Of a DNA stretch of 64,000 nt, positions 1 through 64,000 are shown in pieces. This DNA comes from Tribonema minus (Eukaryota; Sar; Xanthophyceae; Tribonematales; Tribonemataceae). Every line of letters begins with the position of its first letter. Position 1 is the first letter of the stretch. A model generated the notes under the pieces. It ran no database searches. It worked only from the letters and a program-made list of their open reading frames with translations, and was not told where the DNA came from. The position numbers and the translations under genes were made by a program. The DNA lies in NCBI GenBank assembly GCA_017506865.1, contig JAFCMP010000536.1, positions 1,116,001 through 1,180,000 on the forward strand. Direction: 5' to 3'.

Positions 1-977
1 GTTTCTTGTCTTGCATGATACCTGGCACTCCGCAGCAAAGATGTGTGCAAGCGGCAATGGAGTCCAGCCGCTTGATGAGAGCACTGATAAGCATCACCGC
101 CGCGACTGGTTCAAGCAGCACATGATTCTAGCCATCTCACCAGCAGCTGCCAGACAGTGATCACGACGACGGTACGAGTTCTGAAACTGCGGTAACTCAA
201 TAAAAGCAAAGCGTGCACTGCAAGTACGCCTGCTTGCCGGCAGCAAGCAGCAGCGCCAGTAAACGACGAGCGCACTGAATCCCCCTGCACAACCTCCACT
301 TCACATGCAATGGTGGTCCATTTACTGGCCACGGCGCGGAACGAAACGGTCTGATCTGCGCAGCGCGTGGTTCCCTCCGTTCCTCCACGCCCGCTCTGCA
401 AACACCGTCTCATACCGCGCCGCGCCGGCGAGGCAGGGCTGGCAGCACTCCGTTATACTTTCCCCGTTCTGTACAAAATATCCCCCCCCCCTCCCCCCCC
501 CCCCCCCATCCCCCCCATGCCCCCCGTAGGGGCCACGCGCGAGCGCGGGGACGCAGATACGCGCGTCTGCACGCAGCGGTGTTACTCCTTTGTTGAAGTA
601 CCGTTCCATGCGCAGACGCAGCGCCGCCGCACACCAACACACACTTCACAATCACACACGGATGTACTGCCGCCCTCTCTGGTGGACGCTTCGGACCCCC
701 CCCCCCCCCCTTTCGCCTCAGGGGGCGCGCACTCTCCATCGCCCCCCCCCCCTTCCTTGAGGGGGCGACCCGAAACCGCCGCACAGTTTTCTGGGGGCGC
801 TCGAGCCCCGCCGGTCCACCACGATTTTTACCCCGCCCCCCTCCCCCCGCCTTTCCCCCTTCCAGACACGCCCCGACCCTTCTGGTGCCCATTACTCTTT
901 TGACAACTCCTCAGACCCCCACTTCACACGTGAGGGGGAAAGGAGGAAGGGGGTAGGGTAGGTAGGTAGTCACAGGT
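1..977. other. gene-free flank with C-rich tracts
   Basis: No convincing coding exon is visible. Bases 480-530, 695-712 and 741-755 are long C homopolymers separated by short C/T-rich stretches. Long open frames here are low-complexity Pro/Gly translations of these tracts. The segment lies downstream of the CFAP20 stop codon, so it should hold the 3' UTR and terminator of that gene; I could not place a poly(A) signal. Confidence 0.5.
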
Positions 978-3900
978 TTAAGCGGTGGCACCCGCCATGG
1001 GCGCCCCCGCGCCCTCCTGCTTGGTGATGGGCAGGAAGAGCTTGAACTCAGGGGGGAGCTCCTCCTCCGAGTACAGCCTGAAGGGGGGTTACGGGGGGGG
1101 GGGGGGGTAAGGGGGGGCATGACTGTTAGCATGTACATGTCAACACAGTGCTGAAAGACGAAGCCGTGGCTCATTGAGAGGCAGCTTTGCGGTGCAGAAA
1201 TGCGCAGGCGACGCGAGTGGCGTAGTACTGGCGAGTATCCAGGTCTTGCAGTGTCAGGGTCACGAGATAATAGAATCATGACGGTGCTCGACGATGCGGC
1301 ATTTGGCGGCGACATGCGCATAGTTGGTTGGCTGCTTCAGAAGATGCAGTTCCAGCTCTCATCTGTCACAATGCAGGCAGCGGCAGCAACGCTTACGGCT
1401 CCATGTGCCAAACTCTAGCCCTAGATGCGTACGGCACGGCGACTTGCGCCCGTCTGAGAGTAGTTGCGGCGGATGCAACAATCAGGCCTGGATCTCGACA
1501 AGCAACTACTCAGTGCACTTGATCCCCTGCGTATGTAGCAACCGGGTACGGCGACCCTGACCCTAGCCCTAGGTCTGCACGGCACAGCAGCGCTCACCTG
1601 TCGGAGAAGTAGATGCGGCGGATGCGGCAGTTGGCGTGGATTTGAACGCGCAGCGTCTCAATGTAGTTGGTCCCGTACGCGCGCCGCGTGAAGTCGCTGA
1701 GGTTAAACTGTATCTGGTTCCAGCCCTCGTCGAGGCGCATGGGCATGGTGCAGATGAACGGCTTCACGCGCGTTGTGCTCTGCAGCGGCGGCGGCGGCGG
1801 CAGCGGCAGCGTAGCGGCGGGCGACATCAGTAAACGGATGTTGTGCACGGTGTCATATTTGGAAATGGTACCGTCACTGATGAATATGCGTTCCTGCGTT
1901 TGATTTTAACTTCAAGTGTGGTTCCAGCCCTCGTCCAGGCGAATGGGCATGGTGCAGATGAGCGGCTTGACACGCGTCGTGCTCTGCGGCGGCGGCGGCG
2001 GCAGCGGCAGTGTAATAGCGGTGGACGGCATCAGTAAACAAATGTTGTGCACAGTGTCGTATTTGGAAATGGTACCGTCACTGATGAATATGCGTTCCTG
2101 CGTTTGATTTTAACATCGAGTGTGGTTCCAGCCCTCGTCGAGGCGCATGGGCATGGTGCAGATGAAGGGCTTGACGCGCGTTGTGCTCTGCGGCGGCGGC
2201 GGCGGCGGCAGCGTAGTGGTGAGCGACATCGGTAAACAAATGTTGAGCACGGTGTTATATTTGGAAATGGCAACGTCACTGATGAATATGCGTCCTTGTG
2301 TCTGATTTCAACTTCAAGTTGGTTCCAGCCCTCGTCGAGGCGCATGGGCATGGTGCAGATGAACGGCTTCACACGCGTCGTGCTCTGCGTCGTGCTCTGC
2401 GATAAATATACGGCCTTGTGATTAATTTCAACTTCAAGTCTTGTACCAGCCCTCGTCGAGGCGCACGTGCATGGTGCAGCCGACGATGTTCAGGCGTGTG
2501 GTGTTCTGCTGCGTCAGCGGAGGTGAAGACCCAGTCAGCAACACGCACGAGGCGTCACCGGTGCGCTCGTTAGGCAGCACTGCGCGCGATATCGCGTCCA
2601 AAAGCAAGTTGCTGCAAACCGCAGTGTGCCGCTATAACATCGATCCCGACAGCGCAACCTTCAAACGGACGCGGTTGCAGCGACCGCCTCCCCGACAGCA
2701 TCAAAGGCAATGTCTGCATATGCACAGAAAGGCGGAACAAGGCGTGGGCACGCGCACTTCGCTCACACCTGGTAGTTGGACGCGCGGAACCGGCGCCGCA
2801 CGTTCTTGTCGTCGAGCACCTGCACCTCGAACGTGAAGTACTTCTTGAGGTTCTTGAGGATCATGACGAGGAACGGCAGCTTGATGCCGAGCGTCTTGGA
2901 TGCCTCCGCGGGGCACGAGATGTACGTCGTGGACACGTTCGTGCCGACGATCTCCAGCACGGAGGACTGTATGTCCTGGTCCGTGATGCGCTTGATGTGG
3001 CCGTTGCGCACCTTCTTGTCCCAGATCTGCAGCGGCTTCGAGCTAGGGGGGGGGGCACGAGGAGGAAGGGGGGGGGGGGGGTTACGTGGGCATCCAAGCA
3101 GGGGGGGGGGGGGGGGGGGGGGGCGTGGGCATCTAAGTAGGCGGGGCGGAAAGGGGGTTATGTAGGCATCTGAGTAGTAGTAAGAGGGTACGTGTTGGCA
3201 TCTTCCTGACCCTGACACCAGCCCTCCTGAGTCTATCCAACATGCGGGCAGCCAGGGGCAGGCTGCTCCACAGGTGAGCAGTTACCATCCGGCTTTGTGG
3301 TATCTGCAGTGAGTGTGTTGATGAATTGCTGTTGCGGATTTGTGGCAACCGCATGCTCAAAGATGAGTGTGCAGTTGAAGTGCTGTTACAGCACACTGCA
3401 CATCGCAACAGCAGCTCGCGGCGCCAGCAGCATTGATGCGCAGATACGACAAGGAATGAGTAGAAGATCACCGCAGTACACGCTAGGTTGAGCTCAAAGT
3501 GAGTTGTGATCGGCAATGTTGCCGTCGTTCTTTGCAGGAGGATCGCCTGATTGGTAGACCATCAGAGCCTCGGCTCATGTTGTGCAGCACACGGCAAGTC
3601 ACATCAGGTACAACGCCTGTTGCGCCCTGAACCTCTGAACTTGCGCTCGTGTTCGAAGGTGACAAGCAGGAGCCACTGCACTCTTGCTGACAACATCACC
3701 ACATCAACAGCGATGGCGTTGCTTGCTCGACCAGTGCACCGTTGGCCGTTTTATCATGACGTGAGCGCTGCAGGCAGGTGGCCAGCAACGCTCAACACCA
3801 GGATGCTGCCTGTATAATATGAGTGTAAAATTCGTACGCACTATTTTCATGTATGTCAACATCAGGGTGCTAGGTATACTATAGTGGGCCTAATACACCA

Positions 3901-4387
3901 CTCCGGGGCGGGGGGGGGGGGGGCAGCAGCAGTGTGTTGACCGCGATGGCAACTTTGGAAGAGGGAAGCGTTACGTGTCAGCAGCAATCACTGCAGTGCG
4001 GTCCGCGCACACACACAGGCACAATTTCTGCAACTTTGCCCAGCGTGCTCCGGACCTTGCAGCGAAACTGCTTCATCACTCGCACAGGGTCCGTTGCACA
4101 CATCAAGCGGAGAACGCTGTTGACGTGGCAGCAGGCCACTGCTCAGGTCTGAATTTCACAAGCTTCTGTTTGCAATCTGCTGTTGCAGCCGAGCGTACGT
4201 TTCCTAAGTTTCACACACTTGTTGCGACATTGGGTGGTTTCAGATCTCTCATAGTTTTGGAGGAGAAGGCTTGCTGATAAGTGCTTGAAACAGCATATGC
4301 CGGTTCAAACATTTCACCTGCTCACCCTACTCACCCTATGCTGTAGAGGATGGACAGGAAGCCCGACTGGAACGTCGTCCGAAACAT
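978..4387 (-). CDS. CFAP20: CFAP20 (cilia- and flagella-associated protein 20, BUG22/GTL3 family), four exons
   Basis: CFAP20 is a small, extremely conserved protein of axonemal inner junctions and basal bodies, needed for ciliary motility. Four minus-strand exons are read: 4387-4335, 3042-2769, 1779-1598 and 1077-978. They total 609 nt (202 residues plus stop TAA at 980-978) and join in phase with GT-AG borders. Exon 1 encodes [18 protein letters not shown], the family N-terminus. Exon 2 has [20 protein letters not shown] and ends [10 protein letters not shown]. Exon 3 has [20 protein letters not shown] and [19 protein letters not shown]. Exon 4 has [16 protein letters not shown] and an Ala/Gly-rich tail. 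Human CFAP20 is 193 residues, so this copy is full length with a slightly longer tail. The acceptor of exon 2 is preceded by a pure C tract. Intron 2 carries repeated copies of the exon 3 start (separate entry). The gene is divergent from the RING gene. Confidence 0.96.
1915..2525 (-). repeat. four decayed copies of the CFAP20 exon 3 start inside intron 2
   Basis: Segments near 1921-1995, 2124-2200, 2322-2395 and 2442-2520 repeat the first ~65 nt of exon 3 (real copy 1779 down to about 1713) with its AG acceptor. They are spaced about 202, 203, 198 and 120 bp. Each reads much like [20 protein letters not shown] on the minus strand, then diverges into intron sequence where the real exon continues. 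The spacer between copies, with the motif tttggaaatgg, is also repeated. None has the second half of the exon or its donor. Confidence 0.93.
3043..4334 (-). other. CFAP20 intron 1
   Basis: This 1.3-kb segment lies between exon 1 (donor GTGAGT next to 4335) and exon 2 (acceptor CCCTAG before 3042). It contains G-runs at 3047-3122 and about 3909-3922, which are C-runs on the transcript strand. No other gene is evident; the open frames are short and unrecognised. Confidence 0.8.
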
Positions 4388-5712
4388 GCTGTCGAAACGA
4401 GAGATGATGCCTCTTGCGCTTCCAGTGCTCCCGCTGGACACGCAGGGCTAGATAACCCAGGGGAGAAAAAGCTGCTGTTTCAGGTCGCAGTGGCTCCTGT
4501 TCCAGCTCGCTGCTCACACACGCTCCGTGTTGTCTTGCTGTGCAGATAAAGTTTTTGGGCAGATGAAACCGTCGCCAGGGCTTACTACTGGTCTGTCAGC
4601 AACCAGGGTTGAATTAAGCGGGTTTCGAGGAAGTAGAACTTTGCATTGAGAGAACATACGCACACTGTCGGCGATACTACACAGCTGTGAATGCTGGCCC
4701 TGCCTTAGCAAGCTCCAAGCTGCGCGAAAGAACTTGCAGCTACGTTGCCGAGCCCCTGGCGTTCTCTGATTCCTTACGGGTGAACTCTACTGGCGATCGC
4801 AACCTTGAGCAGGCACTCTCATCGCGAGAACCGGTGGCTCCGACGCGACGCTAGCAGCATCTTGAGTCAGGGAGGGGAGAAGCAGCAGCAGCGCAGGATT
4901 TTGGTGCACGGAGCGCTCTGCATTCAGGTGTGCGCGGAGTTCGTGGTGATTGTCTGCGGGTTCAAGATCGCAGATGGTGCGGTCTCTGGAGCAGCAGGCA
5001 TGCCATAGACCGCTCAAACCAAGCTCTAAGAACATCACATGCTACCATCATGCCATATGTCCATAGCTTGAGGTATGGCTAACTGGCTCAGAGTCAGCTC
5101 TTGCAAATATAGCGGTGACACAGATTAGCCGGAGTTCCCTGAGCTGCGTCGCATGCACAGCACGCTGCCTACTTCATGGTCATCACAGCTAATTTGATGG
5201 CATAATTCAGAAGCACAGAAGAAGTCTGCAACAGTGTGATCTGCTCAGCCCGCAATGATCGTCGACGGCAAAAACAGGAAAGTCGAGAGTCCAACCACTG
5301 TAGACCATTTTCTGCACTTATTGAACATGGTTCAACACTGTGTGCTGGCATTGCCTAGGCGAGTGTCAGTCTTATGAAAGGCAGCAATCCCCCCTGCCGC
5401 AGTCGGCGGCGTTAACCTGTCATGCAGTCTCACCACTCCAACAAGCGTCCTGTGACCTGTTGAAGCCGAAAGTTGAACTTTCTGACAGGTGCTGACGGCG
5501 TTGCATGTGACACTCCCCAGTGATCCCATTCGTTGTTCTGACTTTGCCATGTTTCATGGCCACGTACGCAGGCCGCAGCAAGAACCGTGAGTCAGCGTCA
5601 GCAACTGGCACCAGTCGCAAGCACAGCCAGCAGCACCAGCACCTCCTTTGCCGGCTTCCGGTGAAACCCACAGCGATCAATACCGCAGTCACTGGCGCCG
5701 ACGCCGCAAGCC
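4388..5712. other. divergent intergenic region between CFAP20 and the RING gene
   Basis: The two start codons (4387 minus, 5713 plus) face away from each other across 1.3 kb, so promoters of both genes should lie here. I see no TATA box or recognisable element and no coding exon. Confidence 0.5.
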
Positions 5713-8700
5713 ATGGCGGAAATTGTGGTGATGGCGGTTGTGCTCATGGCGGGCGTGGGAATGGCGAGCGGCGGCCTGTACAGCGTGGTGCACGCAACAC
5801 GCGCGCGGCGCGTGCGGCGGCGCGATAAGAAGATCGCCAAGGCGCAGTGCACAGGTGAGATGGGCGATGTACATATCAAGGTACCTTGAGGTGTATGATA
5901 TACATGTTAACGTTGAAGTTTGCTCGTTGATGTGCGGCGTATATGTACATGTGTGTGCCTTGGATGTAGTGAATGTGTGTGTGCGCGCGCGGCGCGTGCG
6001 GCGGCGCGATAAGAAGATCAAGGCGCAGTGCACAGATGAGGCGCGATGAATAGGTGCAGCAATCTGAAGTAGATGCCTCTCAATGTACAGTGTATGTGTG
6101 TATTTTGACGTGTGCATTTATGCGCAAGGGCGAGGTGCGCGTGCAGCGGCGCGACAAGAAGGTCGCCAAGGCGTAGTGCACAGGTGAGGCAGCGGTGAAT
6201 GGGCAACGTACATGACAAACGAATCAAAAGATCGTAGAGCTCTAGGTGACAAGGGATGGTTAGCGGCAAGTGCCTTCCACCAATACGTACACATTATGGT
6301 ACCTGTAGATGTACGGCATATACGTCTGTCTTGAAGTGAGCACGTGTAGTGCGGCAGCGCGACAAGAAGATCGCCGAGGCGCAGTGCACAGGTGAGGCGC
6401 GGTAGTCACTATGTGACCCTGATGCTTGCTGTTTATGTGTATACATGTACCCTGAAAGTAGTGCATGCACAGGTGAGGCGCAGCGAATGGGCAATATACA
6501 TACTTCTCCGAAGTACGTACCTGCAAACGTACAATATATTTCTGCACCTTGAAGATTGCATGTACATGTACGCAAGGGCGGCGTGTGCTGCGTACGGCGG
6601 CGCGACACGAAGATCTCCTCATCTCAGTGCGCAGGTGCACGTGGGCGTGTACGAAGGAATGGCTGGGCCCTGTGTATACCTTGGACTACTACGTCTGCAG
6701 TGTGTCTATGAGCCTTGAGTTCAGCGCGAGAATAGGATGGCGAGTCGCACTGCACAGGCGCGGCACGGCAAAGCGGCACCGTGTGACCTCGATGTGCGCA
6801 GCTCACGCATGTACCTTGTAACTGCAGCTGGGGTATATATGTGTGGCAGCGTGGGGAACCACGCTTGTTGAGCCGCATCAACTTCAACACCCCATTTCTC
6901 AACCGTCGCGACCTCATGAAGCGTGCGTCGCTAGCTTCAACACTCGCTAACTTCAAGGCTCGCTTACTTCAGTGCTTGGCTCTTCTCCCATTTGCTAACT
7001 TCAACATTTGCTAACTTCAATGCTTGCCGCCCCCCCTGCGACGTTCCCCCGTGACCGCCCCCCCCCCCCAGTGTACCTCGTCCCGAAGCAGTGCTCCACC
7101 GATGCCAGCAGCGCGTACGAGACGGAGGCGTCGCTGCCCAGCATACCTACCCCCCTGTCGCGCTCCGGCCGGCTGCGGCGCAAGCTGTCGCTGCGGCGGC
7201 GCTTCAAGCGGACGAGCAGCGCCGCGGCGGTGCCCGCGCGCGTGCTCGATGACGGAAGACACGAAGTTGACGGCTGCGTGCTGTTCGAGGCGGATACGTG
7301 CCCCATCTGCCTGGAAGTGGTGAAGGTGGGTTCATATGGTATAGGTTAGGGTTACACTATGTAGGGCTAGGGTGCCCGCGCGAAACTTGGATGATGGGAG
7401 GCACGAAGTAGATGGCTGCGTGCTGTTGGAGGCGGATACGTGCCCTATCTGCCTGGACGTGGTGAAGGTACGTCAGTCGCTGAGATCTGGTGGGGGGTTA
7501 GGCGTGGGGGTGTTGGGGCCAGGGCCAGGGTTAGGGGTGGTGCTACACTGGTCGCATCTGCCTGGACATTGTAAAGGTATGACGTAGATGTGAGGGTCAG
7601 GATGAGGATTTGGGGGGTGCTGCGGCGGGATGTTAGGGTCGTACTTAGGTTTGGGGCTGTTTGAGGTGGACACGTGCCCCATCTGCCTGGATGTAGTGAA
7701 GGTAGGTTGCTGTGGTACGGGGGGCGTTGCGGCAGACTTAGGTGAGGGTTACGGCAGGGTTAGGAAAGGCGGCGGTGCCCGCAGGTACGTAGGCTGCCGA
7801 GATTAGGGTTGGGGCAAGGCGCAAGGGCAAGCGTTGTCCATCATGTAATGTGAGTGTCAATCGCGACTGTGGGGGTTGCTGAGGCAGGACTAGGGTTTGT
7901 TGTAGGGTTAGGGATAGCGTTGGGCGCACCCGCTGGATGATGGACGGGGTGAAGTCAACGCCTGCGTGCGGCTTTGAGGCAGATACGGGCCCCATTTGCC
8001 CGGACCTCAAACAGTGCATTCATGGTGAGGGACAGAAGGTCCTGTGGGGGGGCGGGGCGGGGAGGGGGGGAGGAGAGGGGGGAGGGGCTGTCTAAGCCTC
8101 TCTAGGCACATGCCTCGTCTGTTTTGACAAGGTGATGATTGGGGTTCTGTGGGGGATGTCAAGCATCACTGGGGGCTAGCGGTACTTGTGGACGTGCTGA
8201 GACGGCACCTGAACCGATGTCGCCGTGTAGCGGGGGTGTTGAAGTTGAGGTTGAGGTTGGGTTCGACCCTTGTGGAGGTGGGCAGTTGGGCCGTGGCGGA
8301 CTTTGAGGTGAGGGTCAGAGGGTAAGACCAGGTCTAGGGACTGCATGGACTTCGCAGCGGACACGTGTACCCGCATGTGCGCAAACAGCAACATCCTGCT
8401 TGCACCTGCGCAGGCACGCAGGGCCATGCACGGCACACGTCGCCGTTGCGTCCGCGCGATGCGCGCGCGCGCACCGCCCTGGCCTGCTGCATGCAAGCTC
8501 TGCTAAGAGACCAACGGTGGTCTTGTTTGCATCTGATGAGGGTCAGCGCTAGGGTCAGGCAGCAGCGGGCAGGCAGGAGCATGCACGGCACACGCCGCCG
8601 CTGCCTCGCGCGATGCACGCGCACCTTCGCGTGGGGCGGGAGTGCTGGAGTTGACTATGGGGGCATTCAAGGTTAGGGTTGGAGGGCTGGATCAGGGGTG

Positions 8701-9555
8701 GCATGGATTTCTCAGCGGATGCGTGCTTGCGTCCGCGCGGGCCGGCAGGAGCGCGCGCGACACACGTCGCCTCTGCCTCTGTGCGATGCAGGCACACTTG
8801 CGCATCGATCCGACACAAGCTCTGCCAAGAGACCACCGGTGGTCTTGTTTGCATCTGATGAGGGTCAGCGCTAGGGTTAGGCAGGAGCAGGCAGGCAGGA
8901 GCCGCTGCCTTCCACAATGCACGCGCGCTCCCCCACACGCGCGCCGATCCGGCCTGCTGCACGCGACGTTCCCTCATATGCCTGACCCCCTCCGCCCCTC
9001 CTCCCCCGCCTCCAACCCACCCGCGCTCAGGCGGGTGAGAAGATGGCCATGCTGCCGTGCCTGCACGCGATGCACATGGCGTGCGCGCAGCCGTGGCTCG
9101 TGGCGCACGCGACGTGCCCGCTCTGCAAGGCGCACCTCGACCCGCAGCGCGCCGCCGCCGCCGACGCCGCTGCCGCCACCGCCGCTGCCGCCGCCGCTGC
9201 TGCTGCCGATGGTACCTTCTCATCTGACGATGACGGCGGCGGCGGCACGTCCGATGACTCGGACTCGGACTGCGACTCGGTGATCGAGGTTGACCGCGAG
9301 GACGGCGAGGCGGCGGCGGCGGTGGCGGCGCTCATGGCGGCGTTCGAGCTCGCGGACGCCGTGCAGGGCCCCCGCTCTTCCTTCGGCGGCAGCAGCGGCG
9401 GCGGCGGCGGCGGCGGCGGCGTGCGGCGCTCGTTCGTCGCGGCGGTCGCGCGGCGCGGGCCGCTGACCACGCGCGACGACGACTGCGATGACGGCGATGG
9501 CTGTGACAACAGCAGCGATGCTTTTGGTGCCGAGGCGTGCGCGCCGCGCTTCTGA
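5713..9555 (+). CDS. membrane-anchored RING-H2 finger protein (probable E3 ubiquitin ligase), three exons
   Basis: Exons 5713-5854, 7072-7325 and 9031-9555 join in phase (921 nt, 306 residues). Exon 1 begins MAEIVVMAVVLMAGVGMASG, a hydrophobic N-terminal segment (signal anchor), followed by an Arg/Lys-rich patch, so the rest is probably cytosolic. Exon 2 ends with ADTCPICLEVVK and exon 3 opens with AGEKMAMLPCLHAMHMACA then TCPLCK. Together they make CX2C, C-x-H-x2-H-x2-C, CX2C, a C3H2C3 RING-H2 domain (about residues 123-165) split by intron 2. RING-H2 proteins of this layout recruit E2 enzymes and ubiquitinate membrane-associated targets; this role is inferred. The tail is low-complexity: Ala runs, an acidic Asp/Ser stretch and a poly-Gly run. 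The exon 2 acceptor follows a C10 tract. Both introns are packed with copies of neighbouring exon edges. Confidence 0.87.
5960..6645 (+). repeat. donor-side copies of RING-gene exon 1 in intron 1
   Basis: The exon 1 end (gcggcgcgataagaagatcg, then gcgcagtgcacag and donor gtgag at 5855) recurs in decayed form around 5985-6040, 6128-6190, 6348-6400 and 6590-6635, with a partial remnant near 6465. Several copies keep the gtgag donor. Others carry substitutions in it (for example atgag at 6035) or an in-frame TAG. Spacing is irregular, about 140-240 bp. Confidence 0.88.
7366..8130 (+). repeat. donor-side copies of RING-gene exon 2 in intron 2
   Basis: The exon 2 end, encoding the first RING cysteine pair, recurs at 7370-7470 (reads TCPICLDVVK, donor gtacgt), about 7545-7580, 7655-7705 (TCPICLDVVK, donor gtaggt), 7930-8020 (CPICP-like, decayed) and faintly near 8105-8130. 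Between copies the DNA is rich in TTAGGG-like motifs. The intact exon end at 7325 is the 5'-most copy. Confidence 0.9.
8340..8960 (+). repeat. ~320-bp tandem repeats before RING-gene exon 3
   Basis: Two long copies (about 8340-8660 and 8680-8960) share ctggatttctcagcgga-like and gcatctgatgagggtcagcg stretches. Each holds segments resembling the exon 3 start (cctgcacgcgatgcacatgg), so they look like acceptor-side echoes. A perfect 16-bp palindrome, AGACCACCGGTGGTCT, lies at 8830-8845; its counterpart near 8510 has one mismatch. Confidence 0.7.
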
Positions 9556-12500
9556 GCGCTGCTGCATGATGTGCGCGTCGAGCGGGCGAGCATCAGGGTG
9601 GCGGGGAGGGGTAGGCAGGCCTGCGGAGCGCAGTGACCCCCGCCAAATGACGTCGTCTGCTGACGCTGCGTGAAGATCGTGCGCATGCTGCTGGCCGTGT
9701 TGAGCGCAGCTGCTGCTGCTGCGGCTGCTGCTGCTGCGGCCGCTGCTGCTGCACGCGCACGCTGCACACTTCATTGCGCCGTTTCGGTGGCCGCTGCTGG
9801 TGCTGCTGCCGCTGCCGCTGCTGCGCGCGCTGCATTTTGGGGCGCTGACGCGTCGCGCCGCTGGTCTGCGGCACGCGCGTCATCTGGCGCTGCGGCTCTA
9901 AGGCTACAAGTGGCGGCGTGGTGCGCCCGTTGCTGAGCGCTGCTGCACGGATCGCCTCTGCGCGAGCGCCGCTGCTGCATAGTTTGTGCGGCGCTGCCGC
10001 GAGCAACGCAAGCATGCGTGTCTTTGTGCGCATGCACGGGTCATCCAACCCAGCGTGCCCGTGCTCGGGCAGTGAGTCAGCCGCGCAGCAGCGGGCGCGC
10101 TCGCGTCCTTTGCATGTCTATTAAGCGGGATCTGGCTGCCAGAAAGGTCCCCGGTCGCGCTCGTGAAGCGGTTGAGCACTGCTGTGACTGTGCCCATGGG
10201 TACGTACGTATGCACGATACAGACATCACGAGTCAGCTGTCTGTGGCGTGGAGGGGCTTTGCACTCGCACGTGGCAGCTGTGCTCAGCTCCGGGGTCTGG
10301 CACTTGCGGATGGTGTGGTGGCAGGGATCGCGCAAATTGTGTCATGTACGCTCGCGCGAGCCGATGCGCTCGCGTGCGTACGCTTTTGTAGAGCACTGCT
10401 TCAAGTAATGCTTGTAGCGGTACCCCCCCCATTTGACTAGCCTCATCCTACTCCTAGGCAGCTCAGATCAGGCCCAGTCAGGGCCACTGCCCCTTCATAT
10501 GCTTCCCCCGCTGAATTTACGCTCGTTGCGGCAGCTCGCCCCCCCCCCCCCCCCTCTCCGAAGGCAACTGCGCGCATCGAGAGGTACATGTTTTACTATT
10601 CCTGTCCTTCTCGACGCTGGTGTGCGCCCTTCCTTCTTCCATGGCGAGGTTCGCCCTACAGGCGCTCGCTGCCGCCAGTACAAGCCTGCTCTGCAGGTGT
10701 ACTGTGTGTGTACCCTGCCTGTACAGCTGTGTTTACTGGTTGAGTACTTGGTGGGCTTGCAGGGGGAGGGGAGTACACCTTCGTTTTCCATGTTCCCGCA
10801 GCCTGTTTTCTCCTGCGCTGGTTAAGCTGGAATCAAATCATACAGGGCGTTGTGCGCGGCATTTCTGTCAGGCGTGGCTGATCAGTGAATTCTTGACGCC
10901 TGCACTTTTGACCGCCGGCACGGTGTCCAATTTGTCCTCGTGTGTGTGTGTTCCGCCAATGTCCTGGCTGGACTGGTGTCACACGAGTGTTGGATCTGGC
11001 TTCGGCGGTCGTGAGATGGGCATTGTTGTGGCTGATGCAAATACCAAGCAGATTAGGGTATGGGATCTTGAAGCATCAAACAAAACCGTGTTTTTGTGTT
11101 CTGGTCAAGTGGCAAGTTCTGAAGACGTACATACATACCTGCAACATACCATATGTATGTAACAGGGATGTGCTGAACATGCCAGAGTTCTCACCAGCAT
11201 ATAACATCATCCATACAACACACAACAATGTAGACACGTGACACACTGACTGATTGGTCAAGGTGCAATGCCATTTTTGGTGGAGAGGGGAAGGGGGAAG
11301 ACATGTTCTTAACCCCTTAATGTGGATCCGACCTGAACGGCCAAGTTTGGCCCGCCATTTCCCCAAAGCCCCCCCCCTTCTCTCTTCTCTCGCAACCCTC
11401 CTCCCCCTACCCTTGACCCAAAAATCATAGGGAGTGGTGGGTGGGTTTTTATTCTACTTGATCTCCGTCGCCTTGGCTGCTGCTTGTTCTCGCCAGTCTC
11501 CCAAACAGCGCGAGTGAGGCTCCGGGCGGCCGTAGGCGACAAGTCCCTTAATAACTGACTCCTTGAAGACCAAGCTGAACTTGCCACTTTTGGTTCTCCA
11601 AAACCTTGTTTTGTCAAGCCAAAACATCGCTTTTATTCGTTTGCCTGCTGCACTATCACCTCAGTTGGGGCAACAAGACCAGATCGTCAAGTCTTCAGCC
11701 ATCAATCATGTCATAAGCATTGACGTATGCTATTAAGTTCTCTGATGGGTAGGGTGCGCATGAGCCCATGTGTGCTGCCATTTCTGCTGCGCAGTTTGCT
11801 CTACTGTAAGGATTGCCCCCAACCCCGTGATAGCCCGTAGCTACCGGATCGCTGCGTCCTATCTTGTCAGTGTACTGCAGCCAGGGGTTGTTCCAATTGT
11901 CAAGTCACTCTGCATTCATACACTCTCCTCTTGTCTCTTTGTTAGCATCTGCCCGCGCGCACGCGCGCGCTGTTGCTCGCTCAGACAACGTCTTTTTAAA
12001 AACAAGGGAAATGATCTTCGACGGCGGGCGTCACACGCAAGTGAGCAGGGCAAGCTTCGGTGAATGCTGCAGGGTGTAGGCGGCAATGGTGTTGGGTGTG
12101 GAGGTCAATCAAGCAGAATTTGATGTAGGTCATGCACTACCAGTGCCAAATCAGCAGGCATGTAACCCCAGGACATTGCAGTCAAGCACGTGTGCCGACA
12201 GTGCAGCTTTGTGTTCTGTTTTAAAGGATACGGGCAATGTGAGAGCATATGGCACAGCAGTAAGCAGGCCACGGCGGCTGAATGCAAACATCACGAGGCA
12301 CACATTCATTTACGCAAAATGGTTGGCCAGAGACTGAGCCATGGCTCTTTTGCACTGCATTGGTATTGTTCAACGTTGTCACATGCCCTGCATAACCTAC
12401 TTGTCCAACCCGGAAGGCGATAAAATTTCATAATGGGCAAATATTTAATTGCATATGCATAGCCGCTCCAGGCTGTTTGAGCTCGAACAGTTCAAGTTCA

Positions 12501-13025
12501 CGGACCATGTGACTCTCAACGCTGAAGACTGGTGGCATAACAGCACTCGATATGAGTTGTCGGTAGGCGTTGTGTGGACCTATGCATTCGCTACAGGTGA
12601 AAGCTGCTGGACGAACGAAAGGAGCATTGTTGTGCATAGCCTGCTGGCGCTGGTTCTAGGTTTCCTGCGGCCGAGCTTCATGAATTACATGGCAAAACCT
12701 ATCTTCGTAGGAATACAAACGGTCATAAACTCCTTTGCCACCTTGACCCCTAAAACATGAGGCCTGTCGAGCAAATCTGCTCGTGTGGCAGCCCATCATG
12801 GACTCCATCGGATGAACCAGTGATCCTACTGTAGCTGGTTATCGATGTGGCAACTGCAGCTCGCGACCCACCGAAAAGCTTACGGCCTTCCTCCAGCTTG
12901 GAGCCCTGAAGGACAGGCTGTGACACTGCTTCCAGCTCGAGCCTACCCAGATGAAACTAGCCAACCAGCGCATCACCTTCCAACCAAGTGGCTTCACACC
13001 ACTGATGTTCTTGAATGATAGAGAC
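9556..13025. other. long region without a recognised gene
   Basis: Just downstream of the RING stop codon, 9700-9840 is a CTG/GCC-rich low-complexity tract. A 543-nt open frame at 10620-11162 (plus) has no recognisable domain beyond a weak WD-like stretch and no supporting splice structure; I do not call it. The rest has only short frames. A C-rich stretch lies at 11367-11411. Confidence 0.45.
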
Positions 13026-15027
13026 ATGGATCAAGGTGAGCACCAGGGGAGCCTCGTGCCGCTCTCGTGTCAAGCGCGACCACCTGTAGGCTCTTGTGAC
13101 AGACATTTGCTCATTTCGTGATGCATGTCTAACCACCATTTCCGCACTGTGCTCTCCCCCTCCTGTCAGGCGTCCCTGGTGCGGATGCCATTGGGTACCA
13201 GGTGTGGCGGTCCGTGTTACTGTACCTGCCGCTACGGTCGTACCTTCGGCCTGCCTTGGTCAACCGCGAGTCCCGCCAGTTCATGACCACACGCCCTTTG
13301 CCGGACCGCGAAGAGCATTGGCGGTTTTACACGAGTTCAGCGCTGCTCTGCAGCGGGCTCAGCGTGAGCCTACTGGACTGGGCTGTTCACAACGACCTGC
13401 GTCTTCGTGATCGGCACGACGACTTCGAGGAGCGGCGTCGCTCCTACTATCGCCCGCCGCCCGTACGCGTGGCGTTCCGGGCAGCGGCCGCAGCCGGCGA
13501 CGTCAAGCTGGTGCAGCGGCTGTTGGACGGGGGCCTGGTTCAGTACCAGCTTGCCGATGCGCTGGACAAAGCTGCCCGCAGCGGCCACCTCGAAGTGGTG
13601 CGCGTGCTGCGGCGGCACGACGTGCAAGGGTCGTGGGGTTCCGAGGAGACCGGGAGCGCAGCGCAGGAGGGACGATTGGAGGACCTGCAGCGCCTTTACG
13701 ACACTGGCCACAGCGTATGTGAGTCAGCTGTGGACGCAGCCGCGGCAGCCGGCCACATGGAGGTTGTACGATGGCTGCGTGAGCAGGGTTTGAGAGGGCG
13801 GCACAGTCTCAACCTTGCGCGTGAGGCAGTGCGTAGGGGGGCGGTTATTGAGCTGCAGATGCTGTACGCTGCAGGATTTCCTGTGGCTGTGGAGCCACAT
13901 GTGGTAGATGATGCAGCACGCAGGAACTATCGAGAAGAGATCCTCTGGCTGCGAGCACATGGTGTGATAGGCAGCAGCGACGCTTATACAGCATTTGATT
14001 ACTATTTTAGCACTAGATACGCTAGCACTGGCAACTTAGACCAGTTGAAGCAACAGTATGAGGCTGGCTACCCTGTTTTAAGCGCAACGCGCGCGTCAGC
14101 GGCCGAGCATGGTCACCTGCACGTGCTACAGTACCTCCACTCAGTAGGCGCGCTGTGCGCGCAGAGGGGGGAGCAGGATGCAACCATGTGTAGCGCAGCA
14201 AGCGGTGGCCATTTGCATGTGGTGCAATGGTTGCATGATGGATGCGGCCAGCCACTCACCATGGCGGTTCACGAGGCGGCTACGCGCAGCGGCAACCTTG
14301 ACTTGCTCCAGTGGCTGCACTCTCGCAGATGCCCCTTGAGTGCCGAAGCATGCTCCATAGCAGCATGGGAGCATGGCAACTTTGATATGCTTGGAGGGTG
14401 GAGGGGTTGCCATCAAAGCCCAGTAGGCCCGGGGCTAGTACCGTCTGTCGTGGCGGCATCCTGCATGCGGCGGTGTCCAAAGGCCTCCTGGACATGGTAG
14501 TCTGGTTGTTGGACAAAACGCAGTGTCCCCTTCAAGCCGGGTATGCCCGCGAGGCTGTTGCGCACGGGCACATGCCGGTACTGCGCACACTGTGCGACCG
14601 TGGCTGCACCTTGGACGCCGCAGTGTTTGAAGCGGCAGCAGGGAGCGGCTCACTCGACGCACTGCAGCTTTTGAGAGAGCAAAAGTGCCCATGGGAATCC
14701 GATGCCAAGACTTGCTTGGCGGCCATTAGGGAGGGACATGTTGCGGCCGTCCAGTGGCTCAGAAATGCCCGGTGCCCATTGCAGTGGCCAAAGTTGCGCG
14801 ATGGGCATGTAGCAGTTGAGTGTGCCAGGCGGGGGGACGTGAACATGCTCAAGTGGGTCGTAAGCAACGGTTGCATTTGGAATGAGCAGTACCGGCAGAG
14901 CTGCACTGTGGTTGCAGAGAAGCAACAGCACACAGAGGTAGTCGAGTGGCTTTGCAGCAGTGAAAGCCAGAAAACAAAGAAAGCCAAGCACAAGCAGAGG
15001 AAGCAAGGCGCGCCATCTGTTGCTTAA
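13026..15027 (+). pseudogene. F-box-like/ankyrin-repeat protein, broken by a frameshift near 14390
   Basis: A short first exon 13026-13035 (ATG GAT CAA G, donor gtgagc) probably joins an acceptor at 13168-13169 that follows a C/T tract, giving MDQGVPGADAIGYQVWRSVL. The sequence IGYQVWRSVLLYLPLRSYL followed by RPALVNRESR resembles an F-box. It is followed by about 12-15 ankyrin units of the giant-virus/algal type, each with pattern AA..GHLEVV..L: GDVKLVQRLLDGG, GHLEVVRVLRRHD, GHLHVLQYLHSVG, GNLDLLQWLHSRR, GHMPVLRTLCDRG. At about 14386-14400 (atgcttggagggtgg) the frame shifts, and ankyrin repeats resume in another frame to the stop at 15025-15027. The remainder is open and repeat-rich, so the break is recent, an assembly error, or an unrecognised tiny intron. 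The protein's partners are unknown; ankyrin/F-box proteins commonly act as substrate adaptors for ubiquitin ligases. Confidence 0.8.
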
Positions 15028-16296
15028 TTGTGAATGATTTCTGATGGTATTTTTTTCTCAGACTTTAGTTGCTTGCCTGTGCCTTCCATATGTATACACA
15101 TTCCAATTTTTGGCACCCTTGCCTGCCAACATACCCAAGGCTGCTGCAAAGCTCCACGGGACATTAGCAGAAGACCTGGAAGAGAAGTTACAACGCAGCG
15201 ACGCGTTTAACTTAACGGTCACTGCCATTGAGTTCCATCTGCCCCATGCTGCCCTCGTCAACTGATGTGTCATGCATCACAACTCTATTATGTACTCCTT
15301 GCCCTTGTGCGTCCAGGCGTATCGGCGCATGTACAACTCGGATGTCGTACAGGTATCGAGACACGTGCATGGCACAAGACTTAGTGTCGACAACACCTGG
15401 ACGCACACCCTTAATTGTAGGCATTCTGTACATTCATGTGCAGATCGTCCTTGCCAATGTGTTGTACCTCATTTAATGACCTGGCGCATGACTTCCAAGT
15501 TGTTTGTCTGGTGTACCTCAACATTCACAGCATGCATCATGACACTGAACTTCAAGTTGGTGAGCACTCATGCAGGGGAAGCTTGCAACATCTCTCAGCC
15601 TACTCTTGATCAACTGATTCGATTTTCTACAGTCAATGATTGTAGTTTACAACACAACAAAAGCGAGTGTCATTATGATAGTATTACCTGCCCCATTTGA
15701 GGTCAGCCTCTGAAAACTACTTTCAAATTTTCTCAAACGGCGCAGACTCATCGCCTTCAAATATAGATGGAAATGCGACTTCGTACACTGAGGCTGAACA
15801 TCATGATGATGGTTTAGTAAATGATGATGACTGCTCGTGCAGGTGAAGCCTGAAGTACTTTGAACTTGCATCCACCTACGTATTACTAACTTGCAATCAA
15901 TTATTGTTAAAAATCAAATCAGTAGGGCAACATCAGGCTGTGCGAGGTTGGAGCTTCCCTACATGAGTAGTACACACAGAAATTAATAGAAGTACACACA
16001 GATTTATGAATGTTGAACCACGGTCTAGACACCCTTAGTTGAACCTGACATGACCATCAGGAGGTGAATTGCGATCCAGCTCCGGAGAACCTTTTCTGGA
16101 AGCATGTTCTGACGTTAAGCCCGAGTAATGAGCGGTACGGTGAACCGAGACAGCGCTGCGTGCAACAGAAATCGTCACAAGTGCACCGCACCGCCGCCGC
16201 AGCAACATCAAAACAAGATGGAGAAGGAACCAAGAAAGCGCGCCTGTGCGCTGTATGCGCTTGATAACACATAAAGCGGTTCCAAAAAGCTTTTAG
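15028..16296. other. gene-free spacer before the tandem array
   Basis: A 73-codon open frame at 15044-15265 has no recognised domain. The remaining DNA is more AT-rich than its surroundings and shows no exon I can support. Confidence 0.4.
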
Positions 16297-17199
16297 CTGT
16301 CATGGTTTGTCTGCGCTCATGGCTCTTTGAACACCGGGCAACATCATCCATATGATCAGCTGTTGATTCTGCAGGCAAGATGCCTGGCAGGCGCAAAACG
16401 CCAGCTCAGGTGCTCGGTTTTTTGTGACAGGCTGCGCCTGCCACAAGCATTGCTTATGCCACACAGGACACTACGGCACTGCCTCGTTTAGTGCACCATG
16501 TGCAGCATGGCTAAGCATGCAGCGTAGGCGACCCACAGGCCAGCGTTGCGTCCAGTTGGCATCGCTTCGCCGCACAAGGCTCAAGGAGGGATTGTCCAGA
16601 GCTGTTACTTTGCAGAAAATGTGTTTTGATGGCATATGGGTGCATATACCGTGCCTACACTTGGTAACACGACACGCAAGCCACGTGATGAAGAGCGTAC
16701 CCAGCAATGTGGTCGCCAAATCTAGATGTGCCCCCATCAGGATGTCACACTGTCAGTGTCAAAGCAATTGCTTGCAGCGCTTCAATCACGTGCAGGCTCA
16801 AACTGAAGTTTGGCTCTAGGTCAACAACTGCGTTGGGGCGGACCTGCCTTTGGCGGCAGACGTGTGCTCCTCTCAGGTGCAGCTCACCATTTGTTCGCTC
16901 GGGATTTGCTGCACCGATCCCGCGCGCGGCCAAAGAGCATGATAGTTAGCACACCTCCAACTCTCGGTCAACCGCCCATTATCTCGACCATCATCTAGCC
17001 CACCAGTCCCAGCCTCAACGCCCAGCTTCGCCGAGCTTCCCGTGGAACCGCCGACTCCGGGGGGCCCGCCCCCCGTTCAGATGGGGGTCATCATTGTCAG
17101 CATCAGGGCTCAACAGGTCAATCTTTGCTGACATCCGCGAGCCTGGCCCGGAGAGACAGACACACATCTTATTCCTGCCAGACAATCACACACGACACG

Positions 17200-17849
17200 A
17201 TGGACAACATCACCGCGGCCGATGCTGCCGTGGCAATGGCCACGCTTTTTGTTTTATGGTTGTTAGCCCAGTCCATCAGTCGTCCCGGCATGACCCCCTG
17301 TAGTGTCATTGTGGACCTGAATAATGTGCTTGAAGGTGGACGCAATGCCATGCGCACCGCTGCCATGGCTGAGTGCAGGGGCGGGCGACTGTGGACTTCA
17401 ACTCCCTAATGATCGCATCCAGGACGAGGCGCAGAAGAAGTGCAGGGCTGCTCGTGTCGGGCCACCCTTTTTCCGCTCCGTCGTCGTGTGCGGCGGCCGG
17501 CGTGGCGACCGCGAAGGCATGATTGAAATGTTTCGCCTTGCGTGCGAAAGCCGTCTCCACCTCATCGCCAAGCCAGACATCAGCATACAGCAGCTGGAGG
17601 CGCACCAGACCGAGGTGAGGGAGCGATGAACTCTCACTGATGGCATGCGCAGCACCGTTCTTTGATGGACACGCTTCAGTCGGCTCATTCCCCACGCCAT
17701 CCTCCCTCCCTGCTGCACAGTTCGCCGTGGACGACCGCATCGCCGGCGCGATCGTCAACGCAACGATGGTGGCCCCGGGGTCGGCGTCGGAGCGCGGACT
17801 TGTGGTGGTTGTGAGCGGCAACGGCAAATCCAACGATTCTCCTGCATTT
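17200..17849 (+). pseudogene. NYN-domain exons 1-2, tandem unit 1 (frame-broken)
   Basis: Exon 1 would be 17200-17614 and exon 2 17721-17849. Relative to units 2 and 3, two single-base deletions (after gagtgc near 17377, and in ccctaatgatcg near 17410) shift the frame and put a TAA in the original frame. The frame downstream still encodes the NYN core (CRAARVGPPFFRSVVVCGG). The first motif reads VDLNNVLEGG, with the Asn expected at the family's D-x-x-N site. The second reads VVSGNGKSND, with Asn where NYN proteins have Asp. Confidence 0.8.
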
Positions 17850-18996
17850 GTGAGTGCTGCAGATGTTCGTATTCTACATGCACCTAGCAGATGATGTTGG
17901 GAGGCGCATGTTTGCTCCGGCTACGCCGATAATTTATGTCTCCTAGTGTCTAGTCCCACTTGAGAAGTTGACTGTATGCGTTTCGGGGCCAGCAGTGAAG
18001 GCCAGCGCTATCTGATGACAGGTGCCTGGCGCCGGTCCGCTTAGTATGCAATTGTTAGTCTTCGATGACATATGTACCAATCATGTAGCTGTCATGGTGT
18101 GTTTGCGCTCAGGGCTCTTTGAACACCAGGCAACATCATCCACATAATCGAATGTTGACGATTCCTCAGGCAAGCGCAGGCAAAAAATGTCAACTCACTG
18201 ACAGGTGCTCGGTTTTTTGTGACAGGCTGCGCCTGCCACAAGCATTGCTTATGCCACACAGGACACTACGGCACTGCCTCGTTTAGTGCACCATGTGCAG
18301 CATGGCTAAGCATGCAGCGTAGGCGACCCACAGGCCAGCGTTGCGTCCAGTCGGCATCGCTTCACCGCACAGGGCTCAAGGAGGGATTGTCCAGAGCTGT
18401 TGATTTGCAGAAAATGTGCTTTGATGGCACATGAATGCATATACCGTGCCTACACTTGGTGACACGACACGCAAGCCACGTGATGAAGAGCGTACCCAGC
18501 AATGTGGTCGCCAAATCTAGATGTGCCCCCCCATCAGGATGTCACACTGTCAGTGTCAAAGCAATTGCTTGCAGCGCTTCAATCACGTGCAGGCTCAAAC
18601 TGAAGTTTGGCTCTAGGTCAACAACTGCGTTGGGGCGGACCTGCCTTTGGCGGCAGACGTGTGCTCCTCTCAGGTGCAGCTCACCATTTGTTCGCTCGGG
18701 ATTTGCTGCACCGATCCCGCGCGCGGCCAAAGAGCATGATAGTTAGCACACCTCCAACTCTCGGTCAACCGCCCATTATCTCGACCATCATCTAGCCCAC
18801 CAGTCCCAGCCTCAACGCCCAGCTTCGCCGAGCTTCCCGTGGAACCGCCGACTCCGGGGGGCCCGCCCCCCGTTCAGATGGGGGTCATCATTGTCAGCAT
18901 CAGGGCTCAACAGGTCAATCTTTGCTGACATCCGCGAGCCTGGCCCGGAGAGACAGACACACATCTTATTCCTGCCAGACAATCACACACGACACG

Positions 18997-19648
18997 ATGG
19001 ACAACATCACCGCGGCCGATGCTGCCGTGGCAATGGCCACGCTTTTTGTTTTATGGTTGTTAGCCCAGTCCATCAGTCGTCCCGGCATGACCCCCTGTAG
19101 TGTCATTGTGGACCTGAATGATGTGCTTGAAGGTGGACGCAATGCCATGCGCATCGCTGCCATGGCTGAGTGCAAGGGGCGGGCGACTGTGGACTTCAAC
19201 TCCCTAATGGATCGCATTCAGGACGAGGCGCAGACGAAGTGCAGGGCTGCTCGTGTCGGTCCACCCTTTTTCCGCGCCGTCGTCGTGTGCGGCGGCCTGC
19301 GTGGCGACCGCAAAGCCATGGTTGAAATGTTTCGCCTTGCGTGCGAAAGCCGCCTTCACCTCATCGCCAAGCCAGACATCAGCATACAGCAGCTGGAGGC
19401 GCACCAGAGCGAGGTGAGGGAGCGATGAACTCTCACCGATGGCATGCGTAGCACCGTTCTTTGATGAACACGCTTCAGTCGGCTCATTCCCCACGCCATC
19501 CTCCCTCCCTGCTGCACAGTTCGCCGTGGACGACCGCATCGCCGGCGCGATCGTCAACGCAACGATGGTGGCCCCGGGGTCGGCGTCGGAGCGCGGACTT
19601 GTGGTGGTTGTGAGCGGCAACGGCAAATCCAACGATTCTCCTGCATTT
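18997..19648 (+). CDS. NYN-domain exons 1-2, tandem unit 2 (open frame; partial gene)
   Basis: Exons 18997-19413 (139 codons) and 19520-19648 (43 codons) join in phase 0 with GT-AG borders. The start MDNITAADAAVAMATLFVLW gives an N-terminal hydrophobic anchor of about 16 residues. Then come the NYN fold elements CSVIVDLNDVLEGG, FFRAVVVCGGLRGDR, the LEAHQSE junction, FAVDDRIAG and LVVVVSGNGKSND. NYN domains are PIN-like metal-dependent ribonucleases that use clustered Asp residues. Here the D-x-x-N site reads DLND and the SGDG site reads SGNG, so activity is doubtful. The only downstream continuation in the window is the exon at 25992-26699. Confidence 0.75.
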
Positions 19649-20795
19649 GTGAGTGCTGCAGATGTTCGTATTCTACATGCACCTAGCAGATGATGTTGGG
19701 AGGCGCATGTTTGCTCCGGCTACGCCGATAATTTATGTCTCCTAGTGTCTAGTCCCACTTGAGAAGTTGACTGTATGCGTTTCGGGGCCAGCAGTGAAGG
19801 CCAGCGCTATCTGATGACAGGTGCCTGGCGCCGGTCCGCTTAGTATGCAATTGTTAGTCTTCGATGACATATGTACCAATCATGTAGCTGTCATGGTGTG
19901 TTTGCGCTCAGGGCTCTTTGAACACCAGGCAACATCATCCACATAATCGAATGTTGACGATTCCTCAGGCAAGCGCAGGCAAAAAATGTCAACTCACTGA
20001 CAGGTGCTCGGTTTTTTGTGACAGGCTGCGCCTGCCACAAGCATTGCTTATGCCACACAGGACACTACGGCACTGCCTCGTTTAGTGCACCATGTGCAGC
20101 ATGGCTAAGCATGCAGCGTAGGCGACCCACAGGCCAGCGTTGCGTCCAGTCGGCATCGCTTCACCGCACAGGGCTCAAGGAGGGATTGTCCAGAGCTGTT
20201 GATTTGCAGAAAATGTGCTTTGATGGCACATGAATGCATATACCGTGCCTACACTTGGTGACACGACACGCAAGCCACGTGATGAAGAGCGTACCCAGCA
20301 ATGTGGTCGCCAAATCTAGATGTGCCCCCCCATCAGGATGTCACACTGTCAGTGTCAAAGCAATTGCTTGCAGCGCTTCAATCACGTGCAGGCTCAAACT
20401 GAAGTTTGGCTCTAGGTCAACAACTGCGTTGGGGCGGACCTGCCTTTGGCGGCAGACGTGTGCTCCTCTCAGGTGCAGCTCACCATTTGTTCGCTCGGGA
20501 TTTGCTGCACCGATCCCGCGCGCGGCCAAAGAGCATGATAGTTAGCACACCTCCAACTCTCGGTCAACCGCCCATTATCTCGACCATCATCTAGCCCACC
20601 AGTCCCAGCCTCAACGCCCAGCTTCGCCGAGCTTCCCGTGGAACCGCCGACTCCGGGGGGCCCGCCCCCCGTTCAGATGGGGGTCATCATTGTCAGCATC
20701 AGGGCTCAACAGGTCAATCTTTGCTGACATCCGCGAGCCTGGCCCGGAGAGACAGACACACATCTTATTCCTGCCAGACAATCACACACGACACG

Positions 20796-21447
20796 ATGGA
20801 CAACATCACCGCGGCCGATGCTGCCGTGGCAATGGCCACGCTTTTTGTTTTATGGTTGTTAGCCCAGTCCATCAGTCGTCCCGGCATGACCCCCTGTAGT
20901 GTCATTGTGGACCTGAATGATGTGCTTGAAGGTGGACGCAATGCCATGCGCATCGCTGCCATGGCTGAGTGCAAGGGGCGGGCGACTGTGGACTTCAACT
21001 CCCTAATGGATCGCATTCAGGACGAGGCGCAGACGAAGTGCAGGGCTGCTCGTGTCGGTCCACCCTTTTTCCGCGCCGTCGTCGTGTGCGGCGGCCTGCG
21101 TGGCGACCGCAAAGCCATGGTTGAAATGTTTCGCCTTGCGTGCGAAGGCCGCCTTCACCTCATCGCCAAGCCAGACATCAGCATACAGCAGCTGGAGGCG
21201 CACCAGAGCGAGGTGAGGGAGCGATGAACTCTCACCGATGGCATGCGTAGCACCGTTCTTTGATGAACACGCTTCAGTCGGCTCATTCCCCACGCCATCC
21301 TCCCTCCCTGCTGCACAGTTCGCCGTGGACGACCGCATCGCCGGCGCGATCGTCAACGCAACGATGGTGGCCCCGGGGTCGGCGTCGGAGCGCGGACTTG
21401 TGGTGGTTGTGAGCGGCAACGGCAAATCCAACGATTCTCCTGCATTT
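20796..21447 (+). CDS. NYN-domain exons 1-2, tandem unit 3 (open frame; partial gene)
   Basis: Exons 20796-21212 and 21319-21447 are nearly identical to unit 2. One visible coding change gives EGRLH for ESRLH. The frame is intact and phase 0 at both borders, with the same non-canonical DLND and SGNG motifs. It could splice to unit 4 exon 2 or to the terminal exon at 25992. Confidence 0.75.
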
Positions 21448-22594
21448 GTGAGTGCTGCAGATGTTCGTATTCTACATGCACCTAGCAGATGATGTTGGGA
21501 GGCGCATGTTTGCTCCGGCTACGCCGATAATTTATGTCTCCTAGTGTCTAGTCCCACTTGAGAAGTTGACTGTATGCGTTTCGGGGCCAGCAGTGAAGGC
21601 CAGCGCTATCTGATGACAGGTGCCTGGCGCCGGTCCGCTTAGTATGCAATTGTTAGTCTTCGATGACATATGTACCAATCATGTAGCTGTCATGGTGTGT
21701 TTGCGCTCAGGGCTCTTTGAACACCAGGCAACATCATCCACATAATCGAATGTTGACGATTCCTCAGGCAAGCGCAGGCAAAAAATGTCAACTCACTGAC
21801 AGGTGCTCGGTTTTTTGTGACAGGCTGCGCCTGCCACAAGCATTGCTTATGCCACACAGGACACTACGGCACTGCCTCGTTTAGTGCACCATGTGCAGCA
21901 TGGCTAAGCATGCAGCGTAGGCGACCCACAGGCCAGCGTTGCGTCCAGTCGGCATCGCTTCACCGCACAGGGCTCAAGGAGGGATTGTCCAGAGCTGTTG
22001 ATTTGCAGAAAATGTGCTTTGATGGCACATGAATGCATATACCGTGCCTACACTTGGTGACACGACACGCAAGCCACGTGATGAAGAGCGTACCCAGCAA
22101 TGTGGTCGCCAAATCTAGATGTGCCCCCCCATCAGGATGTCACACTGTCAGTGTCAAAGCAATTGCTTGCAGCGCTTCAATCACGTGCAGGCTCAAACTG
22201 AAGTTTGGCTCTAGGTCAACAACTGCGTTGGGGCGGACCTGCCTTTGGCGGCAGACGTGTGCTCCTCTCAGGTGCAGCTCACCATTTGTTCGCTCGGGAT
22301 TTGCTGCACCGATCCCGCGCGCGGCCAAAGAGCATGATAGTTAGCACACCTCCAACTCTCGGTCAACCGCCCATTATCTCGACCATCATCTAGCCCACCA
22401 GTCCCAGCCTCAACGCCCAGCTTCGCCGAGCTTCCCGTGGAACCGCCGACTCCGGGGGGCCCGCCCCCCGTTCAGATGGGGGTCATCATTGTCAGCATCA
22501 GGGCTCAACAGGTCAATCTTTGCTGACATCCGCGAGCCTGGCCCGGAGAGACAGACACACATCTTATTCCTGCCAGACAATCACACACGACACG

Positions 22595-23244
22595 ATGGAC
22601 AACATCACCGCGGCCGATGCTGCCGTGGCAATGGCCACGCTTTTTGTTTTATGGTTGTTAGCCCAGTCCATCAGTCGTCCCGGCATGACCCCCTGTAGTG
22701 TCATTGTGGACCTGAATAATGTGCTTGAAGGTGGACGCAATGCCATGCGCACCGCTGCCATGGCTGAGTGCAGGGGCGGGCGACTGTGGACTTCAACTCC
22801 CTAATGATCGCATCCAGGACGAGGCGCAGAAGAAGTGCAGGGCTGCTCGTGTCGGGCCACCCTTTTTCCGCTCCGTCGTCGTGTGCGGCGGCCGGCGTGG
22901 CGACCGCGAAGGCATGATTGAAATGTTTCGCCTTGCGTGCGAAAGCCGTCTCCACCTCATCGCCAAGCCAGACATCAGCATACAGCAGCTGGAGGCGCAC
23001 CAGACCGAGGTGAGGGAGCGATGAACTCTCACTGATGGCATGCGCAGCACCGTTCTTTGATGGACACGCTTCAGTCGGCTCATTCCCCACGTCATCCTTC
23101 CTCCCTGCTGCTCAGTTCGCCGTGGACGACCGCATCGCCGGCGCGATCGTGAACGCAACGATGGTGGCCCCAGGGTCGGCTTCGGAGCGCGGACTTGTGG
23201 TGATTGTGAGCGGCGACGGCAAATCCAACGATTCTCCTGCATTT
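22595..23244 (+). pseudogene. NYN-domain exons 1-2, tandem unit 4 (exon 1 frame-broken, exon 2 canonical)
   Basis: Exon 1 (22595-23009) shares both single-base deletions with unit 1 and is out of frame. Exon 2 (23116-23244) is open and differs from the other units: it reads LVVIVSGDGKSND, with the Asp expected in an active NYN site. Its donor (ttt|gtgagt) is in phase with the terminal exon at 25992. Exon 1 of unit 3 spliced to exon 2 of unit 4 would give an open reading frame; this is inference. Confidence 0.7.
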
Positions 23245-23777
23245 GTGAGTGCTGCAAAGACTCGTTGTGTACATGCACCTAGCAGATCATGTTGGGAGAC
23301 ACATGTTTGCTCCGGCCAGATAATTCATTAATGTCACCAGCGTTTAGTCCCCACTTGAGAAGTTGACTGTGTGGGGTCACGTGACATGAAGGCCAGGTGT
23401 GAGTGCACTCGTGAGAGTGTTGGGTTAGTATGCTGACACAATGTAAGCGATATCCATTTGGTGTGATTGTGAAAGCCTTGAAGTGAAACAGCGAGGGTAC
23501 TACATAGTATGAGTGTGTGTATATGTCATACAGTGTGTTTCTTTTAGTGCGTTCGTAATACTTGAATTGCGGGAGAGGACCCACTGCGAGTGGGTCGAGT
23601 CCTGGGTACGTGAACGGACGTGAACGTGCGAGAAGTTCTCTGATTTTTACACACACACGTGCACCTCATGTGATTTACGCTTAAGTGATGTACGAAGCAG
23701 CATCTTCATTCATTCTTCATTCGCTCACGTAGTTGATTCACCGTAAACTCGTGATTTGCAGCGTCTGCACCGCTCAT

Positions 23778-24155
23778 GCACCCCCCCCCCCCCCCTCCGG
23801 ACGGGGGCGGGGGGGCGTGAACTTAGCTCGCATGCGCTTCACGTGAAACTAAAGATATGTTATTTACCAATGAGCTGACAAGAATAAGGTTTGCCGTGCC
23901 AGTCGGACCCTGCCTAGAATGCCCCCCCCCCTTCCCCCCCCCCCCTCCGGGGGGGGTGGGGCGTTTCGCTTCGCGCACAGCCACGGCCTGTACAACAGCA
24001 GCACCTGCTCTTATCCACAAACACAGATTTCAAATGAATGCGTGCTTGACCGCTTAAAAGGTTAGCCCCGTGAAGTCAGGTGTGCTGTGCGAGAGGGCCT
24101 GCCTTCTAGGTTTGCCCCCCCTTCCCCCCCCTCCGGGACGGGGCGGGGGGGGGGA
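23778..24155. repeat. three C-tract/G-tract foldbacks in the NYN intron
   Basis: At 23780-23816, 23922-23962 and 24115-24154 a C-rich run, a ctccgg core and a G-rich run form three inverted repeats able to fold into GC hairpins; the G-rich strands could form quadruplexes. They share the core ctccgg but differ in tract length. They lie in the 2.7-kb intron between unit 4 exon 2 and the terminal exon. Confidence 0.75.
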
Positions 24156-25991
24156 TCGCACGCAGACAAGGTCTCACAGACTGCGCCTGACGACCAGATC
24201 TGCACCTAGATGTCTCAGAGGAGTCCTGACGGTCATGGTGCAGCAGGGAACTTGATTCGTCTACGGGTGAGATTACTTCGGAATAAATCAGTTCACCGTT
24301 GTGTTGTTTGCTAAACTGTAAAGCAGCCATTTCAATTGTCCATGAACAAGGACATCGGAAAATGCGTGGTGAACAGCACCTGCCGATTACACCCCCCCGC
24401 GCACGCTGTAGTTCAAAAACCTGACTAGCCATGTGGTGTCGCTAAAGTAACTTCAAGTTCTGGGGGATTTCAAAGGCAAAATGTACAAATCAAAACAAAA
24501 AAGCAGCCCCTGACAAACATACATGCAAAGTGCTGCGATTGCAGCAACGTTGGCCAACTACCGCGAACCGCTCGCCGAAGTTGGCCAACATGCCCCCGAT
24601 CCTCGGCTCGCTAGCGCAGCCACTCGCACACAGACTGCGCCTGACACACACTGAGATGAGACGCCTGACGCTGCAGCAGTGAACTTCACTGCTTGCTGCA
24701 TGGACTGTCAGGAAGTAGAGGTCGCGCGTGCAGCAATGCGACGCAATCCCCTGTTCTTGCGAAAGAGGGCGTTTATTTTTTCGGCAGTCACAAATTTTCT
24801 AGGAGACACATGAGCAGCGCCATGGTCTCACCAAGATGGTGGCAGCGGCGCTACACCAGCCTTACACGGCAGCAGCTTTACGCGTCTCAATTATCAGTGC
24901 CGCCGCAGCTTGTAAGCTTGCCGACCTGCAGCGTACTGTAGTTCGCACTTGTTCTCACAGGCCATGTACTTTTCTTGTGCGCCTCATTTGGACACCGCCG
25001 CGACCACAGCGAGGCGCTTGATGCCAGTCGTTTCGAGAGACAGTGACTGCAGACCGACTTGATAGCAGCTGCCAGCTAGCTCGCGCGTGCAGCAGGACAA
25101 AAGCGAGAAATTGTGCACATCGCCCAAATTCGTGCATGTGATTTTTTCTTGGAGGCCCATGGACAGCGCCGTGGCCACGATGAAGTGGCAGCTGCGGCTG
25201 AGCGACAGCCTTTGTTCGCAGCATTGAAACGCGAATGAGTAGCCAGCGGCGCACCACCTGTCAAGAAGGCCGAAGACATCGGACTGCGAGCATACACTTT
25301 TTTCTCACAGGCAAAGTTGGGTTCTTGTACACCTCTTGGACAGCGCCGCAGCTACAGCAGTGCGCGCGACGCCGGTCCGGTCATAAGGTTTGTGAGGCAA
25401 GCCGACATGATAACAGTTGTCAGATCATCCGCGCGTGCAGTAGGTTAAGAGTCAAAAGGTGAGGTAATTTAATCTCAGGGAGACCTGAGCGTACCCAGGA
25501 ACAGTTGTTCACACTCCTCGCTGCAGTTGGATTGAGTTACGCTGACTCGCAACAGTGCCGGTGGCTGACTGGTGCTGCCATCTGTGCGTGCTCTCTCATG
25601 TGGTCTAGCAGAATGTAAATGGCCACTGCACGCTCACCTTACCCCCTCTTCTGCCCCTTGCTAGTTTCCCGAGTTTTTGGTCCCACCTGCATTTTTGTAC
25701 TAAAATTGCTGAAAACTCGGAGAGTGAGAGAGATGTATATGAGCTCAGCAATACAACAAACAAAGCTCTCAGCAAAACGACACACAGAGTGTTGATGATC
25801 GTGTCGCAGGGTCACAATGCAGGGACGGCACGATTAGTTTGAAGGCGCCTTAAGGCGTGTGCATGCTGCAGCATTTCAACACAACGACAAAGCGTTTTGA
25901 GCAGAGGGCTTGCTGTATGCTCCGCTCTTGGTTGCCAATCAGTGTGTTGTGACATCAGCCGTCTGCATCCTCTCCCCTCCGCCACATGCAG
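24156..25991 (+). other. remainder of the long intron before the NYN/CCCH terminal exon
   Basis: No coding exon is supported. Stretches around 24640-24960, 24960-25250 and 25250-25440 look weakly related to each other (cagcgccgtggccacgatg-like pieces), possibly old ~300-bp repeats. Confidence 0.4.
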
Positions 25992-26699
25992 CTGAGCATC
26001 CGCAACGCCATACACCTCGCCCTCGCCAAGACCGGCTGGCTCGTGATGCTCGTGAGCTGGAGGGCGACCACGCACAGAGGCTACGCACTCATCGACTCTA
26101 AGCAGTTCTCGATCGTGACGCTCGACGACAGCGACGCTGGCGTGCAGAATTTCATCAAGGTGTCCCCCAACAGCAGCGGCATCGGCGTCGGCGCGGCGCC
26201 CGCATCGCCCCCGCAGCGCAGCACCGCTGTGCCTGGCGACGCGGTGCGCTACAGTGCCACAGGGAGCGGCAGCGCCAGCGCCGCTGACGCGCCGGCCGGG
26301 CGCGGCGACGCGGACTTCAACTGGCGCGCACGCAAAGCCGCCGCCCCCGCCGCGAGTGCCCCTGCGGCTGCCGCAGCAGAGCAGCCGGCAGCAGCGCCCG
26401 CGGCGCGTGCGGCTGTGGCGGCAGAGCAGCCGGCCGCCACCGCCGCCCCTGCTGCCAGCAAACCCACTCGCAAGTATAGGTGTGACTTCGGCGAAGCGTG
26501 CAAGAGGCGGTATAGCGGCTGCAAATATGAGCACGACCCCAGCGTGGAGGCGGTCGTGGTTCCAAAGGACAAGCGTGGCCCCTGCTATTACTTCAATAAA
26601 GGCTGTTGCGAGCGGGGGGACCAATGCCTTTACCCACACGTCAGGTCAACGGAGCAGCAGATGCCACCGCGCCCGCGTGGCCACCATCACTGCGCCTAG
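25992..26699 (+). CDS. terminal exon: NYN C-terminus plus two CCCH zinc fingers
   Basis: The acceptor cacatgcag precedes 25992 and the exon opens in phase 0. SIRNAIHLALAKTGWLVMLV then SWRATTHRGY matches the NYN C-terminal helix-strand, where the protein after SGDG continues with an Ala-Val-x-x-Ala-Leu helix and a W-x-V-x-L strand. An Ala/Pro-rich linker of about 90 residues follows. Then come CDFGEACKRRYSGCKYEH (C-x6-C-x5-C-x3-H) and CYYFNKGCCERGDQCLYPH (C-x6/7-C-x5-C-x3-H), two CCCH fingers that typically bind RNA, and a stop at 26697-26699. With a unit 2 or 3 start the protein would be 417 residues: membrane anchor, NYN nuclease fold, CCCH fingers. That order resembles Regnase-type mRNA-decay nucleases (PIN/NYN plus CCCH); homology is not proven. 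Confidence 0.85.
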   Translation: MSIRNAIHLALAKTGWLVMLVSWRATTHRGYALIDSKQFSIVTLDDSDAGVQNFIKVSPNSSGIGVGAAPASPPQRSTAVPGDAVRYSATGSGSASAADAPAGRGDADFNWRARKAAAPAASAPAAAAAEQPAAAPAARAAVAAEQPAATAAPAASKPTRKYRCDFGEACKRRYSGCKYEHDPSVEAVVVPKDKRGPCYYFNKGCCERGDQCLYPHVRSTEQQMPPRPRGHHHCA

Positions 26700-26749
26700 T
26701 CTTTCTCAACTATTACTATGCTGATTCATCAATTAATGTGATCTTAATG

Positions 26750-27345
26750 ATGCCGTGGCGGCTCGTTGGCACCACAAGGTGCGGCAGCGCGCGGCGTGCA
26801 TTGGATCTGCACGGTGGCTCGTTGCCACCGGGAGGGTGCAGCAGCGCCATGCGGTCGTACGCGCACTACTTTATGAAATAGCGGGTCATTGCATCGGGAG
26901 ATGCGGCAGCGCGCGACGTGCGTTCAATCAGCGTGGTGGCTCGTTGGCACGGCAAGGTGTGGCAGCGCCATGCGGCCGCACGCACAGCACTTAATAGCGG
27001 ATCGTCGCAAGGTGCTGCAGCGACCGACGCGTGCTTGATTCAGGGCAGTGCCTCCGAGACGTTAGCACCGGCAAGGTGCGGCAGGACCATGCGGTCGCAC
27101 GCACAAAACTGAATAGCGGGTCGTTGCTCACGAGGTGCTGCAGCGACCGACGCGTGTTCGATTACGGGTGGTGGCTCATTGGCACCGACAAGCGCGGTAG
27201 CGCCATGCGGTTGCACGCGAAACACTTAATAGCGGGTCATTGCATCGTGAGGTGCTGCAGCGACCGACGCGTGTTCGATTACGGGTGGTAGCTCGTTGGC
27301 ACCGACAAGGTGCGGCAGCGCCAAGTGATCGCACACACCACAAAT
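26750..27345. repeat. ~117-bp minisatellite, about five copies
   Basis: Copies marked by tagcgggtc recur near 26880, 26997, 27114 and 27230 (spacing 117, 117, 116). Each contains gaggtgctgcagcgaccgac-like, gctcgttggcaccg and gcagcgccatgcggtcg-like blocks. It begins about 50 bp after the NYN/CCCH stop codon. Open frames through it are repeat artefacts. Confidence 0.9.
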
Positions 27346-27931
27346 GGTAACGGTTGCGCAACGGGGCAGTAGGCATTACGTAAAGGTACTGTTTGTGTAA
27401 CGAGGCAGGGGGCTAATGGGGGGGGGGGCAGCAGTGGCGGCATGGGTGTCATGGGCGTAGTGGGGGGGGGGCAATGGGATGTAGTGGCGCAGCATCGGAA
27501 TCGTCGCAGCAAACCCACAAAATACACACTTCTCTTGTTGCAGAGTTGTGCTTCGTTGCGAGCTCAGTGCTCATATCGTTTTGGTGTCCGACTGGCTTTG
27601 TTGCATATAGCACATGCTGTGTGTGTCATGTATGCGAATGAAGATCCACTCTGCCGTTGGCGTATCCGTGCACATAAAAGCCGCTGAAAGTTTTTCTTCT
27701 AAAGTTTTGGTCGTACATGTGTGCATGCCGCAATGCCACATCTGCTTATGCATGAGCTTGGCGAGTGTGCTGGTCATTGTACAAAGGAGTGTGTTGACGT
27801 GCTGTGTGTAGCGCCATGTGACGTAGACGCGTTACGATGCAGTGCCTTGGTTGGACGAGCTAAGCAGGGTACAAGCTTTCTGTTTCTGTGCTAGTTTTAG
27901 CATAGCACCCAAAGGGGAGATGTTCTAGACA
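27346..27931. other. gene-free spacer between minisatellite and retrotransposon
   Basis: It contains a G-rich patch at 27419-27472 and no coding exon I can support. Confidence 0.45.
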
Positions 27932-27948
27932 AGGACCATTCTTGGAAC
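27932..27948. repeat. 5' target-site duplication of the retrotransposon
   Basis: AGGACCATTCTTGGAAC, identical to 32946-32962. Confidence 0.87.
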
Positions 27949-29549
27949 AAGCTAACAGCACCCACATCACGGCTCCGAGTCGGACACAGCCCCGTACTGC
28001 GCTGCAGTTGCCACAGCAGCCTGAGCCACTGAGGTGTCCTTTATGCACACTGGCATTTTGGCAGCTTGGTCAGAAAGAGGACAGCAAACAGCGAGGCAAA
28101 CTGTCAGCTGCGAGCCGCATGGCACCGGTAGTGGCCCACTTCAACGGTGGTAGCTGCACGAGGTCGATGCTGAACCCTGAGGCGAGCACATCACACTGTC
28201 AGCAAAATCTGGCGGCAGCATACGCCAAGGGCATCCGGCAGCAGGTTGATCACGACCCATCCGGTGACCGTGCCCCTTCAGGCAGCAGTACCTGCAACAC
28301 TGGGGCACACCATGCCAAGCGTGTGCAGGAGATGAGCACCATGTATGGTTGCACGGCAGAAGACTTCCTACGGGCGGTAAGGAAGCTGAGTGCATGCACA
28401 GGTGCCTGCGGTCTGGTCCATATGTCAGCCAGCGCGGGGCAGAGGCAATGCGCGCTGACCTCGCCATGCCACACGTGTCGACGGAATGGAAGCGCCCCCA
28501 CGCGCGCACGCCCGGCAGTACCCCCGGGCCAGTCCGAGGGCGGGGGTGCGGGTAGCGACGGCGCGGCCGCGGCGGCGGGGGCTGCCGCAGCGACACCTCC
28601 AAAGCCACCGGCGGTGCCGGCTAGTGGCGCTGCCAACTCAAAGTCCAGCAAGAAACGCCCGGCGGCCACGGCAACCGGCGCGCAACGCCGGCGCCGAACG
28701 GCAGCTGCTGCGGCACCGCCTGGCAGCGCCGGCAGCCGCACTCAGTGTAACAGCCTAAGGCTGCAGGACAGCAGCCCCCCCCACGGGACGGCCGTGGGAT
28801 GGGCGGACATGGACTTGGACCCGCCGGACGATGCCGCGTCACCGCCCCCCCCGACCACCACCACCAGTGGCAGGCCCTCAAAGCCCCAGTCACGAGCATC
28901 CCTGGCTTGGGACCTCTCGACGCCCTCGGTCGTCCACGCACTTGACCAGACCAATGAGGCGGATCTACTGCTGCTACGGTTCACCACGACTGCCAACCCC
29001 TTCCGCACTCAGCTGCAGTGCACCCAGTGGGCACGGCTAGTGGAGCACGCCACACGACTACTGGCGGACGCCACAGACAGTGCACGTGAGGCGGCACGGG
29101 TGCGCCTCCACCATGGTGCCGGGGCGTTTGCTCATCAGGTTTCTCAGACTCTAGTGCAGCGCGGCTACAGGCTGCTGCACCTGCTAGCAGCAATGGCCTT
29201 TGGTAGGCAACCGGAGGGAACCGGTATGCCGCCTGCGGCCCGGCTGGCAGCGTTGCTGTCTGGCGACTTTGCGGAGCTACTGAGAAAGACGCTGTCAGCA
29301 GCAGCGGCGCTGCGGGCCCCCAAACCGAACAACGCAGCTACGGCGTCGGCACAAACGAACTTCGATGCCGACTGGACGGAGGCTGACTCCAGGCAGCAAA
29401 CAGCATGCGCTGCCCTCTCAGGCAAGCGACGGGGGGTAGGCCTGGCTGCCGCACGACTAGAGGCGCGTGAAGCATGCGCCCCAGCAGACGAGGTCACGGC
29501 ACAGGTGCTGGCAGCAAAGCACCCTGAAACTGGCACCCGGCCGGGGTAG
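27949..29549 (+). CDS. retrotransposon N-terminal open frame (zinc finger region)
   Basis: The frame is open from the element's first base to TAG at 29547-29549, about 530 codons. There is no ATG before 28119, yet coding-like sequence including CPLCTLAF lies upstream of it, so initiation is either non-AUG, supplied by a host transcript, or at 28119 with loss of the first cysteine pair. CPLC followed by HFNGGSC resembles a CCHC/CCHH finger. The middle is Ala/Pro/Gly-rich with a basic patch (KKRPAAT, RRRRTAAA), and the C-terminal ~200 residues are helical. The frame ends within 12 bases of the RT frame. The RT frame is already open upstream of its first ATG, so one indel in the G-run at 29543-29546 could have split a single polyprotein. 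Confidence 0.75.
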
Positions 29550-29560
29550 TCGATACGCCA

Positions 29561-32500
29561 ATGGAGCAAGTGCGCGGCCTGGTACGCGACGCCCGGCGGC
29601 ACTGCTTGCACGGCGCAGGGGTGGCAACGACCGCCGGGCCCGCTGGCAGCGGCAGTCCCGTCTTCGAATCGGGTCAGGCGCATGATCGCAGCGATAGGCC
29701 TGAGGATGCTGCCAGCGCAGCCGGACGGCGCCTCGAGGTGGAGGCGACAGACATACTGTCGACCTTGTCCGCAGCAGGGGCGGGGAAGGCAGGAGGGCTG
29801 GACGGCCTACGCTATGAACACCTCTTGATGGCCGCTGGGCCTGGTGCACCAGTGAAAGCAGCCACCCGCCCCGTGGGCAGTGCCTCGCCAGGACTAGCTG
29901 GTGATTCAGAATCGGATGTGATGGAACCGGCATTCGCCCATCACCTGGCCAAGGTGTTCACGACGCTGCTTGTTGAGCCCGAACTGCTGCCGGAGCAATC
30001 GCAACGGCTTCTCCGCGCCGCGGCCCTCTCAGGCATAGGACAGAAGCGGCGTCCGATCGCCTGCTCCAGTGTCTGGCGCAGACTCCTCGGGTCCACAGCG
30101 GCACGGGGTGTCAAGGGCAAAATATCGGGGCTGCTGGCCTCCATGTCGCAGTTTGGCGTAGGATACCGGTCTGGCGTCGAGCATGTGGCAGCGCGCGCGC
30201 GCGTGTGGCACGAGCTGTATGGCACCACAATCCAGCTGGACTGTGAGAACGCATTTAACAGTGTGGATCGCGCCGCCATTGTGCGGGGACTTATGCTCTT
30301 CTGTCCGGAGCTGCTCCCGCACTTTGAGTCCGTATACTGTGGTGACACTGCCCCAGAGATGCGAGTGGAGGTGAACGGTGAAGCTCGCATTATCTGCTCC
30401 CACCTAGGGTGCCAGCAAGGGGACCCTCTAGGGCCGCTGTACTTTGCAGTGGCAGCGGCATTCCTACTCTTCTACCCTGATGGAGTGAGTGCGACGCCCG
30501 GCAGTATGCCGGCCTACGGCCACAGCACAGCGGAACCGCCAGCCCCGCACTGCGCTTTCCTGGATGACCTCAACGTGCTGCAAGCTGCCTACTTCGACGA
30601 TGCAGCGGCCGCTGGGGTGGCAGAGGTGATCCGTCGGCTTGCGGCAGGGGGCCTACGCGTTCGACCAGACAAGTCGCTGGCCATTGCCATGCGCGGCACA
30701 GTGTTTGATGAAGCGGCCAGAGCACGCCTGCGCGCCCTTGACATACCGTTTGTGGACGCCACCATGCCAGAATCCAGTCAGGGCTTTACGTCGGTCGGGG
30801 TACCGGTAGGGCACCCAGCCTATGTGCATGCTGCCATGAGCAAGCATCTTGTTGACGCAGGGACATGGCGATTGTCGTGGCAGCTAGCTGGGATGGCGCG
30901 GCATCACCTACAGGCAGCACAGTTCATTCTGCGCAGGTCACTGACGAAGCGCATGGGCTTCTTAGCTCGGGTCGTTGACACGGCTTTGAGTGAGACATGG
31001 CTGCACGCATTTGACGGGTTCTGTGCATGGACGCTTGAACGCATGCTGCACCTGCACGGCTGCGCTACCGCGGCAGTCATGAAGTCACACCTGCTGGCCG
31101 CCTGCACTGCTGGTGACAATGAGGTAGCCAGCAGTGGCAGCGTGCTGGTATTGCCGCGCTTGGGCCCGCCAGAACTCACGGACATCGCAGTGCCACTGCG
31201 GGCGTCACGGTTGCCGGAGCGACGAGGCGGTCTGGGCATGCCGCTTTTGGGGCTACTGGCACCAGCCGCATACACGGCCCAGGCATGCACAACACTGCGG
31301 CCTGCAATAATTCATGCCACTGTGGCAGCAGGGGCCCTGAGGCTCGGCACTGACGAACACGGCGCAGTCACCTGGTTCGCGCAGCACTCATGCGCAATAC
31401 GCGAGGACCAGGGACTGCCGCCAATCATCGAGGCCGTGCGACGCTCTACGCGAGCGCTGACAGCTGATGGCGGCGAAAAATCACGCACAGCTGTGGCCGA
31501 GCAGCTCCCAGCATCGTTGCTACGGTGGGCAGCGGATACAACGGCCGCAGCGTCGACGCTCCCCACTGCGGTGCAAGCGATCTACGCCGCAACTGCCGTC
31601 ACGGAGACGGGGACCACTGAGCCAGCCCCACACACCCACGGCATTGTGCCTGGCGCCGAGGCGGCCGCTGCGGCGGCGACCGTACCTGGCCCTCAAGCCG
31701 CTGCCGCGGCTGCCTCTTCCACGCCCGCTAAAACACAAACTAGCGCGGAAGAAAGCAGCTGCAGCGGCGGGCAGGAGGACGACGACGACGACTGGGAGGC
31801 CTATGCTGACGAGATCTGCAGAAAGGTAGTGCCCCGCCGCCGGCGCGGTCACTTCACGCACGGACTACAAGCCGGCCTTTCAAATGTTCTTCGACGTCAA
31901 TACGAGGACTGCCTGGTGGAGGACCTAGAGGCTGCCTCGGCTGGTGCCGTGGGCAAGCCGACGCAGGCTACACTTATTGGTGACTTGCGTGACACCAGCC
32001 GCCGCCGCCAACAGGCTAGCGCGCGGGTCCTGGCGCAGCTGCGCAGCCAGCGTGCGTCCGGGGCAATGGCGTGGATGAGCGTGCCACCCGCTGCCAATGA
32101 CCGCCCGGGTGCGGCGCCCATGTCCAGTATGGCAGCAGCCACGATGATTATGGTTGCGATCTTTATAGACGGGTGGGGCATACAGGGCGAGGTGTGCCCA
32201 TGGCGGTGCAGTGACGTGAGCCCCACCTCCACGCATGCGATCAGCTGCCCCAGCCAGCACATACGGGGGCACAACGCGACACACACTGCCCAAAAGCGGT
32301 GCCTACAGCGCATCTTGAGACAGCACCATGTCTCTATTGTCCGCAATGAGGACGCTAGCGTCTTCAAGGTACCGGGGTATCGGGCGGACACAGTCATTGA
32401 CCCAGGGTGTCTGCACTTTAGCAGTGCATACCGTAACAAGGGAATAGTGCTAGACACAAGTGTGCGCGCACCCACAGCGAGCTCGTACCTGACAGGCAAA

Positions 32501-32869
32501 ACAAATGCCTCGAACACGGACGGCTATGCTGCTGGGGTGGGGGAGGACGCGAAGGTCAAGCACCACACCGGCACCTTGACGTCATCTTGGGCTTTTGTGC
32601 CATTCGTGCAGGAGTCGTACGGACGGCTGGGCAAGCAGACAAGCCTTTTTGTTAAGGAGTTGGCAATGCACTCAGCACTGTGCTCAGGGGGGGGGAAGGC
32701 AGATGTGTTACGCAAGGCCGGGTTAGCTAAGCGTCAGATCCACATTGAGCTGAGCATATCGCTGGCGCGGGAGTTGGCGGAGCGCGTCATGGCATACACA
32801 CGTGGAGCGCGAATGCTGGGCTGTGTTGCGGCGCCGGTATCCAAACTCCTAGGGCACAGCGCAGACTAG
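29561..32869 (+). CDS. retrotransposon reverse transcriptase and restriction-like endonuclease
   Basis: A 1102-codon open frame. RT motifs in order: AGGLDGLRYEHLL (about residue 73), GQKRRPIACSSVWRRLLG (about 160), motif A IQLDCENAFNSVDRAA (about 225, catalytic Asp), motif B CQQGDPLGPLYF (about 285), motif C FLDDLN (about 332, replacing the usual Y-A-D-D) and GLRVRPDKSLAI. After an Ala-rich, acidic linker comes CPWRC followed by HAISC (about 878), a zinc-knuckle-like pattern. Next are GYRADTVIDPG, GIVLDTSVRAP and EDAKVKHH (about 937-995), arranged like an R2-type PD-(D/E)XK nuclease although the leading Pro is Ala. The product would nick target DNA and prime cDNA synthesis from it. No internal stop is seen, so the element may be active if the upstream frame problem is not real. 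Confidence 0.9.
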   Translation: MEQVRGLVRDARRHCLHGAGVATTAGPAGSGSPVFESGQAHDRSDRPEDAASAAGRRLEVEATDILSTLSAAGAGKAGGLDGLRYEHLLMAAGPGAPVKAATRPVGSASPGLAGDSESDVMEPAFAHHLAKVFTTLLVEPELLPEQSQRLLRAAALSGIGQKRRPIACSSVWRRLLGSTAARGVKGKISGLLASMSQFGVGYRSGVEHVAARARVWHELYGTTIQLDCENAFNSVDRAAIVRGLMLFCPELLPHFESVYCGDTAPEMRVEVNGEARIICSHLGCQQGDPLGPLYFAVAAAFLLFYPDGVSATPGSMPAYGHSTAEPPAPHCAFLDDLNVLQAAYFDDAAAAGVAEVIRRLAAGGLRVRPDKSLAIAMRGTVFDEAARARLRALDIPFVDATMPESSQGFTSVGVPVGHPAYVHAAMSKHLVDAGTWRLSWQLAGMARHHLQAAQFILRRSLTKRMGFLARVVDTALSETWLHAFDGFCAWTLERMLHLHGCATAAVMKSHLLAACTAGDNEVASSGSVLVLPRLGPPELTDIAVPLRASRLPERRGGLGMPLLGLLAPAAYTAQACTTLRPAIIHATVAAGALRLGTDEHGAVTWFAQHSCAIREDQGLPPIIEAVRRSTRALTADGGEKSRTAVAEQLPASLLRWAADTTAAASTLPTAVQAIYAATAVTETGTTEPAPHTHGIVPGAEAAAAAATVPGPQAAAAAASSTPAKTQTSAEESSCSGGQEDDDDDWEAYADEICRKVVPRRRRGHFTHGLQAGLSNVLRRQYEDCLVEDLEAASAGAVGKPTQATLIGDLRDTSRRRQQASARVLAQLRSQRASGAMAWMSVPPAANDRPGAAPMSSMAAATMIMVAIFIDGWGIQGEVCPWRCSDVSPTSTHAISCPSQHIRGHNATHTAQKRCLQRILRQHHVSIVRNEDASVFKVPGYRADTVIDPGCLHFSSAYRNKGIVLDTSVRAPTASSYLTGKTNASNTDGYAAGVGEDAKVKHHTGTLTSSWAFVPFVQESYGRLGKQTSLFVKELAMHSALCSGGGKADVLRKAGLAKRQIHIELSISLARELAERVMAYTRGARMLGCVAAPVSKLLGHSAD

Positions 32870-32945
32870 GCTGCTGCGTTGACGCAAGCTTTTCGATTGC
32901 ATAGGCAACCCGGCCTCCCTTGGGCCTTTATAAATACAAGTCCAT

Positions 32946-32962
32946 AGGACCATTCTTGGAAC
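32946..32962. repeat. 3' target-site duplication of the retrotransposon
   Basis: AGGACCATTCTTGGAAC, identical to 27932-27948. Confidence 0.87.
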
Positions 32963-34792
32963 CGTTCTTCAACTTCAAGACCAGACCCTGGCCAGTACTG
33001 GAGGACAAAGGCTCTATGCTCACTAGTGCTAGCACCTGAGCAAGAACGACATCCTGCTGGGGGACAGCAAGCCTTTCTGGAGCCGAGCCATTCAAGTGGC
33101 CTTCAATCCATGCTCACAGAGATGCGTCTCATTTCTCTAGCTTTGCTAATGTTTGTCCAGCAAGGTGGCTGCAACCTGGTCTTGCCAGCAGCACCAGAGC
33201 CCATCTGCCTTTGGCAGCATGGAAGCCAGGCTGTTTTGCTGCACCAATGTGGCTCCATGCAATGTGGATGCAATCATGGTGGCACACATATATGCGTCCC
33301 GCTCAAATCTTACTGCACGTCAACAACATTGGCGCGCTGTGCCTGTGCTGGCCTACCATGTCTAGATTCCTGATATATCACGAGCCGTAGCAGCTGACCG
33401 TAATCAAGCAGATGGGGGATCACATCAATCGAGGGCCTCGGACAAACAAAATTGTGCATCACATTCACCTCATTGAGTCAACAAGTCAAGCGCATTACCT
33501 TCATGCAAGATGTCATTTAGCCACTCGCCGCTTTCAGTCATGTCACATGTGTGCGCTATGAACGAGAAGCATGTGCGGCCGAGAGTGCTACTGCTCTGAA
33601 CACTGCGCATTGTCAATGCGCATTTGGTCAAAACATACATGACAAGATTCTGGTGGCAGGCCATACATCAACCTCTTTGGCTTTTTCGCATTGCATATAT
33701 ATTACAAGAGAATCAATGGACAGTGAGAATGCACATGCAATCGCTACGCTTAGTCACAAGAGGTTTTCCAGCAAGTCACAAAACGCCTCTGAATGCAACG
33801 CACGCTAAGTAGATCAGGTCAAGGCAGCGACAGAAGCGCACGTGGGGCATGTGATCTGGAACTGCAACAAGGTCAGGCACGGTGAAAGAGCAGCATGGTC
33901 ACGGCATGAATCCATTAATGTCGTGAAAAGCGCCTTTAAAATCAGGTCATGGGTGTGAGCCACACAAGCGCAAGACAGACCTGTGATTGGCAGTGCCAAA
34001 AGATCTAGAGGTAGAACAGCAGCGTGGTCAGAGTGGGCATGTAGGTATTAATGTGGTGGGGGAGGCACAGCCGCTGGGAAGTGCAAAGAAGGAAATGGAG
34101 GGTGCACGTGTGTACAACTACCTGCTGCTAGCCTTGCGCAGCACCATCGGAAGGGCGGTGTATGAGGATTACTGAGGTAATTTCTAGATACAATGGGATG
34201 AAAAAAAGCAAGGTCATGCTGGTGTCACCTGCCCCCCCCCCCCCCCCCCCCTTCCCCCCCGCGCGCTGCAGCAGCAGGGGCGCCACCCTTGGGTGCGCAA
34301 CACCAGTACTTCACCGCAAGTCCCAACTCCTACTAGACCTGATTCTGCCGCAATCTCTGGTAGACAGCTGCACTGCGCACTGCACAGGAGTTCTTCGTTC
34401 AGCAACTCTGGGTGCAGCGTCGGCCACTGGCCTTGAAGTTGAAGAAGCAGGCGTGCACGAGCGTCAACCATTGCAGTACAAAAATATGCTGCATCACCGC
34501 CGCTGCTGGTGGTCGCTGCTGCCAGCGCACGTGCAAACCCCCCCCCCCTCCCCCTCTTGGTTACACTGACGGCATTATTCCAGCTGGCGAGGGATTGCCA
34601 TAGTTCTCCGTTCACACAGCCGCTGAGAAAAAGACACTAGAGTACTGGCTGCTGCTGTTGCTGAGAGCTGGCGCAGCTACTACAATATGGCACAGCTACG
34701 ACACGGCTGCCGAGCGCTGCCACGGACCCCCCCACCACCACCACCCCGCTACAGCAGCGCTCCACTACCGATCCCCCCCCACCACCCCCCTT
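32963..34792. other. gene-free region downstream of the Rieske oxygenase
   Basis: Only short frames are present. A long C tract lies at 34231-34259 and another at 34539-34553. It should include the 3' UTR of the minus-strand Rieske gene ending at 34793. Confidence 0.45.
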
Positions 34793-34862
34793 TCAGATTT
34801 CGGGGACACGCTCGTAGCCGCGGTGGAACATCTGCTCGACGCGCGCCGCCGCGGCGACTGCC

Positions 34863-34894
<32 letters not shown>

Positions 34895-37800
34895 CCGGCT
34901 TGCGAGCGCTGCTGCCGCTGCCGCCAGCGTCAGCGCCCCGATTATGCCACCTTTTTTTATAACACGAACGTTACGCAGCGCGCCCGCAGTCTCCTTGGAG
35001 ATGACGACGTGGCGGCGGTAGCGGCCGCCGCCAGCGGCGCCGCCGTCGCCGCCCGCGCCGCGGCCGCCGCGACGCGGCGGCAGCTTGCCTGCGGCGGCGG
35101 CGGCGGCAGCAGCAGGGACGGAGTTGATTTGTGGGGGATGCGTTGCAATCGAGGTCCATGGAACGGGCGCGTTGGGAATGATTGGCGTGCCGCAGGCACA
35201 GGACGGTCGTAGTTCCTGACTGGAGTTTGTTCGTTGGAACTCAAATTGGGCAAGAGGCCGACTTTGCGAGAAAGTGTCCTGTCCACCTGGGGGAAGTGCC
35301 GCGAGCATGAGAAGCAGAGACTGGGACGCTTTCTTGGGGCGCCTTCGCTGTGGAGTTGCAGTGTCATCACAAGCACACTGCCGCTGCAGCAACACTAAAG
35401 TAAGATGGAGATGGACCGACGAAGCGCCAGTCTACAAACATACACATGCAGCTCACCGTTGACGAGCGGGTCGCCGCGTAAGGCGACGTTGGCATTGCTC
35501 AGGAAGCCCTCGTGGTAGGGCATGCCGGACCCCACGGCGTCCAGCCAGCGGCGGTACTGCACAACGAGCGCGTCGCTGGTGGCGATGGGTAGGTAGGCTT
35601 GCGACAGTGTCTCGCCCGTCCGCGCAAAGTGGTCCTGCGTGTACGACGATAAGTAGAGTTGAAGTGAAGGTCTGATGCAAAGTTCAGCTCGGTGGGACTG
35701 GGTAAGGTAGCCTTGTTTCAGATAAGGTTTAGCATGCTGAAACCGGGTAAGGTGGCACTAAAGCAGCGTCGCGCCCGTCCGCGCAAAGAGGTCCTACGCA
35801 CGCGCTGTGACTCAGTAAAGTTGAAGTTGCACAAGGAGATCAGATGAGTCTTCATCGAGGTGCGGCGATGGGTAGATTGGCTTGGGGCAGCATGGCGCAC
35901 GTACGTGCATATGGTGGTCCTGGACTTTGAAGCATAAAAAATGGGCTTTCACATGTTTTCTTCAACATGAAGGTTGAATACTTCAAAGTATGAACTTCAC
36001 AGTTGTAGCAAAGGGCACTTAGGCTTGGGACTGCGTCTCCCCGCTCCAAGCCAGGTGGTCATGGACGTGAAAACTGGTAGATGATTAAAGATGGCTGATG
36101 TAAACATGAACAACTTCCTTTCACAAGATGTAGTTCCAGCGTTCTGCCTGCTTAAGCCTGAAGTTTGCAGAAGCAGCTGTTGGGCGCTGATGTGCTGTGC
36201 GGATATTGTGGAAAGGGTTAGGGTCGAGGATAACCGTGGGATGTCCTGAAGGGGTTAGAATTAAGGTTTGGAGTAACCCAAAGTGGTGAAACGCATCAGA
36301 TGCGCGCTGGTGGACATTGGGTGACTGTGGAACGTTCCTGAGGTACGTTCCCATAATGTGACCGCCCTGTGCTGGCGCTCCTCGACTCCGTTGAGCACAT
36401 GAGCCCCAAATGCTGCTTGGGCACCTTGCAGCTGTTGCTCAACAGCGGCGCAGCGACCGTCGACGTGACGGCAGGATTGAGCATCAACAGCAGCGGCGCG
36501 CCGTGCAAACACCCATCGCACCTCCCCCTTCATGCAAATACATACTCCCTGATTGATTCTGTTGCAGTGCGCCTCACCTCCTGCGAGCATATTAGACGGA
36601 GGTCCTGCTCGAGCACCTCGCAGCGTTTGAACTGCCACAGCCACAGCGGCTTCATTTGCATATACCAAACTCAACCAAATGCATGGGTACCCCCATGAGC
36701 TTGACCCGTTGCAGCGCTCCTCACCTCCTGCGAGCAGATGAGCCCCAGGTCTTGCTCGAGCACCAATTGCAGCCTTTGACGTTGCACAGCCACAGCGGCT
36801 TGGCGGCAAGGCGGAGCGTTCAATAGCGGCGAAATGCGGGCTCACAAACTACCAGTACAAACCTGCTCCATCATATACACACATGTCCTAGACACTCCTC
36901 ACCTCCTGTGAGCAGATGAGCCCCAGGTCCTGCTCGAGCACCTTGCAGCTGTTGAGGTGCCGCAGCCACAGCGGCTTGATGCCGAAGATGAGCTTGACGA
37001 GCGGCGGCATGCGGCGCGCGTACGTCATGAACAGGATGCGCGAGCGGCCCTGGCCGACCGGCACGCAGTGCAGCGCGGCTCCGAAGACGGGCCCGGGCTG
37101 CCCCTCCTTCTTCTGCGTGACAGTTGTTGAAGTTGCGAGGCAGGTCGCGTCGCAAACATCAGCTCCCCCCATCAAACAGTGGTCAGGATGAACAAGTTCA
37201 AGTGCAGTAGTGCACGCAGTGCAGCGCCGCTCCAAACACAGGGCCGGGCGGCTCTCCTTCATCTGCGTGGCAGTTTGATGGTCAGCAGTTGAAGAAAGTA
37301 TCGCGCTGCAGCGCAGCAGACAGCATAAATGCTTAGGAACGGGCGCAGTTTAACCGAACAGAAGCGGAAGTGCCTGCGATGACTTGTGCAAAGATCCCAC
37401 GTGCCGTGCGGAGCGTACCGCCACGCAGTGCAGCGCCGCTCCGAAGACGAGCCCGGGCTGCCCCTCCTTCTTCTGCGCGTGATGGTTTGTTGTGGTTGAG
37501 AGGCAGGGTCGCATCAGAGCACGTCAGCTTTCCCATCAAACAGTTCGTGGAATCGCACACAAGTTTCAAGTGCTGTAGTGCATGCAGTGCAGCGCGGCAC
37601 CGAAGACGGGCTCGGGCTGCCCCTCCTTCGTTGCGCGTGATCTTTGTTTTAACTTAAAAGTTCAGGGTTAGCGCCAAAAAAAAAGCACATGCGCACCTCA
37701 TCAAGGGGTGCTCGAGACCACAAGCTGAGATGCAGAGCTGAAGCGGAAGTGCCTGCGTTAGCTGGCGCAAAGAGTGCACAGGGCAGGCAGGTGTACCGCA

Positions 37801-40800
37801 CAAAGGGTACTGGCACCCTAACCTAACCCTGAGTGCAGCCGGGAAGCTCAGCTGTGCCATGATTGCGCCTCCCGACGGCTGCAGACGGCAGCGGTGAATG
37901 CTAGCAGGGCTCAGGGACCCTCGCCGTGCCAGTCAGACGACCTAGACAGGTGCAGTAGCATAGTGCTTCAAGGTACTGAGCCTTGGTTAGCCCTAAGCCT
38001 GGTCCTTACCCTAACTCTAACCCTTACTGCATTTGCATGCCAGACAGCTGCTTTCTTGTTGAGCTCTTGAAAACATGCAGGCCCATGAATGCATGCCTGT
38101 CACACTGTGCACGGTTCATTGTGTCTACATACAACCGGCATATTTGTAGCGATCGCCCTCAAGGCGTTGTGTGGCCACTGGGTTAGGGTTAGGTCAGGCT
38201 AGGGTTGAGGTTAGGCGCACCAAAGTGCACGCTGCTGCATTATTGCTAGCAGAAACCCAGGCATACCCAAGTCCTTGACAGACAAGCCAATGACCACTTC
38301 ACATGGCACTGTCGTTGATGAACCACCACCGGAGACAACCTGGCATTGCTGTCCGCAGCCGGATGAAGCGTCGCACGTCAGCAAGCGAGAACCTCAACTT
38401 GCGCTACCAATACATACATACGCCTCAGGGTGCAGTAGGCATGTTGTACGCTATCCCTGGCGTTTCCGTCCGCAGCCGTCTGCAGCCAAACCTCAACTTG
38501 CACTTTTTACCTATACAAACATGCACCTCCTCAGGTTGCAGTTGACATATTTTTAAGCATAATATGTTGTATGCGTACCCCTGGCGTTTCCGTGCGCAGC
38601 CGAATGACGCACGGCGCGTCGAACTGAATGGCGGTGGTGCCCTTGGAGAACAGGTTGGTGATCTTCGCCTTGAAGCCCGCCGCCCCGAAGCTGTCCTTGT
38701 CAATCTGCGCATGAGGGCGGTACGGAGTGTCAATCCGTGTTGGCGTATGCGTGCGACGCAGGGGCAAAGTCGCGACATGCTTGAACACAAGTCATCAATC
38801 TGCATGTTTGACATGTATAATGGCCGTCTAGTAAATTTTGGGACACTCCGACCCACGCAGTGCGCACGTCAAAAGGTGAGGGGCATGGCGTAGCACACAT
38901 CCGTTGCCACTGCCGCTATCACACCAATAAAGTGGGCATGACAGTTACATTTTGCGAAATGCTCCCCTAACGCGGCACTCTCGTCAAGGTTGAGGGGCTT
39001 AGCATTGTCCCTGCACTGCCCTCACACCGATCACGTAGCAATGTCAGTTACATTTTGTGAAACGCTCTCCTACCGTGGCACTCACGTCAAAATTGAGGGG
39101 CTTAGCGTTGTCCCTATTGCCACCACCCTCCGTGTTGTGGTGCGAGATGGGGATGTGCGCCGGGTCAATCAAGTTCTCCACCAAGTAGGAGTGGTCGTAG
39201 GGGAGGTCCACAGCAACCTGCGTGAATCACAACGCATTCACCGTGAGTTCAAGTTTGAACTCATGTGTGAACTCATGGGACGAGATGGGGATGTGCGCCT
39301 AGTCAATGAGAGTTCTCCACCAAATAAGAGTGCTCGTAGGGGAGGTCCGCGGCAACCTGCGCCAATCACAGCGCATTTCGATGTGAATACAAGTGTGAAT
39401 TCATGCGTGGATTCATGGGACGAGATGGGGATGTGCGCCTAGTCAATGAGAGTTCTCCACCAAGTAGGAGTGGTCGTAGGGGAGGTCCACTGCCACGCGC
39501 GGCAATCACGACACTTTTCACCTTCATGTGATGTGTCAATTCGTAGCATAACGTCCACATCAAGTCCACTACGGCCTCCACAAATGCATGCAAAGAGGGG
39601 GTGAGGGCCTGCTCAATGTGCCCCCCGCCCCCCCCCCCCCCCCACCCACACACGCGCATCGCCACCACCACCACCTCCCCGCGTACTGTGCGCTCCCCAG
39701 ACACATGCGCCCACATTTAACACACCACAATCGCGCTTGAAAGCGCCGCCTGTGCATACGCGCGAGGCATGGTAAGACCGCTCCCTCCATGAAGTAGAGG
39801 TACAACATCGCGATGTCGGTTTCGAAGTGATCGGCGGCGCGCATCGAGACGCTGGCAAGGCGTGCACGGAGACACACGCAGACTCTGGTCGCGGGCTGCG
39901 GTGGTTGCGAGCTGGACATCACCATTTGGGCAAAGAAGTACATGAAGCTGAGCCCGTGCCGCCTCACCTGGCGTACGAACGCCAGGACAAGCGAGAATCA
40001 ACAGTGAAGCGCACATACAGCTGAGCAATGCCCCCGCACCTGGTACGTGAACGCCAAATCATCAACCGCCTCCACACCGTCCTGCGTCGTGGGCACGGGC
40101 TTGATCAAACGCGCCCCCTCCCCCCACGGGTCGTCCCCCATCCACACCCACACGACCCCCTCGCGCTCCGCGACAGGGTACACGCGGAGCGCTGCTGCAC
40201 GTGGAATCGCGGCGCCCTCGGCGAGCTGCGGTATGCGCTCGCACGCGCCGGTGGCGCCGTTGAACTCCCAGCCGTGGTACGTGCAGTAGATGCGGCCGTT
40301 CTCGACGAGGCCCTCGCTGAGCCGCGCGGCCCTGCGTGAGTGAGCGAATGAATTCATGAATTAATCAATTGATGAATGAACAGATGAAGTGAGCACGCGC
40401 CGGTGGCGCCGCTGAACTCCCAGCCGTGGTACGTGCAGTAGAGGCGGCCGTTCTCGACGAGGCCCTCGCTGAGGCGCGCGACCCTGCATGAGTGAATGAA
40501 TGGGTGACTGAATTAATGGATGCATTCACGCAGGCAGCACAGATCGCTACTCCAAGTAAATGAATGGGTGAATGAGTAAATGGATGAATGTATGAATCCA
40601 CGCCGGCAGCACAGATCGTTCCTCCCAGTCATTGCGTGCAGTGAGTGCGACCATTCTTGACAATGCCTTTGGCTGAGTCCGCGCATTCATGAATGAATTC
40701 AAGGAGGCAGTGCGGAGAGATGTTGCGTTGCCGCCGTGGTGCGTGCGGTAGACGCAGCCCTTCTCCGTGATGCCTTCGCTGAGCCGCGCTGCCGTGCTAC

Positions 40801-42096
40801 AATGAGATGGCCTACTGAGCACGTGAGAGCTTCCCATACTGAACACCCATGCCTCGAACGCCAAAAAGCTTGCACACCGAAGTCTTTTGGCTCCGGTGGA
40901 TATGATGGCACTGTTTGACTCGTGGCCAATTGCTGCTGCAGCGGCGACCACGGTCATTGGTGGAAGGCACTTGCAGCTAACCACAGCTTGTCGCCTAGAG
41001 CTCTACGATCTTTGGATTCGTTTCCATAATGAGTGCACGAAGGCAGCTCTCAGCAGCAGTGCTCAACTGCAGAGATCGCTCGCCGCCGTGGCGCATGCAG
41101 CACTTGCATCTGTTTCCGATTATGTGCTCGCTAAGTTGCGCTGCCTCTGCATAATGCGTGCACAGCGTTCAGTACGATAGGGCATAAATTCATTGAGGCG
41201 CGCTGCACCGCCCTACACGAACGAATTCACGTGCGTGCGCGCATGCACGCGCAGTTGACCGCGCATGCTACAGCGCTCAGCAAAATCGCACTGTGTGCCA
41301 GCAGTGTCTCTGTGCCTGCTGGGCCGCACTGCTGTGCGCAAACTCAAGCACTTGCGTGTGTATGCTTGTGTCTGTGTGAGGTATATGTGCCACGTCGAAC
41401 ATCACGCTGCCTCAATATATACAAACGGATTTGTTACTGTGTTTTGAGACAGTCCTTGGTGATCACGCGACTGGTGACATGATGAGCGAGTGGGGCACCT
41501 CACTTGACACTCGTCGGTTCATTTGTTGCTGCCAAACAAATGCCAGCAGCCCCAGCAGCAGCTTATCCTATGCAAGCAAAATGGCAGTGCGCCTTCCACA
41601 GTGTCCGACCACAGTGTCCAACGAAATGCAGCTACTGGCCCGATGAGAACAAACCTGCGCTCATCACATTGTCGGTGGAGGCGACTGGAGTGCGGGCAGA
41701 TGTTAGATCTTGCCTGTGGGTACAGAGATCTTGCACGCAGTGGAGGGCCCCCTCGGTGTCCCGAAAAAGCACCAGAGGTTCGTCGAAGATGCTCATGGGA
41801 TACGGCCGCGCCCTTTTGCCCCCCTCAAAGTCCTTGCTGTAGCCCAGGGGGTACCAGTGCAGCCTCCAGTTGTAGTCGAACTTTGGCCCAGCTGATTGCT
41901 CTGCCGGCAGCACCGCGCTCTCAGTGTCGCTGGCCAACGTCGAAAGGCGCTCCGAACGGTCTGTGTGGGTCGGGCTTGCCCGGAGCTGCCGTCCCACGGC
42001 AGGCACCACTGGCCGGAAAGCTGTGGCGCAGTGGAAGCTACTGCAGAGCAGCAGCAGCGGCACTGCCATGGCCAGAGCACTCATGTTGATAATCAT
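34793..42096 (-). CDS. plastid Rieske mono-oxygenase of the pheophorbide a oxygenase/TIC55 family, seven exons
   Basis: Exons 42096-41714, 40331-40040, 39217-39086, 38704-38579, 37112-36903, 35634-35457 and 35088-34793 total 1617 nt, exactly 538 codons plus stop, all in phase. Residues 1-28 are a signal peptide ending CATAFRP (ASAF-like), then a Ser/Thr/Arg-rich transit region. The Rieske [2Fe-2S] ligands are CTH and CTYHGW across the exon 1/2 junction. The mononuclear-iron motif in exon 3 is DLPYDHSYLVENLIDPAHIP then SHH (N-x2-D-x2-H-x4-H). Exon 5 has GRSRILF and CKVLEQDLGLICSQE, as in PAO/TIC55. The C-terminus has RYRRHVV and two Ala-rich hydrophobic segments. The C-terminal CxxC of plant PAO/TIC55 appears absent (ISKE). 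Substrate is unknown; a chlorophyll-breakdown or other pigment oxygenation role is plausible. Intron 1 appears to use a GC donor (CACAG|GCAAG). The exon 7 acceptor is the least certain border. Confidence 0.92.
35755..35900 (-). repeat. acceptor-side copy of Rieske exon 6 in intron 5
   Basis: The string gtcgcgcccgtccgcgcaaa at 35765-35790 repeats the exon 6 start (real copy 35634-35600), and cgatgggtag followed by gcttg near 35867-35885 repeats a further part of exon 6. Confidence 0.8.
36390..36800 (-). repeat. donor-side copies of Rieske exon 5 in intron 5
   Basis: The exon 5 end (CKVLEQDLGLICSQE and donor GTGAGG) recurs near 36715-36800, 36565-36640 and 36390-36450. The first keeps LEQDLGLICSQEV and a gtgagg donor; the others are more decayed. 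Confidence 0.9.
37195..37650 (-). repeat. acceptor-side copies of Rieske exon 5 in intron 4
   Basis: The exon 5 start (ctgcgtgacag acceptor region then ccgtcttcggagccgcgctg) recurs at about 37210-37275, 37425-37490 and 37585-37645, spacing about 160-220 bp. Each reads roughly KKEGQPGPVFGAALHC before diverging, with substitutions (for example SRPALCLERRCT in another frame). Confidence 0.9.
38255..38500 (-). repeat. donor-side copies of Rieske exon 4 in intron 4
   Basis: The exon 4 end (cggaaacgccagg and donor) recurs near 38455-38490, 38335-38375 and, partially, 38258-38275. Each is followed in transcript direction by related intron sequence. Copies are decayed. Confidence 0.8.
38960..39020 (-). 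repeat. donor-side copy of Rieske exon 3 in intron 3
   Basis: The exon 3 end (GACAATGCTAAGCCCCTCAA in the copy) is repeated about 100 bp downstream, with the donor GTGAGT changed to GAGAGT. The flanking intron stretch attttgtgaaacgctctcc is duplicated with it. Confidence 0.88.
39277..39505 (-). repeat. two dead copies of Rieske exon 3 in intron 2
   Basis: Segments 39277-39363 and 39418-39505 repeat the first ~85 nt of exon 3 (real copy 39217-39086), period 141 bp. Both contain the same in-frame TAG where the real exon has CCG (Pro of the DPAH motif), and both lack the second half of the exon. They therefore derive from one another after the stop arose. Confidence 0.94.
40385..40810 (-). repeat. 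acceptor-side copies of Rieske exon 2 in intron 1
   Basis: The exon 2 start (minus-strand reading ARLSEGLVENGRIYCTYHGW) recurs at about 40389-40490, almost intact as RVARLSEGLVENGRLYCTYH, and at about 40732-40800 in decayed form (ARLSEGITEKGCVYRTHHG). Short gaatgaatg-type repeats lie between copies. The intact copy is the one nearest the rest of exon 2. Confidence 0.92.
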
Positions 42097-43840
42097 GACG
42101 CGAAAAAAGATCAGAAAAAATCACCGACGCCCGCCGCTCTCGGCCGCCTGCCTGCAGTGTGGTCCCAGTCGCAGCTGGTGTCTTTGAAACAACGCCACTC
42201 CGTCTGCCCTTGCTGCTAGGGCCGAGCAGGCGGAGGCTGACGCACTTCAGAACTTCAGAAGTACCCTCCAAATCAGGCTGAAGTGAAGTTCTACTTGAAG
42301 TTGTACCCAACGGTGTAACACGCCTCGCTTCATGACATCGCCAGGCACGTACGATGTCAATGATGAAGATCAAGTTGCCTTCGCACAACCCTTGGGATGA
42401 TGAGCGCCGCTCTCTCTCTCTCTTTTTTTCACGGGGGGTTGTTTTAGATTGTAACACGCAGTAGGCGGCGTAGGAAGCGTCTGCTCAGTGCCGACCTATG
42501 GGCTACTTCAATCTAGAAAGAGCAGCAGATGCCGTTGCAGAGGACCGCTGGTGTTCTCATTTTGCAACATCGTCACTGGTGTCGAGCGTCAATTGGCAAG
42601 TACTTTGCTGCAGGCTCTGATGCAGGCACGATTGCGATGCTTCAGCAAGCTGCACAACTCTTTAATTCGCATTGCTCATGCACTGAGCTTTGTTGTCTTG
42701 CAAAGTTTTACAATTTGCAGGAGGTTTCCATGTAACGAAATGGATTGTGTCAGCGTACCGCAGGCTCAAGATATCTGTCTTCAAATCCTTACGCTGACCA
42801 TCGCGCTTTCATACTCACCTTCTCCTTTGTTGTCGCTCGCATTGCAGATGATTGCCATGCACGGTGAAAGTGAAAGCACACACTACTAAAGATCAGCAAG
42901 AACAGACACACAGCAGAGAACCCATGTGAACAGCACCAATGTCATGGGCATCCTGCAACTACGGTAACTATCAACCGCTACGGCAATAAAACTCAGGTGA
43001 GGCCTCACGGGTTCCTGAAACCCAGTGACTGCCTTGTTCATTTGTGGATGATAGCCATGTAGAGCATGCGAGTGTGCAGATGGCATGGGCCCTTAAAGCA
43101 TCGCTCAGATGAATATCCATATGGCCGCATAGTCTAGAATGGCTGGCACATTTCGTGTGATTCGAGTGGTCTAGGCAGAGCCAGACCAGCCAGTGGCTGT
43201 CACAAGAGCATACCAATTCAGTTGTGCATCGTCAGTGCAACTGAAGTATACTGCCATACACCGCATCGCCTTTGTTGGCGTGGCGGGAGTGCTGGCAATT
43301 GCAAGATGCTAGTTTACAGTGCAGCTAAAGTTGTCCAAGGTCATTTGGGATGCTTCGCCAGCGCTTCAATGGAAGACATGGCAGACTGTATATTATAGGT
43401 TCAGGGAGACCCTGGGATGAGCAGAAAGCACCCGCACTGCAGGCATTTGCATCACGAGTGCATTGTCATGCTTTGCAAACTGTGCCAGTGGTGCAGGGGT
43501 AGCGTGGTCCTTGCAATCGGGCGAAGTACAATTCTGTGTGCCGTGGCCGTTTGTGCTGAGGCCAGAGTCAGCAGGCCCTCGACCAGCAGCGGACATGTTT
43601 TGCATGGCTCAGTGTAGTAAGATGGGGAGAATGAGGAAATTGAACCCCTGTTTGTACCGTATCACACCAGTTCAAATAGCTTCCTGCATGCCAGAGGGCC
43701 TTGGCTTGAACCAGCACCATCTGACATGTGTCACTTGCTGTGAACGCCGTCCGACATCTCGCTTCCCTATTGCCTGTGCCACCAGTGTGCAGTACCACCT
43801 GGCAGCTCTCTGATATGCGAGCAAGACAAGTGACGGCTGA
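42097..43840. other. intergenic region upstream of the Rieske oxygenase
   Basis: No exon is supported. A (CT)n microsatellite followed by T7 lies at 42411-42429. The promoter of the Rieske gene should be at its left end; no recognisable element is visible. Confidence 0.45.
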
Positions 43841-44320
43841 TGAAGGCAACGGGCGCTGTCAGCAGGAGCCAAGACCCATGAGCCTCACCAATTCAGGCAA
43901 GGTTCGCAGGTCCTTGTAATGCAGTGTTTGCAGTGCTCTGCAACAGATAGCAGCTGCGCAGGGAGTGTGCATGCGTGCAGCGTATAGCCATGTAGGTTGT
44001 GCGCGCCAGTTAAGCAAAGTGTACTGGGTGACTGCCTGCAAGCGGGTCGGCAATGTTATGGCGTATGGCTGGTCCAGGTGGGGGCTAACCCATCATGTGC
44101 CAGCACGCCAGCGTTCCGGCTTAACGGTGCGGTGGCTGCACAGCTTTTGGCCGCAATTTGTGTTGCTTGTGTAGGCGGTACCTTTGTGAGCACGGTGCGG
44201 GTCTCGGTTATGGTACAAGCATCTGGTGTAGTTGAGAGTTCACTCAGTTGGTCATGGCAAGTTGAACTTGAAGTAGTCTGCTTGTTTGCCGTAACTGAAT
44301 AATACCTCAAGTCTACTGCT

Positions 44321-44514
44321 GGGGGGGGGCACATGGAAGAGGATGTAGGGGAGGATCCCGAGATGCCATTTGGCGGCGGCGATGTTTGAGTGGTTGTCGT
44401 TGAGACAATTTCAGACTGTCACATGACATGTAGATTCCGTACAGCAAGCTTCAAGTTAGATGCCATTCATCTGGGCTGTTTCGAGCCCTGAGCGAGAATT
44501 AATAAAATGTACAC
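44321..44514 (+). repeat. left arm of inverted repeat: inverted copy of a gene 3' end
   Basis: This arm matches the reverse complement of 49926-50120 at high identity. It includes the last ~19 codons of the minus-strand ankyrin gene (HMEEDVGEDPEMPFGGGDV here against HMEEDGREDPEMPFGGGGV there) and its 3' UTR. The similarity stops abruptly at a run of nine G, the same homopolymer that interrupts the source exon. Confidence 0.92.
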
Positions 44515-44974
44515 TGCTGCTGGCATGCGAGCTTGCGGGGTTGTGCGCTGCGCATCTGTGCGGCAGACACATGTGCGCTGCACATCTATGCGGCAGACAA
44601 ATGTGCGCTGCGCATCTGTGCGGCAGACACATCTGGCTTCAAACGCAGTATCGATCAGCATCTCCCGCAGCTCTTTCTACTAGTAGTACAGTGCAGGTAG
44701 CTAGTTATGCATCTGCAACACCCCGCTGGATGAATTCAAAAAATTCATGTGTGTGTGTGTGTGTGTATTTCATCATATTGTTATGGATACCATGGCGAGT
44801 TTGTGCATGTTCACCTTGCAGCGTTGTAGGATGTAAGGCCACACCAATGTGTGGTCTCTTCTGACACACAGGGGATGTGCACGTCCGTACACGGGTACCT
44901 CAGCGCCGTGCTTGAGCAATGGTACCACATGCGCGCATGCATGCGCACCTGAACAGCGGCAACCACTTCGAAGT

Positions 44975-45000
44975 GCCGTGAGATATTCATATCTCACGGC
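44975..45000. other. hairpin 1 of three homologous hairpins
   Basis: gccgtgagatat and atatctcacggc form a perfect 12-bp stem with a 2-nt centre. Confidence 0.85.
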
Positions 45001-45539
45001 CCTTGCCTGCGTGTTTGCCCCCCCCCCCCCTGCTGCTCTTGTTGTTGTTGCCTGTCGTTATTTTTCTTTTCCATTCTGTTCACTGCTGCAGGCTGCAGTC
45101 CTATGAGAGCTGCATGGCAGAGGTGCCACGCGTACAAGGGCATGTGGAAAGTCCCACTGTAGGCAAACATTGCACACGGCCAGCATGTTCTGAAACAGCA
45201 ACGCGCATCAATGTCATGATGTCAGTGCAGCGCAGCAGAGGAGCATGTGCAGAAGTGTTGTCTGATGGGCGCCGCAACTGCACCACCACGCATTCAGCGA
45301 GACATTCAGTGCGATCCATGCCGGCAACCCCAACAGCAGCACGACACTTCAGGCAAGGCCTTCTGCTTTGTAACGCAGTGGTTGCCAGCTCGTCCTCGGA
45401 CGGCAGCGCGCAGATGGCATGCATGCGTGCAGCATATAGTTTATGCTCAGCCACATGGCGAAGTACGTCGCACGCGCCATCATCGCTCCCTGCTCAGATG
45501 GATGGCAGCATAGCAAATCTGGCCATGTACTGTTGTTGA

Positions 45540-45758
45540 GTGAACCAGGCGGGGCTTTACCCGTCAAGGGCCACCACAACAGCATACCGATTTAGTGGTG
45601 CGCCGTCAGTACAGCTTGTGGCCGTAGTTGGTATTGCTTGTGTAGGCGGTAGCTCTGTGGACGTTGTGCATGCCATGGCAACGGCTGATCCGTCTGATGC
45701 ACACACACCTGGGAGTCAGCACAGTCGGCTTGTCCCCACGCATCTGCGCTGGGTGTGA
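45540..45758 (+). other. small open frame conserved between tandem units (copy B)
   Basis: The C-terminal part reads VQLVAVVGIACVGGSSVDVV and ends VPTHLRWV at the stop 45756-45758. The homologous frame in the next unit (46683-46946) reads AQLVAVFGIACVGGGCVNAV and ends VPTHLPWV. Indels between them keep the frame. No family is recognised, and coding status is uncertain. Confidence 0.35.
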
Positions 45759-46301
45759 AAGTAGCGCGACGTGAGTGCTCTTGGCATGAGGCGTTGTTAT
45801 CATTAATTGGCTGCTTTGACAACGTATGGGCAGTTTGACTGGTAGCAGGAATTCTGACGCGATATGAGAATGATCTGACTATGAGAGGGCTTGAACATCC
45901 ATCACGTGTGGTGGGTGAGGGCTGTGAATTTATATTCTTGCTTTAAAGGGAACAGTGTCTTTGTTTTAGGTGAAGTATGAATGTCCTCAACAGGGTCGCT
46001 TATATGCTCCTGCTAAGTTATGCCCCGCAGTCTATGGTTACTCACATGGGTGCCTTGAATTGAGTATCGTGAGTCAGAATGTAGCTACTATTAGGTGTAA
46101 CGATTACCTGTGTGCAGTTCACGCTGTTGGCGTAACGTTCACACACTCAGGTGTGTGTGGCAGATCGGGCTTTCAGTGTTGGCTCTCAGGCCAGGCATTG
46201 CATGCGCAGTTCGTACGCTGGAGGCGTTGACACAGTGCTTTCACAGAGCTTCCACATATGCGCATGCGTGCACCCTGCGCAGTGGCAACCGCTGCGATTG
46301 T

Positions 46302-46344
46302 TCGTGAGATATGTATACATGATATATGTATACATATCTCACGA
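46302..46344. other. hairpin 2 of three homologous hairpins
   Basis: A perfect 19-bp stem (tcgtgagatatgtatacat against its complement) with a 5-nt loop. The outer eight pairs match hairpin 1, and the stem is extended by a different, self-complementary inner part. Confidence 0.88.
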
Positions 46345-46682
46345 TCCTTGCATCTCCTCTCTGCTGCTGTCTGCCCTCCTTGCTGTTGGTGCTGCTGCAA
46401 CTTGCCTGATTTCTGCAGGTGTCAAATGTGCAAGAGTTGCATGGGTCATGTGCCATCTGCACATTGGCAGACTACACGGGGAAGAGCGCGGCGGTCTCCA
46501 CTGGTTTTCAATGAGATGCTCAGTGCGGAACCGTGCTAGCGACCACCACAGCAGCCCACGCTTTAGGCAAGGCCCCATGCCTTGTAACGCCGCGGTTACC
46601 TGCCCATGCTCCGAGGGCAGCTGTGCAGGGCGCATGCATGCGCACAGTGTTTAGTACAATAGGTTGAACGCGCCATCAAAGT

Positions 46683-46946
46683 GTGTGTCAAGATGTTGGC
46701 TGCAGATCGGCTCGGCACACGTACTGTCGTGGAGTGGCTCAGGCGGGATCTTACCCGTTCAGCGCCATCATGGCAGCGTACCGACGTCGTGTGGCGTCGC
46801 CGGCACAGCTTGTGGCTGTGTTTGGAATTGCTTGTGTAGGCGGTGGCTGTGTGAACGCTGTGCATGCCACGGCTACGGCTGATCCATGCGGTGCACCTGG
46901 GAGTCAGCACAGCTGGCCTGTCCCCACGCATCTGCCCTGGGTGTGA
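46683..46946 (+). other. small open frame conserved between tandem units (copy C)
   Basis: Homologue of the frame ending at 45758, with matching stop position and in-frame indels. It is Val/Ala/Gly-rich with several Cys. No recognised domain. Confidence 0.35.
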
Positions 46947-47529
46947 AAGTAGCGCGGCGTGATTGCTCATGGGATGAGGCGTTACTGCTGTTGGTAATCT
47001 GCTTGACAACAAATGGCCCGCTTGTTTGCTAGCAGGAGCTTTTGACGCTACATGAAAATGACAAGCATCTGACACAGGCTTGAAAAGTCCATTAAGTACA
47101 GTTTTGAAGTGTTATAACTACTCTGAATGTTATCATTTCAGCTAAAGTATCAATTTCAGCAACAGGGTCGCATATAGTCTATGCAGGCACCACATGCTCC
47201 TGCTATGTTGTGTCCCGCAGTCTATGGTGACATACACTTGTGGTTCAGGTTGAGCACTTCCTCACCTTGACACATGAGTGCTTTGAATCATGTATTGGTC
47301 TACTTCTATGTGTAAAGATGCAGTAGGTGTAACAATCACCCCTGTGCAGTTCGCGTCGTTGGCTTCACTTTCACGCACTCAGGTGCGTGTGGCAGATCGG
47401 GCTGTTAGTGTTGGCTCTCAGGCTAAGCATGTGCAGTTCGTACGCTGGAGGCGTTGACACAGTGCTTTCACAGAGCTTCCACATGTGCGCATGCGTGCAC
47501 CCTGCGCAGTGGCAACCGCTGCGATTGTT

Positions 47530-47555
47530 CGTGAGATACTTATACATATCTCACG
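47530..47555. other. hairpin 3 of three homologous hairpins
   Basis: cgtgagata and tatctcacg form a 9-bp stem around an 8-nt loop. The outer stem is the same as in hairpins 1 and 2. Confidence 0.82.
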
Positions 47556-47760
47556 GCCCTTGCATTTCCTCTCCAATGCTGTTCTCCCTTATTGCTTTTG
47601 GTGCTGCTGCATCTTGTCTGGCTCTACGTGGCTGCAGGTGTCAGCTTTTCAAGACATGCACAAGTTATGTGACAAGGACATGGGGGTACGCAAAAGTGTT
47701 GATGGCTGGAAGCTGGTAGCTTCATCTTTTGGCTGCGGCCCTGGAGATGTAGCTTGAAGC

Positions 47761-48224
47761 AACCAGCTTTAGTGACATATGGGGGGTCGCCCAAGTACTG
47801 TTCATCGGTGCAGCACTTCAAATAGACACTGCCATCTAACCACATTTCATGGGCAATGGGCACTGCGGACTGGCGTGTCATTCATGTGCTTCGCTTGCGT
47901 CACACTGTTCTGCCTCTGTTGAGATGAAGCATGTGCCGCAGTTCAGGATACTGCTTCCATTTGTTCTAATCTGATGTGCGTGTATGAGATCTGTGTGCGA
48001 CGCCTCACAGCTTGCCCCGTGTTGTATGTGACATTACAACAGGTGCTTTCACAATGCTCGCATAGTTGGCAAGTGATCCTCATTGAGCCGGGGCCAAGCA
48101 TTGCATGACTTGACAATTTGTGACTGTATGTGTTGACACAACAGCAGTAACGCACTTGCTACGCAGTGCGAGCAAACCTGCATGATTACTTTTCCACACA
48201 ATGATCATCGATGTAAGAGTGGAA
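47761..48224. other. gene-free spacer
   Basis: No exon or repeat is recognised between the tandem units and the ankyrin remnant. Confidence 0.4.
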
Positions 48225-48660
48225 CTGGATTTGCTTCATCACAGATGGCTGCACCCGTCCGTCTGCCAAAATGCCGCACTGGGTGGGCACCTGGAGGTGC
48301 TGCAGTGGGCATATGCGAACGTGTGGCCCTGAGACCTGGTCCAGTGGACACGCAGCAGTGCAATCCGCCGCGGTCATCTCGAGACGCTGCAGTGGGCCCG
48401 TCCCCACAATTGCCCATGGGGCACGACAACCTGCACCGGTGCCGCCTACAGCGGACGCCTCAACATACTGTTTTGGGCCCGCACCACATGGGATGAAATC
48501 ACATGTAGCTTGGCCGCGCACGGCGGACACCTTGATATTCTGCAGTGCGCCTGGGCAAACTGGTGCCCGTGGGACGACGTTACGTGCGCCAATGCCGAGC
48601 ACGGCCACCTCGCAGTGCTCAACAATGTTGGCCACTTGCGTTATGGCGGTGGCAGGGCAG
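48225..48660 (+). pseudogene. ankyrin-repeat gene remnant with several frameshifts
   Basis: Ankyrin units are readable only by changing frame: CQNAALGGHLEVLQWAYAN, then RRGHLETLQWARPHNCPWG, SGRLNILFWART, then LAAHGGHLDILQCAWANWCP and AEHGHLAVLNN. The CPW/GHL pattern is that of the giant-virus/algal ankyrin family seen at 13-15 kb. At least two indels and an in-frame TGA break it. No start exon is visible. It is closest in style to, but clearly distinct from, the gene at 13 kb. Confidence 0.8.
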
Positions 48661-49855
48661 GCATTTCGGCGCATCCTTGCAGCCGCTGTTTGTTTGCATG
48701 ATACTGCGCAGCTGCAACAGCTGAGCTAGACATTGGTGCAGCCGCTCTAAGTATTTAAGCATGGCAGCGGCTGTGCCTCGTGTACATTGTCTTTATCATT
48801 TCAAGTCGGCACAGAGCGCACGTGCCTCCCACGCCGCGCGCCGCGTGTGTCCACTCGCGCCGCGTGTGTCCACTCGAAATTGCAAAGGTCGTGGGCGACC
48901 TGCACAGCCATCGAGCGGCGCAGGAGCTGCAGCAGCTGCAGCAGCAGGGCAGCGCGCTTGCAGCTCGAGCGTCTTCTCAAACAGGTCACCTTGCAGGCCA
49001 CGGGGGCAGCGTCCGACCCAGAGTCTGCAGCGTTGCCGAGGGTCGTGCCGCAACTGGCAGCGGCTTCTGTCGCGTCACAACGCGCCGTGGCAACAGGCTC
49101 CGTTGAGTTTATGCACGCGCTGACGAGCAATCTGGCACGCCCCCAGGGTGGTGCATCAGAAAAGCGCACGAAAGGAGGTGGCCGCGTTGGTGTAGATGAA
49201 TTGTGTAATTGCATGCGCTTTTATCTATGGAGGCCCACCCCAATAGGTTCTTGCGGTACACGTGGCAGCTGCTTAGGAGAGGGGGGCGGGGGATGGATTG
49301 TACGCGCTTGGCTGTGCCGTTGCAGCACTGATGATGTGCGACCTGTTGTGCTGGCGGCTTGCGCAATAGCATGCGTCAAGTTTGTGGCAAGTTCGCTGAC
49401 ATGCGTTCTTGTGCAAGACAGCACTGCTTTGACGAACAATCGCTTTGTTTGCAGAAATCCTGCTTTCTCTGCAAAAACACACAGGATTGCAAGCTAACCC
49501 AGGTTAGGCGCTGTAGCTTGTGGCACACCTAGGTGAGCTCAGGTATGACACCTGGATGAGCTTATATACTATGTCGTGCCTTCAATTTCACACAGCGCTG
49601 CGTATGCTGGCTTTCTCCTGCCTTTGTGATAATTTGGGAGTTGGCACATAAAAGTACTCCACACAAATCTGTACTGTGTGAAGTCTTGTGCAGAATCCTA
49701 TGAAGATGCATTGAATTGCAATCTGGTGCTTTCAAGTTTCAAGCAACTGTTTCTGCACAAAATGCGGTGTTTCTTTATGACCCCAGCATGTTTCAACAAT
49801 TGTGAGCATCGTATTCTTGCACTAAATTACTTTTACTACTTTCGCTTCGCAAGGG
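48661..49855. other. region with coding-like but frame-broken sequence, no gene called
   Basis: Around 48880-49140 two plus-strand frames hold Gln/Ala-rich helical sequence (AAQELQQLQQQGSALAARAS, then in the other frame LLKQVTLQATGAASD and LPRVVPQLAAASVASQRA) that would read continuously after a frame change. This may be a decayed coiled-coil tail of the ankyrin remnant. Nothing is recognised in 49200-49855. Confidence 0.35.
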
Positions 49856-49991
49856 GCACTATGTACTTTTTATTAGTTCTCGCTCAGGGCGCGAAAAAGC
49901 CCAGATGATTGGCATCTAGCTGCACTATGTACTTTTTATTAATATTCGCTCAGGGCGCGAAAAAGCCCAGATGAATGGCATCTAGCTTGAA
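49856..49991. repeat. 66-bp tandem duplication in a 3' UTR
   Basis: gcactatgtactttttatta, ctcagggcgcgaaaaagccc and gcatctagct occur at 49856-49921 and again from 49922. The second copy belongs to the right inverted-repeat arm. The minus strand reads aataaaaagtacat, a possible poly(A) region of the ankyrin gene. Confidence 0.9.
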
Positions 49992-50120
49992 GCTTGCTGT
50001 ACGGAATCTGCATGTCGTGTGACTTTTGAAAGTGTCTCAACGACAACCACTCAAACGCCGCCGCCGCCAAATGGCATCTCGGGATCCTCCCGTCCGTCCT
50101 CCTCCATGTGCCCCCCCCCC
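49926..50120 (-). repeat. right arm of inverted repeat (source copy: 3' end of the ankyrin gene)
   Basis: Reverse complement of 44321-44514. It covers the last coding bases (stop at 50051-50053) and ~125 bp of 3' UTR, and its outer edge is the C10 run at 50111-50120. Confidence 0.92.
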
Positions 50121-53100
50121 CTGGATTCTGCCATGTGTGTCATGACACGGCCAGAGTATGCCATGTGGAGCGCTGCCGACAGTGCCGAGCGCAAGCGCGC
50201 CAGGGCGATGCCCTTAAGAGCTTTAGGGCGCGCTCCTCCGGGCACTGACATCCTGCTGGCATACTCCGTCGCCACAGCCTCCAGCAGCTTACGCCCCTGC
50301 TCCCCGATGCTGCCAATGTACTAATATGACATTTTGACATGTATTGACTGCTTTCATCAGTGTTGAATTGCCCCGCTCTTGTCTTGATGTGTAGCTGCCT
50401 TCTCACGTTGAGAGCGCAGGGCGGCTGCCGGTGCTGATTGTGCAGCCCGTACATTGTGTCAATTGTGACTGGCTTGGCTCCTTGTGCTTTCTTGACATGG
50501 AACACTTTGAGCCCAGGGACAGTCCTGGTTACTGTGTTTGTCTTAAGCATCAGAATGCAGGTTGCCACAGCCTATGAGTCTGTTTGTGCTTCAAGAAGCC
50601 CCAAGGGGACGCACAAGCATTGGATAATGAGCAATGAACGTTGGTGCCAGCAGCGAGCAGAGCATGCAGTCAGAGCAGCTACGCGTTGTGCCTGAAACAT
50701 GGGCGTTGAACATCCTGTTTCATACTATTTTCTGCACGAGCTCATCCTTGTGATAAGTTCCTGACCTGACCTTGCACAACGGTACTTGAGCCTCAACTCC
50801 ACCGTCGTCTCTGGAACATCATTGTGACGTGAAGATGATGACTCGTCTACACATCCTCAGCACCTCTGAGTCGCGCGCATGTGCAAGGGCAGCCCAGCGC
50901 GTGCAGCTGCTGCATCCAGTGCTGCGCGCTCCGCGGCGGCGCGGATGAGGGCTGCTGCGACCGGCCTCGGACGAGCGCGCACTCCGCGGATGTCCATCGG
51001 CCCCACTGGCACGCAAGGTCCGACACCATGCGCACCACGCCGCTCGCGTTCAAGTCCTTGACCTGGCACACGATGAGCGCAGCTCCATCACGGGTCAGCC
51101 CCCATCTCGTTCTGCGGCCACTGGATCCTGGCCTGTTATGCGGGCAGCGCAGAAACCGAGTCCTGCGCGTACGCCGCAGCGGCAGCACCCATGATACGTT
51201 GCAGATGCTGCTGCGTTAAAGTCTGAAATGCGCCAACGCTGCGGAGCCATGTCAGCTGCTCGGTTGCGCTGTGCCTGATGGCGTCGTCGCCTGACCTAGT
51301 GGCAGAACACGCCAGTGGCGCCTACTTCTGCAAAAGATCAAGTCGATAACGAGCAGTGCGGGGAATGGGCAGGCGGGCTGCGTGTGCAACCACTGTAGCA
51401 GGCTGAGACTGGCAAATCCGGCAGCGATGGGCGCACTTTTGGGCGTGAAGGACGCCAGCTCGGGGGCAACATCAAACCTGCTGAGCGCGACAACAAACTT
51501 TTCCTGCCCATACTGGATGGCCGTGTCCATCAGCGTGCATAGGCTTTCTGTGGTGTCAGGGGGCAGCATCCTAATGAAGAGGAACTCGTCTGTGCACGCA
51601 GCGCGGAAAGGGACCGCAACCTCCCCTTTGAAGGCATTGAAGTCTGCCAAACTGAATGTGGCTGTGATGTCCTGCTGCGCGAGCTGCCGTCCCTCTGTGT
51701 ACAGCCAGCAAAACGCGTCAAAGTGACCGTAACGCGCGCACTTGAAGGCCAGCATTGTGAGCAGCACCGGCGGCAGCTGCACTTCCCCCCTTTTCAAAGT
51801 TGCGGTGTTAAACACCCACCGCAGCAGTTTGAGGGCTTCGGGGCGCTCCCTCACTCCAATTGCGCGCAACGCCATCACCGGCAGTACCCACGTTTGCTGC
51901 GCGCGCCACGCTGACCGCTGTAACAGGCTCTGGTGCCACTGGTCGAGCGCTGCCTTGCAGCAGCGCTCGGCACCGCCGATCAGCACATTGCCGTCCACCG
52001 TCAGCCCCGCATCCATGGCTGCCCGAATCACGTCACAGGAGAGCTCCGCACAGCCCACCTGGACCATGGCGCGCGGGCTGTTGTTGAGAAGTTGGCTGAG
52101 CTCGCGGTCCTGAGAGCGAGCCGATCAACACATGCAGCAAGATGCATCTGTAGATGAGCGTTGCAGCTGTAATGACTCTAAGGAACACTGTTGTGCATAC
52201 AGGTGGCAATCGTAGCAGTAGCGGTAGCGCGGCGGTGGTGGTGTGCTTTGCCAGTGTACACAGGCATGAGGCTGTCGCGAGCACAGCGAGCGACCAATAT
52301 GCACGTTGCAAAAAAATTAGAACCAGCCTCACATACAGACCACTCACACTGTCGAATCTAGCAAGCGTAGCATCCAACAGTTGGCATTGGCACGAGCTTT
52401 TGAACGTCATGGTTGTGACCATTATCACAACAGGAGCGAATGAAATGTCCTGGAAGCAATCAGAATCACCTTTGTTGTACCTTGATGTGGAAGGCCTCAC
52501 CTTGTGCGCATCAGCGAGGTTCGCCAGTGCAAATCAAATTGCAGATTCTGAATGTCTTGTTGGACCCTTGCCTGGTGCGCGATCGATCACTTTCTCGGCA
52601 GCTGCCTGCAGGTCTGCCTCTGATCACATTGCTGAACAAGTCTGACAGACTTGTGCTGAATACCTTCACCACCAACACCCTTAATTTTAAGGCATCAAAC
52701 GGCACCACAACATCGGATTCCACGACTTTGTGAGCACAACAGAGACGGCATGCACATGCAGTGGTCAAGAGCGGCATCTCCATTGTCTGTTGCACTCACA
52801 TTGATCCTCCAGCGTGCTGGCAGAGAGGCGATACCAGCCGGTGGAGGGCTGGGCAGGATGGCTTGCATGTGCAGGGCCATGCGAAAGACCAAGTCCGAGT
52901 GCAGCACGGCGCTGACCGATGTTCGGCAGAGCCACACACAGTCAGAGCCACCGCTACTGTCGCCGCCGCCGTCGCTGATGCTGCTGCTGCTGCCTCCACA
53001 CAGCAACTCCTTTGTGTAAGCCGCACGCAAGCCCCTGCTTACGCTCGCCACAGGCAGCCAATACCCTCGCCCCAGCATCTCCCACACTGCCCTGCCGGAT

Positions 53101-53838
53101 TCAGATGTGAGCACAGCACCGGCGGTGGCAGGAGGGGTGGGGGGAGCCAGGCGTCGGCGCTGTGCAGGGCCTCTGGCATCGTGCGTGTCTTCATCAAACC
53201 CCGGCGTACTAGGGTGTCTGCACAGCTGTTCCTTTCCCTCTGTGGTGAGTTCAGCCCGCTCACTGCCGGACTGCCCTGCGCTGGCCCTCATACTGATCAC
53301 ACCTCCATGCACGAAAACCAGCATCGGCTCCAGCCGGTCCGCAAAGGGCTTAGCAGGCCGTGAGCTCGAAGATGCGTCGCACGCGGCCTTCAGTGCCGTC
53401 AGTATGCGTTCCGCATTGTCCAGTTCCATCGCCACGTGAGGCTGAACAACTGGCTGCTGCGCGTTGATGCCGCCGTCTGCAGATGGGGCAAAGGCCAGGG
53501 TCTGAGTGCTTCTGTACAACAACAACAAAATACATTTCCTCAAGCTCGAGGTCTTGCAAAAAGTTACCCCGGAACAAATTGACACACAAACGCTCCAAGA
53601 AGGCTGCGAGGCTGGGTGCATACTGCGGAAGTTGTGGTATGCAGCGCATACATGTAAGGCTGCTTTGGCGTTGCTGCGTCTCGGCACCCTGAATTCAAAG
53701 AAACCTCCCTCACCTCCTCGAGGCAGCCCGTCGAGCCAGGGGTGCTTCTCCCGCAGCCTGTTGACGCCGGTGGCCACCATCATGAGCAAGTGGCGGATGT
53801 GATCCTCGTCGCACGATGCATTGGTGCGGTTTGCCATC
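50051..53838 (-). CDS. F-box-like/ankyrin-type protein, several exons (borders partly uncertain)
   Basis: Minus-strand exons supported: 53838-about 53715 (MANRTNASCDEDHIRHLLMM, ending before GTGAGG); about 53512-52800, with SGRAVWEMLGRGYWLPVASV then SRGLRAAYTKELL, an F-box-like W-x-x-V-a-x-V-S-R pattern; 52109-about 51330, starting DRELSQLLNNSP after CTCTCAG, with degenerate ankyrin units (LAFKCARYGHFDAFCWLYTE, FASLSLLQWLHTQ); and a last exon 50309-50051 (IGEQGRKLLEAVATEYASRM to stop). The junction between the first two exons does not fit in phase with the borders I picked, and one or more exons in 50850-51250 are possible but unresolved. Function is unknown; the architecture resembles the 13-kb gene. 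Its 3' end has an inverted copy at 44.3 kb. Confidence 0.65.
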
Positions 53839-54767
53839 CCCCTGCAGTAAGTGCTAGATCCTAAGCGAGCAATTTGCTTTTTCATCAAAAGATTCTTGTT
53901 GAAGTTGATGTGAAGTAAGAAGCACGGGAAAAATGACAGTTGAAGCCAGGTCCGATGAAAGTGTGCACTGCAGCTGTTAGCATGCACAGGAGGCGGAGGT
54001 GCCGTTACTGTATGCAGTGCGGCCAAACTAAGTACTGGAAGCAGCAGTATGCAGTATATCCAGACTGAGAACCAGCACCAGGCGGTATGTCAAAAAGCGC
54101 ATGGCGGATAGCCCAGAGAATTAGATCACCAGGCATAACATCGCACTTCATTCGGATAGTTTCCTTTCTGATTGGGTATGCTTGCTAAGATACCCTCATC
54201 CTCTCGACTTTCTGCGCGTGTGTGCGCTGCTGTAACCGCAGGTGCCCGCGGGGCAGGCGGGCTGGCAGCTGGCGCGAGAGAGGTGACTGCATCCAATCTT
54301 CACGTCGTGGGCACTGAGTCCCGTCTCAGTTCATATCTCGAGCCCATGGCCCCATACGGCAGGATGCTCATGGATACTGTTCAACCGGGTTATCGGCTGC
54401 GACTCTGTGATCGTGGCCTGCGAGGGCTCTCGACAGTCGGTAACCTTGGTCGAGCAGCGGGTCCGCGGTGAGCTCGCTGATGCGTGTTGTTGAGGTAGGC
54501 ATATTTGTACTATGCGACCTAGCGAAGGCCTGTCGCTACAAGCAGCGCTGCACATGTGCTTGGCGTGTACACCTATATACCGCTTGCGTTGTGATGGACC
54601 TTGCTGTAGAATTCCATGGCTTCATTTGCTTTGTCACAGTAGCTGGTACTGTAATGCTGTAGTCTACGTTAGCAACATGCGCTGATAAGTGTACTGTACA
54701 CTTGTGGCTTTGTTGACATGATACAAGTACATTTATGAATGAACCCATCACCTGTGGTTATCCTAGG
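53839..54767. other. region without a recognised gene
   Basis: A plus-strand frame at 54172-54471 is open but has no domain. The promoter of the minus-strand ankyrin gene should lie near 53850-54100. Confidence 0.4.
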
Positions 54768-55422
54768 ATTTTTGGCGGAGTTCATGTTGCGGTGGAGGTG
54801 TACGAGTGTGGCAGCGCCAAGGAGTCTGACGCTATCTGCTACGGCATGTGGCCCGCCGAGAAGTCAAAACTCTGCATCCCACGCAAAGCTCGCGCTGTTG
54901 CTGGCACAAACGACACTGAATCCTCGCACATGAACTACATCATGCAGAGCGCCTGTAGCCCAGCTCATTCGAATCAGTGCCGTGCGGCGTTTGCATGCGC
55001 TGGCTGTCCGCGTGCACCTTGCCTACTTGGGCCCTGCCAGACTGCTGCTGCTGCGCAGAGCGCTGCTGCGCATGGACTTGACGCCGAGCCGCATCGTACT
55101 GGTGGACGAGGACAGGGCGGTGGTGGATGCGCCACTGCGCTTGACGCTGAGCCGCATTGTGCTGGAGGACGAGGACAGGGTGGTGGTGGATGCGGCCCTC
55201 ACACGCGCGGCGATGGAGCGCTGCTCAGTGCAGCTGGAGATGGCGGTGAGCCCCATGCGGCACGCGCATGACAGCGCGACCGCTGCTGCTGAGCCTTCTG
55301 TCGCTTCGCTAGCTGCACGCCATGGCACGCCTCAGAGCAGTATCTTGTACCTTAGAGCAGTAGCCGGTTCTGCTGCTCTGCCTCCGACAACGCCATATGG
55401 CCAGAGCCTGGGCAAACGCTGA
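54768..55422 (+). CDS. possible exons of an unrecognised protein
   Basis: After a tatcctag acceptor-like site, the plus frame reads IFGGVHVAVEVYECGSAKES then DAICYGMWPAEKSKLC, a plausible globular exon. From about 55000 another frame reads a two-copy, 63-bp in-frame repeat, LTPSRIVLVDEDRAVVDAPL and LTLSRIVLEDEDRVVVDAAL, followed by TRAAMERCSVQLEMA. The frame change between the two implies an intron or an indel. No family is recognised. Confidence 0.35.
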
Positions 55423-56129
55423 GCTAGGTGCCAGCAGAGCCTGCTGTACCGCTCGCGGTCAGCACATTCCTGTCCCTCGCTCACTTGAATGGTCTCAGAG
55501 TTCAGTGCGATGCACCGCTTGCGCAGTCATGCGTGGTCTGGCGCTGCTGAACATGACCACAAGCGAGTGCAATGCACACCGCGCTTTGCTGTGCTTACGC
55601 ACAAGCAGCAACGGCAAATGACGAAGCGAGTCGCACCGCCGACGCGGCAGCAGCAGCGCCGCCAACGCCGGCAGCAGCGGCTCATCAGACAAACGCTGAG
55701 GCATGGCGTGCGTAACATGCCCAGAGCAGCTGAGTGGTGGCAATATTCGCTTCACCATTAAACGCCGAGGGCCCACCCAAGGGGCACATCGCATACTACG
55801 CTCATTACACGTCGTCGTGCTCTCTTGTCAGCGCTCCGCAACCTCTTCCGTTCTCTCGTGCAGCGCATTCCGGCTAACCCTAACTCTAATCCAACACTAC
55901 ATCTATCTCTAAGCGGCGGCGGAGTCAACGCCATGCTCATCAATGCAGTGCAGTGCGCCGCAGCGTGCTGTCCTTGCCAACAGCTTGAACTTGGTGGAGA
56001 CGCGACGCCTGCCGCCGTCATTGCTATCGCACGGCACACATTTCTACGCTTCTGCCACCCGCGGTGCTTGCGTTGTACGATAAAGCCTGCTTTCCAACGC
56101 GCCACTGCGCTGCGCGTTCTGCCCCGCAG

Positions 56130-56493
56130 TGCTGCCAGCGACAGCGGCGGCGGTAGCAGCGGCAGCGCAGGCACCATCACGTGGCGCCACACGGCATGCG
56201 TGGCATGCCTGGAGCCGCAAGGCGCCGCACCGTGGCACTACTGCCACATGTGCGGCGTGCACATCCACGTCAAATGCGCGGCAGAGGTGGCGCACAGGCA
56301 GAAGCGCGGTGACGACGGCGGCGCAGGCAGCGGCGGCAGCCGCGGCGGCGGTGGCGGCGGATGCGGCGGCGGCGGCGGCATCGGCGGTGGCGGCAGCGCC
56401 GTCGCGTGTGACTACAGGTGCAACAGTGCCTTCCGTATTGTGCGCAGCAGTCGCGATCAGTGCAACTCTTTCCCGCCTGCTCAAACAGTCTAA
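56130..56493 (+). CDS. possible exon with a DC1/PHD-like zinc-binding motif (copy 1)
   Basis: After an acceptor tctgccccgcag, a Ser/Gly-rich lead is followed by RHTACVACLEPQGAAPWHYC then HMCGVHIHVKCA, i.e. CX2C, W-x-Y-C-x2-C-x-V-x2-H-x2-C. This resembles the first half of DC1/C1-like or PHD zinc modules. The rest of the open frame is Gly-rich low complexity and probably intron. Partner exons are not resolved. Confidence 0.4.
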
Positions 56494-57196
56494 GAGCTCA
56501 GCGCGATGCACCGCTTACGCAGTCATGCATGGTCTGGCGCCGCTGAACATGACGACCGACACGAGCAGCGCTTTGTGCGACCATATGCGAGCAGCCACAG
56601 CAGATGACACGCAGTGACTCTGGCCGCATGCGCATCGGCAGCATCGTCACCACCAGCGTCGGCAGCAGCGGCTGATCGATCAAATGACAATGCTATCATG
56701 CGCAGCGTCACCAGATCCGCTTAGTGGTGGTATGACTGTTCACTTCGCCGTTGAACGCCGTATGCACAATCCAAGGGGGCATGTTGCATATTGCGCTCAT
56801 GACAACACATCGTCGTGCTCCCTTGTCAGTGCTCTGCAGTCCCGTCCGCTCTCTCGCGCAGCGCATTCTGCTCAACCCTTAACCCTAATAGTGGCGGCGG
56901 AGTTAACGCCACACTCATGAACTCGCGCGGTGCGGCGCGCCGTAGTATGCTGCCCTTGCCTACAGCCTGAACTTGGTGGAGTAGTGGCGGCGGAGTTAAC
57001 GCCACACTCATGAACTCGCGCGGTGCGGCGCGCCGTAGTATGCTGCCCTTGCCTACAGCCTGAACTTGGTGGAGTCTGCTGCCATAACTGCTATTGCGCG
57101 GCACACGTTTCCACGCTTCCGCCACCTGCAGTGCTCACGTCATACCGTAAAGCCTCCTTTACGACTCACCACTACATTGCGCGTTCTGCCCCCCAG

Positions 57197-57430
57197 AGCT
57201 GCCAGGGACAGCGGCGGCGATAGCAGCGGCAGCAGCGGCGGCGCAGCCACCATCAGACGGCGCGGCGCAGCATGCGTGGCGTGCGTGGACCCGCAAGGCG
57301 CCGTGGCTCTAATGCCGCATGTGCGGCGTGCACTTCCACGTCAAATGCGCGGCGAAGGTGCGAGCCGGCACAATCTCCGGGACGTGTACAAGGTGGGGCA
57401 TGTGCTACAAGTGTGGCTGGCAGAAGAAGA
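57197..57430 (+). CDS. possible exon with a DC1/PHD-like zinc-binding motif (copy 2, shifted frame)
   Basis: Homologue of the 56130 exon after gccccccag. It keeps RRGAACVACVDPQGAV but lacks two bases before the CMCG part, so MCGVHFHVKCAAKV and the following GTCTRWGMCYKCGWQKKTRS lie in another frame. That continuation adds two more Cys pairs, giving a fuller cross-brace pattern than copy 1. Either copy 2 is a frame-damaged original or the two halves are separate exons. Confidence 0.35.
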
Positions 57431-57953
57431 CTCGGTCTATGCACTTCCGGAGTATGCATGTATTTTTTCCCAAGTGTATATTCATACCAGCTTTGAATAC
57501 ATGAACAACTACACATGCTTCAAAGTGCATGTAATGGCCAGCGCGCCTTGAGACGCAGTCCGAGCTGTCACGAGATACATGTAGATTCTATGAAAAGTGC
57601 ATATATACACATCCAAATGCGTCCTTGGGCAGCATGTCAGCAGCCATGCCTCATGCGCAGCACTGCACCTCAGCAAGCACCCATGTGTTGCCGCCACAGA
57701 AATGCCGCTGCAAATCATACCCTTACCCTACCCTGGCGCGCGCGCGCCGCGCAGAATGTGCGTGCCACCAACCGCGCCAACCCCGCATACCTCTGCACTT
57801 GCATTCTGACCCTGAGCATGCCTGTACCTACCCCCATTCATACCCTATACCGTGCGGCGTGCGCCGTGCAGATCCTGCGTGCCCCCACGCGCATCGACCC
57901 TCAAGCCAATACCCTCGCGCTTACCCCCGTTTACCCTGCGCACCCCATCGCAG

Positions 57954-59229
57954 ATCATGTGCACCTCCACGTGCGCCAACCCAGCCGTACGCAGCCAGCG
58001 TGACAGCACTTCATTTCGCAGCGCGCCAGGGCTCAGCCGCATGCTGCACACGGCCGACATGGCCGCGGCGACATCAGGTGTGTATATACGTACATACAGT
58101 ACGTTGCCGCTGTGAGGTCGAATGGCATTTGTAGCTGACGTCGGGTCACCTAAAAGGTCAATGCTTGCTGTTCAGCACCGCACTGCTCGGGGGGGCTGCC
58201 CTCGTGTGCCTGCCCGCCGCGGCGATCTGCCTTCTGCACATGCGCACAGTGCACGCCGCCGATGTGAGATGACGTCGCAACACGCCAGCGTGCATTTGTC
58301 TACACGGTACGGCGACTACGATCGGCCGGCTTTCAAAGCCGACGTTGCAGTGGAATAGGGTTGGGGTTAGGCCTGAGGTTAGGGTTAGCAAGGGCGGGGT
58401 CTGTGCGGTGCCGGCGCTGCCCCCCCCCCCCCCCCGCCCCCCCCATGCCAAGAGTCTGTGCCCACATTCACCTGTGCTTGACCTCCATACTCACCGTACT
58501 TCACCTGAGTACATCCCCTTTGCGTGGTCTCGCAGGTTCATGGACGCGCTGTACCACGTTGCATACGAGCCAGCACGACATGGCCTGCGTGTACGTGCTG
58601 CGCACCGTGTATGCGGGCGTGGGGTCGGGTGACAAAACGGTGAGTGCCGCTGCTGAGATGTATGTACATGTTCATACATGTGAGGTATGTAAGCATGTGC
58701 TGCACAATGTATGCAGCGTACACTCTACCAGTATTCCCCGTGCTGCGCGCACCTGGGACGTGACATGAGCTGCTAACTAGAATCGAGACTCAACTGATCA
58801 CACTTCAGCAGGCAGAACCGCCGTGATGGCGGCAGCAGCGGACACCAATGTAGACATGACAACGGCGACAAGAGCTGAAAGCGAGCTGCACCACGATTGT
58901 GACATCTTCACCGCTTCCTCGTTCCTGGCATCTGTACAGGTCCTGTACCGCGCCGCACGCCTCAACCAACTGCTCACTATAACCATTCAAGTTAACACCA
59001 CCAGCCCGTCCCACACATTTGGCCATCAACACAACGATGGCGACGATGGAACGCAAACAAATTCAATTGCGATGATGATGACGGCAACCAGAACGCTCAC
59101 GCTTGCTTCTTCGCTGAGCCTCACAGGTGCTCTATCAGTTGCCGCGCGGCGCGCGGGCCGCCTCGAGCGTGTCCTCGTGCCGTTGCTCAACGAGGTGGAC
59201 GACGAGCCGTTCTGCAGCGACCATTTCAC
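57954..59229 (+). CDS. three candidate exons of one unrecognised gene
   Basis: Candidate exons 57954-58077 (acceptor catcgcag, donor gtgtgt), 58536-58639 (acceptor tctcgcag, donor gtgagt) and 59127-59229 (acceptor ctcacag, donor gtaagc) keep one frame across both junctions. They read IMCTSTCANPAVRSQRD and LSRMLHTADMAAATS; then DMACVYVLRTVYAGVGSGDK; then VLYQLPRGARAASSV. An acceptor-side echo of the third exon (cag then gtcctgtaccgcgccgcacg) lies at 58936-58960. Start, end and family are not identified. Confidence 0.4.
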
Positions 59230-61660
59230 GTAAGCGCTGCTGCAGTTGATTTCTGTGCCACGCCGTACAAGTTGAAGCTTACATAAAGCGACATGTTCAC
59301 CTCTGTCGCATTCGCCGTTGTCGAGGGTTGCAGCTTGCAAAATTCAACTGGCGAGCCCGCTCAGCCCAAGCCCTGTTTGTGAGCACTGCTGCAGTGGTGG
59401 CACACAAAGTTACAGTTGAGGTTCTGTGTAGCAACTTCAACACAAATCACGCACGTCTCAAAGGCGATCGGCTTCAATTGGCAGCTTGCGCATCCAAGGC
59501 CGCCTGAGCCCTACACGTGAGCACCACCAAAGTTACAGTTAGAGGTGAGCCTTGCACGTGAGCGCTGCCGTGCCAGGGCTGGTGACTACAACCTGGTTGG
59601 ATTGAGATATAGGGTCCGAACTAGAGTCTGCCTTGACTACTCGTGCCTCCTTTCTTGTCAACAGGCAGATGCGACAGCACCTGTCAACAGTAACATGCCT
59701 GACTTTGCTAGTGCATGTGTTTTCGAGTGGGGCCTGACCATGCGTCGTGTAGGCGCACGCCCAAGGGCTACTCATAGCTGGCCTCGCCCTCTGCTGCGCA
59801 CCGGCACAAGCCTCTCGCCGACCTCGCCCATTGCTGCAAACTAACACCTGCGCCATGAGCCGTTGGGTAAGGGTTAGTGTTGGGGTTAAGTTACCTGCTG
59901 ACCTTACCTTGTGCCACACAACCAGCGCCGGCCGTCCTTCACAGGCTGCTCTTCGCTCGCCTACCGTGCCATCTTGCTGCAAACAAGTATCTCCACCTGC
60001 GCTGCGGCGGCAGGTGCGGCAGCAAGCACAAACGCGGGACCCTCACTTGCTGGCGTTACCCTTCAATTGGACCATCCCCGCCACGCCCTGCGGCAAACGC
60101 CACGTGCAATCAGTGCCACCCTTTTTACTCGTGTACCTCACCTTGTGCTATCAGTATATGCCTGCCCCGGTGTTTGCTAGCGTTACCCTGTGCCGTCAAT
60201 ACGCACGCGCGCCGCGGCGGCAGGTGTTGCAGCGGCAGAAACTTGAAGTGCAAGCGCAGTGAGGACGCGCGCGAGCCCCTCACGCACGCGCGGTGCAGGT
60301 GGCACTGGTGCGCGCCTTGATCTGCCACGAGAGTTTTGTGACAGTTTGGTGTGCTCACATGATTGCAAATTGCGCGCGTGCATGCGGCGCGCAGCGGCGC
60401 CGGGGTACAATCAATGCGCGTGCACGATCGGCGCGCGTTGAGCACTGAGGGCGTTCACGCACTGCGCAGCGGTTCGTGTCAGGCGCCGCCACGCACTCTG
60501 GCACGCACACTGTTCTGTCTTGGGCTCACGTGCTTGTACTGAATGGCGCTGTAGATAGCAGGATACAGTAATGTATGTATATATACTCGTATGCTTCACC
60601 AACGTGCATGCAATGGTTGCCCCATACTTCAGAAGTATTATTCATGATTCATGAACAAAAGTGTAGGCCCATAGTTCATCATGGCGCTGACACTTCCTTA
60701 TTGCTGCTTTCTTTGATGTTGTAGGCATCCTTTGCCATCTCAACACACTTTGTGCTTCTGCGGGCAGACCAGGGCCTGTAACCACTTCCGAGGTATGTAC
60801 AATGTTGCTGACATTAAATGGACATAGTGGTTCGGAGTATCATCATGTCTTCATTATTACTTGATCTCTATAACTGTAATATTGCAGCGGTATAGTATGT
60901 GAATGCACTCCAGTTGTCACTGCCAGTGACTTATTGCAACAGCCACGGTGCCCTTAGTAACTTGTGTGGAGGCTTGCCAACACACAGTGAGCACTTCTCT
61001 GGCTTGACACGCAACAGATGATGATTTAACAGATGATGATTTGTCATCATAATAATCAGTGCAGTAACAACAATGTGCACTCTCCTGACACACAAAGTTT
61101 TGGTTTTGAGGTTCTGCGCATGACATGTCTCATGGCCATCACTGTGCTGTGTGTGGAGATGTGATGTTTATGGGTGACAACAATGAACCCAGGAGATGGT
61201 AGCAGACATCCGTTTGTTGTTGACCACAGATTGATTGGTGGTATTCCCATCAGCGACACCGATTGCATTTGATGCACGTACAAGCGCATTGGCTACACCC
61301 TCGTCACCAGCACAGCCGGATGGCACCAGCTACGGGGCCTTTGTGTTATAGTTTGTGAATGAGTGTGAAGGAGTGGGTGACGCTATGGCCACGCGTGCCG
61401 GCAGAGGGTGTATAGAGCGCCCAGCCTTTCAGTCGTCTCATTGATGCAGCTTTGCAAAATACTCATGCCCTGATGTGAAGGCAGCTGGTTCTCAGCAGTG
61501 AGAGGCTACTTGACATTGCCAGGGCGCACGTGACAGCTTACTACAAGCATGTGTGTGCAGCATCTGTGCTTCATACATTGTCCACAGTTGTCTGCCATGC
61601 TACGCAGCTGCATTCAGTAAGCACTGTGCACATGATATTAACCATGGTGGTTTTACAGGC
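59230..61660. other. region without a resolved gene
   Basis: Two related segments near 59990-60045 (cgctgcggcggcaggtgcgg) and 60205-60240 (cgccgcggcggcaggtgttg) look like another exon-edge pair, but I cannot fix a frame. 60450-61650 is comparatively AT-rich and holds only short frames. Confidence 0.35.
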
Positions 61661-61664
61661 CACC

Positions 61665-62010
61665 AGTGCGCAGTCTTGGAGACAGCATGTAAAGCTCATA
61701 CTGATGAACTGGTCTGGTCATTACAGGTTTGTTGATCATGCCATTCCTCGCACGAGGTATCTTGAAGGTGTTGTGGTTCGTGTATCAGAACATTGTCATT
61801 GCACTGCAGGCTAGGATAGTATGCACTACCGCGCAGTCCTGCTAGTGCGCAACTTGGAGACAGCGTGCAACTTCATGATAATGAACTGGTCTGCTCATCA
61901 CAGGCATGTTGATCATGCCATTGTTCGCACAAGGCATATTGGAGGTGTTTGTTTGTATTTCAGAACACTGTCAAGCACTGCAGGCTAGGGTATGTACTAC
62001 TGCACACTCC
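61665..62010. repeat. ~180-bp tandem duplication
   Basis: cttggagacagc, gaactggtctg, ttgatcatgccatt, cagaaca(t/c)tgtca and gcactgcaggctagg recur in order from about 61670 and again from about 61850. The copies are diverged. No coding frame is conserved between them. Confidence 0.85.
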
Positions 62011-63460
62011 TTCTATGAGTGGTATGCACTCAAGTCTGTTCGCTTCAACAGAAGAGGAGCATGGTCACGAACATCCTCCATTCGCCCAATGTGTTTGCAT
62101 GCTCAATGTTCATGCTCAGCGCAAGGTGTTGTTGTACCATGTTGCTGTCGCAGGACCAGTGTGCTCAAAGACACGCTGAGGCAAGGCATGCAGGGGCAAG
62201 GTCATTGATAGTACTGGGGTACATGCTTCACGGCATCAGCAATGTACTGGTACGTACGTAACACACCGCAGGTAAGACGTCAATCTGCCAGCTTGCTCAC
62301 TCATCACTTGCAATATGATCATTGTGTGCGTTAGACGCGTGCCGAACACGTGTACGCGTGCCGAACACGTGTGCGACTCGCTGTGATGCCGTTAAAGTGC
62401 GGCAGTGACTGCCTGGTCTCGCGCTCTTGCACTTCGCTCCTTCTGCATGAGGCGCAAAGGCACCCCTAGAGTCATCTGGTGAAATGCTGTCCAACCGATG
62501 CAAGTTAAGCGTGCGCACAGATTTGCCTGCACCTGCGCCACCTCACTGCAGGCGGAGCTGGGTGTGCGTGCACCTGTAGCACCCTATCTTAATACTATCA
62601 TTTACTGCAAGCTTGAAAGCTGGTAGTAGTACTGTGCCTGACACACGCACGCTGATACAGACAAAGCTTGCACATGCTGCGCCGCTGCCGCCGCTGCGCG
62701 TCGTTCTGCACAGCTTCACCGTCTACAGCACACACAACACCGGACGCGTCCTCGCATGCACCGGCCGCTACAGCACTTCAACCCTAGCCCGAGCTTGACT
62801 GTCTCCCGTGCAGGTTCCGCGTACACATATCTGACGCCGCTCGCCTCGCTCCGCCGCTGCCGCAGTGCGGCACAGCCTCGCTCTCCTCGTCGCCAGCGGT
62901 GCCGTCCTCTGCGAGCTGCTGCATGTCTTCGCGCGCCAGTTGAAGCCACGGGCGCCGCGCAGGTAATCGGCGCCACAGCGCGCGCATCTTCCTGGCCGCG
63001 GCGCTGGTGAGCTTGTGATCTTCGCTGCTGCACAGGCCTTGTCGTTTACAGATGACTATGCGGGCTGCTGAACACTGGTTCTGCGACGGCGACGCGCCGC
63101 GGGACCAGGTGCGCGCGGCGCGATCGCACTGGCTCGTCTGACAGTGTAATCTGTCTATGCTGCTAGGGACTGAGCGGAGAGAAGAGATGCAGGCCGCCGA
63201 GTCACTGCTGCGGCAGCACTGCTGCGACAGCGCACTGCACGCGCGCAGGGCTCCGGCGGTGTGGCGGTGTCGATGCCTTCAATGGTCCAAGCTGCGAGGA
63301 AGTCCATGCGGGGGGGTGGGGGGGGGTTGTGGGCTGCTGAGCAGAGGTGCTCGAGTCGTGCCATTCTCTTCTCAGCGTTTGCACTCAGCCGTATCGCTGC
63401 TTCGTTGCGTAGGGTTTTACGTCATAGACGGCAGCTGACAACTCACCCACCCACCCCCAG

Positions 63461-63630
63461 GCCCCCCCTCTCCCCATCGGCGCATGCGCAGCAACAACCC
63501 CCGCGCGGCCGTCCGCTGCTCGGCACACGACTTCCTGGCGCTTCTGCTGCACAACACCTACCACGCGTACACCTACCACGCGTACGGCTCCATCTCCCCC
63601 ATGTGCACGCTGCTGCTGGCCTTCTTCAAG
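63461..63630 (+). CDS. probable internal exon of an unrecognised gene
   Basis: Acceptor acccccag and donor gtgatt flank an in-frame exon whose end reads RSNNPRAAVRCSAHDFLALL and SISPMCTLLLAFFK. It includes a HNTYHAYTYHAYG stretch made by a short internal duplication (accaccacgcgtac-like, 63560-63590). Neighbouring exons could lie at about 62690-62790 (VVLHSFTVYSTHNTGRVLAC) upstream and beyond the window edge downstream. Function unknown. Confidence 0.45.
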
Positions 63631-64000
63631 GTGATTTTGTGCCTCCGTTCTGTGTTCGATCTGCATGGTGACGTTGGGGTTAGGATAAGGGTCAGAATTA
63701 TGGTTAGGGTAATTAGTGCGGCGGCTTGTGCAGGCGCATGGCCAAAGACGGATCGGCCTCCGGCCCGCGCGTGTGTGGCACGACCCCTATGTATGTATGT
63801 ATACCCCTGCCCGTGGATGCGTGCGACAGTGAGCGTGCCGCACGAGGCAACGTGATTCGCGTTCCCCTGTTGACACCACTAGAAAGTGACAGCGCCCCAA
63901 GCGCGGGACTCGGAAGGTGTACATGCATACATGCCCCTGCCTGTTGAAGTGTGCGACGGTGAGCGCGCCGCATGACGCACTGCGGCTCGCTTTGCCCTTT

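Follow-up and report, generated by a model that had tools for sequence, protein, structure and literature searches.

Introns of the Rieske gene in the window (the whole stretch of 64,000 nucleotides that was analysed) carry diverged copies of the edges of their neighbouring exons, and this observation was confirmed. These copies, here called echoes, are probably the remnants of recurrent short tandem duplications straddling the exon-intron junction. The introns seem to grow through small junction-crossing duplications that leave the protein unaffected. The copies, their side, their direct orientation, their local origin and their roughly neutral decay were established, as was their occurrence in four gene families; the mutation itself would be a tandem duplication arising via break repair or replication slippage.

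The Rieske gene lies on the minus strand. Its exons 1 to 6 were joined into 440 codons without a stop, and exon 7 begins at 35088 on the same strand; by our own count the total is then about 538 codons, in agreement with the 538-codon stop-free join of the original prediction. The introns have GT-AG splice sites, and intron 1 is GC-AG. The product matched the Rieske and PaO domains, and its closest homologue showed 56% identity across 85% of the protein. Judging from the open joined frame and the protein homology, the exon-adjacent site is presumably the one spliced. The exons are as follows.

41714..42096, minus strand: Rieske exon 1, GC donor; joined reading frame
40040..40331, minus strand: Rieske exon 2; joined reading frame, Rieske domain
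39086..39217, minus strand: Rieske exon 3; joined reading frame
38579..38704, minus strand: Rieske exon 4; joined reading frame
36903..37112, minus strand: Rieske exon 5, PaO domain; joined reading frame, domain match
35457..35634, minus strand: Rieske exon 6; joined reading frame

When the Rieske region was compared with itself by BLASTN, direct copies were observed for the acceptor edges of exons 2, 3, 5 and 6 and for the donor edges of exons 3, 4 and 5, reproducing the list of edges proposed earlier. Under a strict edge-touching test, 7 of the 12 Rieske edges had a copy in their own intron. The original prediction went further in some respects. It placed two or more copies in each of introns 1 to 5; copies were indeed found, but intron 3 has a single strict echo (intron 6 has none). 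It held that the introns consist largely of such copies, which is too strong, as detectable repeats occupied about one-third of the length of introns 1-5 (approximately 1,935 of 5,319 bp by our own sum of BLASTN intervals). Its statement that exactly one copy of each edge is intact is correct for the whole edge only and is otherwise overstated, because the splice dinucleotide (GT/GC or AG) is still present in 48 of the 64 echoes found in all genes tested. The echoes in the Rieske introns are listed with their identities.

40393..40483, minus strand: echo of exon 2 acceptor edge, AG kept, 95.6% over 91 nt
40722..40793, minus strand: echo of exon 2 acceptor edge, AG lost, 79%
41079..41145, minus strand: echo of exon 2 acceptor edge, most diverged, AG lost, 67%
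39276..39356, minus strand: echo of exon 3 acceptor edge, AG kept, 87.5%
39416..39496, minus strand: echo of exon 3 acceptor edge, AG lost, 91%
38983..39025, minus strand: echo of exon 3 donor edge, GT lost, 85%
38455..38478, minus strand: echo of exon 4 donor edge, GT lost, 96% over 24 nt
37212..37260, minus strand: echo of exon 5 acceptor edge, AG kept, 86%
37417..37472, minus strand: echo of exon 5 acceptor edge, AG kept, 95%
37580..37629, minus strand: echo of exon 5 acceptor edge, AG lost, 94%
36725..36839, minus strand: echo of exon 5 donor edge, GT kept, 82% over 112 nt
36578..36655, minus strand: echo of exon 5 donor edge, GT kept, 83%
36386..36506, minus strand: echo of exon 5 donor edge, GT lost, 78%
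35745..35793, minus strand: echo of exon 6 acceptor edge, AG kept, 83%
35864..35919, minus strand: echo of exon 6 acceptor edge, AG kept, 78%
36005..36060, minus strand: echo of exon 6 acceptor edge, AG lost, 76%

CFAP20, located in the same window, showed the same pattern, and so did genes for kinesins and TCP1/CCT at other places in the genome (158 Mb). The pattern thus extends beyond the Rieske gene and recurs in unrelated gene families on many contigs. The features of CFAP20 are given below.

1598..1779, minus strand: CFAP20 exon 3, the second gene with the pattern
1905..1983, minus strand: echo of CFAP20 exon 3 acceptor edge, AG kept, 87%
2105..2187, minus strand: echo of CFAP20 exon 3 acceptor edge, AG kept, 89%
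2302..2384, minus strand: echo of CFAP20 exon 3 acceptor edge, AG kept, 90%
2427..2503, minus strand: echo of CFAP20 exon 3 acceptor edge, AG kept, 81%
1452..1531, minus strand: echo of CFAP20 exon 3 donor edge, GC in the splice position, 73%

For the statistics, 46 introns were used: 6 from the Rieske gene, which had been selected for showing the pattern, 3 from CFAP20 and 37 from kinesin genes (20 of the 26 kinesin loci retrieved, the remaining 6 having no usable exon pair). Four kinesin introns were removed as doubtful, and one of these together with a fifth was re-drawn as a single intron in locus L017; in the second kinesin batch, 3 of 16 were removed for low score, and further exon pairs were skipped or unresolved. 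The first 20 kinesin loci were taken from an E-value list before any echo search and form the least selected batch, with a strict copy on 7 of 48 edges. The next 6 loci were chosen for many separated exons, which biases them to long introns, and by our own split of the counts they showed a strict copy on 15 of 26 edges. Four of about 10 CCT places were retrieved, one of them (C51) chosen after duplicate matches were already visible.

In this sample, 31 of the 92 exon edges had an edge-touching copy in their own intron, under a rule that was fixed after the first echo alignments had been inspected and whose controls were run afterwards. No edge matched when the intron was reversed (0/92) or reverse-complemented (0/92). 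Matches numbered 5 of 1404 with introns of other families, 21 of 2564 with other kinesin genes and 1 of 172 with other introns within the same gene. Copies of exon heads lay upstream and copies of exon tails downstream, on the correct side in 11 of 24 cases and on the wrong side, in the intron at the other end of the same exon, in 0 of 24. Of the 29 donor echoes, 24 were located in the 5' half of the intron, and of the 35 acceptor echoes, 32 were located in the 3' half; these are the near ends with respect to the copied edges. After low-complexity filtering, the local repeat pairs in the window were 74 direct and 2 inverted.

With 29 donor and 35 acceptor echoes, both kinds of junction had been copied repeatedly, as claimed. 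The copies were spaced at 84 to 627 bp in all genes tested (median 149); most were close to the proposed 100-220 bp (55 of 64 at 84-240 bp), but the full range is wider. Strict exon copies accounted for 4,219 of the 39,015 bp of all introns examined. Introns with echoes had a median length of 963 bp (n = 24) and those without echoes 592 bp (n = 22; Spearman 0.57). The intron flanks of 33 of the 64 echoes matched the real flanks above the 99% level of foreign flanks, the other 31 being below it; therefore, the junction was copied and not the exon alone. No exon-exon pair was found among 116 pairs at at least 70% identity, with 13.7 kb labelled as exon.

Echoes differed from their exons by about 16% (pooled), with 204, 176 and 270 mismatches at codon positions 1, 2 and 3, respectively. 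This spread fits a freely changing echo compared with a conserved exon and rules out strong purifying selection on the echoes; their decay is roughly neutral. An age ladder along the arrays was not significant (Spearman -0.16, p 0.19). Divergence increased away from the splice edge, from 0.10 to about 0.25, and no inference is drawn from this rise because the alignment rule can generate it.

Tandem duplication across the junction predicts direct and local copies on the expected side, with the intron flank copied along with the exon edge, and both were observed, the latter in the 33 matching flanks. Such a duplication would create two copies of the exon edge. If splicing occurred at the copy adjoining the exon body (the last acceptor or the first donor), the old mRNA would be retained, and the duplication would therefore be protein-neutral. 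The second edge copy would become intron sequence and then decay, while duplications entirely within exons would alter the protein and be lost. Repeated events would produce arrays growing inward from both edges and a longer intron. The original prediction knew of no described process that repeatedly amplifies both junctions; the repeated copying stands, but a wholly unknown process is unnecessary because direct, local, side-consistent and roughly neutrally decaying copies fit tandem duplication.

Simple duplication, however, does not account for the scarcity of purely intronic repeats, of which 13 raw events were found in 8 of the 46 introns (a reversed control gave 4 window hits). Echo flanks were detectable in 17 of 64 cases, from which, by our own arithmetic, about 43 intronic events are expected, or about 21 with each edge counted once. 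A simulation tuned to 31 edges gave about 33 introns with purely intronic events and, under the same scan as the real data, approximately 133-155 events in about 39 introns, although it was run without large deletions and its echoes retained 88-91% identity, above the 85.5% of the real echoes. The excess of junction-crossing copies over uniform duplication is thus about 2-fold in the most cautious estimate and about 10-fold by simulation. The data depart from the simplest model, in which breakpoints are uniform over introns and junctions and decay is neutral. These results favour a real excess beyond simple duplication and point to something more.

One possible addition, which we hold tentatively, is that the edge arrays renew themselves, the conserved exon edge being a permanent master copy from which exchange seeds fresh copies into the intron. 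After a first junction duplication, unequal exchange or gene conversion with the echoes would generate new exon-like copies, and flanks and purely intronic repeats would meanwhile decay beyond detection. Flank identity barely tracks exon identity (r = 0.20), and in several echoes the exon part is 95-100% identical and the flanks match poorly; both points count against the plain tandem-duplication reading, as does the lack of a significant age ladder, but rapid indel turnover in introns could equally decouple the flanks. Clustering is weak, and alignment ends may generate it. If true, introns would extend inward from both splice sites in a self-sustaining and protein-neutral manner, distinct from transposon insertion and from intron gain.

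Rather unlikely is a targeting of the duplications, with breaks or nicks occurring preferentially at splice junctions, for example through R-loops or the exon-intron step in base composition or chromatin. Junction-crossing copies exceed purely intronic ones and both donors and acceptors are affected, as such targeting would have it, but the size of the excess varies with the decay model, and no motif or break hotspot was demonstrated. Telomeric inserts mark break repair in mammals; here, a link of interstitial telomere repeats to echoes was sought and not found, with 3 of 15 lying within 40 nt against a chance expectation of 2.25. The words ACTTCAACT and GTTGAAGTT were enriched in introns, and no tie of these words to breakpoints was found. 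Inspection of breakpoint microhomology by eye gave no firm result.

It is improbable that the echoes are functional, acting as decoys or alternative splice sites with a role in splicing regulation or in the production of isoforms. The 48 copies do have a usable-looking dinucleotide, but by our own estimate this retention is about that expected from decay at such divergence, an in-frame extension free of stops would result from only 6 of the 48, and the codon-position spread indicates little protein constraint. Still less credible are mobile introner-like elements that brought the splice sites and made these introns. A dispersed repeat of about 225 bp occurs in Rieske intron 1 (40804-41030), a fragment of it was found in locus L028, and similar sequence was seen by eye after an echo there. 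However, this repeat had only 4 matches in 325 kb of retrieved sequence whereas echoes are common, and edges seldom match introns of other genes. The exon 5 donor array, the one array searched, was unique in the genome at E 0.001; with this array unique and matches to introns of other families at 5 of 1404, no dispersed family of similar introns was seen. From the unique array and the scarcity of the 225 bp repeat, an introner or transposon origin was rejected. An assembly artefact deserves practically no credence: the divergence of echoes from exons rules out assembly duplication, the echoes recur in unrelated genes on many contigs, and no point in its favour was found.

Duplication across junctions, the preferred reading, bears on a process that is hard to observe. 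Non-transposon lengthening of introns usually escapes notice because new intron sequence quickly loses the trace of its source, whereas each addition here is tagged by neighbouring exon sequence. The genome also offers dozens of natural duplications of splice sites, each of which has to be settled in favour of one site. They amount to a natural experiment on how a spliceosome picks one of several near-identical sites spaced by about 150 bp.

Exon duplication, including mutually exclusive exons, likewise places local tandem copies of coding sequence inside introns. The echoes, however, copy one edge only, decay about neutrally and mostly give stops or a frameshift on read-through; they do not combine both splice sites with an open frame, and complete duplicate exons were rejected. 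Minisatellites and other short tandem duplications are local and direct, as are the echoes with their spacing of about 150 bp, but one repeat of an echo array is a live exon edge kept intact by selection. No description of edge echoes was found in the open-access literature. In the potato RdRp case, a tandem duplication over an intron-exon boundary made a new intron (PMC4974935), and tandem duplication can supply extra splice sites (PMC4974935, PMC3443670). The echoes resemble that case in that a tandem duplicate crosses the boundary and adds splice sites (PMC4974935); they differ in that an existing intron lengthens, each edge copy keeps its own side, and the arrays recur at many edges in many genes. 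Introner elements are dispersed families, those of Amoebophrya having direct and inverted repeats (PMC7789003). Like them, the echoes are intron-associated repeats in a protist; unlike them, they are local and derived from the neighbouring exon.

The product of the Rieske gene (window 35-42 kb, minus strand) carries Rieske and PaO (pheophorbide a oxygenase) domains. Among its named homologues, the nearest belongs to Chrysoparadoxa, a stramenopile alga (53%; best match overall, 56%), and several of its named relatives in the homologue comparison are TIC55. Exons 1-6 were joined into 440 stop-free codons using GT-AG sites and one GC-AG site; the chain can be extended by a seventh exon from 35088. 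Self-comparison recovered the copies first described, all in direct orientation: acceptor-edge copies for exons 2, 3, 5, and 6 and donor-edge copies for exons 3, 4, and 5. Sixteen of these echoes (decayed copies of an exon edge, splice site included, inside the neighbouring intron) were strict, i.e., reached the splice edge, and the identity of their exon parts ranged from 96% down to 67%. After low-complexity filtering, the entire window held 74 direct versus 2 inverted local repeat pairs. A second genomic match to the exon 5 donor array was sought and not found; therefore, the source of that array is local. Further features of the window were as follows.

13133-15024: ankyrin-repeat coding sequence, lying in two open frames that overlap
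16287-23373: large tandem array, period about 1.8 kb, adjacent copies about 98% identical
29528-32866: long open frame (1113 codons) that weakly matches the reverse-transcriptase family PF00078, barely above the cut-off
40804-41030, minus strand: dispersed repeat of about 225 bp in Rieske intron 1, found at at least 39 other places with 84-90% identity (40 of 2219 first-look candidate places scored)

For each of 92 edges (46 introns), up to 120 nt of terminal exon sequence was compared with the exon's own intron; a best local match scoring at least 22 and reaching the splice edge was counted as a pass. Copies in the own intron exceeded foreign ones: 31/92 edges passed, against 5/1404 in introns of other families. 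Reversed and reverse-complemented introns each gave 0/92, introns of other kinesin genes 21/2564, and other introns of the same gene 1/172. By gene, the passes were 22/74 for kinesins, 7/12 for Rieske, and 2/6 for CFAP20; among kinesins, the first, least selected batch gave 7/48 and the second, picked for many separated exons, 15/26. In an earlier test with 60-nt edges, 18/66 exceeded the 99% level set by foreign introns; no edge passed the threshold of this test in 17 of 24 first-batch kinesin introns. With such edges, exons between two modelled introns showed echoes on the expected side in 11/24 cases and on the wrong side in 0/24.

Four echoes lie upstream of the third exon of CFAP20, a gene located at the window start. 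The kinesin motor family, a sample not picked for the echo pattern, gave 132 exon matches across the 158.2-Mb genome (554 contigs), and 26 loci were fetched. Copies of exon parts outside exons were observed in 12 of them (8/20 in the first fetch, 4/6 in the second), with acceptor-edge copies upstream and donor-edge copies downstream. The one exception involved a stretch inside a long core of locus L033; this core probably spans an intron. The best named matches of one kinesin from this genome came from Chrysoparadoxa (73%), Choristocarpus, a brown alga (74%), and Heterosigma (68%). The source organism is probably a photosynthetic stramenopile. For TCP1/CCT genes (four loci of about ten places), copies were found at 7/42 core edges, with none scored wrong-sided and three rows unclassable; local repeats were entirely absent from one of these four loci. 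The Pfam TCP1 search also listed partial, echo-like duplicates next to complete exon matches (contigs C51:21979-22639, C5:352998-353558, and C135:208164-208583); therefore, an HMM search alone can flag echo-bearing edges. Many introns lacked echoes.

The 64 strict echoes had exon parts of 24-119 nt; their distance to the next copy was 84-627 bp, with a median of 149 and 55/64 values within 84-240. The 5' half of the intron held 24/29 donor echoes and the 3' half 32/35 acceptor echoes, and the median intron length was 963 bp with echoes versus 592 bp without. Mean identity was 85.5% for exon parts, 66.6% for the adjoining 40 nt of intron, and 53% for random intron; no significant age ladder was found among the echoes. 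Mismatches at codon positions 1, 2, and 3 numbered 204, 176, and 270, close to the pattern expected when an unconstrained copy is compared with a conserved exon. Of 35 acceptor echoes, 25 retained AG, and of 29 donor echoes, 23 retained GT or GC. If used, only 6 of the 48 usable-looking sites would lengthen the exon with an in-frame, stop-free extension.

Interstitial TTAGGG telomere-type repeats occurred at many places in the genome (3071 + 3991 exact 24-mers, array ends included), and contig C2 starts with a long TTAGGG array. Clusters of 11-nt telomere-type stretches numbered 18 in introns (39 kb), 0 in exons (21 kb), and 59 in a 300-kb sample; a scrambled hexamer gave one cluster in introns. 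A passage of PMC7215372 describes such interstitial inserts in mammals as marks of double-strand-break repair. Closeness of the inserts to echoes was checked and not found. The words ACTTCAACT and GTTGAAGTT were strongly over-represented in introns of the fetched loci. RuBisCO large subunit fragments with stops (C334:714136-714324 and C112:516888-517037) are probably plastid DNA in the nucleus.

A tandem duplication spanning an exon-intron junction would yield an extra copy of the edge. Such duplications could pass selection, because splicing at the exon-adjacent copy would restore the old mRNA. Duplications internal to exons should fail selection, which fits the absence of exon-exon repeat pairs in 13.7 kb of labelled exon. 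Echo flanks exceeded the foreign 99% level in 33/64 cases. Junction-spanning duplication, the probable origin of the echoes, accounts for their side, orientation, and locality and for the fact that flank and edge were copied together.

After echo masking, 13 purely intronic repeats, some being pieces of one event or adjoining echoes, were detected in 8/46 introns (22.1 kb usable); the reversed control gave four window hits. Under uniform duplication, about 21 (each edge once) or 43 (each echo counted) would be expected, with detection guided by echo flanks (17/64 detectable). A simulation using the same scan, with duplications planted at the rate yielding 31 edges, no large deletions, and echoes somewhat less diverged than real ones, produced about 133-155 events, spread over about 39 introns. 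Uniform duplication over-predicted intronic repeats in all three estimates. The exon and flank identities of echoes were nearly uncorrelated (r 0.20), and exon divergence was overdispersed (chi2/df 2.9). It is possible, if rather unlikely, that the conserved exon keeps re-seeding its own echoes by exchange; mosaic-looking copies in the kinesin locus L028 and weakly clustered mismatches (p 0.02) point towards exchange, short of proof. That splice junctions are favoured duplication targets is an improbable source of the excess of junction-crossing over purely intronic copies.

No account of edge echoes as a described phenomenon was found in the open-access literature. Echo formation is a real, widespread, and unusual route of intron lengthening. 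It draws on a well-known class of mutation and shows a preference for splice junctions that uniform duplication does not explain. The novelty lies in the repeated use of both junction types, together with the growth of existing introns, in many genes of one genome.
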